Origin: Sistotremastrum niveocremeum HHB9708
Lineage: Eukaryota > Basidiomycota > Agaricomycetes > Sistotremastrales > Sistotremastraceae
DNA: 64,000 nt
Reading direction: 5' to 3'
Assembly (NCBI GenBank): GCA_001630475.1
Contig: KV419439.1
Location: 46,421-110,420, forward strand
Made by a program: the position numbers and the translations under genes. Within the stretch, counting starts at the first letter, position 1. Each line of letters starts with the position of its first letter. This document shows, in pieces, positions 1 to 64,000 of this stretch. The notes under the pieces are model-generated. The model made no database searches. It saw nothing but the letters and a program-made list of their open reading frames with translations, and was not told the DNA's origin.

Positions 1-418
1 TCAGGCAACTGGCAACTGCAGTCATGACCAGTCGCAACCGTGGTCGCAACTGAGGACCCTTAAGGGCCCTGGGAAAGGGTACACCAAAGGTATTTTGGGT
101 GTCAAGTGACCATTTATGGTCATGTATTCATCAAATATGGTACAATATAGTGTTCCTATGTGATAATAGACACTATATTGCCACTAATAAGACTCAAAAA
201 CAATATATAATTGATTAAAATACTGGTTTACACCAGTTGTGACCTCAGTTGCTGGCCATGACTGGTCAGGCAACTGGTCTTTTTGTGACTGGTTGCTGGA
301 CCCTGCAACCGGTTGCAGTTGCCAGTCATGCAAAATTTTGACAGGCAACCGGACCGGCAGTTACCAGTCACGGGCAAAAAGTGAAAAAGTCCAGTCGCAA
401 CCGGACTTTCAAACTCTA
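1..418. mobile_element. 3' part of a hAT-type MITE, cut by the window edge
   Basis: The sequence matches, block by block, the complete element at 27299-27807: a GGACCCTTAAGGG-type block, TATTTTGGGT, an AT-rich centre, then tracts rich in CAACCGG/CCAGTC and GCAAAATTTTG. The right end runs GGACTTTCAAACTCTA, comparable with the CTGGACCTCAGAACACTA end of the complete copy, so the element probably stops near 418. The 5' terminus lies outside the window, so the target duplication (expected to equal CGTGTCTC, 419-426) cannot be tested. It has no coding capacity and depends on a transposase encoded elsewhere. It is more diverged from the 27.3 kb copy than an insertion of the same age would be. Confidence 0.75.
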
Positions 419-3400
419 CGTGTCTCGCATGCATTTGATGCATGGGATCCGCTAAATTTGTCACTTTTACTTGGGACGCGTCGAACTGATGGGCGACATA
501 TCGAATATCGAGGATCCTCACTCGTTGGACTCGCTGTTCCTCCTTTCCTCACGAATCGACTTCCCCTTAGACTTCCCTATGCATTTCAGCACGCGGGATT
601 TAACCTCTAATTCACTCCCAAACATCCTGAAGCTTGGCCCATAATCCGACGGATCAAAGAGATCAAAGGGACCGATACAGTCGAGAGTGAAGATGGGCAG
701 AGGTCTTCAAGTACGTTGCTATAGCCATCCAGACCACAATATCAATCGCTGATCACTCTACTCTGTCATTTAGAACCCCTTCGAAGAACAACGTGATCTT
801 GATCATCACGCCTGCTTAAAATCCAGATCTGCTTCTCATCTTTTGTCATCCTACCCTCTCAACGCCATCATCATCACCCATTCACGCGAACCGCTCGACT
901 CAACTGTCTCTCCTCAATCGCCGCCATCTTCTTGTTGTGACTTTTGGTTTCTTGCCTTCTTCGCATTCTCACAATTTCACAGTCATTCATGACCGTTGCC
1001 TACGGTTGTCTCTTCTGTGTATGAGCTCTTCTGGACACTACAGTAGCCACGGGCTGTGTATATCATGTCCTGGGCGACACGCACCTGTTGATCCAGACTC
1101 GGAGGGTATGTGGCACACGTTCAATACGTACACGAATACCCCTTGTGACCCCTCGCTTCTGATGTCGCAGTCATCTTGAATACTGTACTAATTGAATCTT
1201 AAGGCCCTGGAGGTGTGACCGTGACAAATCCAAACGCTAAGGCCCAAGGGCCCAAGATCAAAATGTGACGTGACAATACCCAAAATTAGGGCCCAAATTT
1301 CTCCTCTGGGCGAAAAATTAATATTTATATTATTTTTTGTCAGAAATTTAGGGCCCAAAACTCGTTGTGACATGTGACTGGGCCTTGATTTGGGCCCAAA
1401 AATTTCTTGTGTGACGCGTGACTGGGCCTTAAGATAGAATTAGTACAGTATCCACAGGGACCCGCTAGATCAATAACAGATGCAGCCAAAGATGTACCGA
1501 CTCTCAAAGTCTCTTCATCCTGGAAGTTGAGACGCGACAGAATTGGTAGTGCGTTGGCTGCCCTCCTTTATCGTCGTTCAATACTGACTGATTTCGCTGG
1601 CTGCCCATAGCCCTCTCGATACGTTTCGCGCTGTGTTGCCTCTCTTACTTTGCTCACCAAGTCTTCCAGGATCGTGTCACATTCATCAGACAGACGTCCC
1701 TGCGAAAGAGATACGTGCATACATACGATCGATAGGAGGTGCGCGGTCTATCATCCAAAATCTTGATTAATAGTGACTCATTCTATTGCAACCCAAAGCA
1801 TCTTCTACTTCTCTATTGCTTCCCGCCCCTACCTTTGTCAATGCCTATCAAATGCAGCTCATAGCCTTCTAAATGTTATTCTGACATGTCCACCGCACCG
1901 TCAATTGTCAGTCCTTCAATGCATGAGTGCCTTGCAACGAAGATACGGTATCGCGCTCTCTAGTAGTTTCAGCAAGGTTCACTCAGGTGCGCTTCTGTAT
2001 CTATTCTACTCAAAGCCGTGTCATATTGCTAACTCTTATTCGTTTACCTTCAGACCTCACCTCACCTTTTCTGCTACCACGACGTTGAAGGAGTGATTTC
2101 TGGATATATTGGATGTTCTGCACGTAGAGAGTGACGTTGAATGGAGGGTGAACGGGCGAAACAAGGATGGTGATGATGGTCAACGACGACGTAAGGCATA
2201 GATCGGAGTTCGAATTTTGAACGTGATCACGGTCATTTTAGACGCTGGGCACGGTCATCGAAGCAAAGCGAAGGCAAAGACGAACGTGGAGGACTCAACA
2301 AATGGTCAAGGTAAGGAAGCTTACAGCTGAATCAAATGTATTTCGATGTCCTCTGATCTGGTGGCCTTGGTCTTTCAGTATCTTTCAGTATGATTGCTTC
2401 ACGTGTTCTCCTGCACTGTCATCCGCCATCGAGAATCACACTGAACCTCTTCCCCTGACGCGTGCCCGTGCGTCTTCACGATGACTAGATGGCCGCCAAT
2501 GTCAATGTCGACTCACATCAACAGATGAAGTGCACGATCCAACAAAGAGTGGAGAGACGCATTTTCATCAATGTAGGGTTTGCTGGTACGTGCCAATGTT
2601 TCTGCATAGTCTGGATTGGTCTGATGCGCTTCTCCTTCAGAAGCATTGTCTTGTTCCTTGGTGGATCCAAACGGCCATCAGCTGTCCTTGTTCTGGTCGC
2701 TGTAGTCCTCGGCTCCTGGCGGCCCAAGCATATGTACGCTCCCTCACTTTTGCCTCCCGAACAATCATCTCCCGCGAAGACCTATCAATACCCTCTACTC
2801 ATTGTCCAACCCTGTCGATTGTAATATCCACCATCTTGCAGTGGTCCCAACTCTCCGTCTCCTCTGTTTTCAAGGTTCAACATGCCAAAGTCTGATCGGT
2901 TTATTTGGACACACCATCAAGAACTGTTGTCAGCATGATGAATGACCTGTGAGTCATCAAGAAGCCAAGTCTTGAAGATTCGCTGAGTCTCGCAGCTTGT
3001 GATTTGCGATATGTATACGTCTCGTATCGAAGGTACGTCTGTTTGTCGTTTCATATTTCTTCACCTCTAACAAGCTTCCATTCCAAAGGCTTCCAAAGGA
3101 ATAGCTTAACCTTACCCAGCATCCCGTCACCAATCCCGCCATATGGATTAAAGTTCCACCTTGATGTGATCATGGCTATCTCACCTTCCAATCTTCCGTA
3201 ATATTCTATTCTTTTCACTTTCGCGATCTGTATTTTATGATGACAAATATACTATCTTGTGCATCAATTACTGTTCGCCCGTCATCAAGGCTGATCATAT
3301 TTCAATCCGTGAGAGAATGTGACTGCGCGCTTTGAGTTCGTCCCGTCTGTCGACCATCAGCTGCCTCTGGATCTGCAAACAAGTCTGCAACGACCTGATG

Positions 3401-4934
3401 ACGGCTTCTGATACTGAGTATCCCTGTTTCTCATGTACATCTGCGGCTCGTATGTCGGAGCCATGAAGGCCGTGGCGTGTTCATGGCCACAATCTCTTGT
3501 CAATCGTTGCTTGAGCACTTACACATTGATTCGGTCTTGTCCATGGCCCAGGCCCCATGGGGTAGCTTTGACATACCTAGCAACCGGATCGCATCTCAAA
3601 ACTGCTCATAGTTGCTCTTGAACGCACCAGATTGTTCAGTGCACTCTGTGGAGTCACCAGCAAGGGTTAGAAAATCTCGTGCAGGAAACTCAACGCAGGA
3701 TTGGTGCTGCACATCCGGCTCTCAACAGCGGGCCTCGACTTGTGATTCAGTGATGAATCAGACGATCTGGAAGTGGAGCTGTGTGAGAGAATAAAGCAGA
3801 GGAGGCCGTCGGCGCGTTGGAGTTTGAGGCCTCAGCAATTGTCAATGTTGTCAATCAGTCAGTCCTCTGTTGTTAAAGTTGCTCTTACACCATCCTCGTC
3901 CTGATTTTGTCACTACAGAAACATGTTTGTTGGAGCTAGCTTTGGAATTTTTGCAAAACTCTAGCTCCTATTGATTATTGCGCAATCTCCTCATGCTTGT
4001 GCATTATGTCGGAGGTACCTGTGCATGACCATTCTGCAAGGGACGACTTGAAATACGAGAGAAAAAGCAAGAGAAAGATCCAGAGAGCAGTGAGAGGGAT
4101 CAAATGGCATAAATTGTAGCTTGTTGACGGATGGTATGCCGCCCTCTCTCTTCTTTGTTCAAATAGCCATCATCATTTGAGCCATGCCCGTAGGAAATCC
4201 AGCAGTCTTCACGGAACATGCTTGGCGTGGTCTTTTTGCTTTGTCTACTTGATTCGATCCTGATGTCCTCGTGGTATTTGGTGCGTCTGTTCACTTTGAT
4301 CTCCGTCGACAGCGCTGATACTCCTATTCAACTAACATAGCACTCGCTGCGGGTTCTTGGAATGATCAAGAGAACCAAATACTGTGCAACAAGCTACAGT
4401 ACGATGAAATGAAAATTCTGGACAAATGCAGCAAAGAGATCATGTCCAGTCAGCCTATCCTAAGCTTTCAACGCCATCATCAATGCCCTTTCATTCGAAC
4501 TGCTCAATTCTACAATCGGCGCCATCTCCTTGCCTCCTTTGTATTCAGTTGTTTCTTTGGGGTTCGAGCTCTTCTCTGCGGTTTAGGGGATATCAAATGG
4601 ATGGGAGTAAATGAGACAAGACTGGGATCTGAAGACTTCAAGGTATGTTGAACTGCGTTCAATAGGCTAGACAACACCATCAACCGCCATAGCCGCCGAA
4701 GCATCCAAGAGACTGTCAACTCTATCAACATTCTAAAGCACCCATTTGAACTGCGGCCACGCCCTCACATTGCTTCATTTTCCGGTCTTCCGGTGCTTCA
4801 AATTGCGAGGAACTCTCTCACAACAAGATCACTGTTGACCTCTGTCAAGAATGATCATTCAATGGCAAATTTTGTCATCCACTGCTGCGCTTGACATCGC
4901 TCTCGCTCGTCGTACCTGTCTTCAATATACACAC
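419..4934. other. Stretch without a recognisable gene
   Basis: Apart from the MITE at 1180-1451, no open frame here has recognisable protein character, consistent splice sites or a paired exon. Short frames are scattered in all phases. Two blocks, about 850-960 and 4465-4560, resemble each other weakly (shared CAACGCCATCATCA and CGCCATCT words), suggesting an old duplicated repeat. Nothing else can be supported. Confidence 0.5.
1180..1451. mobile_element. Small TIR element (MITE), possibly Tc1/mariner-like
   Basis: The two ends are inverted repeats of about 27 bp: the left reads TACTGTACTAATT followed by ATCTTAAGGCCC, and the right is its reverse complement with two mismatches. Both termini read TA next to CTGTACTAATT, which fits a TA target duplication of the Tc1/mariner type. 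The inside holds repeated GGGCCCAAA and GTGACGTGAC/GTGACATGTGAC words and no reading frame. Superfamily is inferred only from the TA; an 8-bp duplication was looked for and not found. Confidence 0.65.
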
Positions 4935-4942
4935 CATGCTCC
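4935..4942 (+). repeat. Left 8-bp target-site duplication of the hAT element
   Basis: The octamer CATGCTCC directly precedes the TAGGGTTG terminus of the transposon and is repeated exactly at 10185-10192 after its other terminus. An 8-bp duplication is the hallmark of hAT insertion; perfect identity suggests the insertion is recent. Confidence 0.95.
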
Positions 4943-4959
4943 TAGGGTTGTAACAATAC

Positions 4960-5152
4960 AATATAGTATATCGGAAAATATTGCATATTATATCGGTATT
5001 TATATCGATATACAGTATAGAATGCCCGGGAAAAAGTGTATTTATATTGCAGTATAATACAATATTTTTTGACTTGGGGAAATCAAGGATATCGGAAAAT
5101 ATCAATATATATCAGTACGTATCGATACACTACAAGGTATATCGAGGCGAGT
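4960..5152. repeat. Left subterminal ATATCG-rich repeat array of the hAT
   Basis: The words TATATCGG, ATATCGGAAAATAT, TATCGATA and ATATATCAGTACGTATCGATAC recur here. A related array lies at the other end (about 9966-10125), including ATATATCAGTACATATCGAT. In hAT elements such subterminal repeats are transposase-binding sites; that role is inferred here by family. Confidence 0.7.
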
Positions 5153-5176
5153 TTCTGACTCAGTAATTGAAAAGTA

Positions 5177-5253
5177 TATCAAGGGAATCGAACCCGAGAA
5201 CTTCAATCAACAGAACGACGCGTCTTCCGATGCACCATCCGACCGTTATCAAG
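5177..5253 (-). other. Degenerate tRNA-like sequence inside the hAT 5' region
   Basis: On the minus strand there is a good internal box B (GGGTTCGATTCCC) about 50 nt after a D-arm-like GGTGCATCGGAAGACGCG. The T stem has only three clean pairs and no acceptor stem forms, so it is not a functional tRNA as drawn. The unit is bounded on both sides by TATCAAG (5177-5183 and 5247-5253), which could be a short duplication from insertion of a tRNA-derived piece. It may be chance. Confidence 0.25.
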
Positions 5254-5383
5254 CTTACACCATAACCGCAATTGACCGGCTTTGTCAGATCAGCGCTTAA
5301 CGAGATACACGATATCAATAATACGGCCAAATAAATCGTCTCATTTATTATCGTTTACTACTGGGCTACATTATTCCACTCTA

Positions 5384-8300
5384 ATGGCGAAAAAGGGACA
5401 AGGGACCAAGCCGAAGCAAGGTACAGCCGCTAAGGCAAGCAAGAGAAAAAATACCCCGCCTCTGAACACCCGCTCGAAGACTTCGTTGCCGAAAGCAGCG
5501 AAGCAGACGACCATCCCTTTCCCAGCTGCGTCCAAAAACTCCAAATCAGCTGCTCAGGCCGACTCTTCATCTGACAACTCTGGGTCCGAAAGCGACGAAT
5601 CTGAGGAACAAGAAGAACCCGCGTCACCACCGAAGGCGAAACGCAAGCGCCGTTCTTCGCAGGGAAAAGGGTCCAAGTCAAAACGGAGACGTACCAATGC
5701 TGCAGAAGGGGACAAGGAGACGGAGGCGGTGGTGGTCGACAGTATGTCAGAGGATGACGAGAGTGAGGTGGAAATCTTGGATGACGGGGAGGCAGCCTCT
5801 ACCGATGACGAGGAGGAACCCACTGCCGAAAAGACCAAGAAGACTAAGAAGACGAAGAAGACCAAAACTACAAAGCCAGCCGATAATGCCATCGTCGTCC
5901 CCATCGTAATCGAAGAACCCTCGGTATCCGGCGGCCTTTCTCATAGCGACCTCGCGCTGGATCTCAAGAAGTCTGGCCTATTCGAGTTTCCTATGAGGGA
6001 GTGCGTAGTCTTGCGAGACGACAAAAAGGTCAAGCTGAATGGTGCTTGGTGTCTGGAGTGCAAGTAAGTCTCATGAACGTCATTCGTATGGCATTTGACT
6101 CACGATTTCGCAGAAAAGATGCAGAATTAGCTCAAGGCCGTGCCTTCGTCTCCGGCGGTACCTCAGGCTTGAGACAACACGCCCGCAAGCACTGGGATAT
6201 CTATTTAAAGGCGTGTCAGGAGGCCGACCCGCCGATCGAGCCTCATAAACGAGCGATGCCGACGAGAGTCTTGAAGATCCATGAAGCGAAGGAGGCCGCC
6301 GCGAAGCAAGCGAAGAAAACTATGTCTCAGTCCTCGTTGAGCTATAAGCCGAACAAGAAACCTACGGAGTTCAGTCGAGCTGCGATTCTTCATGCTGTAA
6401 CGGTGCACATCGTGCTCAACGATGAAGTGAGTCTTAGAGAAGTTTGGAAGATATGCGCACTCACATATGTCCAGGCTTTGCTGCTCGCCGAAAAGGAATC
6501 CTTCCGCAACTGCCTCGTCATCATGAGACCGAAGACCGTCTCTAAAGACCTCCCAAGCCGTGCTCAAGTCAGAGCCCATATCGACAAGGAGTTCAAGGAT
6601 CATATCAACGCGATCAGGCAGTCAATCGGGGTAAGTATTGATCGTCAACGAATGAATTTTAACGACTCACCCGACGTAGAAAGCAATCGGTCAAGTCTCA
6701 ATCACTGAAGACTTGGTGACCCAGCATAACACGAAGAAGGGACATATGGGAGTGACAGGTCATTGGATAGAGGAAGGACCAGATGGATGGACATTACGCT
6801 CGGAGATCTTGGGTTACCGGAAGGTCGTTGGTGGCCACGATGGTGTCAATCTCGCACGATACCTTGCGGGGGTCCTAGTGCGTGCAGCAATCTTCACTGA
6901 GACCGAGAACAAGGTCAGTTCTGTATATCAATCGTCATTCATCGTCTCTGACAGTCGCTAGCTCGGAGCAATCACTCTCGATAACACGTCGAACAACGAC
7001 TCAACTTGCCGGATTATCGAAAAATACACGAGGCAAAAGGGCTACGAACATGTGTTCAGTGCAGCGAGAGATCGTCAACAGTATGTGCTCTATACCATCC
7101 TGCAATAAAGTCGATCTAATTACGACTAGTTGCGCCGCCCATTACATCAATCTGGCGATAGGAGCGTTCATGGCGAAGGTGACGCAACTGGGAAAGGATA
7201 GGTCGAGGGAGAGGTTGTGGAGCTACGACCCAGAGGATTTGGCAAGTCTGATGCCAAATGGAGATCCTGATGCAATCCTATTGTTGCACACGTTGACGCT
7301 TAAGGTGCGTTCTCGCATTGAATGACTTGTCGAGTATTTCTCTAACGAGGGTTCTTATGATATTAGATGACAGCAAGTGATCAACGTGTCGACAAGTTCG
7401 AGTCGTGTCAGGCAGAAATGCAATTCATCCCCCCAACCGTCATCCCGCTCGGCGTAAAGACTCGATGGGGCACATCGACCGAGATGTGCCGTAAGTCGTA
7501 TGAGCTCCGGACTGCTATCGACCTCTTCGTCAACTCTGCCGATGCTCTGTTCGGCCCGATCACCACCATCGCCTACAATGGAGGCAAGCCCAAGAGCATT
7601 GCTTGGAAGGCTTTCTGTCTTTCGGTACAAAGCTGGTTGAAGGTTCTTCGGGTTACTGAGATACTCGAGGTAAGTTCATTCTATACTCGTGTCAAAGAAT
7701 CAAGCCGTTGATTGTGAAACTAGGATGCCGATAGTATCCAACACTTCTTCTCCTCCGACAAAGTCCCCACGTTCTACCGACTCGTTCCCGCCGTGGAGGA
7801 ATTACTCACCCAATGGGAAAGTAAACTCGAAGAGGAAGATTACGAAGATTACAGGGAAGGACTGACTGACGCTATTGCGAAGGTACGCAAGTACTATTGC
7901 AAGTACGATGACAAGCCCGCGATTGTCCTCTCCATGGGTACGTTTATTCAAGCAAAATATTTATTCATCTGACATATTCGTTACAGCAATACATCCACAC
8001 TACAAGCTGATGTGGATCGAGTGCAACTGGGGTGGGGCCGAGACACAGGCCGAGGAGATAGCTGCCGGAGATCCGGATGCCAAAAATTGGCATGATGAGG
8101 CTAGGAAGACTTTAGAGTCTACGGTATGTACGATAATTCCCGGACACGGTCATATCTCACGCGTATCTAGATGGCTAAGTACTCCTTAAAATGGGCTGCC
8201 ATGTCATCCAAACGCGCCAAACCAACCTCCCCTGAACCCTCGACCTCGACCTCAACCTCGACCAAGCCGGCGAAGAAGTCCGGTCCCACCAGCGACTTCG

Positions 8301-8852
8301 AAGAATACCGTAAGAAGGAGCTTGCGGCTATCCGAGAGGCTAATCAGCACTCGGAAAGTTGGGAGACAGAGCTTCGTGCCTATCTTCGCGACACCAGTGA
8401 GGATACTTCGCCAACTATGGATCTGGTCGAATACTGGTCTGTGAGTGCTGCAGTCAGTTTTATTTGATATCTATCTTAATCTTCTGAAATAGCGTGCTCA
8501 TATTAAGTTCCCTATCCTCGGACTCATCGCCCGCGACATCCTCCCCGTTCAAGCCACGTCTGTTCCTTCCGAACGACTCTTTTCGTCCGTCAAACTTACC
8601 GCTGCCGACAACCGAGCTCGTCTCGATCCGATTCTCTTCGAGAAGATTCAAATTCTCAAGTACTCTTGGCGGCACTCAATCAAGGATCTCGCAACGATAA
8701 ACGACGATATCGCCATGGGCGGCTGGTGTGAGGAGGACGAGATTGACGTTGCTGAACAGTTGAAGGGACTTTTGGAAGAGGAGGAAGAGTTGAGGAAATG
8801 GGGCTTGGAGAACTTGACGGATGACCAAGATTGGATGGATGTCATAGAGTAG
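5384..8852 (+). CDS. hAT-family transposase (11 exons, about 986 aa)
   Basis: Catalyses excision and reinsertion of the surrounding element by a DDE RNase H-like fold. Exons placed by eye: 5384-6063, 6114-6426, 6475-6630, 6680-6913, 6962-7080, 7130-7304, 7367-7669, 7724-7937, 7987-8123, 8171-8440 and 8493-8852; total 2961 nt in one frame. The N-terminus is Lys/Ser/acidic-rich (likely nuclear targeting), followed by a BED-like finger across the first junction (CLECK, then HARKH). The catalytic core shows ITEDL with GVTGHW (first Asp), LDNTSNN (second Asp), CAAHYINLA and TRWGTS. The C-terminus has the hAT dimerisation signature SVPSERLFS and an acidic tail. The start is the ATG at 5384, just before the basic tract; an upstream in-frame extension exists but looks non-coding. 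The intron at 6427-6474 is 48 bp and in frame, so it could be retained. No disabling change was seen. Confidence 0.93.
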
Positions 8853-9066
8853 ATGGTCGGGTCATTGTAGCGCTTCCTCTCGTTTTTGTTCTTCGTCGTC
8901 GTCGTCGTCGCTCGCTTAGCTTAATTCTCGATAATCGTACGAAATAATCATTGCCGATCGGACTTTTAAAATTTCTCCTTGATATATAAGACCCATCGCA
9001 TTCCTCTCTCCCTTCTTTCATGTCCCTCCCTCCTGAGGCCTCTTGAGCTCGTCGCCGTTCTCAACG
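8853..9066 (+). promoter_or_regulatory. Spacer between the two hAT genes with a TATA-like box at 8983-8990
   Basis: The 214-bp spacer carries GATATATAAG about 77 bp before the ATG of the second gene, followed by a pyrimidine-rich stretch. This fits a core promoter of a separately transcribed second gene rather than a downstream exon of the transposase. A (GTC)n microsatellite sits at about 8896-8910. Confidence 0.5.
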
Positions 9067-9605
9067 ATGGCCAAGCCCCGTCTCCGCCGTTACTATCACA
9101 ATCCTATCGAGCGTTACTTTCTTTCACTTGGCTCATCGTGGACCCCCCTCATCAACGACTTACAACGATACTTCGATCACCCCGACGTTCCTCACTTGAA
9201 GGAGGATAGCAAGCTCGAGGATGCGCTGCCTCTTGTACGTGTATTTCTTGTTTCACTTGACGCAAACTAACATCGACTGGTTCTCAGATCCGTAAATTCA
9301 TCAAGGCGACGCTCGCACACCCCAATCTTAACCCCAAGATCATTCTCCGTCTCGACACCCCAGACTCGTGGGTGTCCACCTTCGTGATGCTGCAAGACTA
9401 CTTGGTCTATTATTGGGTACGCAGTCTATCTTCGTCTTACCTACTCTATCATTAATCGGATTTCGTCTAGTGTCTCAAGATCACAGCTCTACGATACTAC
9501 ACCAACGTCTTCAACCCCCTCATGACGAAGACCGTACACGTCGACAAATACCTGGACGAAATCGTTGGGGTTATGGGTACGGATATGGACCTGCCGTCTC
9601 GGTGA
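9067..9605 (+). CDS. Accessory protein of the hAT element, unknown function (143 aa)
   Basis: Three exons (9067-9234, 9288-9416, 9471-9605) separated by introns of about 53 bp join in one frame to 143 codons ending in DLPSR. The protein starts MAKPRLRRYYHN and is basic at the N-terminus, with aromatic/leucine-rich helices (such as LQDYLVYYW) in the middle. I do not recognise a domain. It lies between the transposase stop and the right subterminal repeats, on the same strand, so it belongs to the element. Most hAT elements encode only the transposase; a regulator, cofactor or captured host gene is possible. Preservation of the splice frame argues that it is translated. Confidence 0.7.
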
Positions 9606-9959
9606 GGTGATGGGTTGTGGTTGTGCCGGTGATGGGTTGTGGTTGTGGCTATGGCGATGACTGGTATCCTCCTCTTCTACTTTCCCCTTTCTCCCCCTTC
9701 TTTCTAACGTCGTTCGCCCGTCCTTTCTCTGCTTTCACTTATCCTTGTTTATCCTTCTATTGTTCTCTACAAACGTTATGCTCTTCCCATACTCCTTCCT
9801 CTCTCGAGACCTTTTCTGTCGGACTATCTTTCATTTCACATCTGCTTTTGACCCTCTAACTCCTTTGTCTTACTCTTTTCTTACTCCTTTCGTACTCCTT
9901 TCTTATCCCGCTATTCCGCAATACATTTCCTGCTGTCCCGTGCCTCAAGACTCAAGATT

Positions 9960-10140
9960 CAAGGCGATACATATCGAATATATATCGATATAAACTCGAT
10001 ATATATCGAAGGCGATATATATCAGTACATATCGATTTCAATATGCCTCTCGAGTGAAAAGCTGTATCGTGTATCGATATCAAGACGATATTTCTGCTTA
10101 TCTCAAGGTCACGATATTGATACAAATATCAGTATAAAAA
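9960..10140. repeat. Right subterminal ATATCG-rich repeat array of the hAT
   Basis: Repeated ATATATCGATATA, CGATATATATCG and ATATATCAGTACATATCGAT words, several of them palindromic, precede the right TIR. They mirror the left array and probably serve as transposase-binding sites. Confidence 0.7.
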
Positions 10141-10184
10141 AATTTTGGTCAAAAAATCGTATTATATTGTATTGTACAACCCTA

Positions 10185-10192
10185 CATGCTCC
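10185..10192 (+). repeat. Right 8-bp target-site duplication of the hAT element
   Basis: CATGCTCC is identical to the octamer at 4935-4942 and directly follows the element end (CAACCCTA). Confidence 0.95.
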
Positions 10193-12067
10193 GGCAACAA
10201 TGGGCGATAACAACAAGCTTGGTGCTTGTGGTTGTGCGCAGGCGATACGAGTGACTTGGTGTCACTGGTGTCAGTCGTTCCTTCCTCTTCAAACCTCGCG
10301 CAATGACTTGGCGTCATTGATTTCTGAGTTTTCTCGTTCAATATCTTTCGCACCCAGAATCCACGAGTAATTGTATACGCATGCTCAAGATTCTGGGCTC
10401 ACCGACATTGCATTTCTGTTTTTCGATCTTCAATTCCGTCGGCTCTCTTATCACAAAAGATGTGACGTTTTTTCCCCGTCTGAGACAACATCGGCCGCAG
10501 GTGTACAACAATGCTTGAGGCCAGCGAGCAGGTTGACACAATTCGAAGTTTGGAAATGAGAAGGGATTGGCGATGAGAGTGTGCCGAGGCTTCCATTTCA
10601 TGATCAATGTGCGTTCCGTCATCATTTACTTTTGATCCCTCATGCTGACATCTGTACTCTTTGTCCTATGCATGGCTCTGGCCACTGTATTGCGAAGGCC
10701 AGACGCACACTGTTCTCTGTTATCTCATCGCTATGACTCTATTGCACTTGTTGCACTATCGGACAGCTCACTCCTCAAGATCATACACTTTTTCATGCAC
10801 CGTCGTATCACGAGAACAAATCTCAATACATTTGTGCTCCTTCTCACTCCCCGTGTGCCGCTTAGTCCCAGGACTCCTGGAATCAAAGATCAAAGATTCA
10901 ACGCGCCTGAAACACTTCTGGACGCACTCTGAACTGGACGCTGGGTTTGATTCAGGCAGCGGGTCTGCGAGGATACTCGATACTGGTTGATAGAGCCCAG
11001 ATATCAGCACAGACGCCGCCGTAGATCGAATTTTGCGGTCTAAGTGCGTACACCCGTGAATGTATTGACAGTAAGATATGGCAAGGCAAGAAAGTAAAGT
11101 TTGGTGGTGCCCAGAGTCCAAGACGGCCGAAACTTCAAGAATGATGACAGAGCATGACAGCGACGGCTTTGGAAGTTATAAGCGCTGGAACATGCTTCTT
11201 CCCGCGCCTAATCTCTGCGCATGCCTTGTTCAAACCAGCTCTCAGGCCTCAGGCTCGAACGGTGGATCAAAACGCGTTTGATGACACGTTATCATAGTAG
11301 GAAACCTCAATGCTCTGCGCCTCTCAATTCACTCGACCTGTCATGCATTCCTATCATTTGCAAGTCCGCCATTCTTTGCTGCTAAAATTTTGCTTGCTTC
11401 TCGCCCTCGCCCTTGCCCTCTCTTCGCTCTCGTACAAAAATCGCCACGGAAAATCCTAGAAGCGTTATGGAAGGCAAAGAGATGGCATGCTAGGTGTGTT
11501 TCATCGCTTTAATCTCTGGTAACGTAAGCTGACACTCCGTATATTCGCCAGCTCTCTGCCGCGTCACCATCCCAGTCGATGGGTCGGTTTCATGATCTCG
11601 AAACCCTCTCTTTCTTTCTCATTTATCTCGGACTTCCATCGCAGTCTCCCATGTGGTTCTGAAACTTGAGATTCCCTCAGATCGAGTTGTCGGTGCATGA
11701 CTTGAACGTCTGTTTGGATCCATTTGGTGCGTTCGATCATCGCTTCTTCAAATCACTGGCTAACAGATTTCCATCGCGTTTTCCTACATTTGTTTTCTCC
11801 ATATTCACATCCTTTCGCTTATCCAACTCCAATTCCCCAAAAATCTTCGAGACCGACGACATTATCCACGCAGGCATTACATTCGTCCGCACGGATTCAC
11901 AATCGCACGGATTCCGTCTTGGACAACTGGCTGACTCCCCGAAACCTCAGCAACAATAACGAAGCTTGCATGGACTGTGTGGGATACAACGTGAGAGCAG
12001 GAGGTCAGAAAAGGTCAAGGCGGATCAGCGTACCCTGGTATCATAGTAAATATATCATTTTACCGGT
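10193..12067. other. Intergenic, no supported gene
   Basis: Frames of 60-140 codons occur in several phases on both strands, but none shows a recognisable domain, consistent exon joins or a clear start context. I see no repeat ends here. Confidence 0.45.
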
Positions 12068-12207
12068 CTCACTGGTTGCATGCAAAGGGCCCGCGACTGC
12101 AACAACAAGTGCGCAACTGCAACCAAAAGTCCGGTTGTTGTAGGTCCGGTTGTGCTCCGGTTGCCCAAAAAACCTGGTCCATAGGACTGGACTTCGGAAC
12201 TCTAGAC
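12068..12207. mobile_element. Relic of the CCGGTTG-rich hAT MITE family
   Basis: The tract is rich in GCAACTGCAACC, AGTCCGGTTG and CCGGTTGCCC words and ends GGACTGGACTTCGGAACTCTA, close to the right end of the MITEs at 1-418 and 27299-27807. No matching left terminus was found, so only a 3' fragment seems to remain. The octamer after it is GACTCGGC. Confidence 0.5.
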
Positions 12208-12309
12208 TCGGCAGTGCTAGGGAGGACCAAACAAACTTTGGTCTGGTTTGAGGCCAAGGGAGGGAATGCTTGGCCAAAAAAATTGTTCATATTTATATTA
12301 GACAAAATA

Positions 12310-13540
12310 TTCAATTGCTAGGAAGGCACTTGAAGCTCACAAAGCTGCAACTCGTATTGCCCGTAAGGGTGGCACCTCTAGTTGTGAGTCGACGATCATC
12401 TTTCAGCAGTCTAACCCACGTACAGTCATGAGTTGGGGTTTAAGGGTGTTGGCTTTGACGATCGGCGATGACCCACCGATTGTCAGAGATGATGATTGGG
12501 AAGGCAAGAGATGGTCTATCGGTGAGCGAATGTTATTTGTGAGTGAATGAACGACTATCATCAGTTGGAATGACGCACCGTAGAGTTTTGAGTCGATCGT
12601 CTGTTAACTCATGCTTCTGAATCCATGTCAAAAGCCTCGCCAGGGACGCTAGAACAGGATTTCAACCAAACACACCTCGAGAGACGGCTTGAGTGGTCTT
12701 GCTGAATCTGCTTGCGAGGTAATTTGGTGCGACGGCGGCAGAGACGAGAGGTTGATCGAACGTCGAGGTGGCGTGATGGTTAGAACTTTGGGATTGATAT
12801 GATCGGCGGCGAAGGAGATCGCAGGTGGCACGAATGGTCCGCGTTATTAGGATTCGAGCGTTAGTGAGTTCATGATTCTTCTGCGGCAGTCTGACCACGC
12901 ACCTGAAAATCTCTATCCAATCCCGTAGATCACCATACCCTCAGCCCTCTCGATACCCACACCAGCGGCGACAACGAAGAAATCCAAGGAAGATCTAAAC
13001 AGTCAAAAACAGAGGAAGTTAGTATGTGACGCCTGACATCGTTCATCGAATACTAGCCCTTACTTACCTACAGCGTTCTTCGTCCTGTCTCATCGATCTG
13101 TCGAGATCAGAGGTGTCATCCAGGTAGGGGGGTGAGTTTCTGTAATACGTGAGTCAGAGATCATGTGTTAACGATCACATTGACGCACCTTTATGATTCA
13201 AGCCAGCGTATACCAAATCGTCCGGCCGATTCAATTTTTGAGTCGAGATTTCAGGGTTTAGGATTGGGGCGGTGAGAGTGGACGCTGATGATGACGTGGA
13301 GGTATGGGTTGGACGGACATCTGTCATCTGTGTGATGGTAGACTATGATCTTCGGGAGTCCGTGAGCAACTTGCGAAGTCTGAGTAACGCACCATCAGAT
13401 TTCCATCCTTGCGGTCTTCACCGACCTGAAGATATCGGTGGTATCATCGACGTCGATGCTGGAGAGGTGATGGTGTGAGAGATAGAGGTGTAGTACAGAG
13501 CATGAGAGCGGAGGTGCGTATCGCAGAATGGCTCTGCGTC
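12310..13540 (-). pseudogene. Decayed minus-strand host gene, family unknown
   Basis: On the minus strand several splice-like sites (GGTGCGTC donors near 12590, 12900, 13190 and 13400; GTAAGT near 13065) alternate with short plausible exons, for example segments reading NRPDDLVYAGLNHK, YLDDTSDLDRSM and SLDFFVVAAGVGIERAEG. They do not join into one convincing frame by eye and I recognise no domain. It may be a real gene whose exons I have mis-set, or a relic. Confidence 0.25.
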
Positions 13541-13837
13541 ATAGAGGAAACCGCTGAAGTCGGTTCAAACTCCGCTCGCGCTCTCCTCTTGCCTCGACAT
13601 TCCTCGTCGACGACACTGCACTATCATCGTCCACAACGCGTTGACGACCCTCGTTTTTCTCAAAACTGTTGAAAAAGTGCGTGTTAATCTCATTCCGTCT
13701 TTTACTGCACAAAAAACGCGTTGTAGGACTCCATCTCACCTCCCATGAGTGTCGTATGGGCCACCCAACCGCCCCAGCTCTCCATCAAAACCATCCTACC
13801 CAGTTGTCCCATCTCTTTACACTCCTAGGCACTCGTT

Positions 13838-13947
13838 GTGGGCAGACTAGTTCAAGGACGAAATCTCACTGTTCGTGAGCAGACTAGTCGGAGGACGAAA
13901 TCCCACAAGGGTGCTGTGAGCAGACTAGTCTCTGGACGAAATCTCAC
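13838..13947 (+). repeat. Three 32-bp hairpin-forming repeats
   Basis: Units at 13838-13869, 13875-13906 and 13916-13947 fit the pattern GTGRGCAGACTAGT, four variable bases, then GACGAAATCYCAC. Each can close an outer GTGRG/CYCAC stem (one G-T wobble in the first unit, one A-C mismatch in the second), with a small inner GTC/GAC stem in unit 3. The 3' arm of unit 1 can instead pair with the 5' arm of unit 2 across a 5-nt loop. Spacers are 5 and 9 bp. Conserved single-stranded-like blocks (CAGACTAG, ACGAAAT) between variable positions suggest a structured RNA or protein-binding site. It does not look coding. Confidence 0.6.
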
Positions 13948-14487
13948 AGCATTCGGCCGAAGAACCCATGACCAATGTGGTGCTGATACAGGCCATATTG
14001 GCGAGAGAAGCCTCCGTCCGCCAGACCCTGCAACTCTGGATGTACGCGGTTATCCTCATGGTGTATTGAAGGTGGTGCAGATGGGTAGGATCTCATGAGC
14101 TGGGGAAGGTATGTCTTATTCCTATTTCTTCTACGTGTCCCCTGCCAATCCACCGTGCTGTGCTGATCAGGATACTTAGATATTTATTTTGGCTTATCAG
14201 TATTATTCGGCGACGAGGACAGCAAGGTCTAACCGGTGAGGTTTCATATATTGTTATCTAGGCTACATCATTGATCACAATATTAGAATCAGAACAACGT
14301 TTGGAAACGTAAGTTTGAATATTAGAACATAGAATATTGCGTAGATCATAAGAGTAAAGTAATTAAATAATAAATATATTATTTTACACCCGCATTATCC
14401 AAATGGGAGAGGTCATGACACTCCATTGCGTGACAAATTGCCTTAAATGGCAACCCCGATGTTTCGGGGAGCCATCCGAGTGCCCGA

Positions 14488-14514
14488 GAGCAGACTGCAA
14501 ACTGCAGTCTGCTC
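14488..14514. repeat. Perfect 12-bp hairpin upstream of the island's first gene
   Basis: GAGCAGACTGCA, the loop AAC, then TGCAGTCTGCTC. With one bulged G the stem extends by CCGA/TCGG to 16 pairs. It lies 85 bp before the first ATG of the island and shares GAGCAGACT with the hairpin repeats at 13.84-13.95 kb. It may mark an element end or be a transcription or RNA-level signal. Confidence 0.7.
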
Positions 14515-14598
14515 GTCGGAGTTCGAAAAGACCGCGTGTGCTTAACGCCCTCGACATCGGCGACGACAACTGCAATCTAAGCTTCGTGAAATAACAGA

Positions 14599-16078
14599 AT
14601 GAGTGATATGTGAGCAGCTATAGTCTATAGACCTTATCAAAACATGACTTAGACTGTTCAACCGCGCTTCAGGCCTTTGCATGCAAACTCTGGAGCCATT
14701 TCTCTACGTGCTCCTCAACCGCTGGCTACTGTTCGCGCTCAAAAAGACCAACCAGATGAGCAAAGTAAAGCTATCTGGACACACTTTTCTGAGGGAAAAG
14801 CCGAACAAATCACTCAACTCATGCTGGTCTTGAACTCTCCCACCGATCTCATCCCCTCTGCCCCTATCTCAGACAACGCTGCCTTTGAGGACTGTGTCAA
14901 TGACCACAGAGTGTCTTGGGACTCTGCAGGCCTGGAACAGGTCCATTCTTTGCTGTTGAGAGCTGTCAAACGTTATCGGTTGCTCTCTCCGGACCTTGGA
15001 AGCCCGTCGACATCCACCAGGAACCAAACTAAAGAACAACAAGTCTCACTGGACTCGATCTCTCAGATTCTCACCCCAGGCATAGAGAAGGCATTGCTTG
15101 TTGGCATTTTGGATCGTTTGGAGATTGTTCAGACTGGCTGGACCCCACAATCTTCTCAATATCCCCAGAACTCTGTGGAGCAGAGGGTGACGGACGACGT
15201 CTACAACCAATGGATTGTGCCACTTAAGAAAGAAGCTGAAGGCCGCACCGATCTCTCCACCCAGGACTGGGCAAGAAAATTCCGCTCAAGTCTTAAGGCA
15301 ACAGCAGATAAGAAAGCGGAGACTCCTGTTGTTGGTCTCAACAACGTCATCAAATCTATTGTCCTGGCTGTTGAAGCTGCCCAGGTCGAAAAGAGCGTCT
15401 TCTGCAACTTCTGTGTGGCTGCTTTGGGCTGGCTCTGGCTCTGCCTTGAAACAGATGACCAAAGGACCGAGTTTTGCAAGTACGTGTTAATAGTCAAATT
15501 CCCAGTGTCACATTTTCTCAACAGAAACAGACAAGTCAATGGAGAGGTCCAACACTCCCATGACTGGTTTAAACCTGATAAGGCAGCAGCTAATACACTC
15601 AAGAGCACGCCCATCACCTTTTTGAAACCAGTGTTGGCTATGCTGGCGTATGGCCCCAACGTCCTGTTGTCTAAGACACGTTTGACTGAGGGACGAGAGT
15701 CCTTTAGAACGCTGGTTGTGGTGTGTATGATTTAAATTAAGAGCAAGGTGACTAATTTGATAAATTTAATTTCCTCAGGATTACATTGCACCGCTACATA
15801 GACCTGGTTTATTCCAGGCTCAGCTGGACGTCCTGTTGCTCAATATGGTGGTGCATATTGCATGTGCTGGGGCTGGTGTCTTTGATGCTGACTGGAAGCG
15901 GATTCGAGAGTGGGGCGCCAAGCTTGAAACCCACAAGCAGGCACAAGGAGAGCCCTGGGGCTGGAAAAGGATTCCCATAACATGGCAGCCGGTTTGGATC
16001 TCTATTTTGTCTGCCTTTTACATATATCTGAGCAACGATTACAGGAGACACCACGGCAGCGTATTGTCGAGGTGGTGA
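14599..16078 (+). CDS. Unknown protein, first gene of the island (about 437 aa)
   Basis: Exons 14599-14609, 14673-15479, 15525-15720 and 15779-16078 join in frame to 437 codons. A tiny first exon supplies MSDM, which then continues PLHANSGAIS; without it the long second exon has no ATG. I recognise no domain. The middle has a Cys-rich hydrophobic run (SVFCNFCVAALGWLWLCL) and the end is Trp-rich. The stop codon overlaps the start of the JmjC-like gene as TGATG. An alternative splice from about 15990 to the acceptor at about 16043 would read straight through into the next protein in frame, so the two may be one fusion gene. No homologue is seen elsewhere in the window. Confidence 0.7.
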
Positions 16079-18290
16079 TGCCTAGTACGGGAGCCAACAA
16101 CAAGCCACAAGGGAGTACAGCCACTGCAGCCAAGCCAAAACAGGGAGCAAAGAAGAAATCCGGCGATTCGGAGCAGACCCAGGTGTCAAAGAAATCGAAG
16201 AAACCCAAGAAACCCAAAAACACAGTCAATGACAAAACCCCAGAACAGGAGGATGAAGAGGATGATCAGGAGAAAAGTGGCGATTATGTTGCTCCTATAG
16301 CAACCCAACAAGGTCGACGTCTGGGAACCCACTCCAAATCCAGATTTCCTTCACCTGGTCCATGGCCTGATATTTCGGACTACGATATGCACCCCCCATT
16401 TGCTTCTCTTGATCCAGTTCCTGATTCTGAGGATGAGACGGATGATAAGGTAAGCCCTCATTTGCTGCAATGACATTCTCTCACAATTACAGGCCGTGTA
16501 TGACATATATAAACAAATCCCTCATCACTGGCCAAAGGACAAATGTCATGCGATGCATCGGGCATATCTGATTGAACACAATGACTACTGGACATTGTCC
16601 AAGCTCCCCATTAGATACTGTCAAAAAACGGTGAGTGAGATTGTTTGGCTTCGAGTGTTTCTAACGTGTCACGTTAGGAACCTGCCCTTGTACAGCTGGA
16701 TTCAATGTTGACAAGATTTTTCCTCAAACCCGCAATGAAACCGCTCACTGACCGGCCATTTGGGATACGCATGATGACAGACGACCAGTGGTGCAAGTTA
16801 AATTTTGCTGAATCAAGCAAGGTGCTGGTTGATAAAACGCTGCTCATCTGTGGCCAAGGATCTAGGGAGCCTGAAACAGATGGTGATCCTCTGGCTATTC
16901 TTGAGCAAAATTTTCATTTGGATTTGTTGGCAAACAGGGAAGTTTCCAGTGCGTTTCATCCTTCTCAGAATGTACATCAGAATGAATTTGTCTGTCAGAT
17001 TTGAAGCTTCAACATTGGGATGAGATCAGGTCCACTCGCTCCACTTCTATTGAAAGTGAGGATGAGGATGAGGTACCTCACTCCGAAGATATGTTGCAGC
17101 AAGCTTGCTTGAAACGTCTTAACAGCAAGCATCATATTCTCAATTTTCTTGATTTGCCATCACAAGAGAGATTCCCCATTCCAGAGATCCTTCTGTATGG
17201 CCTTTTCCTGCTCTACAGTATTGTGCTGATTTTATACAGTGCAATGGTTGATATACGCAAAGCAGCCACTTTTGGTCCCCAATACCAATGCAAAGTCACA
17301 GGCAAAGTGTCCTTTCTCATGGCATCCACCGGTGGTGCATACACAGACTGGCATGCTCATGGAAATGGTGTCTACACATGGTACTATGTGTGTGCTGGGG
17401 CTCTGGTTCTCTCCATCAAGACCCGTTCAGGAGCGGAGGAGAAGGAGGCTCAGACAGCCAAGGAGCAGACAAAAGTAGAGGATTCGCAGACAGCCTCACT
17501 GTCGGTCAATGATCATATGTAAGTTCAAGTAGTATATTCAAATCCTCAACTGACCAGTCATACTATTCAGTATTATCCCACCAGGTGGCATACATCGCAC
17601 CTTCACAATTGGCACAAGTGTATGCAAAGGAGGCTTCTTTTATCTTGCTGATGGATTTGAGCTGACGTTGGACGCTATGCTGGAGGAGCACTTTGATTTG
17701 GACATGTGCAATGGCACTGATCCGACCCTCACTGTCCACCTGTTGATGCTTTGGCGGTATTATTCAGAAATGTGGGACCGGGACAACAGAGAGTTAAATG
17801 GTATGTTCACCCCTTTTTGTGAAAACCAAAACTCAGACAACATGTGATAGAGCGTCTACCAAAGAGTTCCTCCTTTGCTGCTCTATTGGTGATCATAGAG
17901 TATCTCCGCCTCCTAGTCCCAAAGTTGGATCCGACCTCGGCAACACTCTATTGGCCAAAAGGTTATGTGCAAGATCGTGCTGCTGTGCAACAGCTTCTCC
18001 TCAAGTGGATACAGAAGTTAGACCCCACTGATGCACGCAACGCTGATCTTCTGCAGAAGTACAAGCGCAAGAAAGCAGAAGTCCATGAACGTCTTCAGAA
18101 GGTCCCAAAGAATCAGCATCAACAAGATCTCTGGGATGAGTGCGATCCCCGCAAGGACGTTGAGCGATATTTCTGTACGGAGGAGGAGCGCATCACAGCA
18201 GAGAAGAAGGGTGAAAGCTTGGAACTGTCCCGTTTTGCTGATGTTAAGTTTACTGTTGATCATGCGTTGACTTTGCCTGTGCTAGATTGA
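16078..18290 (+). CDS. JmjC-like protein of the island (about 641 aa)
   Basis: Exons 16078-16449, 16493-16630, 16678-16948, 16999-17194, 17240-17518, 17571-17800 and 17851-18290 sum to 1926 nt in one frame. The N-terminus is Lys/Pro-rich and acidic (disordered, likely nuclear). The core resembles KDM2/PHF8-type JmjC domains: VSFLMASTGGAYTDWHAHG, then VYTWYYVCAGALVLSI, then after a charged insert IIPPGGIHRTFTIGTSV and GGFF. JmjC proteins use Fe(II) and 2-oxoglutarate to hydroxylate or demethylate proteins; the usual HxD iron pair is HAH here, while the distal His (GGIH) is kept. Activity is therefore uncertain. The intron at 17195-17239 is inferred from context. It follows the preceding gene with overlapping stop and start, so it could also be the 3' half of a larger gene. 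Confidence 0.7.
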
Positions 18291-18747
18291 TGTATTGATT
18301 ACTGTGTTCATTGCTCAATAATTCACCATCTTGTTGTACGTCTGACAATGAACTCCATGATCACGTCATCAACCAATCCAGGAGCAAAAATGACAAGGCA
18401 AGGTTCTGATGGGCAGATGTGCCTGAACAAGGGTCAGTGTCATCTCCGGACTGATCGGTACTTGTTACAAGAATAAATAGACCCTTGCCTAATTTATCCA
18501 GGGCAGCTTTCCATCCGACATCTCCTTGGCAGCGTTTGCCGGCAGGCAAGGCTCGGGCTCCTCATCAATCAGACTTCTCTCAATAACAGCACCGGCCATC
18601 CTAAATAAGGTATGGCACACTGACCATTCTTCTCTGGGCATCGGCCGAACAAACACAAGGGGGTCACCTCAGGCCCCTCTCATAAAAAGTCGCAATCGTC
18701 TTGACGCAAAGGTGGTGGTCTTCTGCACTCTGATTTCCTTTGCCAAT

Positions 18748-19699
18748 ATGTCTAGCCAACCTCTGAACTCCAGCTATAATGCGCTCTCTGGTGTACATTT
18801 CTATGCTGTGGCGCGTGGCCGTGTCCCAGGCATATATCACACCTCGTACGTCTCCCTGTTGTCATTTTTCACCGAGCTGGCTTATATCAGATATTGCAGG
18901 GAAGAGGCCCGTCAGCAGACAGAGGGATTCTCCAGGGCTTCCTGGAGGCATTTTGTGACCCGTGCTGAGGCTGAGGAATATATCAGAGTCAACGGCGACA
19001 TTAGTGAGTGACTGTGAATTGATGACTTATTGCTAAAAACTGACGGAAGTGCGAGCAGTGCCGAGAGCAGCTAGGGCCATGTCCCCTTCAGCTGAGCAGT
19101 CCTCAACTGCCAATGGCCAGCTTGTCGACTCTCCTTTGCCCCACCACTACAATCTATCATCTCAACCTGACCCAGCCAGTCAGGCCCTCACTCCTCCCCC
19201 ACCAGCTCAGCCCCGGGCTTATGCCTCTGGTGGCCTGTACATTCGTCCTGTGGCAGCCTCTCCCGGCCCCTTCAGTGCACACCCCGACAATGTCCATTCC
19301 CCATCGTCTCTGCGCACCTCTCAGCTGAGCTTCCACAGCTCTATCCAGAGTATGTCCTCCGGAGAAGCAGCCCTCTGGACTGAATCTGCCCCCTCTGTTC
19401 GTGTCAGGCAAGAAGACCAGGAGGAGGCCCCACCTGTCCCCCAGATCCGTATGGCCCCCCCTCGCGCGTTGACTGCCATTCCTGGCATTTCTCTTGCTCA
19501 TCATTTCCTTCCATCGGAGATGCGTCAGTATCTTGCACTCCATTGTTGGACCCCTGAGAGCGCTATCATTGTAGCTGGTATCCTCGTTAAGGCCAAGACT
19601 CTTGCTGACTTCTTCAATGCTCTCATTGATGCAGGGATGTATAAGGGGGAGGCTAGCTACTTCACCGATATTTCTAAGGACTTTATTGGTAAATTTTAG
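18748..19699 (+). CDS. Protein with RNase H1 N-terminal (viroplasmin-type) domain (283 aa)
   Basis: Exons 18748-18845, 18891-19003 and 19059-19699 join in frame. Residues about 15-60 read FYAVARGRVPGIY, then EEARQQTEGFSRASWRHF and RAEAEEYI. This is the pattern of the small domain at the N-terminus of eukaryotic RNase H1 and of caulimovirus protein VI, which binds RNA/DNA hybrids or double-stranded RNA. No RNase H catalytic domain follows; instead a long Pro/Ser-rich linker leads to a C-terminal helical segment (about 160-210). In basidiomycetes this small domain is common in proteins without an RNase H core. Its presence beside an integrase suggests a nucleic-acid-binding accessory role, which is inference. 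Confidence 0.7.
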
Positions 19700-19885
19700 T
19701 AGAACATTTTCTTCGTACTGCAAAGCCTTTTCTTGTGTTAAAAGACGGTTTTGATAGATGCCTAGTATGTAGACTCTTGAGTTGTGTAGTCACATGTACT
19801 CGATGGTCATTATGCATCATGTTTCAACCACTACCCCTGCTCGCATTTGCGTGAATCAGAACATTGTATATAAGTCACAAGTAAA

Positions 19886-22094
19886 TCAATGCTCCTCCAC
19901 CTCACTGTCTTCCTCACCCTCATCCATAGTCAGCTCAGTCATCAAGTGAAGCCCACGTATCCACTGTCGGGCCCTGGGCTCCCACACAGCAGTTGGTAGA
20001 AGCAGCTTCTCTGCTTTCCTAGCTACCTCAATGGTAATATGAGGGTCCCAAGCAACATAATTATCGTCTGTCTCCAGAAGTCCATAATCTTCTGGAGTGC
20101 GGTCCTCTTCTTGTGCCGCATTAACCAGGTTGCCAAAGTCTGCTATTATTTCTTCATCTGGAAAAGGGCACACAAGACGGGGCACGTGTCGTCGCCCAAT
20201 GTTGAAGATGTTTCTTAAATTTGATACCTCGGCGTTTTCTTCTTCAGCATCTGTCTCTGTCTCACTACATCACAGCAATGAGATAATGGTCAAGAGTGGT
20301 CATAGAGCTCACCTTTCCGAACCACTGTCATCTTCAGAATCAGATGGCGGATCAACCCCTTGCTGGGCCTCAGGTGCTGCCAGTGCCCCAAAATATTTGC
20401 CCAAAATCGAACGGTTGTCAGACAAGAACTCATCATCATGCACCTCCAGGTGATATCCATGTTTCAAAATCCCCAGAGCACGGAGATCCTACAAAGCATT
20501 TAAGAAATAGAAGAAGTGCAGGCAAGAAACTTCTGAAAAAATTAGACCTACTAATTGTACTTTTGAGTGCTCTGGAGTACTAAAAAGTACTCAAAAGTAC
20601 AATTAGTAGGTCTAATTTTTTCAGAAGAAGCAGACATACAGCTGGTGATCCTTCTCCGGTTGAAGTACCAGAAATTGGGTGGTGGTTCCACATTGCCTGG
20701 AAGTCTGTGCATGCGTCTTGTATGTCACTCAAAAAGAGAAAGCTGATCAACCAGATATGATGTGGATTTTTACGATCCAAGAAGAAGCGCTCTTCTAAGC
20801 GGAGGAAGAAGGCCTTCCATCCCCTGGCAAACTGACTCCCAACCTCACGCCACAAACGCTCAATGCGTGTATTATGTGTGGACCTGGGGTCATTTTGAGC
20901 AGGATTCATTATAATACAAGGCACTCACGTTCCAAAGATGTAAGAGGCTCTATTTGGGCCCCGGACTTGAATCATCTCCCGAGCGACCTTGATGTTTTCT
21001 CCCCCCCTATCACCTCGTACTCTTGATGGCCGACCATAGGTGTTTATTGCACCATGGAATACATCCAGCACTTGAGCGCTGGAGTTTGTGGAGCTAGCAA
21101 CAAGGCCAACAATCTAATCAAGGATCAATATTGTGCACCAGAACAAAGCTGTAAGTGACTCACAGTCCGACAATAAGCATCTATCATGCCATGGATGACA
21201 ATCCCAAAGATGATAAGTTTGTGATGTCCATCCATGCTCCAAAGAGCATTAGGGCGCTTCACATGATAGTCCCTCCTAGCAATAGCATTTCTCCGTCTGA
21301 GCTGAACTCCCACCCCATCTACCCGGTGCATGCAGGCTATCAACCTGCGTCTCTGAATACGCAAGCCTTGAGCACTGATAAAGCCCCGCAGATATCTGAG
21401 TCCAGAGTTCGGTCGTGCCTCTCGAAACTTGTTGAATAGGGCATCAATCTCTTGGTCACTAATGACTGTGAACTTCTTGTCAATGCCGTACTGACGCATG
21501 TATTTGCGGAGTGTCTTCCTGTTGACATGAAGAACATTGGCAAGTTGTTGAATAGTGATGCGCTTGCTGGAGGAGAAGGTGTTCCGTATCACAGCTTCAT
21601 CTATGACCTTGGCTGGCCTTCCTCGCCTCCCAGTCCGATGAATGTGAATGCTTTGGATATGACCTATCTTGCGATCCTCCCTTGATACAACATTAAAATG
21701 GACGGAATCTCTGGCACACAAAATCTTACCGACTGAGTGTGGCCCTGGCAGCATCAGTTAGCCGACCTTGCATTTGCAGAAAGGCTTCTGCCATGTGTTC
21801 CTCCCATTCAGCGTTATTCACTTGGACCACAAGAGCAGCTATCAGATCTTCATGAGCTTTAAATTGCTGATTTGCGACCTGAAAGCGAAGTGGATCTGTA
21901 TCCTCTTGTGACAGCAATCTGGATCCACGCTCCCATGACTCTTTGATCAGAGCGTAGCCTTCTAGGACGGCTTGAGGTTGATTGGGAGGTAAATCAGGTA
22001 GTTCAACATCATCATCTTCTTCAGAGCTTTCCTCAGAGCCCTCCTCAGAGTTAGGCATGTTCGTGTGAGGATTGGATCTCCGAACGGTTTCCAA
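19886..22094 (-). CDS. DDE integrase/transposase, IS3-like eukaryotic type (about 621 aa)
   Basis: Six exons on the minus strand (22094-21730, 21680-21164, 21113-20929, 20883-20640, 20488-20313, 20264-19886) give one frame. An acidic N-terminus precedes a helix-turn-helix (ITIQQLANVLHVNRKTLRKY), then an IS3-type HTH_21-like segment (NSGLRYLRGFISAQGLRIQ). The rve core follows: LWSMDGHHKL (Asp 1), FGIVIHGMIDAY, RVRGDRGGENI (Asp 2) and NTRIERLWREVG (Glu). The three acidic residues are all present. The C-terminus is acidic and of unknown role. This family is widespread in fungi and animals and distinct from LTR-element integrases because it lacks the zinc finger and neighbouring reverse transcriptase. 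An alternative start is the ATG at 22058. The fourth intron (20489-20639) is enlarged by a palindrome. It shares a short divergent promoter with the BTB-like gene. Confidence 0.85.
20530..20627. repeat. 98-bp near-perfect palindrome inside an integrase intron
   Basis: The left arm begins CTTCTGAAAAAATTAGACC and continues for about 40 bp; the right arm is its exact reverse complement, with a short central loop around CTCTGGAGTACTAAAA. It sits wholly within the 151-bp fourth intron of the integrase gene; without it the intron would be about 53 bp, the local norm. That points to insertion of a foldback/MITE-like unit. Perfect arms imply it is young or kept identical by gene conversion. No clear target duplication was found. 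Confidence 0.9.
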
Positions 22095-22135
22095 AGACCC
22101 TAAGTCACAAGCGGCGTCTCTTGTCTCTCTCCAGT
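22095..22135. promoter_or_regulatory. Short divergent promoter between integrase and BTB-like genes
   Basis: Only 41 bp separate the chosen ATG codons of the minus-strand integrase and the plus-strand BTB-like gene (77 bp if the downstream integrase ATG is used). The spacer contains CCTAAGTCACAAGCGGCG and a CT-rich run. Coupled expression is inferred from geometry only; the true starts may lie further apart. Confidence 0.4.
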
Positions 22136-23317
22136 ATGATGAGCAACCAGCTTGGCCCCCTCTGGTCGCTTGCTACCTCACAAAGGCATCAAAACCCCCA
22201 AACCCCCACTCCCCATGATCCTACACAGGCAACACCTGCAACCAGCACCCCAGATGGATTCAACATTGGAGAACAAGATCAGCCTATATCGCTTTTCACT
22301 CAGAGTCAAAGAGGTCTCCCTAGAGGACCTCTGGCAAGACGCTCTCCAACCCCAGACAGCCCCCCTCCGTATGGCCCAGCTGAGCGTCATTATATCTACT
22401 ATGAGGAGCAGGACTTGTTTCACATGAGGGTACGTTCCATTGGATTTAATTTACCGGTTGTGCTCATTGCTCTCAGGCTGGTGACCAGCTGTTCCGATTT
22501 CCAGTCAACTGGATCACGGACATCAGTGAGCCACTGAAGCTGCTGGCAAATGTCAACCCCGAGAACTCCAAGGAAGGGAAAAGTGATCGCTACCCCATCT
22601 TCCTTCCTGATGCGCCTGAGGAGTGGGCTGCCTATCTATCTTGGAGGACACGCACAAAGTGAGTATCTTGTTTTAGCTTCCAACCACAATTGATTCCCTT
22701 TTTCCAGCCCTCCAGACACGACTGAACAGTGGCGTCACCTTTTGAACATCAGCCACAAGTACTGCATGGAAGAACCCAAGGCCGACGCCATCCTCGCTCT
22801 TGAGAAGATTGGCGACTTCCCTCTCAGCACCAAGCTCCAGCTTTGCAGCCAATATCGCATCACTTCTTGGTTCTTGCCCACCCTTTCCGCATTCCTCGCC
22901 ATTCCCAACAAGGACTACACCCCAGAAGATTTTATCAACCTTGGAGAAAAAATGCATGGCATTATCCAGCTCAAAGGCGCGCTTGACTACTTCTACAAAG
23001 AGCTCCTCAGCAACACCTTCGAGGTCCTCCATCTCTGTGATACCTCTGAAGAGGAGGACTGTCAGGCCGATTGGAACGCATTTTTTAATGAGATCATTGC
23101 TCTCATGTGTCATCCAGACCAGCCAATACGCGGCATCGAAGCAGAGAAAGTTCTCCAGGCCAAGACCGAGGATTGCCGTCTCTGTTTCAGGATGGGACGC
23201 GACTCTATTGTTGACAAGGGGATCCTAGTCCAAGATCGAGAAATCTTGATCGCAGGGGTGGGGGCTATCGCCGAGAGCTTTGGGTTTGCCGCTGCCGAAT
23301 TTCCTGATATAGAATAG
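22136..23317 (+). CDS. BTB/POZ-like domain protein of the island (361 aa)
   Basis: Exons 22136-22429, 22477-22658 and 22708-23317 join in frame. A Pro/Ser/Thr-rich N-terminus (about 1-85) is followed by a stretch resembling the BTB fold common in basidiomycetes: QLFRFPVNWITDISEPLKLL, DRYPIFLPDAPEEW, YLSW, then HLLNISHKYCMEEPKADAI. The rest is helical with several Cys. BTB proteins pair with themselves or with cullin-3. The match is by pattern only; the exact family is uncertain. Two adjacent ATGs (22136 and 22139) are possible starts. Confidence 0.65.
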
Positions 23318-23553
23318 TGCTTCTGCTGTATTAGCGTAAATGCTTCTGGTCTAAAATGGTTGCCTTGGTCCTGAATCTAGATCTTGATTTTTAAGCGAGT
23401 GTGACAGCGCCACTCAGATTCATTTTCCGGCTTTGTCGGACTTGTCGGAGTGTGGTTGAAACCAAAGCATCGTCAAAACCAACTTCCATTTTCTGTCCGT
23501 AACCCCAACTTGAATTGCCCAACTGCACTCTGTCTTTACTGCCAAGCCGCCCT

Positions 23554-24909
23554 ATGTCTGTCACTTCCACACCCGTTCCTGCTGTCAATGACACTGTCAA
23601 CACCACAACTGTGGACCCCAACCCAGCTGTTGAAAGTGACACCTCCAACGCAGAAGCTGCTCTGTACACTGTCACCGTTGGGGAGAAGGCAAAATCCAAG
23701 AAGACCCGTAAGCTGGGATCAAAAAGCTCTACCTCTGAAGCTAGAGAGAGGTGGGACAAGTCCAAAGAGATGCTTGCCGCCAAGCTTGCCAAAAAGAATA
23801 AGAAAAAGGCATGTCGTTCTTTTTTTGAGCCTCCATGTATTAATTTTTCAACAGAAGAAAGCTGTTGAGGCAGGCGACGCTGAGATTCAGGAGATCAAGA
23901 TGAAGGAAGTGGATCGTGTTCTGCTGTTCCCTTGGGCGGTATGTTCTCTCATTATCACACCTTAATGCAGCACTCATATTGACGCAGGAGGAAGACCCGG
24001 ACCCAAACAAGGTTTTACTCTCACCTACTGGCATCAACCTGCTTGGCCGCCACCGCTTGGTCCACAAGCTGGACAATGGCAAGCGTCTTCTTCTTGACAC
24101 CTCAGCTTCGGCTATCCAGCTGGCAAACTGGTTCATAGCCTTGTTCCCAGAGGCGCGTGACTGGCTACTGGACAACTATACCCTTCCAAATCCAAATGCC
24201 CTCTCTCTCTTACGTCCTGCGAAGCGCTTTGGAACACTTGTGGACCCGGTCCCACAAGACGTGGAGTTCACTGCAGCTCATTTCCTGGCCACTAATCGCG
24301 CTCCGTATGTTCTGGTCATGCGTAAGCATTCTTTCTTTACTGACGGCATCAATCTGAGTCATCCTCAAGGACCTTATCAAACCATCCCCCGGGATGTTTG
24401 GGAACAGTTTGGGGTCGAAGCTGGTTCTGCTAAAGAGAAAGCAGTTGAGGACAATGCTGTCGCTGGTATGTTGATTTTCAGGACCCCTGCACCAAATCTC
24501 ACCAAGCCCAGGGCCATCTCATACCACGGACACAGCCAAGGACGTCAAGTCTGACAAGGAATTCATCATTGTTGACAACATGGACGCTTCTGATGAAGGC
24601 GAATATGTTGGCAGTGACGCTCCAGAGTCAGAGTCCTGCTCCGACATGGATGTTGAAGATGATGACGACCTTGGTGAGCCTCAGGCATCCACCTCTGCTG
24701 GAAAGAAACGCGCTTCTGTCCTTGAAGTGGTTCTCCCATCCAAGAGGCCACGCTTCAAAGTCCCAAGGGCACCCACCCCATGGCGTCTCTCTCTCACCCC
24801 CCCTCCTCTTCCTCCTCCTATCCCTGCTCCTGAGCCAGTCATCACTCAGCGTCGTCATGCTAGAATCGTCATTCCCAAAGCTGTCACCAAGCGCAACCCT
24901 TTTGCGTAA
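23554..24909 (+). CDS. Unknown charged protein, last gene of the island (about 404 aa)
   Basis: Exons 23554-23808, 23855-23938, 23988-24465 and 24512-24909 sum to 1215 nt in one frame. The first intron appears to start with GC (AAG followed by GCATGT), a rare but real donor type. The N-terminus is Ser/Thr-rich then Lys-rich; the centre is a globular region (LLSPTGINLLGRHRLVHKL, later AIQLANWFIALFPEARDW); the C-terminus is acidic, then carries basic KRPRFKVPRAP and a Pro-rich run, suggesting nuclear localisation. I recognise no family. Without the last intron the frame would end at 24554. Confidence 0.65.
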
Positions 24910-25918
24910 CACATTCTTTCACTCCTTTTCCTAACCCATTGCTTCATTGCTTCACATCACCCACCTTTTTCTCTTCCCTTCTGTTTCAATTGTTACGTCT
25001 TTCATAGACACGGACATCACACATTTTTATTCGCTGTTTATATTACATTGATCATTAGTTGTCATTCGTTTAGCTCCCCCATCCAACCAACGCTCCTCCT
25101 TTTGTGGCATCATAATGCCTCGCTACCTCCCCTCTGATTAGATAGAACAGGACCTTTATAATACATTTTGTTGCTTGCATGGTTTGAGTTTTGCTGTACT
25201 GAGATGCCAGAAAATGCGGTGAAAAACATGACATCACAAGGGACTGGCCACGTATCACTCACTGTGCCTGGTCGGGCAGGGCTCGAGCACCGACTAAAGT
25301 CACTAAACTTGCAGATCAGATCTCAGGGCCAGTAAAGATCCAGAAGGCTCAGGATCAAGGGCGGCACTTTTCAGCCATCAGCGCCACACAGGGTCATCAC
25401 TCTGTAGGTTCCCGGAATTGTCGCACTGCAACCACCGCCGGGCTGTGCCTTGGCCGCTTAGCAACCCTGTGTATATTTGAAATCATTTACTTTTCTGAAT
25501 TTGACCAGGCAACCATTAATCAAAAAAACATGAATTTGGGTGTGATGACTGCGACTCCGACTTGTGAGCCCTTGCAAGACAGGTGAACAGTGCAAAGCCC
25601 AGAGTGAAAGACTGTACATGTTGCATGGGCTGAGACTGTGGACTGCACGTCTTGCAACTCCAAGTGAGAGCATGATCCTTTGAAAATGTTGCCTTCTGTA
25701 TGAACAAAATTATGGACCCCCAAGCTCATGTGGCGCTGACTTTGAGAGGCTGTTGAACAAATTTGGTGTGTGCAGGCAGGTGAAGATTTGACAAAAACTT
25801 GTGTGCGTGTTGCAAAGCGGGGGTCTGAAAAAATTCATCACGCGCACTTGAATCCATCACGCGCGGGTTGCAAACCATTGCCTCATTTGGTAATTCTTTG
25901 GCGTGCGACGTGCAAAAT
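24910..25918. other. Gene-free right margin of the island
   Basis: About 1 kb without a supported exon. It has several G/T-rich words (GTGTGCGTGTTGCAAAG, CATCACGCGC repeated twice near 25850) that might be the end of the island, but no inverted partner was found on the left side. Confidence 0.4.
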
Positions 25919-27290
25919 GCTCAAAAATGTGTGTGTGATTAAATGGTCAAATGGAACTTTATACCGGAACGTCCTGGACAAATACTTCGCATCCATAAAA
26001 GCGAATTACTTCCTCCCAGTGAAGCAAGATTCTTCGGTATCAACACACTCGGACCGCGGCGACGCGTATGCAGATGCCAGTGTCAGTGGGCTGCGTGATT
26101 GGTATAGGATTGTACACGTGTAAGAAATCTACTCTACACGGATTTGATGGTGTCTGGTAGCTGAATATTCGTATCTGCAGATGCAGAGCATGGAGAAAAC
26201 TAGCATACGAAGTCAAGGAGGTCTGGGACTTCCTGGATACATCATGGCCTATCGAAGCTCAGGAGGACTTCATTGCTAGATCCAGCGGCCTCGGATTCTC
26301 TCCTCGTTTCCTCGTCCACTTCGCAGTATGCCATGGAGACCTATTCGTATTCCCCCTCCCCCCGTCCCCATTTCATGTCATCGACAAGACATATCCTTGC
26401 AAAGACGCAGTGCCGACCCTCGAAGGCCTCAAGATCCACGTGATACGAACTAATTACGATCAAAGTCCTATAGCAGCATGGGATACATTCCGCGCCCGTC
26501 ACCTCTCCAATCCAGCTCGCCGTCTCAAACTTCTCCACCTCGAGGGGTCCGACGCCAGACCAATCATAGATTTTCCGATGTTGTCAACACACGATCAGAT
26601 GTTAAGCGAATCTCCTTTCGAAAGTGTGGTACTGAGGAATGTATCCCCTCGATTTCTACTCGGTCGACTCGAACTCGACAATCTAAAATTTCTCGAAGTC
26701 GCATACTTGCCAGCAGCTCAACACGAATTCTCCTCATTAGAAGCTCTCCAGATTCTAGCCGTTGCGCCTCGCATTAAAACACTCGCCTTCAACATCAACT
26801 CTTATCTATCCCTTCCTGTCCGATCCCACGCACTCATCAAGCGCCCCGAACGACTTACAGTGCCATATCTACAGGAGCTCTCTTTGGAATTGTGGCCAGC
26901 AAAGCATCTGCAATATTTCCTGTCGTGCCTTGATTTACCCAGCATTCAACATTTTACCACCTCCATCCACCCAAATCACTCTCCGAAGAAGTTCAACTGG
27001 ATGAAAGATGCTCCTTCTGAAATTATGTCTCTCGTTGCACAATGTCGTTCGGCTCGCTGTCATTGCGAGGCTGGGTCGGGTCGGGTCTCAACCTACCACT
27101 CCGAGCACCCTCCACCCCTCTCTCTCAGCACAAAACCGTCCATCACATACAGTGACGTTTTCGAAACCAACAGTTCAGGCCACAACGACACGCTTCTCGA
27201 TCATTTATCCTCAATTCTCTTCCTCGACTCCTGCATCGCCCTCGAAATAGACAGCCAATTAAGTTTCAGTGTTTTGACTCTCATCAATCT

Positions 27291-27298
27291 ATTCAAAC
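27291..27298 (+). repeat. Left 8-bp target duplication of the MITE
   Basis: ATTCAAAC occurs here and again at 27808-27815, directly outside the TAGTGTTC and GAACACTA termini. Confidence 0.95.
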
Positions 27299-27807
27299 TA
27301 GTGTTCCAAGGTCCAGTTGCCGTGACCGGTGGCAACCGGCAGTCGCGACCGGACCGTGACCGGACCGCGGTTGCCGGTTGCCTAGGATCTTGGAAAATCA
27401 GGCAACCGGCAACTGCAGTCATGACCGATCGTGACCGTGGTTGCAACCGAGGACCCTTAAGGGTCCCCAACCAGGGTACCCAGAGGGTATTTTGGGTCCC
27501 AAATGGGCATTTATAGTGACATATCTGGTATATATTGGTCTCTATATGCATGTACCACATCATATAAGGTGTATATACAGTATATATAATATAATAATGA
27601 ATAAAATATTGATAAAAGACCATTTGTGACTGGAAAAACTGGCCATGACTGGTTGCGCAACTGGTCGCAGCCGTGACCGGTTGCCGGACCGCAACCGCAG
27701 TCGCAGTTGCCAGTCACGCAAAATTTTGGACGGCAACCGGACCGGCAGTTGCCAGTCGCACCCTCTGGGGGACAAAAGTCCAGTCGTGACTGGACCTCAG
27801 AACACTA
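27299..27807. mobile_element. Complete hAT-type MITE (509 bp)
   Basis: Ends are TAGTGTTC, four bases, then GGTCCAGT, against its inverse CTGGACCTCAGAACACTA, giving TIRs of about 18 bp, flanked by perfect ATTCAAAC octamers. The inside has two GC-rich arms full of GCAACCGG/CCAGTC words and an AT-rich core, and no gene. Related partial copies lie at 1-418 and about 12068-12207. It needs a hAT transposase acting in trans; the full hAT at 4943-10184 has a different TIR and may not be its source. Confidence 0.93.
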
Positions 27808-27815
27808 ATTCAAAC
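27808..27815 (+). repeat. Right 8-bp target duplication of the MITE
   Basis: Exact copy of ATTCAAAC (27291-27298); the F-box coding frame resumes from it. Confidence 0.95.
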
Positions 27816-28547
27816 ACGTCAAGTTTCTCGGTGTCGAAGGCAGTCTTGTCTTTGATCTCTTGTTGCATTCGCACACGCTCCGGAATTCGATCTGGGATAG
27901 TCTTGAAGTGCTCACGTTGGTCGTCGATCAGGATAATGTGGCACAGGAGTTGATGAGATTGGTTCATGCGCTAGATTGGAAATTTGGACGTATTCGGAAG
28001 CGGAAGTTTGGAAGGGTTAACATCATTTGCCGTTCGGAGGAGATTAACTCTAAAATTCCTTCCAACTTTCACGATGAGCTGTTGAAGTTGGTTGACAATG
28101 TCGACGTCAGTATCGTCGGTTAATTATGTCCCATGATTAGAACTTTCAGACGACTCTCAAAACATGCACGATCGAAGTTCCCAATACGATACAAGCTTGC
28201 ATCCAAGTTCTCGGCATGTGCTTAGAACACCAAGTCGAATAAGGATGCTACGTTTCTCTGCGAAGACGGGTGGCATGTGATAAATCTTTAAGTACGTAAG
28301 GCGAATGCACTACGGAACATCAAATTTCAGGGATCTGTAGCTTTATGATGAGTGTGTGATGCTCAGTAGAAAAGTCGGGTCGGGTTGATGGAAAAGAGTC
28401 ATACGAGCAAGACAAGGCTGGGTGAACGAAGTCAGTATACGGTCTCGGACATATTTTCAACCATATAACTCACCGCAGGCCCCTAACATCGCTTCCTTCT
28501 TTCTATTCTTTAGTCCAACCTCTCCTCAAGATCTTGTGTACGCGGTG

Positions 28548-28972
28548 CTATCCCCAGTCTCCCACACCCATGGCCGCGTATTCGTGGCCCTTCGTCTTGG
28601 ACAACAGGAGATGTTTTGTGATCTTTGGCATTTGGCGGCCATGAGAATATAGCTCGAAGAAGTCCCGAGAGGAAGAATTAACCTTTCTCAAAATGCGTCC
28701 GCTTGGTTGAGGATATCTTTCCCGCCAGTGACTCACTTGGCCACTAATGTGGTTGCGAGCTGAGGACAAACGGTCGTAAATCTGTGAGGAGCAGAGATAG
28801 ACAAAAGATGAAGAGAGATGTCCGAGACGTACAATCCACCAGTACTGTTGTTACATGCGAGAAAGGGCTCGAAGTGTTGCCAGTGCCTCCTGCGAGCTCC
28901 CTTGCGGCCAACGTGTTGCCCTGAGAGCACGATTTCAAACTCCGCCCACTTCATCGTTGTAACGTTGACCAA
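28548..28972 (-). CDS. Possible small minus-strand gene, unknown
   Basis: On the minus strand a segment reading FEIVLSGQHVGRKGARRRHW, then CNNSTGGL, is followed by a GTACGT donor and a CACAG acceptor, then by TTVCPQLATTLVAK with a further GTGAGT donor, and a last piece ending GHEYAAMGVGDWG. Two introns of about 50 and 20-odd bp would be needed, and the second is too short, so the model is weak. No family recognised. The remaining DNA from 28124 to 30313 shows no other supported gene. Confidence 0.25.
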
Positions 28973-30313
28973 GACGTTGACTTACACAAATCGCTCTATA
29001 TATCCTGAGTTCAGTTCGTCCGCCTGCACTGCGTATCGTTTTTTTTCTCAGGTGTGTATAATGCAGTGCCTTTTATGTTTATCATCTTGACATCCGACGT
29101 GTCTGTAGGATAGTACTGGAATTTTTTGGCTGCGAACACGAATTCTTCGAATTTGAAGGTTGCGTCAGTGTTCCCCGCAAAGCTTGTGAACTCTCGAAGG
29201 CTAGAATTTTCATGATGACGGTTTATCCATCATCTACGATACTGAAACCACATGGGACTGGCACTGCTCGCAAGAAATCTCTTTTGCTTTGAAAGGTTTG
29301 ACTCTTCGAGGCTCTGACCCTAGTTTATCAGTACGTTCTAATGATGCCTCCAGGACAGGCCCAACTCCGAAATAATTAATCTGAGTGTTAACAGTGTCGT
29401 TGGAATTGCGCCATTGCTTCAAACCTTGAATGAAAATCGCCCGCCAAAGGCGCATCAGTCGGGCGGCGCGCTGTCGCATCGTCTCTTAGCTACTCGCTCG
29501 ATTTCGGCATCGTCAGAGCAATGGCGGCATATTCCTGTATGATCCGGTGAGATCTTGAATGATGGCTGATCATTGGAAGCTTATTCATCGATCAGGTTTT
29601 GAGGGCTTGATCACGTGCAGACATTCGGCAAATGGTGATCCATATTGCAAATCACATTCCGAGACAACAGAAACTTTGTGAGTATCACGACTCTACCTAT
29701 TCACTACGGCTCCAGAAGGCTTTTAGATGCCTGACAGTTCGCACAGCTTCGAGACTGAGTATCAATAATCTGAGCATCCATTCGGTCGCTAATATTATGT
29801 ATTACCTGCAACGATTATTCCTCCGATCCAAGTCTGATGCAATAATTTAACCGTTTGAGCTCTAGTCATGCGAATTAAGCAGGAAGAGTACGAAAACCAG
29901 CTTCTCCATCAAACCACGTTTTTGGATGACAGGAAAGTAGGGTATGGACCTAACGACGCCAGCGTTGCAGGCTACAGTATACGCGGATACACTGCAATCG
30001 AGATTGTATTCTGACCATTCGTTGCGGTGCTTCCACTCGTGAGACGCATTGGTGCGAAATCAGGTTCGGTCAGGTTGAGCTCCTATTAAAACATTTAATA
30101 TCCATAGATCAGCAGGATCGGGTGTTAACCCAGCGCCTCTAATAAATCCAGCTACTATCACACGAGCACAACGAAAGAACATAGATCATCAGACCACGTA
30201 AAGGTCAGGCGGATGCCAGGTCGACTGAGGTAAGAAGCAATGCTTGATTTGATTAAGGCTCAACGTCCTTCCTTTGCGCTTTCCTTTTTTCCTCCTGCAG
30301 TCTTCCAGTCAAT

Positions 30314-31556
30314 ATGGCTCTCCCGACGAAAAACGCCTCCTCTTTTGGCATTCGCATTCTGTCCCTAGGTTGATGAGTTCCGTCTCTTGGAGAGTTGTTC
30401 ACTACAAATTGACATGGTCGCGTTCTTAGATGGCGGCGGGATTCGGGGATTATCCGAGATCCTTACCTTGCAAGACATTATGACGACTATCAAGGAGAGA
30501 GAGCATCTGCCATCGGTTCCAGAGCCGTGGCAATATTTCGACCTCATCGGGGGAACAAGCACCGGAGGGTATGGACATTATTACATTCTGTGGGTTCGGA
30601 TGACTGACACCTTCCAAAGAATTATAGCTTTGATGCTAGGACGACTCAAAATGCCCTTGAAGGAGGTCGAAAAGGTCTATATCGAATTTGGAAAACATAT
30701 CTTTTCCTGCAAGAAGACATTCGGCGAAGGAAAATTCAAGACAAGTGTTTTTGAGGAGCGGATCAAAGAGATAGTGAAGCGAGTGACTACGGACCATAAC
30801 CCCGACACTCTCATGAAGGATGAGGATCATGTCGGACCTAAAACGTGCGTTGGTTTTGAGCATTAGCTTGGTTCTCAGAACACTATTCCTTACGTCGGGT
30901 TATGTTGCAGGTTTGTCTGCGCTCTCCCTGCTGCCAATATGGAGTTGCCACGCCTTTTCCGCACATACAAGAGTCAAGAAGTCGACTCTTTCAATTGTAA
31001 AATCTGGGAAGCAGCACGTGCAACGTCCGCAGCTCCGACATTCTTCAAGCCCATGGCTATCGGGCTAGATGGCGCGAAAGAAGAATTCATTGACGGCGGC
31101 CTAGGATTCAACAACCCTACGGAGCTTGCGATTACTGAAGCCAAGGAACAGTTCCCTAACATGCCGATTTCGTGCATCGTTAGTCTTGGGTCAGGAAAAC
31201 CTCCGCCTATTGGACTTCCAAAAGCCGGGATCATCGAGAGGTACTTTCCTCTCAATACCGTTCACGCGTTGAGAGCTACGACACTTGATACTGAACGTGT
31301 TGCTGTCCGTGTCGGAAGCCAAAGTGGGAGAGCCGGTTTTCGGTTTTTCCGCTTTAACGTGGAAAAGGGTTTAGAAAACGTCGGCATGGATCAATGGAAG
31401 AAAACCAGTGAGATTATCACTCACACAGTGACTTATCTGAGCAACGAGCAGCGGCGTGTCGAGATGACAGCCGTCGCCGAGATTCTGACTCAGAGTCCTG
31501 TCTACTCAATGGAACAGCCTTCGCTTGTAGATCCAGTCCCTGTGTATCAGTATTGA
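30314..31556 (+). CDS. Patatin-like phospholipase (354 aa)
   Basis: Exons 30314-30368, 30430-30568, 30620-30844 and 30911-31556 sum to 1065 nt in frame. Patatins are Ser-Asp lipid acyl hydrolases. The oxyanion loop DGGGIRG is formed across the first intron (LSL then DGGG), the nucleophile elbow is GGTSTGG, and the second dyad residue lies in FIDGGLGFNNP. Length matches a stand-alone patatin domain without the NACHT or TPR partners found in fungal NLR-like proteins. No signal peptide, so cytosolic. The first donor is GTTGAT, an unusual one, supported by the identical junction in the paralogue just downstream. Confidence 0.9.
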
Positions 31557-32618
31557 TCATCCGCTGTGATTCTTTTCTGATTGGTTCAATGTGTATATAT
31601 TACCTGAGTGATAGAGCCAATAAAGGGTCGAAGTCTTGGAGTACGGACATAGCGGACATAGCGATCTCTAATGGAGTGCGTGATCACACTCGATCAGTAA
31701 TTCCTCAAACAATATCATGTTTTAATTCTTTCGATCCATGGTATTGTCTCACACAGCAGATCCCATCAAGCAGGTTTGCTACTAAATTGCTACCTAGTCT
31801 TGGCTCAGAATCGTATTAACTTGAAGTTCTACCTGACCTGCCAATGCAACACCAAGATTGGCCTGACGAGACCGCAAGACATGAGTGCGTCGGCTGCGGA
31901 GATCACGCTGACAACTTCGATGCCATACCACGCCATATTCACTCATCTGCGAAAGGGATTACACCAGTTTCGATCGCCGTACTGCTTCAACAAAGCCAAC
32001 CAGTGCATTGATTGTCAGGCTGGCGGGGCCAGTCATGCTAGCAGCAAACTGCACACAGCACACCGAAGAAATGATCGGCCTCCGCAGTTTCTCTGTACCC
32101 TTAAGCAGCCGAGCAGTATCACAAAGAGCAAGTGATATTCTTTGAATGAAGATCCTCGAGGCAGCCGTACAGTTTCTAAGGCACACGTTTCCTGATCCTC
32201 TTGATTCTGATGACACAGATCGCAAGCCTGCGCTAACACGATGGAATCGTTCACAGCTCATCCGAATTGATCCTGGAGTACCCTCTTGACACACGAAAGA
32301 TCAAGGAGCCGACAATGTCCCTCTAGGCTCTCGCATTGCAACCTTCATAAGCAGTGAGCCGTTCGCGTGCTTTTGAGCATCCATGAGTATTGTGAACCCC
32401 TTGAACGATATCCCAACGCATGGTGCTGTATTAAATTAACCCGCACAAGCGGCGGTTTCTGGACGGCTTTACCAGGTTGAATTGTGGAGTGCGTGAACCT
32501 TCACGCCAGGAGAAACGCAAAGGCGACGTCTTTTAAGTGAAGTCAGGCGCAGAAGTCCGCTCCAAACTACTCGGACCCACCCCACCCTTGACTATCTTGC
32601 CGAATATCTCAGGCTTAT
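31557..32618. other. Spacer between the patatin paralogues
   Basis: About 1.06 kb. Short frames only; no exon with recognisable character, no repeat ends seen. Confidence 0.5.
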
Positions 32619-33821
32619 ATGGCGTACGACTCAAATGTCTCGAACGGACTCCGCTTGTTGTCGCTAGGTATTCCACTTGTTTATTGCTTGATTGGCCATT
32701 AAATTTGCCTTACTCTCTTTAGATGGCGGCGGTGTGCGAGGTTTATCAGAAATCCTGATTCTGGAGCAGATAATGAAGGGCATCCAAGACCGAGAACACC
32801 TCGACGTACCGCCCGAGCCCTGGCAATATTTTGACCTCATCGGGGGGACGGATGCTGGAGGGTAAAAAAACCTCTATCCCGTCAGGAGGCTCATGATAAC
32901 CTTGAAGGAATTATAGCATAGTGGCTCTGATGATTGGACGACTGAGGATGTCCCTGCAGGACGCGAAACAAGCTTATCTCGCACTGGAGAAGAAAGTTTT
33001 TTCGGCAAGGAATTTCTTTGGCGAAGGGAAATTCAAAGCCAGCGTATTCGAACAAGAGGTCAAACGAGTGGTGCAAAAGAAAGAGACAAGCCCCGAAGCC
33101 AAAATGATTGATAACTCGAATCAAAGTACTAAGACGTATGTTATTGAATATATTTCTGTACGAAGAAGCATACACTCACGAAATCACCTTTTTTCCTAGT
33201 TTCGTCTGTGCTATCCCTGCCGCCGACATAACTACCCCACGACTCTTCCGTACCTACGCCGTAGGAACTCGAGAACCCTTTGACTGCACGATCTGGGAAG
33301 CAGCTCGTGCGACCTCTGCGGATCCCACACTGTTCACTCGTATCCGCATCGGCGAAGATGGGCATGTTGAGGACTTCATAGACGGAGGCCTAGGGTTCAA
33401 TAATCCCGCCGAACTCATTCTGGAGGAAGCCAAACGGCTCTTCCCAGATCGATCATTGGCATGCCTTCTCAGCATTGGGGCGGGCAAACGAGCAGCGATC
33501 AGGCTGATGGAGCCAACCTTACTACAGAAGGCATTTCGAAGACGGCGGTTGCCCAGCGCCCTGAAAGCCACTGTTAACGACACTGAAGGTGTCGCTGAAC
33601 GCATCAGCAAAGAATCCACAAAAGTAGCCTCGAGCTTCTTGTACTTCCGCTTCAACGTTCAGTACGGGTTAGAAGACATCGGGTTGACGGATTGGAAGAA
33701 GATGAATCTCATTTTCACATATACGAATGCGTATCTGCAACAGGAGCGTCATCTATTGAGTTCCGCCATTGAGATCCTCACATCGCGGCCACGGGATATG
33801 GGGGTTCCTAGCTTACTTTAG
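32619..33821 (+). CDS. Patatin-like paralogue lacking the catalytic serine (342 aa)
   Basis: Exons 32619-32667, 32723-32861, 32917-33135 and 33200-33821 sum to 1029 nt in frame. Intron positions match the upstream patatin gene and the second exons are both 139 bp, so this is a tandem duplicate. The oxyanion loop DGGGVRG and the dyad motif FIDGGLGFNNP are kept, but the nucleophile elbow reads GGTDAGG instead of GGTSTGG: the serine is replaced by Asp. It is therefore predicted not to hydrolyse lipids by the usual mechanism, although the frame is otherwise intact. A non-catalytic binding or regulatory role is possible, or early decay. Confidence 0.88.
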
Positions 33822-34271
33822 GCTCAGTGAAGAGTATGGCATTAGCACATGTAATGTCACCGTCTTTCTTATATATTATTTGGTTGATATACTTCGCTCG
33901 CATCAATTGAGCTATAGACTAAGAACCAGCCTGATACGCTTTCTGTTGTAGTAATGATTCCGCGTCGAAAAAGAATTATCGTTGATGCCTCAACATTATT
34001 GTGATTGTTATCTTGAGGGCTACGAGCCTCTTTAATCATTGTTGACCGGGTCCTTTGCTAGATACAATCCACGTACCATCTCATACATTTTCTTCAAGTT
34101 TTCTGTTGAGTCATTACTGGTAAGAGCGGCGAAGGTATCGGTTGTCTGGCGCGGGTCGGAGAAGTACTGAAATATTTCAGCTGACAGGACGCCATTGTCG
34201 ACATTAGAAAGAATAGTGGAAGAGCTCCCTGTCGTACACACAACTCTTCAACTCGTCGCCGTCGAAACGAG

Positions 34272-35911
34272 GTGACCAAATACGACCAAACACTGCAAAC
34301 CCTTGACCCTAACCAGCGCGCACGGCGGCCCACCTCCTTCGGTGACTTATCTGAGGATATCTTTCGCGTCATTCTAGAGCATTATTCAGAATCTCTCAAA
34401 TGGGATCACTTCCCCAAGAACCGGCTTGTATCCGATCGTAAAGTTTATCTGGACTGGCTTCGGATAACCCATGTGTGAGATAACATTTTCATTCGATTCA
34501 TCATGATAGACGTGACTCAAAATCTTCTAGCTGTAGACAATGGAAGCGTCTCGCACTCGAATTTCAACCATTTTGGCGATATGTAGATTGCTCCTGGCCG
34601 CGAAAGTACAGAAGTTTTCTCGACTCCATGGAACCGAAGATAAAACCCCTCTTCGTTCGGGCCCACTTCATCGATAGATTCAAGAATCAGCATCTCGAAC
34701 CTTTGAACGTCGGACATGTCCTCCAACACAATCTCGCTTTGCTTCGTGGCATTAACTTGGCCGTTACGACTGCCTCGACCTCGACTTGGGATGCCTTTAG
34801 TGTTCAAAAGCTTTCTGCGCCCGCGCCGCACCTCCGCCATCTACAAATTGAATGCATTCCCACGTACTTTGGGTCCCCCCCACAGGTTCTGACCCTCCCC
34901 GAGTCCTTTCCGGGCGACGACTGTCCACTCGAGACCGTCATATTAAACTACATATCGCCACAATTTCTCGTGAATCGAACCGATTTTCCGAACCTCAGAG
35001 TCCTCGACCTCTCACTGTTCATGAGCGTATCGAGCTTTGGTCCCGCGGAAGTCCTCCATCTCATAGCAGCCTCCCCACAACTCGCACAATTATCCATCGA
35101 ATGGAAGTCCCCCATACTACATACGCCTGTGGCTACACTTCTGACGCCTCTCTTTCCTGAAATAGTAGAGGCCAGCGCATTGGAGAATATTTCACTCCGG
35201 AATTGGCACGAGGACCATCTCGCTCCCTTTCTCAGCTATATCCAGCTGCCCTCTATCAAAAACTTCAATTCCTCGATTCGCCCATCTTCCACACACTTCC
35301 CTTTTCATTATCTCGGAAGCATCCCTCATGAAGTGGGCCTACTTCACTCTTCCGCTCCCTCCGCACGTATAGGATACGAACAGGACTCAATTTCGGTCGC
35401 GTTTTATCCCGAAAAATATCATGCATCCTTCAAGAACCCCGTCGTCTCTTACGCTTCACATGCCCCTTTCGCTCGGTCGTCTTTGAGCTTTGCCTCATCA
35501 TTCGCCTTCGACTCTTGTACGAACCTTGCAGTACATGCTTCCAACAGGATACCTCGAGACGATGGCGGTCTATGCAATCTTCTCTCCCAGTTTCCTAGCT
35601 TGCAGTCTCTGCGCCTCGGAGGATCACTCGTACCTTTATTTTTGACCAATCACCCGGACATAGTATACAACATTTCAGCCGATTGGAAAGTCCTGGAGCT
35701 CGTCGCATCGTACGACGACTTCGGCGAAGATCTCGCTTTCTTTGCCCAAAAGATACTACAGGAATCCTCTCGAGACCGAACTCACCGAAAACCGAGAATA
35801 CTGAATATATTCTGCAAGTCCGATGAAATCCGCGCTCAGCTTTCTGGAAAAATCATCGCTCAACTTGGAAGATCAATCGATTATGTAGAGATCCATGATT
35901 CGCTCCCTTAA
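34272..35911 (+). CDS. F-box/LRR-like protein, intact paralogue (5' end uncertain)
   Basis: Exons end at 34474 and restart at 34531, giving HV then CRQWKRLALEF. An F-box core is visible as LSEDIFRVILEHYSES near the start, followed by leucine-rich segments (for example LETVILNYISPQFLV, LRVLDLSLFM, LQSLRLGGSLVPLFL) and a C-terminus ending DYVEIHDSLP. No in-frame ATG was found between the upstream stop at 34182 and the F-box, so a further 5' exon is likely. It is the intact counterpart of the MITE-broken gene at 25.9-28.1 kb. Probable role: substrate receptor of an SCF ubiquitin ligase. Confidence 0.8.
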
Positions 35912-36089
35912 TACTGTCACAATAAATTTGCTTCAACTACCTTGTGATTGCCGGTTACTCCGGAAGAGTCGGAATTCGGAGGGTGACGCAAACCTGGTTG
36001 CTCTCCGGGGGAAGCAGCTCCAGAAAACTTCTGGGTAAAGCTGGACGCGCGGTCAACTCGAAGGCTCATCAATACTAGAGCATCAAATT

Positions 36090-37906
36090 ATGGGCAAAGA
36101 CACGGACATTTTGGTCCTCGGTGCGACCGGTCAGTTCTCATGTATATCTCACAGCGACCTGAGCTCATCGACGACGACGTCATTCATAGGCTTCACAGGT
36201 CGACTCATAACACGTTACCTGCACCATCATCCTCAACGACAAGACTTCACATTCAGCATCGCTGGAAGGTCAAAGGCTCGTCTTGCCGATATCGTAGACC
36301 AGGTTGGGCTAGGGAAAGATGTGGATGTCGTCGTGGTGGATGTCGAAGATTCCGAGAGTGTAGAGAAGGCTGTTAAAGATGTGAAGGTGGTCGTTAATAC
36401 GGTCGGACCATATTGGAGATGGGGTTCAGCGGTTGTGCGGTGAGTCAGCACACCATTCGCTCCTTGTGCGCTGCTGATAGCACTTCGCCTTGTTAGCGCA
36501 TGTGCCCTGCATAGAACCCACTACGTCGATCTCGCGGGCGAAAATCATTGGAAGAAGAAAGTCATAGAAGAGTAAGCCGCTCGTCCTCACTCGTATCCAT
36601 CTCGAAATTTAACCCGTTCATGATTCAGCTATGATTTCCTCGCGTTCAAAACGTCATCTATCATTATCCCTGCTTGTGGCTTTGATTCAATTCCTTCAGA
36701 CATCTCGGCCTACCTATCGGTCCGTACTCTCAAGAAGAAACTTGGTCCAGAAACCCGAGTAGGAAAGTCTACCTCAATATTTCGGCTTCAAGGCGGAATG
36801 TCAGGAGGAACGATTTCCACCATCCTTACGGCGCTGGAGGCGGTACCCAGGAAGGTCTTAGCGGCAGCAGCGGCAGATTATGCTCTTAGTCCGGGTCAGT
36901 TCTGTTGTCTGACATCTGAGCCTCACTAACCGCGCCGCGTTTGTTGTATAGTACAAGGCAAACCGACTCCCTTCTTTCAATTCGTATATACTGCTCCAGT
37001 TCTTCGCCCCACTCAATACGGTGCATATTGGTTGATGTCAGGGGCAAATAAAGCCGTTGTTCAACGCACCTGGGGCATCAAACAATTGCGCGGGCCTTCG
37101 GAGGGCTACGGTCCGGACTTCGTTTACGACGAATTTCTGGGACGGAAATCAAAGCTTGGTTCGTTCCTCTTCGGGATGGCATTCATGAGTGGACTGGCAC
37201 TGGTCATGCTCTCCCCAGTGAGTGACGGCGGCATTATTTAGTTGTTCGACCTTCCTCCCTTCCCATACCCATCTTCACTTGAACGTTTGCTCGATATGCT
37301 CACACCTTCTTTCCAGGTACGATGGTTACTCAAAAAATTAGTCCCCGCCCCAGGCGAAGGACCCTCCGAAGAGTACGTCTACGATTTATTTTCCTTTACT
37401 CGAGGCGAAGCATGAGATTTATCCCAATTATCTCCTTACGCCTCGTGGAACGCGCCGACACTGATCCCTCTCTCTCACCATTTCAGATCAATGCAAGAAG
37501 GATGGTTCAAAATCATCAACGTCGCTTCTACTTCATCATTACCTCAACCTGTGCATGCCAAATCGACAGTTACTGCACGCGGAGATCCGGGTTACCTTGT
37601 AACAGCAGGTGAGCTGCAAAGTGCTACTCGATGTGTCGAAGCGTTTTCTACATTTATTTTGCCTGGTTTCGGCCTTTTTGGTATACCGCCTTGTTCCATG
37701 ACTGATCTCGAATAATAGTGATGATTTCGGAATCGGCACTGGCAATTCTCGACCTGACTTCGACAGCAAAGGACAAAATAGAAGGCGGGATACTGACGCC
37801 AATGAGTGCTCTCGGTGATTCATTAATCGAGCGACTGGAGAAGACGGGAAGGTTCGATTTCGAGAGTGAGATATACACACCAGAGGAAGACAAGAAAAAC
37901 GTGTAA
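36090..37906 (+). CDS. Saccharopine dehydrogenase-like oxidoreductase
   Basis: Eight exons: 36090-36129, 36190-36439, 36497-36571, 36629-36894, 36952-37217, 37317-37372, 37487-37608 and 37719-37906, with the joins checked by frame. The N-terminus has a Rossmann nucleotide-binding motif formed across the first intron (LVLGATGFTGR), then VVVNTVGPYWRWG, HYVDLAGE and PACGFDSIPSD. These are hallmarks of the SCCPDH/trans-acting enoyl reductase-like family, usually about 420 aa. Substrate unknown; fungal members are often linked to lipid droplets or membranes, and a hydrophobic segment (FLFGMAFMSGLALVML) fits a membrane contact. Confidence 0.88.
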
Positions 37907-38607
37907 ATTTATTGTAGCCATTTATTTGACGAGACCTGTTCGAGAGGTCTTTCGTACTTGTTCATTCTATTGCGTAATGGGTCTAGACTTTGAAACCGAC
38001 AGAAAGTGTCATACCGGTCGGAAGAGACACGTGGCCGATCAATCCGGCGGCCCGTACTTAACAGTTGAACTGACCTGGGAGCTCCACGCTTGGCCCCATG
38101 TCAGCTGGAGGTTTCTCGCAAGAATGCTGCTGGGTTCTTCTCTTGCCCAAGACTGCAGTGAATGGCGTTTGGCGTCACTTCTCCCAGGATAATATTCGGT
38201 CGCGGGCTGGATGACATGACGGTCATGATCGATCATGGGGCTCGTTCCATCATCCGTTGTGCTTTCTACTGGGAACCTGGGAGGTGAATCGCAGGTGTGG
38301 GTTGGTCTGTATTTCGGTGATAAGGCTCTCAAATATTGATTACAGTTTCTGGGACGATCTGATCACCCCAAGCCTTATTGGTCGAGAGCTTTCGAGGTCA
38401 AATGACATCCATTCTCTAGGTGGTCGTCGACTCGCCGGACCTCGCTACGCCATCTCGTGGACCGGAGAATATGAGCGATGGAATCAGAAGGCGATCTCGT
38501 GATCTGGTCGATGAAGCGATCCCGTTAAATATGCCAATGCTCCCAACCCCGTATCTTCTGGGTTCTTCGTCTTGACTCTCCTCCGTCACCTCGACCTCCA
38601 AGACAGC
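37907..38607. other. Intergenic spacer before the mannanase gene
   Basis: No supported exon in about 700 bp. The segment just before the mannanase ATG is pyrimidine-rich, as expected of a promoter. Confidence 0.5.
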
Positions 38608-40269
38608 ATGTTCGCTAAGCTCGGTGCTTTCGTGGCTTGCGCAACTAGCCTTGTCGTTGCGACCTCTGTCCCATCCGGCTTTGTGACGACCAAAGGGACC
38701 CACTTCCAGCTCAACGGAAAGCCGTTCTACTTTGCCGGGACTAACTCGTATTGGTCTCAGTACACAACGGTATGTTTCTTGTACTTCGGGATCGTTTCGT
38801 CATTTTATCGAACTCTAGAACTACGACGACATCAATTTTATCTTCAAACGAGCGAATACTGCTGGATTACCTGTTATTAGGACATGGGGTTTCAACGATG
38901 CGAATGGTATGTAACCGTCGGCACGTTCAGTTTCTTCACTGAGTTGCGCCTTCCTGATAATAGCTACTTTCACTGCGGGAGGCCTTCCGATGTACAGCGC
39001 GTATAATTCAATAGCGGGACAGATCGTTTATCAGACCTGGGCTGATGGGAAGGTCACCATAAGTGCGATTATTCTAGCTTTCGAGTTCTGTCCCTCATTC
39101 ACCAATTACGTTACAGATACCGGAGCTACCGGTCTCCAGCATTTCGACAAGCTGGTATCTATTGCAGAACAACAGGGCGTCAAATTGATTGTTACCTTGA
39201 CCAACAACTGGGCTGATTGTACGTTTCACATGTATCGCTGATAGAAGTTTACTCTCTCAACGTGGATTCACAGACGGCGGGATGGATGTGTACACCATTA
39301 ACTTGGGAGGAACATACCACGATGAATTTTACTACAACCCGACAGTGATTGCCGCCTACAAGAATTGGGTCAAGACGGTGGTTACGAGATATAAAAATTC
39401 CCCGGCTATATTCGCATGGGAGCTGGGTTCGTGATCTAACCCATTCCTCGCCTTCCAATCATTGACCACGAAAATCATCAGCCAACGAACCCCGATGCGA
39501 AGCCGACGGTACTCGTAATCTCCCCCGATCACCTTCAGGATGTACCGCAGCCACAATCACAACATGGGCCGACCAAATCTCGACATACATCAAATCTCTC
39601 GATCCCCTCCATTTAGTAACTCTGGGAGACGAAGGCTTCTTCAACGAACCTGGTAACTCGGATTGGGCATACGGAGGAGGCGATGGGATCGATTTTGTTG
39701 CAAACCTCAAGTTGAAGAACCTTGATTTCGGGACTTTCCATCTATATCCCGACTGGTGAGTCCTGCCAAGACCTCAACGACACTTTCCGCTGATTATCTT
39801 GATCTTCAGGTGGTCCAAGACCGTACCATGGGCAACCCAATTCGTTATCGACCATGCAACGGCTCAACAGCAAGTTGGAAAGCCCGTCATAATGGAAGAG
39901 GTACGTCACACATCTTCTTCTCCTCCAAACCATGTGGGCTGAACATGTTCGCGCAGTACGGCTGGCTAAGCGTCGCTGGACGGGAGCAAAATCTCGGAAC
40001 CACGTCAAACTACACCCGCGTAGAAGCCGTGGGTGCCTGGCAAGAGGCCGCGCTTGAACACAAGCTCGCGGGAGATCTGTTCTGGCAATTCGGGCTTGAG
40101 AAGGGCCTGTCAACAGGCACCAGTACCGACGTAAGTTCATTGCTAGTCATGTTTGCGGCTTTGATGATAGGGGGCATTGCAGGACGGATTCACGATCTAT
40201 CTTGAGAATCTCACCGAGTCGCAACCTTTGATATACAACCACGTGGCAGCGATAAAGCAATGGCTTTGA
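38608..40269 (+). CDS. Secreted GH5 endo-1,4-beta-mannanase
   Basis: Hydrolyses beta-1,4-mannan backbones in plant cell walls. The N-terminus is a signal peptide ([18 protein letters not shown], cleavage probably after ATS). The mature domain starts [21 protein letters not shown], typical of GH5 subfamily 7. The acid/base Glu lies in ELANEP (formed across an intron near 39428-39481) and the nucleophile in VIMEEYGW (across the intron near 39901-39956). Other landmarks are [30 protein letters not shown] and DLFWQFG. The gene is cut by several introns of about 50 bp. No carbohydrate-binding module is seen. The last residues are AAIKQWL. Confidence 0.92.
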
Positions 40270-40559
40270 GGGCCGTTTGCCCTCGCTCATAAAAGACATG
40301 ACCTACGTACATTGGTTAAGCAATCACTGAACGGGGAATAGTCGGAAGCATCACTGTGGCACGCAGCCAGATTATTGTAGCACCTATTGTAGCAGGCCAC
40401 GTATCTAGAGACGGAGGATATTTCGGAATTAGCAGGTCGCTCAGGCCATCTACTGTATCTACTGCGGTATAAATTTCTGCAGATCTAACGGAGAGGTCGA
40501 GTCTCATAAAATAGACCTCTTCTAAAAATCTGATGGTTATGTAAAGCCTCTAAGCTTCT
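40270..40559. other. Short convergent spacer
   Basis: The mannanase and the next gene, on the opposite strand, end about 290 bp apart; nothing else is seen here. Confidence 0.5.
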
Positions 40560-42585
40560 CTAGGGGATGGGATCGACATCTATCAAAAAGTATAACATTC
40601 CAGGAGAGTATCTTGATTGCGCTTGAAAGGAACATAAGTAAGGAATATTGAGATGAAGAACGGCACGTACATCAGCCAATACAATATGCTCTGCATCAAT
40701 CATAACTGCCCGACTACTCGGAACCTGCCAATCCGACACGCACTCTCGGTATGGAAGGACCGTCTCCACCTTCTCATCGAATACCTGCGAAATGTCGACA
40801 ATAGTGGGCGAAGTAACACATCTCAGTCCCCCATTCGTAATCGTGGTACGATCATCGAAGTATCCAGCGCAGTCTCCAGAAGAAAAGACACCCATCTTCT
40901 CTTTCTCTTTCTCCTGAGTATACCTCAACGCAGCTGGATTGAAGTCCAACACCCGTATCCGATTGTCTTCAGTCCTCTCAATATATCTATCCCCATAGAC
41001 ATAACAAACCCATATCTCACTCCTCGGCGAATCAAGCAGTATCCGCGAATGCATGGGACCCCAATCAGACCAATCAGCCTCCTTCCACAAGCCGCGGGGT
41101 CTGACTGCATTTATTTCTCTGTCATGCGCCGGGTTCGAGCGGAGAACGTATTCCCAGTCAATTCGAGGATTCTTGACGAATACTCTAGATTGGATAAGGA
41201 GGGTGAAGCAGCGCATTTGCCACGGTTGTTCAAGCTGGCCATGTCCTCCGTCTCGTAGATGGACAGCATGGATAGTAACAGCGTAGATCCGTGAATTCGG
41301 ATCGATGGAAAATAGAGTAGACGGAGAGGATTTGGTGCCTTGAGGTGGATCACTTCTGATAAGCACCCGAGCGACGTACGCACAGGTACGCGGTAGAAAA
41401 TATACGATGTCGGGAATTGCGATTGGGAGTTCTTCGGATTCGTCAGGCTCGAGTTCGTCGTGTCCGTTATCGGTTTCATCGTCGTTCAAGGCGGACGCGC
41501 TTAAGAGCTCATCATATTCGTTAGGTGATCCGGGGCCGAATTCGTATGTGGCGAGTAAGGCCTGAGTTTGACGAGTCGATGCGAGATAGTTCGATACGCA
41601 TGCGATTAGGATCCTGTCACTCGAGAGGAGTGTGAAGGATGAGAATGCAGTCGAGGTCCCTGAGCGAAGAATCTTGATATGGGGTCAGCATAAGCACCAA
41701 CGTAAGGTGTGGATCGAAACGTACCGAAAGTTTGCTCCCCGTCATCCAGTTCCAAATGATGATCTCGTATTGGTTAGGAGAAGGACCAGCACGTGGAGTA
41801 TAGAGCAACGCCAAAACGTTATCGTGGATTTCAACGCAGAATGACCAGCCCGCGGCCGCCATGACTTTAGGCCGATGCTTCAATATTCCGCTATGCTCCA
41901 CCATTGGATGTTTGAGATTATCATCCAATGTTCTAAGATGGACGCGAATCGCGTCAATCCGGGTTAGAGGAGTCGCGCTGTCAAATCATCGATCAGACGC
42001 GTGTCGCCACGAATATTGAACATAACTCACCGAACGACTTCGATAAGGGCAATAAGATTGACGTCGGGCTTCATGCGAAAGTCTCGCACAGTGAATCCCA
42101 TATCCTCAAACGACCAATCCCGTCCAACGTCTCCTGTTTGCAAGTTGGGCAATTCCTTGAAATGGAAGGCTCTACCGCCTGCCTCCCATCCATTCGAAAT
42201 GCCGGTGGCATAAACGCCGCCATAGAGATCCCATATGCTGCTGTTCTCAGGGAGAGTGTAGACTTCGTGCGATCGAGGACTGAGGGAAGTCCAGGCATTG
42301 TTATGTTTCTTGAACTCTTCTAGTCTTTCTGCGTAAGATAGACGCGTTTCGGCATCTCCTTCGATGTAGCCAGAGCGGACTAATTCCGTCTGATAAGTCA
42401 GATATACACTGGCATCTACACATTCTTTGAAGCGGGTGCAGACCTGCAGTACCAGAATCAGTATAAGCCTGAAACACGAGGCACAATCAACTAACTCGAC
42501 GCGTAATCGTTGCACTCTGAATATCCAAAAGCTCCAGAACATGAGTGATGAGTTCGGTGGGTAGCTCAAGCAACACCGTTCCCAT
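40560..42585 (-). CDS. F-box domain protein
   Basis: Reads on the minus strand from ATG at 42585. The first exon holds a clear F-box, LLELPTELITHVLELLDI, followed by CTRFKECVDASVYLTYQTEL, the typical layout of basidiomycete F-box proteins whose C-terminal part forms a beta-rich, propeller-like substrate domain. Later exons contain NQYEIIIWNWMTGSKLS (WD-like) and LCSFQAQSRYSPGMLYF near the end. Introns lie near 42490, 42000 and 41700. Probable SCF ubiquitin-ligase receptor; target unknown. Confidence 0.78.
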
Positions 42586-43875
42586 TTTATTCAAGGCTCT
42601 CTCGATAGATGGCAAGAGATTACTCGTTGAATGATGGGCGTCCGCGATAACGCTGCATCGCTGGCGAGCCGATTGTACCTCGCATCGTCCGACAGCAGGT
42701 TTTGGCGCTTCATGACGTTTCGGAAAATGCCGAGCGCCTGCCGTGGTTTCCTCGATGTGGATCACGTAAGCAGGACCTTGTAGCAATTTCTTAATTGGGC
42801 CTTAGCACTAGAAAGCTAGAACGACTGGGCGGAATTATGTTCCCTGTCTCTCGTAGTGCCTGATACTTCAATTGCGGCTGGGGATACACGATTATCTCCT
42901 AATAATACCTGTCTGGGTCAAGGACGCGGACGAGAAAAGAGACCATAAATTGATTGTTAATTTCGAAGAACGCTATGCGCAGAATCACAGGCCCACGGTA
43001 ATTCTTGACGCATCATGCATCATGACTCGAATAGGGTGCAATGGCCAGGACAAGTTGACATTGGCTCGCGTTAGCAAAGCCTATCGGGAGCAATCCGCAC
43101 AGTTCACGGGTAGACTCGGACGAGACCAGTCCGGAAGAACCTCAAACAGCCTAGTCTTCGGATAGCACCATGAATGCATGTCCCCATCAATTGGCCGCCA
43201 TTGCGCCAGGGCCTATACCTGTAAGAGGAATCTCCGCAGGCGGACACAACTGTTCTGAGAAAGACGAGCACCTTCACCACAAAACCCAAATAAATTCTTA
43301 CAGACTCAAAGGCCTCAGAAAAACAACTTCACTGCGGGTCTTCAATAAATTTTAACCTTGAATCTCGCAATTGAGGATGCAACGGTCGATCTAGTTGCCC
43401 TGACGTCCGAGGTAGCGCAATTTGGAATGACGCGTTGCAGCGCTGATGGGAGAGACGGCCGCTATGTCCGGTGGCAGTGCCTCGCGACGCGATACGCGTA
43501 TATCCGAATTCCGAATGTTGGACTCTTGTTCTCAACCTCTGCATGTCGTCAAGCACGGCGCACGCCCTCGATTCAACCTGAGCCTCAACGACCGCCACTG
43601 TTGCTTGTTTGTTTCTCTTCACAGAGAACAATAAAACGCGCTTTCACTCAACTTATCGGCCTTCCTATATACCAGACAGGGAGAAGGCTGATGACCCCGC
43701 TCGGATCACTGCTTCCAAGGTGTCCTCATCATCATCGTTGGTAGCGGCCTGCCATTTTCCCATCTTTCTCCTTTCTTCCTGATACCTCTCTCTCAACCGT
43801 CGCGGGCGACTTCACTCTGTATAACACATAATCTGTAGATTTTCCGGTACCCTGCTCGTATTTCCAAACCGTTCG
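42586..43875. other. Intergenic, no supported gene
   Basis: About 1.3 kb with scattered short frames only. It serves as the divergent upstream region of the F-box gene and the Pro/Ser-rich gene. Confidence 0.5.
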
Positions 43876-44919
43876 ATGATCGCCGTTTCACGCTCTCTTC
43901 ATACCCAGGCAATGTCGGACTGGTCTTCACCCCCAACTCCTCCTGGGACGCCTCCGCCTCCATATTCCCTGCACTCTACTTCAGTTGAGCTGCCAACCTT
44001 GTCTCAGATTGGCACAAGGTCGGGTTACGCGCCACGAGCCCCAAGCGAGTGCTCTTCTTCTTCTTTCAGCTCCTCTTCCAGCTCTTCTTCGCGTTCCTTC
44101 TCGTACAACCGACATACGAGGAGTGTATCCCATTCAATTCCCAGGCAGATCACACCCTGTCCAGCCGCTCCGTCTTTGCGCACTGTTGACCTTCCAACAA
44201 CAACGCCTACTCCCACCTCGCCGCGCTTTGTCCATCACAGTCGTGCGCAATCTGCACCAGAATATTGGAATCTTCACAGTATGTTTCCTATTCTTTCTTG
44301 TCGATCAATTCCAACCGACCGCGGTGCAGGCTCGTCAAATGTGAATCCCGTGATATTCGATCAATGTGTCCAGTCTCTGAACACCGCAGTTCTGTCCTGT
44401 TCGGCTTTACCCCACGTATGTTCAATCGCGTTGATCCCAATCGTCCGCTTCTGATGCTTCCAATGGTTCTTAGTGGAGACCCGATCTCGCGAACGAAACT
44501 CAGAATCTACAGACCGCGTTCTCGTCTTTACTAGCCGCCATGCAAACCGTTTCAGCGCTCCAATCACCTGAAATGTGGCAACGCGCGTCTAGACCCTTAG
44601 TTTCGTTGCACAGGTAACCCGATAATTGAGATCATCTTGTCACGTGGATATTGACGCTTTCGTTTCGCTATCTAGACGTCTCATGTGTTTTCAATCGCAC
44701 GTCGCTGTGATATCCGATTTATCAATCATGAAAGCTCCAGAACTTGATCGATACTCATTGGAACGGTACTGCAAAAAGTTCAATAAAGTGACGGAGCAAT
44801 TATCGGTGAGTCCTATTTCTTTCACGATAGACACGAGATCTGAGCCATCTCCTCCGAATAGTCGCTATGAGCACTCGCCTCCTTTTCCCCTCCTGGATTT
44901 TTATTCTCCTTTCTTCTGA
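43876..44919 (+). CDS. Pro/Ser-rich low-complexity protein, unknown
   Basis: The first exon codes for a protein starting MIAVSRSLHTQ with SSPPTPPGTPPPPYS, a long serine run (about residues 60-75) and Pro/Thr clusters. After a probable intron (donor GTATGT near 44415, acceptor CTTAG near 44470) a helical piece follows: LANETQNLQTAFSSLLAAMQ, then a second intron and a third exon with DRYSLERYCKKFNKVTEQLS, ending DFYSPFF. The helical pieces suggest a coiled coil. No family recognised; exon limits approximate. Confidence 0.5.
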
Positions 44920-45545
44920 ACTCTGCATAATTCGTCTTCGGACATTTCGGCCTTTCTTTCCTTTCCGGTATACCACGCGTTCACGTCTGCTTCACGATTA
45001 ACTTAAACAAACCAAAATCACCACAATCCTCTTCTTTCCTTCTCTTTCTCTCTCATTCTCGATCTCGGTACGGACTGGACTGTAATTCTTATGATCACGA
45101 CCCCCGACGTTCTCCTCCCTTTGCCCTCTTTCTTCCCTCGTTCTGATTTTCGTTCTCATTCGGGCCTAGCATAATATCATAACAGAACATAACGTAGCAT
45201 CACACTTCATATATTTATCACGGCCCTAGATACCATCACGTATGCATATGCACTCATTATTAGTAGTAGTACTGGTACCTGTTTCATCCTTCCCGAATTT
45301 GCAATGAACATTTTAATGGACACTGTATTCGACGTTTCACACGGCGGCGACTCTATCGATATCGGCAGTGCCCAAATGCAAATATCAATTGGCTGCTTGG
45401 ATGGCTCGCATGGAGAGCCCGAAGCTAGGTTGAGATCATGATCGTTGTTATATTTGGTTGTCATAGCAATGCCGGGTATATCTACTCAAGTACATGCAAC
45501 CTGTATGGGGTAATTCAATACCCGGACCGAGCCAAAATACCGGAA
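44920..45545. other. Convergent spacer
   Basis: Rich in TC tracts near 45000-45160 (probable 3' untranslated region of the plus-strand gene). No supported exon. Confidence 0.45.
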
Positions 45546-47506
45546 TTAAGGCTCATATGCCCAGAAAGCAGGATCAATCGTATCTGTCTCACTCATCAAT
45601 CTCAACGAAATAATGACCGAGGAGGCCGAGAACTTACCTGGCGGCGTCAAGAAAGTTTTGAGCAAAGGGTGCAATGAAGATCTCCGTCGTTCCTTTACTG
45701 ATAATTCGGTGTGCTTCGCTAGATTTTCCTTCGTGAGGGGATATCTTGCCAAGTCGGGAGGCGGAGGAGGGAGCCCGATCGACTTCGAAAGCTCAAGGTC
45801 GTGGTTTCGATCGAGCTTCTCTCTTTGGGCCGGAATATTCATCAGAGATTTGACGTCTTCGACTCCTTGCAATGTAAGTCGACTCGAGCAGACACTAGCG
45901 TCATTTTGTACAAATAGACGGGCAATGCGATTTTCAGCGCCACCGAGAGAATTGACGCGATCAACGGGGTTTGGCGGTGGTACTTGAATAAAGTCTGGAC
46001 TGAAGTGATATGGTACAGCTACACCGGTTTGGAGCAAATATGGCGATGGTCGTATGCACTGCATGGAATCATCGCAAGCGTTATGGGAGTTGGATATCGA
46101 AAGGTTTCGGATCCGCCTGGCTGATTCTCGTCGTTCTTGTCGTTGTAGATCCACTTCAATAGACCGTGGGAAGAATATCTGGACGGTTATGAAGGACGAA
46201 ATCGCAGCTCCCAGTCCCGCGATGATGGTAAGGATGTCTAGAAGAACGTAGGATACTAAGAGGTTGATAAAACAGCCCCATAAATGGAGACCGACCTGTG
46301 CGGACCCTATCAATAATGGTGAATCGACATCAGGAAGGGATTATAGTGCGACGCTAGCTTACAAGCTTCGACCAAGAATAGCATGCGAAGATGAAACACC
46401 ATCGATTCCCACAATAAGCAACGGAATCAGGAATACGAAACGATAGATCACCCGTGTCGTCTGATAAGATTTGAAATTAGACCAGTAATATATCAGGAGA
46501 ATGTGTGGCGTACATTGAGTTCGTGAAACTTGAGAAGACGCAGTAAAATATCGCGTTCGACGTTGAGATCTTTCTATAGTAAAACACCGTCAGCTCCGAA
46601 ACGACTTTTTCGAGACCAGAAGGTTTTACCAGAGACTGAATAAACTCAGGAAAAACGAAACTGGTAGGAAAGTTTAAGGCAAGGAGGCGGCGATAGATCT
46701 GGTTCTTACAGGATAGGGATGAAGCACAATGTAAGCACGATGCCGAAAATGCTGCCGATTAGGTAGACGAGTGCCTGGGACTGAGACAATGAATCAGACG
46801 ACAAACTCCGTGATTGTTATGATGACAGTTTCTTCACCTTTGCATAATCATGTCGAGTAAGGATAGCCACGAGTGGTAGAGTAATCAGAGCCACCATCGA
46901 ACCTCCGCTCCAGAGATAGAAAAATCTGCTTCGGAGCCAATCGATGTTGTCATCTTCAGCGTGTAGAAGGAAGAGCCAAAAGCAAAGTTCTTCGAGATGC
47001 GTGGTTCTGAAGGTGCGGTGTCAGTATGAACACCCCTATTGATCAAGGCCGCGTACGTCTCGAATGCCCAAGCCACGGAAAATGAGAGATTGAGTGGAAA
47101 TATTAATGATTGATGATATGGAGTCCAGTCAATAGCAGGCTTGGATATTACGCCCTCCGGTGTGATCTTGAGACCTTCAGATATCTTGAGGGTCGTAAAT
47201 CCAATAGAGTAGGCGAGTAGAAGAGGAAGACTGATTAAATAGGAATACTGTAAGGAGGTAAGAATATATAGCTGAAGGAGACCAGTCGGAAGCTGACAAT
47301 CATGAAGCGTCGAAATCGACAAGTGGTGGGTCCGAAAGACAACCTAGGTGAATGCATAGGTCAGCGCAGATAATTGCCCGTATAAACGACACTTACCTCA
47401 AACACCGGAATCTATCATATTTCCATATGTGAAGCAGGAAATAGGAGGCTGACATGAGTGCCAGAGCACTCCATAAGATAAATGGCGCGAAGGATGCTTG
47501 GTCCAT
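45546..47506 (-). CDS. Seven-helix membrane protein, Dikarya GPCR-like family
   Basis: Reads from ATG at 47506 through several introns (about 47344-47396 and 47244-47284 among them). Hydrophobic segments occur in order: FILWSALALMSASYFLLHIW, SYLISLPLLLAYSIGF, LEELCFWLFLLHAEDD, SMVALITLPLVAIL, ALVYLIGSIFGIVLTLCF, then FHELNTTRVIYRFVFLIPLL ending in IVGIDGV, and a last pair before FFPRSIE. The FHELN, PLLI.GIDGV and FFPRSIE blocks are, to my recollection, typical of a conserved but uncharacterised seven-helix family of Dikarya fungi. A long charged cytosolic tail follows. Likely a receptor or transporter-like membrane protein; ligand unknown. Confidence 0.75.
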
Positions 47507-47970
47507 GAGGGTCCACAAGGCAGGGTGTCAAGCGTCGGCTGGCTTAAGTAGTACTAGCAACTTGGAATGCGCTGTGTCAGATGGATCGCCGCCTTCGCTT
47601 AACAGAAGATGATACATTTTACCGGCGTTCAATCATCCCGAGTAAATGAGTGTCTGAAGATGTGGGGTCCGTGTAGGTGGCCCGCCCAGTTCGTATCGAA
47701 AAAGCCTTTGAACTTTGAAAGACAGTATTTCCGTCCCCAGGTTGTAAATTTGATCATAGGTGGCTCCAAGGGCAACTAAGGCTCGACGAGATTCATATTC
47801 ACAGCCCTGGCCTCATGCAGGCCAATCACAGGACAAGCGAACCGCCGACGTCGTGCTGATGATGGTCATCGTAGCCCGTCACATCACGGTCACAGGTGCG
47901 ATCTTGCCTCCCGACGAACGACCAACTGAGCTACACTTTGATCGATTGCTCTGTTCACATTACGACAGTT
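47507..47970. promoter_or_regulatory. Divergent spacer between the membrane protein and YAR1-like genes
   Basis: About 460 bp separates the two opposed ATGs; no strong box could be singled out. Confidence 0.35.
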
Positions 47971-48658
47971 ATGAGCTCGGGAAAGGGTACCATTTCAGCC
48001 GATATCTTGGAAGACGTGTTGCTGTGTTGCCGATATGGAGAGCTAGATGAGTTGAAAGAACACGTTAAAAATTTTGGGCAGCAGGTTCTGGAGGTTGCAC
48101 GAGATGAGAATGGAAATTCGGTGCTTCATATGGCGGCAGGAAACGGCCATGATGGTATGTCGCTCAATCATTATAGTTGTTGAACCCCGGGGAGGCGTCA
48201 TCGATCAGGATCGTGCTCATTGATTTCTTGCAGATATTCTGGAATATATTCTACCTCTCGTAGAACCATCATTATTATCTACCGCAAATAGTTCCCTATC
48301 GACCCCCCTGCACTGGGCCGCTCTGAATTCCCACCTCAAAGCCATGCAACTCCTCGTCGAATTCCCATCCGGCCCACAAGCAGATCTCATCGATCAAAAG
48401 AACAGCGCAGGTCGTACGCCTCTAGGCGAAGCTGAGATGGCAGGATGGGAAGAAGGCGCGCAATACCTCGTCTCGAAGATGAAGCTTGATGAGACTACCG
48501 CCGGCGACGGCGAGGCCACCGCAGAGGCCGACGAAGTCGTAACTGGGGATATCGAGGTGGAGATCGAAGATGCAGACGGGCAGATCGCACGGATGAAATT
48601 GGATGGATCAAGTTCTTCCTCAGCTACAGCACCACCTCCTACAACCACGTCGGGTTGA
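47971..48658 (+). CDS. YAR1: Yar1-like ankyrin-repeat protein (ribosomal protein S3 chaperone)
   Basis: Exons 47971-48154 and 48234-48658. The protein starts MSSGKGTISADILEDVLLCC and has two to three ankyrin repeats with NSVLHMAAGNGHDDILEYIL and TPLHWAALNSHLKAMQLLVE, then RTPLGEAEMAGWEEGAQYLV and an acidic Ser/Thr-rich tail. This matches yeast Yar1 in size (about 200 aa), in repeat layout and in the LHWA and FEAE/GEAE landmarks. Yar1 binds newly made ribosomal protein S3 (uS3) and escorts it to the nucleus. Symbol given by family resemblance. Confidence 0.8.
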
Positions 48659-49170
48659 TCCTTTATTGATCTCCATTATCACGCCGTCCCGAGGTATCAC
48701 GCATCTCAAGTTTACTATTGTAACAGCCCAAAGTAAGTGACCTCAGGCTGAGCCTTGTCGTTACATGGTCACTTATTCTTATGGCTATGTTTAGATCCCC
48801 CCCCGCGTCAGGCTATCGTATCATGCCTTGACCCTGAGATGCGCCCATTACGGGCAGATCTCAACGAATCAATGTCCTTGATACCGCGTCGTTGATCCAC
48901 CTACCTCAAATTAATTCGATATTGCTCTCCTCTTTCACTATCGCCACGTGTATTCATCATCTAGCCTGCTAGACTCTAGTTCGGGCTATCTCAATATTGC
49001 CTAATACATTCCACTGAAAACTACACCGGACAAACCGAGGCCACCATACTAGTAGTCGAGACTGGCGAATGAGAAGACTTGGAAGTAGCAGAAGCCGGGC
49101 TAGTTTTCCGACGCGAAAGGAAATTCGGCTTCCGGCTTATTCGAGGCTCCGTACTAGTTTAGGAACATGA
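48659..49170. other. Intergenic spacer
   Basis: No exon supported. Contains scattered CTAGT and CCGGC words also seen upstream of the third paralogue, but no clear repeat. Confidence 0.4.
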
Positions 49171-49248
49171 GGACCTACAAGTGTACACATATCTTACGCA
49201 TGTCGGTTAATTCGAGTCACCTGCAGCTATCACTCTTCCTTTGAACTC
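49171..49248 (+). promoter_or_regulatory. Conserved leader with upstream ATG, copy 1
   Basis: GGACCTACAAGTGTACACAT, ATCTTACGCATGTCGGTTAA, then TTCGAGTC is nearly shared with the leaders of the two paralogues (59650-59733 and 62299-62385, minus strand). The leader contains an ATG (ATGTCGGTTAAT) opening a short upstream frame that here stops just before the main ATG at 49249. Such an upstream frame can damp translation; that is inference. Confidence 0.6.
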
Positions 49249-51430
49249 ATGAGGTCTTTTTGCCCTCTGTCAGAAAATGCTCTCCGTCTCGATCATGGCG
49301 ATCACAACGTCCTCTCGAACTCATTTAATCCGTTGCACCAATGTATCCTCCCCACAGCGATTCTGTGGCAGATAGTCCGTTATCTCTCGCCATCAGTGAC
49401 CTTATCTCAAGATCAAGAACATTTTTGCTCTCCTCGACATCCATGCTGTCTTGCTCGTCCTGCGATTCAAATGTTTTTGCCGCTACGGCTAGTCTGCCAC
49501 AGCTTCAACCTGATGTGCCGCATTCTACTCCCACAATTCACGATAGAGGAATCTTGGTGGCCAAAATTACGGACCATTCATGAATGGCGTTCGTTACTAT
49601 CAATCGTTTCCGAGAAACACTTTGAAGGCCGATACCGACACTTCCTCGTGTTGAATGGTTATGATCCGTTTGATTGGGAGGATGGTTAGAACACTATCGC
49701 ATTCAAGCCAGGCCTCTTGTATCTGACGTATGATTTGCTATAGATCAAGAAGGCTGCTCTCTCGCTTACGACACCGGGACATCTATCGGATGCGATAAAT
49801 CGAGCATGCCTCTAGTAGTTATCAAGGTTCTCAAAAGAGAAACGCCTTTCAATGACGAGCGTGACTCTTACCTTGCCATTCATCGTGCAGGGGGTACACA
49901 TCACTCCTCGGGGTTTGCTGAAATGCTGCATCATGATCAATTTCTTGCGGTCCGTTGCGGAGGGTTCCCCAGATCCAAAGCTGCGTACGATATACTACTT
50001 CGTTCTGCAATATCTGGGTCCGACTTTGCATGACGTTCTCGTGTCGTCTCACTACGGAAGATTCACGTCTAAGATGACGATGGCAGTGGCAATTCAATTG
50101 GTGAGTCGACTGTTGGTTGGAGTGTGAGAACGAGACTTTGCATGCTCACAATTTCCCGTGTACATTATCAGCTTCGTCGACATCAGACCCTGCACTCAGT
50201 GAACCTCATTCATAACGGAGCCAAGCCAGCCAATTTCTGCTTACCTCCTGGGCCCTTCGATTCTTCTCAGCCCTGCCCTGATCACTCAGTATTCACGATT
50301 GATTTTGGTTTCTCCTCCTTTTATACGCCTCCGCCGGACGGCGAAGAAAAAGAAAAGGACTGGGCCACAGCAAATCGGTACTTTCGATCGTTGAGGAGCG
50401 AAGGTGGATATAGTAAGTCCGAGATCGCCGAGAAGACAAAATCGTACAGGACCTGATAGATCACGTTCTAGGCGTATCACCCAGGGACGATCTAGAAAGC
50501 CTGACTTACGTGTTGGCTTTTCTGAGCAAAGGCATGTTACCTTGGCATTGTGGACTGTCCAATCTCGACTGGAAATGTCCAGCGGCTAAGGAAGATGCAA
50601 CTGGTGATATGATTTTTAAGGGAATGGATCCGGTGTATCAGTGGCTTTTCGAGACCTCACGAGCACTGAAATGGGGAGCGCTTCCGGACTATGACAAGAT
50701 CATAGCTAAGTTCTCGGAAAGATGGATTGAGAAAGGATTCGGGCCTAATCCCGGAGAATTTAACTGGTGGATTCCTTCCGTTAACGAAGATACCGGAACC
50801 GATCACAAAGAGGCGAAAGATCGTAGATGGCTTTTTCATGGCTGGCGTGTATTTACGCCGAGAGAAACAGATGACCATGACATCTACGAGCCACCAATTC
50901 CTTCGCCACACGACGTAGTGTTGCCTATCGAAGACGAGGAAGAAGTGATCTTTCTATGGCCAGAGAAAAACAGGCTTCCAAAGCCCGACGCTGAAGAGCG
51001 TCTATACCTTCGCCATGGGATGTCAGCACTCGACATCCCCCTTCCTCCCACAGTCGCAGACGAATGGAAGTCCCTACAAGTTCCTTGCTATGCGGTGTCA
51101 TACCCACCGTGGGGGAAGTTCTCTGTTTCCTTCTATGAAAGGTGGGAAATATACACGGAAAAATATTTCGAAGCAATGGCGGCATTTTACGATTTGGACG
51201 AGTTTCAGATGCCACCCTCGTGGAGTCCGTACGGCGAGGCATTCGAAAGACAGGCTCTGCCTAAGTCGGATGTTGAAGAACTCATGTTCTTGAATTTCGA
51301 TGGCGACGATAGCGCGATTCCTATGGCATGTCGAGCCCCTTTACCTTGTCCCGACTTCGCAGAGTATTTCTGGTTCTTTGTGGACAATTCAGAGGAGGAG
51401 GAAGAAGAACAGAGCGCTGGGGGGTTATGA
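49249..51430 (+). pseudogene. F-box/CK1-like pseudokinase fusion, copy 1 (probable frameshift)
   Basis: The N-terminus (MRSFCPLSENAL) has an F-box-like segment, AILWQIVRYLSPS, a Cys-rich HPCCLARPAI motif and LRLVCHSFNLMCR. After an intron (49686-49743) a casein-kinase-1-like domain follows: VVIKVL (VAIK Lys), LGPTLHDVL, then LIHNGAKPANFCLPP where kinases have HRDIKPDN (the Asp is Gly), IDFGFSSFY (DFG kept) and SPRDDLESLTYVL. A third part, Pro/Trp/acidic-rich, ends in EEEEEEQS. Between MLHHDQ and DPKLRTIYYF (about 49940-49985) the frame changes with no room for an intron, so this copy probably carries a frameshift, unless it is a sequence error. The two minus-strand copies are open here. Confidence 0.72.
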
Positions 51431-53839
51431 TTATGTCTGAACACGGTTCGTGATCTAAACCCGGTTGAGGCTGTTGAGCAACACTAAGCCAAAGCATCCG
51501 AAGCGTAAAAGTAAACAAATGACTGAATCAATCGATGCCAGGAGACAAAGCATGCCGAGGGAAGTGATTGTCGTATGTCGAAGCTTGTAGTAGTAGTAGT
51601 TGTTTGTATTTATACCCCGCGTCAAGCAAACAGATGTGCTAAGTAGCGGCAGGCCCGCACTACCTACAGTACGAAGCCTTATACAAATGGGAATCAGGAG
51701 TGTGACAATGTATAGTGGCAGTTATGAGGGGAACGTTGAGAGTACTACGTAAAAGGTGTCGGTAATGTCAAAATCAGTGGTGGCAAAGAAATTTAAGGAT
51801 GTAGGCTAAAAAGAATATAAGCGTAAGCACATGCAATGGTATCCGTCAGGATGATAGGGTCCCAGATCAGCCATTAAACCTCCTACAAACCCGTGGATAA
51901 AACAGGAGGAAGGTATGTCGGGTATCGATAATGAGTCGGAGGCAATGTAGCGCATGTCGAAGCTTGTATCGAAGACTTTGGTTGACGCTTGGATCTGATC
52001 GATCTGATCACACCGTGTCGTCGGATGACGATCGGAGTTGCCATTTGTGCCTTCGGCTTCTTCGGCACGACCTGCTACAGTACACCTATCAACTTCATCG
52101 AACCCGAGAAACAGTCTTATTCTAATGTATATGAGTATCAACCACCCCCATATCAACACTGTCTCTCAATTCATGCCACTGTGTTCCAATCATCGCGCGT
52201 TTTCTATCAAGCGCTCTTCGTACACTCATGCAATTGACTGCTAAGTAGGAGTTCGCAATTGATCGGAGTCGATGCAATAAATCCTGTGTTTGACTAAAGT
52301 TATAAATACAACTGAGGGCCCGAAGGACAGAGAAAATCATATTGCGCATCCTCAGCCAAATCCTTGAGCACCGATGACAACCTTGACTAGACAAACGGGG
52401 ATAACGCACCCTTGACCGCGCAGCGCCCTCACGGTGCATCGCGATCTCGATCAAGAAGTATGACGGCGATGGCTCGAGGAGCCTTCCTTTATAGGCTAGC
52501 CGAGCGGAGACGCCGGGACCTCAGATATTGATTTCCGACGACGCCGACTGCATAACGGACCGGCCTGTTGACCTGGGTTCGAGAGCATGCGAGAGAAGTG
52601 AGTCTTGATCGACGATGGAAAAGACGAGTGGGTCGCCGAAACCCGGGTGGTGGGGCTCTATGTGGTTGCTGACAGTGTTATTAGTCGACTGCGGGAGCTT
52701 GAAGGTGCGGAATTTGAGACGGTGGTCGATTCAGAACGGTCGTAGAGCGGAACGGCGAACGGTGTTGATGGCCGTCAGATGAGATGAAATTGAGGCGCCG
52801 CCCCTGGGTTCTGAAGCCATGAAGCCAGGGTTTGCAGAGAAGAATGATATGAAGCAAAGATAGGTCGATAGGACTTCGAAAGCACGTTCGATGAAGTCGT
52901 ACCGCTAGTAGGGTCATCAAACGTTCACCAGTCGAAGAACACGAAGGATGAGCGAGGGACGAGCGCCAGAGATATACTCGGATTCCTCTCGTGTTCGTAT
53001 TCGTAATCTCCGAGTGCGCTTAGACAGCGATCACGAGGAAAGAAAGGTACGGAACGGAGTGCTAGGATTAGAGATTAGTAAGAGGATTTGCTAGAAATTT
53101 CTGATGGAAGAAATCCGACTCACACCGGGGTTTAACATTATAGGATTTGAGTAGCCGTAGAAAGCCGAGTTAGTCCGAGATGATGCCAGTGATCATCATG
53201 AAGTGCGAGATGAAACAGGGTGAATTCAGGCGAATGAGGCCATCGAAGAGTAGAGTGACATGATGGGTCAATGGTCAGAAGAGGTGAATTCTTGAAGAGC
53301 GTCGTACGACTGTTCGGAGCGTATCCCGAATACTCCTTACAGTGATGGAGCAATTTATCGAAGGCAGTTTTTCAACTTCGTCTTTGACAGTGAGTCTTCG
53401 GAAGTTATTTTAAGACGAGAAATATGACGGGAGCATGAGAGACGGATTCTGGATGGAGTACTAATTGTAGGGATCCGGAACTTGTGCGTTGCATTGTAAA
53501 GTGATCGGTATGTACACCATAGGAGCCATGAGACGTTGGAAGAACCGAGCTCCTATTGAGGATCCCATGTCATGAGAACGAGTAAGGGTGAATGAGTGGG
53601 TGTACGGGCACGAGAACAGTTGTGTTCACTTGTTGAAGTTTCGCGAAGATTCTCGGTGGACGGTGAGCGGTGGCGCTCGGGGCATGGGAGGGTGAAATGA
53701 CATGATACTGGAATGACCCTGATCAAAGACGACGATCCGTTCGTTGGTCTGTATTCGAGCCATATGGTTCGTCTAGGTCCATGACGAATGGGTCTATGAA
53801 ATAAGTGGCAGAGAGCTAATAATATACAAGATGGTGATG
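51431..53839. other. 2.4-kb stretch without a supported gene
   Basis: Many short frames on both strands, none with a domain or consistent joins. An AGT trinucleotide microsatellite lies near 51588-51601. Nothing else can be supported. Confidence 0.45.
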
Positions 53840-54086
53840 CATGGCTCGTCAAGGCCATCGAGAACGTTCAAACGGTGGAGTCAGAGTAAACTTTTATGTG
53901 CCGAAAGCCGATGCCGCGGCTGGGAACGCCGAGAAGCTCCGGGTTTATCTCCGAACTTGGGCGGGAGGACTTTCGAACTCCGACGTGCTTCTACTTCATC
54001 GTTTGCTTCCGGCCAAATCTGGCAACTCGTCGAAGGACACGTTCGGACAGGTACTGACTGCCCCGAATGTGCCCTGCTCACTCTGA
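53840..54086 (+). CDS. Small hypothetical protein
   Basis: ATG at 53840 opens a frame of about 81 codons reading MARQGHRERSNGGVRVNFYV, then KLRVYLRTWAGGLSNSDVLL, with a possible GT donor at about 54050 (CAG then GTACTG). No domain recognised. It could be a chance frame in the opsin upstream region. Confidence 0.3.
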
Positions 54087-54323
54087 GGGTCGCACATCAA
54101 GCTTGACTTCATCTTTTCTCGAAAATGCGAAGAAAATTGCGAACGAGTGGCCGCCGATGCAGAGCACAGCTCCACAGACTCACCTGGAAGAGATCGACAA
54201 GGGGCTCATCCATGCCATCGTCCTCTTTTGTCTAGAAACTTCATCCGCCAAATACGTGAACGATCGGACCTCAAAACCTGACGTCATGCATGAGCGAGCG
54301 AGCTCATTTTCGCATTCGTGAGG

Positions 54324-54331
54324 TATATAAA
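54324..54331 (+). promoter_or_regulatory. TATA box of the opsin gene
   Basis: TATATAAA lies about 110 bp before the opsin ATG and is followed by a CT-rich tract (CCTCTTTCTCTCTTTCC), the usual layout of a strong fungal core promoter. Confidence 0.6.
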
Positions 54332-54441
54332 CCCTTGCCCCTCTTTCTCTCTTTCCTCACAACGTCCATCTTCCCTGTTCAGCGTCAGCTACACATATCC
54401 TACTCGACTTTTACCTCTTCTAGTCCTTTCATCTATCCACA

Positions 54442-55433
54442 ATGGGCAACGGTGTACGTCTTGTTCGATTGTGGATGTAATTCAACGTACTCATCCCTCT
54501 ACTTAGGCGCTCCAAGCCAACCCTCCTACCTCTCAGATCGACATCAGCACCCATGGCTCTGATTGGTTGTGGGCTGTCTTTGCAATCATGACCGCCGCTG
54601 ACCTTGGCAGTATGTCCCTATCTCGGTTTCATTCGATCAAGCTAACTCTTCTCTCAGTGATCGGCTGGACTCTAGTTCGCCCTCGTGGTCAACGAATCTT
54701 CCACCAACTCCCCGTTGCCATCATGACCACCGCTGCCATCGCCTACTTCTGTATGGCCTCCGATCTCGGATCCACTCCCATCCCCGTCGAGTTCCGTCAA
54801 GTCGGCGAGACGCGTTCGATCTGGTACGTCCGGTACATCGACTGGACCATCACCACCCCTCTCCTCCTCCTCGAACTCCTCCTCGGTACCGGTCTCTCCG
54901 GCGGAGACATCTTCACTATCCTCTTCTTCGACCTCGTCATGATCATCACCGGTCTCGTTGGTGCCCTCGTCCAATCCACGTATAAGTGGGGCTTCTTCGT
55001 CTTCGGATGCTTCGCCCTCTTCTACGTCTGGTACGGACTGTTCTTCTCAGCTCCTGCCTCTGCCGCCGCCATCGGTACCGATGTTCGAAGCGCATATACG
55101 AGGGGTGCATTCTTCCTCTCCTTCATTTGGGCCCTCTACCCTATCGCATGGGGTCTTGCGGATGGTGCCAACGTCATCTCACCCACCTCCGAGATGATCT
55201 TTTACGGTATCCTCGATCTCATCGCCAAGCCCGTCTTCTGCTACTTCCACGTCTTCTCACTCGCCAACCTCGACTACGGTCGCTTCGGCTTGACCAGCGG
55301 GAAGTTCACGGAAGGCAACTACGCCACCAATGCCGGATATAACGAGAAGCGCGGATTGACCACCACCACTGCTGGTCGTCCTAGCGCCGCTGGTACCGTC
55401 GGTACCGCCGAGACTGCGCCTACTGTCGCATAG
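54442..55433 (+). CDS. Microbial (type 1) rhodopsin, predicted proton pump (296 aa)
   Basis: Exons 54442-54453, 54507-54609 and 54658-55433 join in frame; the first exon codes only MGNG. Seven hydrophobic helices are evident. Helix C reads RYIDWTITTPLLLLEL: in bacteriorhodopsin numbering the acceptor Asp85 is D, Thr89 is T and the proton-donor position 96 is E. Helix G carries the retinal-binding Lys in LDLIAKPVFCYF. Helix F has ALYPIAWGLADG. A DTE triad predicts a light-driven outward proton pump rather than a sensor, in the plasma membrane. The C-tail is Thr/Gly/Ala-rich. Among fungal opsins Asp is the more familiar donor, so Glu is worth noting. Confidence 0.92.
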
Positions 55434-55942
55434 ATGTTTTCATGATGATGAAAGTAAAAGCACCGACATGTTTTCTTACTATGCAGGTTAATGTTTACGA
55501 TCACGATTAATCACTCCCCTACCCCCTCCTGTAATCCGCTTCTTGTTGGGTGCCTGCCCCAGTGTTATCTTTTAGTACACGCATTTCATGTTGCTAGCTT
55601 CTTATAATGAAACAACCTTTACGATGATCAATTCAGCATTTTTCCGAGCGGGACTTTTCATAGCACGCTCGATGACGTCTCGTTATCCAAGGGTGGGATC
55701 GACTTCTATCGACTCTTTCTAGTACCAGTGTTTTCGAGTAGTTGCGAGCGGAGTCTGTAACTGCACAAGATCAATGGTCATGAAGTAGAGAACTCCGAGA
55801 TGGCCGAAAGTAGTATTTTGACGTGTTTATGAGCGGGCGCTTACTCGAAGTTCAACTTCAACTGAACCCTTGATGGGATGTTGAACTGATCGACTCTGGT
55901 TCTTCCGACACTCGAGAACTGCATTCCCTAATTGATCACTGA
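55434..55942. other. Spacer after the opsin gene
   Basis: No exon supported; the first 100 bp is probably opsin 3' untranslated region. Confidence 0.45.
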
Positions 55943-57380
55943 ATGGCTCGAAAGAAGCATACGGGTCAATGGCGTTCGGCGTGGCGTCGTCCTGATAGAC
56001 CCACTCCGAAAACTCATAAAGTCATCGTCTATCACCCATTCCTCGACAGAAAATCAGAAAGGATGCATCTGCCGCCTACTTCGAGCGCTTGTGGAGGGAC
56101 GAGGTCGGATGAGTGGGTTGCGCTTGTTCATTGGCTTCGATGTGTGTTTGGGAAGGGGAATGTTGCGCGTGTTACTTATTATTCCGAATTTGAAAGGGTG
56201 AGGCTTCCTTCCTTATTCTCACGCTTGTGAACACTGATTTGAACTGTTGAACATGTATAGGATGATAAGATCGTGGTATGGCTTTCTCAAGGTACCCAAA
56301 TTGACCATATGTTGGGGTCCCATCGCTGGTCCGAATTTCTTCTGTCGCCCCGAGAGCACGAGAGAGATCAAGAATCGTTGATTCATCGATATTCACCGAA
56401 AGTTGATGGAGAAATATCAAGTAAAGTATACGAAGTCTACGTTATGTGCTTCGACTGACTTATCATTGCGATATGTTTTGTTCAGCGACGAGGTCCGCTT
56501 CTGACAATCTGTATGATTTGACGATTCGGGATCCTGGCCATTTTCGAATCACACGCCCCTATCCCTTCCCGATTCCTACTTCTCGTGAAGAAGTCAAACC
56601 TGAGCCTGTTGAAGATGTGAAGCCGACAAGAATAAAACTGGACGGTGAGTGATCCTGAACAAGGGCGAGGCGACGCTTAATTTTACGCAGAACAGGATGA
56701 AGGGATCTTTATGCCATTGCATTATCTTATCCTCTTCAACCCTATCGGTCTGAAGGTGAATAATCCGAGCGATCTCTCAGGTGTGATAGCGTGGTTGGAA
56801 CATCGTGATCTTTTCGGTCCGTTTGCTGTTCAAGCTTTCTGGGCGCGGATTCTAGTAAGTAAAGGTTGATGGACTCAGACGATCTTTTTACTGATAAACT
56901 TTCCTTAGGATCCCCGATTAATTGTTTCGGTCAGCTGTCCGACCAACGTACTATTTCGAGTCCTCGGAACACACGTCTGGAAGGATTGTATCTCGAACTG
57001 TCCATCCGATCAGGAAGATGACGAATCTGAAGTTCTATTGCTCATTGAGAGACTTCGAACGTCTGAGGCTTTGGCGCACGATGGTAACTAGTTCTTCTCT
57101 CTATCATACCCAGCAACCAAGCCTTGAGTCTTGACCGCCACTCTGTCCAGGATGGCAAAAACTGGAACTGCATCGAACTTCGTCTCCGCTTCTGCAATTT
57201 GTCGAACCGTACCCGGATTCGGAGAAACGTGCTCGATTCGCACATATGGAGAATCTGGCGGTCGGTCTTGCGGAAACCTTTCATGGTGTACATGTAAGTG
57301 CTTCCGAAGGCTTTGGGTTCGTGAAGGAAGAAATCAAGGAAGAGAAGCTCGGTACGCTCAGGATTTTTCCGAAAGAATAA
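55943..57380 (+). CDS. Uncharacterised fungal protein
   Basis: ATG at 55943 starts MARKKHTGQWRSAWRRPDRP. Exon joins of about 50 bp connect YYSEFER to DDKIVVWLSQGTQ, then NLYDLTIRDPGHFRI, FMPLHYLILFNPIGLKV, VIAWLEHRDLFGPFAVQAF, and a last part ending GTLRIFPKE at 57380. A short acidic Lys/Glu-rich linker sits mid-protein. I recognise no family. It ends about 140 bp before the convergent pseudokinase gene. Confidence 0.55.
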
Positions 57381-57521
57381 GGGACACTAATGAAGTCAAC
57401 ATTAGATCTGTTCCTCTCTTGAGAAGTTAAGCTTGGGACTGGGGTGTCTGAACTTGGACTGCTATCGGATCTTCTGAAGACGGGAATGCTTAGGTAATCT
57501 TGTATCAGTCGAGTTTTATTA

Positions 57522-59649
57522 CTACTCGTAATCATACACTCCAACGCTTTGCTCTGGATTGTTGACAAAGAACCACGCATACTCCTCAAAATTGGGACCG
57601 GGCAGAGGGAGGCAGCAGACCAGAGGAACGGTGTCCTCGCCATTGCCGAAGCTCAAGAACATTAGCTCTTCGACACTAGGCATCGGCAGGGAATAAGTTT
57701 CCGGTTCCCTCCTCCACCGCTCGGTCCGTTCCTCGTACGTCTCAGGCTCCTCAAACTCGTAAAACGCCATCAAGCCTTCAAGATATTTTTCGAATTCCGG
57801 TTTGAACATCTGATCATGAGGAGTCGGGACCGAATCGATGCCTGGGAATTCCACGTGAGTATACTCAACTTCAAAAAAATTGAGCTCCTCGTCATCAGCC
57901 AGCGGCAGGGGAATCTCGACGGCGCCCAAGCCCTGCCGGAAAAATTGGCGCTCCTCTTCGTCGGGGAATGGAAGCCTCCATCTTTCCGGGGATAAAAACC
58001 ACACCTCATCTTCATCTTCATCTGGCAACGGAACGCATTCGGGGAACGGGATCGGTGGTTCGTACTCCTCAGGGCTTTCTGTCTTTCCTGGTGCGAAGAA
58101 GCGCCATCCATGATAATGACATTTTAGCTCGTCGGGAAATTGAGAGGCTTCGTCGTCCTTGGAAGGTACCCACCACTGAAACTCTCCGGGATTCGCTCCG
58201 AATCCCTTCGCAACCCATCTTTCCGAAAATCTCGAAATGATCAAGTCATAGACCGGGATGGCTCCCCATTCTAGCGCTCTGCCGATCTCAAAGGGCCACT
58301 GATACACGGGGTCCATCCCATCGAATATAAGTGCTCCAGTTGCCTTGCTTTTTGAGGCCTGCTCTCGGAAACCGTATTTGCTTTTTGGGCCACTATGCCA
58401 GGGTAATTTCCCTTTACCCAAATAAGCCAAAACGTAGGCCAGGCTCTCCATATCATCCCTAGGTGAGACACCTATAATATTAGTGTTGTACTCAGTATTT
58501 CTTCGCCCTTGTGTATCGATGAGAAGGGGAAGCTCACTAAATCCGCCCTCACTTCTCAATGACCGGAAATTCCAATTTGCAGTTGCCCAATCGTCTGGCT
58601 TCTCCGCACCCTCAGGAGGCGGTGTATAGAATGATGAGAAACCGAAATCAATCATGAAAATAGGATCGCTTGGCCTGTGGCCAGAGGAACCTCGAGAAAA
58701 AGGGGGGAGACAGAAATTCGCTGGTTTCGCGCCGGTGTGGATTAATTGAATCGAATGAATAGCTTGATATCGGCGAAGCTGTATATTTGTGAGTATGCAG
58801 CCCGTTAGTTCCAGTTTAGTACGGATGAGTTGACTTACGAGCTGAATTGCGACGGCCATTGTCATTTTCGAGGTGAATCTCGTATAATACGAGTTCATCA
58901 GGACATCGTGCAACGTCGGTCCCAGGTACTGCGAGATAAGGTAGTATACAACGCGCTTACTAGGAAGCTCGTTGAGGGAGAATTCACTACAACTGAGCAT
59001 GCCGGGAAACCCAGACGAGACCTCCGTCCCCATAACACGTCGTATGGCCGAGTATGAGTTACGCTCTGCAGCATGTGGTTCTTCCTCTACAAGAACCTTG
59101 ATGACCACGAGGGGCATTCTTGCTTTATCGCACCCAAAAGGTGTCCCAGTGTCATATGCGACGGAGCATCCTTCTAAAACACGTTCCAGTCATGTAAAAA
59201 ATAAATTCGAAAAACTGCGCACCATTCCAGGCGTGGTGTCCGGCTAAGACAACAAAATGTCTGTATTTTCCTTCAAAGTGTTTGGCCATGACTACTGGGA
59301 GCAGCGAGTGCCATATGGAGGGATCCCACATTTCGGGCCACCAGGTCTCTTCTATGGTGTATTGTGGGAATAGAAGTCGACACATGAGGTTGAAGGTGTG
59401 ACAGACTAGTCGCAACGGCAAAAATGATCGTATCGCAGGACGGGCAAGACAGCATGGATATCGAGGAGAGCAGAAGTGTTCCTCATTTTGAAATAAAATC
59501 ACTGATGGTGAGAGATAAGAGATGATGTGCCACAGAGACGCAATCGGGAGGACGCAGTCTTTCGATACTCGATTCGCAGTCGAAGAGATGATGTGATCGC
59601 CATGCTCGAGACGGAGTGCATTGTCTGACAGGGAGCAAGAGGACCTCAT
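57522..59649 (-). CDS. F-box/CK1-like pseudokinase fusion, copy 2
   Basis: Reads from ATG at 59649 (MRSSCSLSDNALRLE). F-box-like segment SLWHIISYLSPSVILF, CCLARPAIRSFLPLRLVCHT, then an intron near 59176-59228 and the kinase-like part: MPLVVIKVL, VVYYLISQYLGPTLHDVL, FTSKMTMAVAIQL, an intron near 58777-58837, LIHTGAKPANFCLPP (HRD Asp replaced by Gly), FMIDFGFSSFYTPPPEG, and SPRDDMESLAYVLAYLGKG, which is a signature of casein kinase 1. The C-terminal third is Pro/Trp/acidic-rich, with repeated PLPDEDEDE-type runs, ending GVYDYE. The frame is open throughout. A regulatory or adaptor role in ubiquitin ligation is a guess from the domain mix. Confidence 0.82.
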
Positions 59650-59733
59650 GAGCTGTGAGTCGAAGCAGGAGGAAGCGCTGCAGATGACTCGGATTAACCG
59701 ACATGCGTAAGATATGTGTACTATTGTAGGTCC
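59650..59733 (-). promoter_or_regulatory. Conserved leader with upstream ATG, copy 2
   Basis: Minus-strand leader with GACCTACAATAGTACACAT, ATCTTACGCATGTCGGTTAA and TCCGAGTCATCTGCAG, closely matching copy 1. Its ATG (MSVNPSHLQ...) opens a frame overlapping the main start in another phase. Confidence 0.6.
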
Positions 59734-60049
59734 TGCTAAGCCCAAACTAAGTTCCGGGTCGCTTTCGGTGCCGGAAGCAGGCCCGGGCTTTTCGGTCAAG
59801 GGTCAGTCGGTTGCTAGTCGCCTGGAACGTTACCTATTCACTCTGTTTTTTCATTAACAGTGTAAGCACGAGAGAATCAGCTCTTCCGGGTGTTAGAAAA
59901 TCGGATTCGGGAATGAGGTCGAAAAGTTCTGGTTTCGTGCAACGATCATGTCATAAAAAGCTGACTAATCGATGACTCCGGCTATGTCGGTCATCTCGTA
60001 AGACACCTCGTAAGACGAGTTCGTGTATTTCCCTCGACGTCTATTTTTG

Positions 60050-62298
60050 CTAGTACATGTAACTGTACTGTCTGTACGGACGGTACGCCCCCACGCGTTT
60101 CATATCTGGATTGTTGATAAAAAACCACGCGTACTCCTCAAAATCAGGACGGGGTAAAGGGACAGGAAAGACTGAAGGAACAGTGGGGTCCAACCGATTG
60201 TCCGAAATGTCGTGGCCATCGACCCACCAGTAATTGCTTCCGTTGACACCGGATTGGTGTTGTTGTTCCCAGTCTGCCCACGCGTTCGCGTCTGGCTCTG
60301 GCCAACCAGTACCCAACCCACCCACGTGCATCCTCCTTTCAATACGCGGCGCCTCGAAATCGTAAAACGCCATCAGCCCTTCCAAATACTTTTCAAATAC
60401 CTCAAAGTTGTTTGTCTGATCATAGGGAATCGGAACCGCTCTCGTGCCTGGGAAACTCCTGTGACAGTATGATATGTCAAAGAACTGGAGCTCTTCGACA
60501 TCTGCCAGCGGAAGGGGGATTTCAACGGCGTCCATCCCATGGCAAAAATAGCGGCGCTCGTCGGCATCGGGAAATGGAAGTCTGTCCCTTTCTGGCGAGA
60601 AAAATAGAATCTCATCTTCATCTTCATTAGGCAATGGAAAAGATTCGGGTCGCGGGGCTGGCGGTTCGTATTCGTCAGGGTCCTCCATCGGTCCAGGGAC
60701 GAAGAAACGCCAGCCATGAAAGTGAGATCTCAGCTCGTCGGGGAATTCAGAATCTGAGGTTTCGTTGTTCGAGCCGGTGGAACGAGTCCACCACTCGAAC
60801 GCTCCGGGATCAGGTCCGAATCCTTTTGCAATCCATCTCTCCGAGAACTTCAAAATAATCATTTCATAGTCAGGAACGACTCCCCATTCTAGTCCTCTGG
60901 CGAGATCGAACAGCCAACGGTACACTGGATCCATCCCTCCGAATAGAAGCTCTCCGGGTGCCTTCTGTTTCGAGGCTCGCTGTTGGAAAAGGTATCTGTT
61001 TTTCGGCCCGCTGTGCCAGGGTAATTCTCCCTTGCTCAAATAAGCCAACACGTAGGTAAGGGCCTCTAAATCATCCCTAGGTGAGACGCCTATGAGATAA
61101 GATTTAAACCAGGATTCCGTAGTACGCTGTCGTCTATCGATAACGAGGGAGACTTACTGAAGGCATCCTCACTCCTTAAAGACCGAAAATTCCCATTTGC
61201 AGTAGACCGATCTTTTTCTTTCTCGGCGCCTTCAGGCGGTGGTGTATACAATGACGAGAAACCAAAGTCGATCATAAAAATCGGGTCGCTAGAGTTGTGG
61301 CCGGAAGAATCACGAGGGAAAGGAGGGAGACAGAAATTTGCTGGTTTCGCGCCGTTGTGAATTAAATTGACGGAATGTATAGCTTGATGGCGACGAAGCT
61401 GTATAGTCATGAAGCAATGCATGAACACGCACATCGTTGATGCTAGAACAGAGAAATTGACTGACTAGCTGAATTGCTACTGCCATTGTCATCCTTGAAG
61501 TGAATCTTGTGTAAGCTGAGTCCATCAGAATATCGTGCAATGTGGGACCGAGGTATTGCAAGACGAGATAGTGGACCACATGCGTGCGCGGGTACTGAGA
61601 ATCAACACGTTCGATAAACGCGAAGTCACCACAATCAAGCATTTCCGGGAATCCAGATGAGAGATCTGCCCTGATAACCCGTCGTATAGCCATGTAAGAA
61701 TCACATTCCGAAGTGTATGCTTCCTCATCTTCGAGAACCTTGATGACCACGATGGGCATTTTCGCTTTATCGCACCCAAAAGGTGTTCCCGTGTCGTACG
61801 CGACAGAACATCCTTCTACGTGTTTATCACGTTACAGCCATCTAAGACGTTAATCGGAAAAAGCGTACCACTGTAGCCACAATATCCAGCTAAGACAGAA
61901 CAATGTCGGTATCTTCCTTGGAAGTGTTTTGCCATCACTACTGATTCCAGCCAGTGCCTGTCAGAAGGATTCCACATCTTGGGCCACCAAGTCTCTTCTA
62001 TGGTGTATTGTGGGAAAACGATTCGACACATCGAGTTGAACGCATGACAGACTAGCCGCAGCTGAATAAACGAGCGTATCGCAGGACGAGCAAGACAGCA
62101 CGGATGTCTAGGAGAACAGAAGTGTTTCCGATCTCGATAAAGGATCACTGATGGCGAAAGATAACGGATTATCTGCCATAGAGCTGGCATAGGGAGGGCG
62201 CATTCTCTCAACATTTGATGAGAATTTCGTATGAAGTTATGACCTCCATCATGATCGAAGGGGTGAGCATTTTCTGACAGAGAGCAAAACGACCTCAT
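60050..62298 (-). CDS. F-box/CK1-like pseudokinase fusion, copy 3
   Basis: Reads from ATG at 62298 (MRSFCSLSENAHPFD). F-box-like ALWQIIRYLSPSVILY, CCLARPAIRSFIQLRLVCHA, then kinase-like MPIVVIKVLEDEEA, YLVLQYLGPTLHDILM, FTSRMTMAVAIQL, LIHNGAKPANFCLPP (HRD Asp is Gly), FMIDFGFSSLYTPPPEG, and SPRDDLEALTYVLAYLSKG. The C-terminal third is as in copy 2 but carries an extra Trp/Asn-rich insert (NAWADWEQQHQSGVNGSNYW) near the end. Introns separate the F-box from the kinase part (about 61817-61870) and split the kinase part twice. It sits in tandem with copy 2; both are inverted relative to copy 1. The frame is open as far as I can follow. Confidence 0.8.
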
Positions 62299-62385
62299 GA
62301 GCTCGGTCTTCTCGGAGAAGATGGAATGATTGGAGGAGACTCGGATTAAGCGACATGTGTTCGAGGTGTGTACTTTTGTAGGTCC
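62299..62385 (-). promoter_or_regulatory. Conserved leader with upstream ATG, copy 3
   Basis: GACCTACAAAAGTACACACC, then ACATGTCGCTTAATCCGAGTC corresponds to the leaders of copies 1 and 2, including the upstream ATG, with more changes. Confidence 0.55.
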
Positions 62386-62774
62386 TATTCCCAAACTGAG
62401 CCTCCAATGGACCAGAATCCGGATTCAAAGTCCGGTCCGATGTGAGTCATGACTATAGACGCGCAAAAACGTGCTAACTCAGCGCTCAGCTGCTGCGTAT
62501 CTTTTATCGCTCTTCTAGTTCTACAGGTCAATCTTGTCGGTCAATAGCGAATTCATCTGGTTGTCTGGTCAAAGCTCAACGCAAATCCGCAGACGAGATT
62601 TCGAATTCCTGTCCCTCAGTTTTCATGAATGAGTCAACATACCAGAATTTATCACCACTTCATCAGTTCGTGATAGAAGATGATTTGACATGAGGTTGAA
62701 TTGAGGGGCTATAAGCTCCGTTCCTGCATTCCTGCGTTCCGCAACTCCCGCTCAAGCTCCCGCTATCACTTTCA

Positions 62775-63698
62775 TGACTCGGTTTCTCCATGAACGACTG
62801 AGGTATGGTGCGCAGCTCTTATCTTGCAATACAAATCTTGTCTACGTCCTGCAAGTAAGTGTAATGATGCTTTCGGTGATGAAGTTGCTCCGAGTCTTCG
62901 ATCTCTATTTGAGGCAAGGTTCACTGTGAGACCTAGGACGGCTAAAAATCAGCCGTCTGTCCTCTGATCGACCTAAAATAGCGATCGCGTGTCTTGTTTG
63001 GCCAAGTCGCGTCGTGCCAGGCGCCCGCTGATTTTCCTTCAGCGGTTTCGGGATCGCTGTTTCGGCTCGCCTGGACGACGCGACTGGGCGAAAACTGCTA
63101 AGTCCAACCGTGCTCAGATTCAAAGTCCGACATCATCCTTGCCCTCAACCCTCAACGGCATCGACCCTCACCTGTTCACACCTTTAGCTCGCCTCAATCT
63201 CTCGACATCGTTGAACGCATTGCTCATAGACGAGCTTCATCTAGACTACGTTGGTCTCCGGAGGTGAGTTTATCTCGCTCTCCTATCAAATTTCTCTCAT
63301 GCAGCGCTGAGTCCCAGGCGCGGTATGTTGAATCCCGTTCACTATAACTCTCCCGGCCCGCTGTCAGACTTGTGTGGTCTATCAGGTACGTTGATGAACC
63401 AGTTTTCTTGCATCAATACAGTGATTAACCTTGGTATTGTAGACAAAATGGGCTTTTTCTTATCATCCTCGAGGTTCGTCTTTGTCGCCATCATTCTATA
63501 TCCTCCCTGACGCACTGTTTATTTTTGACAGTATATCTTCCGTGTTTGCAAGTCCCAGAAGGAGCGGGCTGAGATTGTAGGAAAGCAGATATCGCGAGTC
63601 GAGTGGTTTTTGGATGCAGTTGATGAGGATTGGCAGAGGACAGATCTCAAGAAGATGGGGACGAGTAGAGGATATGGGAGAGGGGCCGGTGCGTGAAG
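62775..63698 (+). CDS. Possible multi-exon gene, unknown (limits uncertain)
   Basis: A segment at about 63120-63262 reads SSLPSTLNGIDPHLFTPLAR and DELHLDYVGLRR before a GTGAGT donor. A later segment (about 63531-63698) reads FRVCKSQKERAEIVGKQISR and EWFLDAVDEDWQRTDLKKMG, ending RGAGA. Both look like real exons, but the middle exons and the start could not be fixed. No family recognised. Confidence 0.35.
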
Positions 63699-64000
63699 CT
63701 GGCCTATGAGCACCACCGCGGCGGCGCTCGGTGTATCACCAAAATGGCTCGGTATGTATCAGTATGGTTCTATGAATGTATATACTATTTGCTTCAATAC
63801 ATATTCATTTGCATCAAAACAAGAGTGTCCTGAAGCACGCGTGCAGCAATCTAGAGTCCGGATTTACATATGAAAGAGCAGCGACGAGTACACGCAAAAA
63901 ACAGCGAAACCCGCCTACCGTCGTGCTTGGTGGTGCGCTGAAGTGGGCACTTTTTCTTATAAATATTCAGCGGTCTGACTTAATGATGTTGATCGCTGCT
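63699..64000. other. Window end, nothing recognised
   Basis: No exon, repeat end or RNA gene can be supported in the last 300 bp. Confidence 0.4.

Follow-up and report, generated by a model that had tools for sequence, protein, structure and literature searches.

A five-gene integrase block in Sistotremastrum niveocremeum that is probably an old or relict IS3EU-type DNA transposon

Introduction

IS3EU elements have TA..TA ends and usually a 6-bp target-site duplication (TSD), according to the sections of PMC10045372 cited here. For the rust families of IS3EU that carry TET genes, the cited sections of PMC12730594 describe TAYGG..CCRTA ends, terminal inverted repeats (TIRs) of more than 30 bp and 6-bp TSDs. 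On the side of chromatin, Epe1 of fission yeast is an anti-silencing protein whose action is reported to be non-enzymatic (PMC7192584, in the part cited). Among the matches listed from open-licence PMC, judged by titles and the starts of abstracts, we found no description of an element combining the gene set reported below, which is weak evidence of absence because it covers open-licence PMC and the listed matches only.

Here we analyzed a stretch of 64,000 nucleotides from S. niveocremeum HHB9708 (contig KV419439.1, positions 46,421 to 110,420, forward strand; hereafter the window), in which a DDE integrase lies in a block of genes (Table 1). Loci elsewhere in the genome carry C-number labels.

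Results

Gene content of the block

Gene models predicted by eye and homology give five spliced genes with open frames. The initial annotation had listed six; the frames proved open where they had been placed, but the count falls to five, because the 437-aa and 641-aa reading frames, taken as separate genes, are fused in frame by a GT-AG intron (15992-16044) into one JmjC-like gene. The start codon of this gene is uncertain in the model, and a candidate intron of 24 nt was too short, so one of 45 nt was used instead. Likewise, a 16-nt intron in the NPFA-tail gene was too short and gave way to one of 58 nt; one intron of that gene is GC-AG.

Table 1. Features of the window block (window positions) and the two complete copies elsewhere in the genome
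Feature	Position	Strand	Evidence
Putative left target-site copy, weakly scoring (CATTGATCA); the element would begin at 14278	14269..14277	.	Scored terminus search
JmjC-like gene, 1125 aa, 11 exons	14403..18290	+	Gene model, PDB profile match, relatives
RNase H1 N-terminal-domain (Cauli_VI) gene, 283 aa	18748..19699	+	PF01693, gene model
DDE integrase/transposase gene, 609 aa, 6 exons	19886..22058	-	PF24764 (rva_4), gene model
Near-perfect palindrome, 98 bp, MITE-like, in integrase intron 4	20530..20627	.	Sequence and intron model
Integrase/BTB-type intergenic gap, 77 bp between divergent start codons	22059..22135	.	Gene models
BTB-type gene, 361 aa, 3 exons	22136..23317	+	Gene model, bridge to PF00651 protein
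NPFA-tail gene, 400 aa, 4 exons, C-terminus NPFA	23554..24909	+	Gene model, relatives
Putative right target-site copy, weakly scoring (CATTGATCA); the element would finish at 25045	25046..25054	.	Scored terminus search
Complete transposon copy	C94:19192-27751		TIRs, 9-bp duplication TCCTGGAAG
Complete transposon copy	C30:199265-208294		TIRs, 6-bp duplication AACCCC

The integrase and its divergent partner

The integrase is of the rva_4/IS3 type (PF24764, E 1.1e-54), and the three acidic residues first read from the sequence were confirmed as D260, D317 and E352, with 34 residues separating the last two. At least 19 diverged integrase loci and 2 fragments occur elsewhere in the genome, and the nearest among the loci listed shares 64% identity over the core. 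In the integrase tree, the window protein groups beside C62/C14 and C25/C8, the support of the joining branch being only 0.53. A 99% identical copy of the palindrome in intron 4 lies within the C25 integrase gene. A 510-bp repeat near several integrases was considered as an element terminus and turned out to be a dispersed MITE with TAGTGTTC ends.

The integrase and BTB-type genes stand head to head, and judging from the sequence layout the short gap between their start codons is likely to be a shared promoter. Seven of the nine other BTB relatives are also head to head with an integrase. The BTB domain assigned in the initial annotation was not recovered directly, as the window family has no BTB match in Pfam or PDB and none of the 61 PF00651 matches in the genome falls at the window or at integrase-linked BTB copies; the family is tied to it by a bridge only, its columns 113-268 aligning (hhalign 97.8%, E 7.5e-13) to a C15 host protein that is PF00651-positive (E 1.8e-8). 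When two element-copy proteins of this type were compared with BTB, one gave E 0.052 and the other no match. Relatives of the NPFA-tail protein, a member of an unnamed family, were found at C25, C14, C62, C94 and C30, the window and C94 proteins sharing only 20% identity. The C25 locus is rearranged, with the BTB and NPFA genes about 21 kb from the integrase.

Complete copies elsewhere in the genome

C94 and C30 are unlinked, and both are bounded by TIRs of about 118 bp (TATGGTGTACCGTAGGG..) with TATGG..CCATA ends, in agreement with the TAYGG..CCRTA ends and TIRs above 30 bp of IS3EU. The duplication has the 6 bp usual for IS3EU at C30 (AACCCC) and 9 bp at C94 (TCCTGGAAG), and the TIRs of the two copies differ by 14-16%. 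Both contain Hsp70-derived, integrase, BTB and NPFA-type genes, with the core in the same order as in the window, and the Hsp70 gene shows that such elements capture genes. Both integrases keep the DDE triad and are 46% identical to the window protein over its residues 108-424 and 52% over the core. The core proteins of the copies elsewhere are under purifying selection: dN/dS, taken between element copies outside the window, was 0.09-0.15 for BTB, 0.06-0.21 for NPFA and 0-0.11 for the integrase exons tested. The proposal of a mobile element with such a gene set finds support in the integrase sharing TIRs and TSDs with BTB and NPFA genes at C94 and C30, and in JmjC relatives near an integrase at three of the five other loci.

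Ends of the window copy

Repeated TIR searches found no IS3EU-like TIR (TAYGG..CCRTA) with a TSD around the window block, so the reading of the window copy as an intact element is not supported. The candidate pair 14278/25045 is flanked by the 9-bp repeat CATTGATCA and its ends are not TAYGG; its score of 26.5 led the search but lay only just above the 26.0 reached by the strongest of five control pairs. A second statistic gives it 29, a value that 9 among 3000 randomly drawn region pairs also attain, and is post hoc, because the flanks were chosen after the candidate search. The genuine ends at C94 and C30 have scores of 38 and 32. The best local terminus match (score 31; ten shuffles 24-29) was rejected as similarity to a MITE end at 27299. 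The flanks (1.1-1.2 kb) had no other match in the genome in a search that skipped very common words, and the genome holds no second copy of the set of JmjC, RNase H1-N and core genes. Because recognizable ends are missing, the window copy can probably no longer move unaided.

The JmjC-like and RNase H1-N genes

The JmjC domain named in the initial annotation could be recognized through relatives but not from the window protein alone. The whole protein had no match in Pfam, its C-terminal part reached PF02373 at only E 0.23, and the 10 genomic PF02373 matches include neither the window locus nor those of the relatives. The best Pfam match of the five relatives was PF08007 (JmjC_2), E 0.0097, in one member. 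When a profile of these five was compared with PDB, all 14 sequences at E<=1 were KDM2/KDM7/PHF-type JmjC proteins (best, 3n9l, E 2.4e-5), and the window protein, by this similarity, resembles the KDM2/KDM7 type. In the alignment, four of four relatives have HxD...H, and the window protein reads HAH...H; it thus has HxH for HxD, lacks one iron ligand and keeps the second His.

The JmjC relatives are located at C62, C25, C30 and C99, and at C62, C30 and C99 both halves are consecutive on one strand, as in our fused model. C62 and C25 are also tree neighbors of the window integrase. An integrase lies within 10 kb at three of the five other JmjC loci; at C99 there was none in the 8.5 kb examined or, among the matches listed, on the contig, and the relative at C30:432k is distant from every integrase listed. 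No TIR was found around any JmjC-bearing copy. The JmjC gene is probable cargo of the element.

The RNase H1-N domain was confirmed (PF01693, 54.9 bits against a cut-off of 21, E 1e-14), and the protein has an unnamed C-terminal part. The idea that this gene travels with the element found no backing: no second copy of the protein was found in the genome, and the sole other domain match, at C19, has no integrase beside it. By its position only, we count the gene as cargo.

Discussion

We read the block as an old copy or remnant of a basidiomycete IS3EU-type DNA transposon, with a probability of roughly 0.75. Its integrase-BTB-NPFA part is element-derived and most likely of IS3EU type, the type being assigned from published descriptions. 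In favor of the transposon reading, the linkage recurs, TIR/TSD-bounded copies hold the same core, this core is under purifying selection between copies elsewhere and JmjC genes lie near integrases. Since recognizable IS3EU termini and an iron ligand of the JmjC protein are missing, the window copy may be old, immobile or domesticated. A resident cluster of IS3EU-derived genes that lost its termini and is kept by the host is an unlikely reading but one to be weighed: all five frames are intact without recognizable TIRs, the flanks found no other genome match, and the integrase retains its DDE triad at 64% core identity to its nearest listed relative; however, the purifying selection seen is that between element copies at other loci, and the conserved iron ligand is gone from the window JmjC. 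A chance neighborhood of host JmjC, RNase H1-N and BTB genes near one integrase is very improbable, since, although BTB and JmjC genes are not rare (61 and 10 domain matches) and neither RNase H1-N nor the full set has a second copy near an integrase, the head-to-head order recurs and TIR-bounded copies hold the same three core genes, which we judge to refute chance for BTB and NPFA, while it may still apply to RNase H1-N alone.

In the transposon reading, the core consists of the DDE transposase, the divergently transcribed BTB-type protein and the NPFA-tail protein. The transposase would cut and join at inverted repeats, and the other two may act as co-expressed helpers, either as an oligomer scaffold or as recruiters of host factors. 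The transposase 3' side would hold exchangeable cargo, JmjC and RNase H1-N in the window and Hsp70 in C94 and C30, and the JmjC protein would aid the element by opposing heterochromatin. The initial suggestion of an element in control of its own silencing is plausible by analogy with the TET/JBP-carrying fungal transposons in the cited sections of PMC12730594; the window copy has lost one JmjC iron ligand. A further reading, rather unlikely, is that mushroom-lineage IS3EU transposons are modular in general, with a conserved transposase-BTB-NPFA core, a divergent promoter and a cargo bay for chromatin and stress genes, that their JmjC genes are counter-silencing weapons parallel to TET/JBP, and that the window demethylase is now an Epe1-like non-enzymatic anti-silencer. 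If the arrangement is confirmed in other fungi, it would define partner genes kept under selection by IS3EU transposases. It would also open to testing the idea that histone-modifying (JmjC) genes ride on DNA transposons to counter silencing, a role proposed for TET/JBP genes.

In the sources as cited, four systems come close. Epe1 (PMC7192584) is likewise of the JmjC type and naturally altered at one residue of its iron-binding triad, but it is a host gene, no transposon link was met in the part cited, and the change is His to Tyr there and Asp to His in the window protein. IS481EU and IS3EU/GingerRoot (PMC10045372) share a transposase core related to IS3/IS481; IS481EU is reported from parabasalids, and such gene cargo was not met in the sections cited. 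Kyakuja/Zisupton and other mushroom TET-carrying DNA transposons (PMC12730594) are also found in Agaricomycetes with an oxygenase gene aboard, but they differ in transposase superfamily and carry TET/JBP instead of JmjC. The TET/JBP-carrying fungal IS3EU of the same source differ in having an alpha-kinase as core partner where ours have BTB and NPFA (the words BTB and JmjC have no occurrence in the main text of PMC12730594), and in cargo, which here is JmjC, RNase H1-N or Hsp70, and the window copy is without recognizable TIRs. They are alike in the DDE transposase, in the TAYGG..CCRTA TIRs of more than 30 bp seen at C94 and C30, in the 6-bp TSD of C30, C94 having 9 bp instead, and in a multi-gene organization, which in their case includes an oxygenase thought to oppose silencing.

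Gene content of the window block

Across the block at 14.4 to 24.9 kb the spliced frames are intact, as the initial annotation had stated, and they make up five genes instead of the six that it had counted. The 437-aa and 641-aa frames, read there as separate genes, are halves of a single JmjC-like gene: the apparent stop of the former shares one base with the ATG of the latter, a 53-nt GT-AG intron (15992 to 16044) joins them in frame, and both halves lie consecutively on one strand in relatives at C62, C30, and C99 (C numbers denote contigs of this genome). The integrase and BTB-type genes stand head to head, with 77 bp between their start codons.

Genes of the window block, complete element copies, and other features
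Feature	Position	Strand	Size	Remark
JmjC-like gene	window block	+	1125 aa	
RNase H1-N gene	window block	+	283 aa	
Integrase gene	window block	-	609 aa	
BTB-type gene	window block	+	361 aa	
NPFA-tail gene	window block	+	400 aa	
Complete element	C94:19192-27751		8560 bp	
Complete element	C30:199265-208294		9030 bp	
Three tandem units	window 13830-13947		37 bp each	immediately left of block
Near-perfect palindrome	window 20530-20627		98 bp	integrase intron 4; 99% copy within C25 integrase gene, apparently different intron
MITE, ends TAGTGTTC..GAACACTA	window 27299-27808		~510 bp	overlaps end of long open frame
Partial diverged MITE relative	window 1-about 425			
Patatin-like phospholipase	window 30369-33818			PF01734, E 3.1e-10; second similar-looking frame (by eye)
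Bacteriorhodopsin-like gene	window 54507-55430			PF01036, E 1.8e-35
Three tandem genes, alike	window 49171-51427, 57525-59802, 60053-62424			kinase-like by eye

Protein identities

PF24764 is the family hit for the window integrase (E 1.1e-54), whose acidic residues are D260, D317, and E352; the RNase H1-N protein matches PF01693 (E 1e-14). Searched alone, the JmjC protein gave no significant Pfam match, and the 10 PF02373 matches in the genome all lie away from its locus; a five-member profile of its relatives found 14 matches in PDB, exclusively KDM2/KDM7/PHF-type JmjC (3n9l, E 2.4e-5). Because HAH replaces the HxD of all four aligned relatives, with the second His conserved in 5/5, the chemistry of the window protein is doubtful. 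In the 8.5 kb read on C99 (10001 to 18500), the JmjC relative retains the full HxD...H motif, and an integrase is absent.

The putative BTB assignment rests on a bridge through a C15 host protein, which is PF00651 positive (E 1.8e-8) and aligns to columns 113 to 268 of the BTB-type family with 97.8% probability. Direct searches with the family found no BTB match, the search of two element copies was weak or negative, and none of the 61 PF00651 matches in the genome falls at the window or at integrase-linked copies.

Recurrence of the gene set

In the genome examined (34.7 Mb in 111 contigs; window at C46:46421-110420), the integrase has at least 67 exon-level matches, a lower bound, which group by position into the window, at least 19 further loci where the core is matched, and 2 fragments. 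Among 14 aligned integrase fragments, a catalytic position is Q in C25 and S in C26, and the other 12 keep DDE. BTB relatives occur at nine loci besides the window, seven of them head to head with an integrase (C14, C62, C94, C26, C30:205k, C40, and C54); at C25 the relative adjoins an NPFA gene, with the integrase about 21 kb away, and that at C15 has no integrase among those listed. Because some 20 integrase loci of a few kb each span by arithmetic only roughly 0.5% of the genome, the integrase-BTB association is not due to chance.

NPFA relatives were found by search at C25, C14, and C62 and in frames read after BTB at C94 and C30. Identity to the window protein is low (19 to 29% for C94, C14, and C25), and both the gene's position and NPF-type endings recur (NPFA at C94, C30, and C62; DPFA at C14; NPFLG at C25). 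JmjC relatives lie at five further loci, three less than 10 kb from an integrase (C25, C30:144-148k, and C62) and two, at C99 and C30:432k, with none within 10 kb. The RNase H1-N domain has one other match, on C19 beside no listed integrase, in a search insensitive enough to miss the window's own split domain.

Complete copies and selection

The complete elements on C94 and C30, about 86% identical in their common sequence, have TIRs of ~118 bp beginning TATGGTGTACCGTAGGG, and either flank carries TCCTGGAAG at C94 and AACCCC at C30. IS3EU transposons have TA..TA ends and usually 6-bp TSDs (available part of PMC10045372); their TET-carrying families in rusts have TAYGG..CCRTA ends, TIRs of >30 bp, and 6-bp TSDs, and also an alpha-kinase gene (available part of PMC12730594). 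Both elements share the order Hsp70-derived, integrase, BTB, and NPFA-type, and the predicted Hsp70-derived genes (PF00012, E 1e-105 and 2.1e-98), lying within the TIRs, are captured genes. A second inverted-repeat pair, with TATGGGTA.. arms equal at 28/40 positions, lies ~0.5 kb outside the C94 element (C94:28259-30465).

The TIRs of these copies diverge by 14 to 16%. Between them, dN/dS is 0 to 0.015 for three integrase exons, 0.093 for BTB exon 3, and 0.057 to 0.208 for three NPFA parts, with Hsp70 under looser constraint (0.329); between C62 and C14, one part each gives 0.112, 0.148, and 0.151 for integrase, BTB, and NPFA. The low BTB and NPFA values show that these helper proteins are maintained much like the transposase. 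The C62 copy is in decay, with a stop within the integrase and a MITE within the NPFA gene. It belongs to the ~510-bp MITE family seen at window 27299-27808, of which copies 93 to 95% identical occur there, at C14 (two), and at C8.

Status of the window copy

The mobile element proposed in the initial annotation holds in part: the integrase with BTB and NPFA partners forms a real mobile unit in this genome. The locus in the window is derived from an element but falls short of a demonstrated one. In the integrase tree it falls beside C62/C14 and C25/C8, a clade with support of 0.99, through a branch supported at 0.53. No IS3EU-like TIR was found around the block, and searches with 1.1- to 1.2-kb flanking stretches gave no other match in the genome. 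The best candidate ends, 14278 and 25045, have CATTGATCA on both sides and do not read TAYGG; their score, computed with flanks picked after the candidate was known, was equaled by 9 of 3,000 random region pairs in the window, making them a lead only.

Proposed mechanism

From family knowledge, the DDE transposase would cut and paste at the TIRs, and the divergent geometry suggests a single promoter co-expressing it with BTB. Judging by position and selection, BTB may act as a dimer scaffold or as a recruiter, with NPFA as another helper. RNase H1-N may be cargo, going by position only. JmjC, present at the window and three further integrase-linked loci, with TIRs so far at none, is probable cargo. 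Chromatin-type cargo on the integrase-BTB-NPFA unit is plausible, and JmjC might counter silencing by analogy with the TET/JBP transposons described in the available part of PMC12730594. Epe1, whose JmjC triad is altered, shows that such a protein can oppose silencing, through a function reported as nonenzymatic (available part of PMC7192584).
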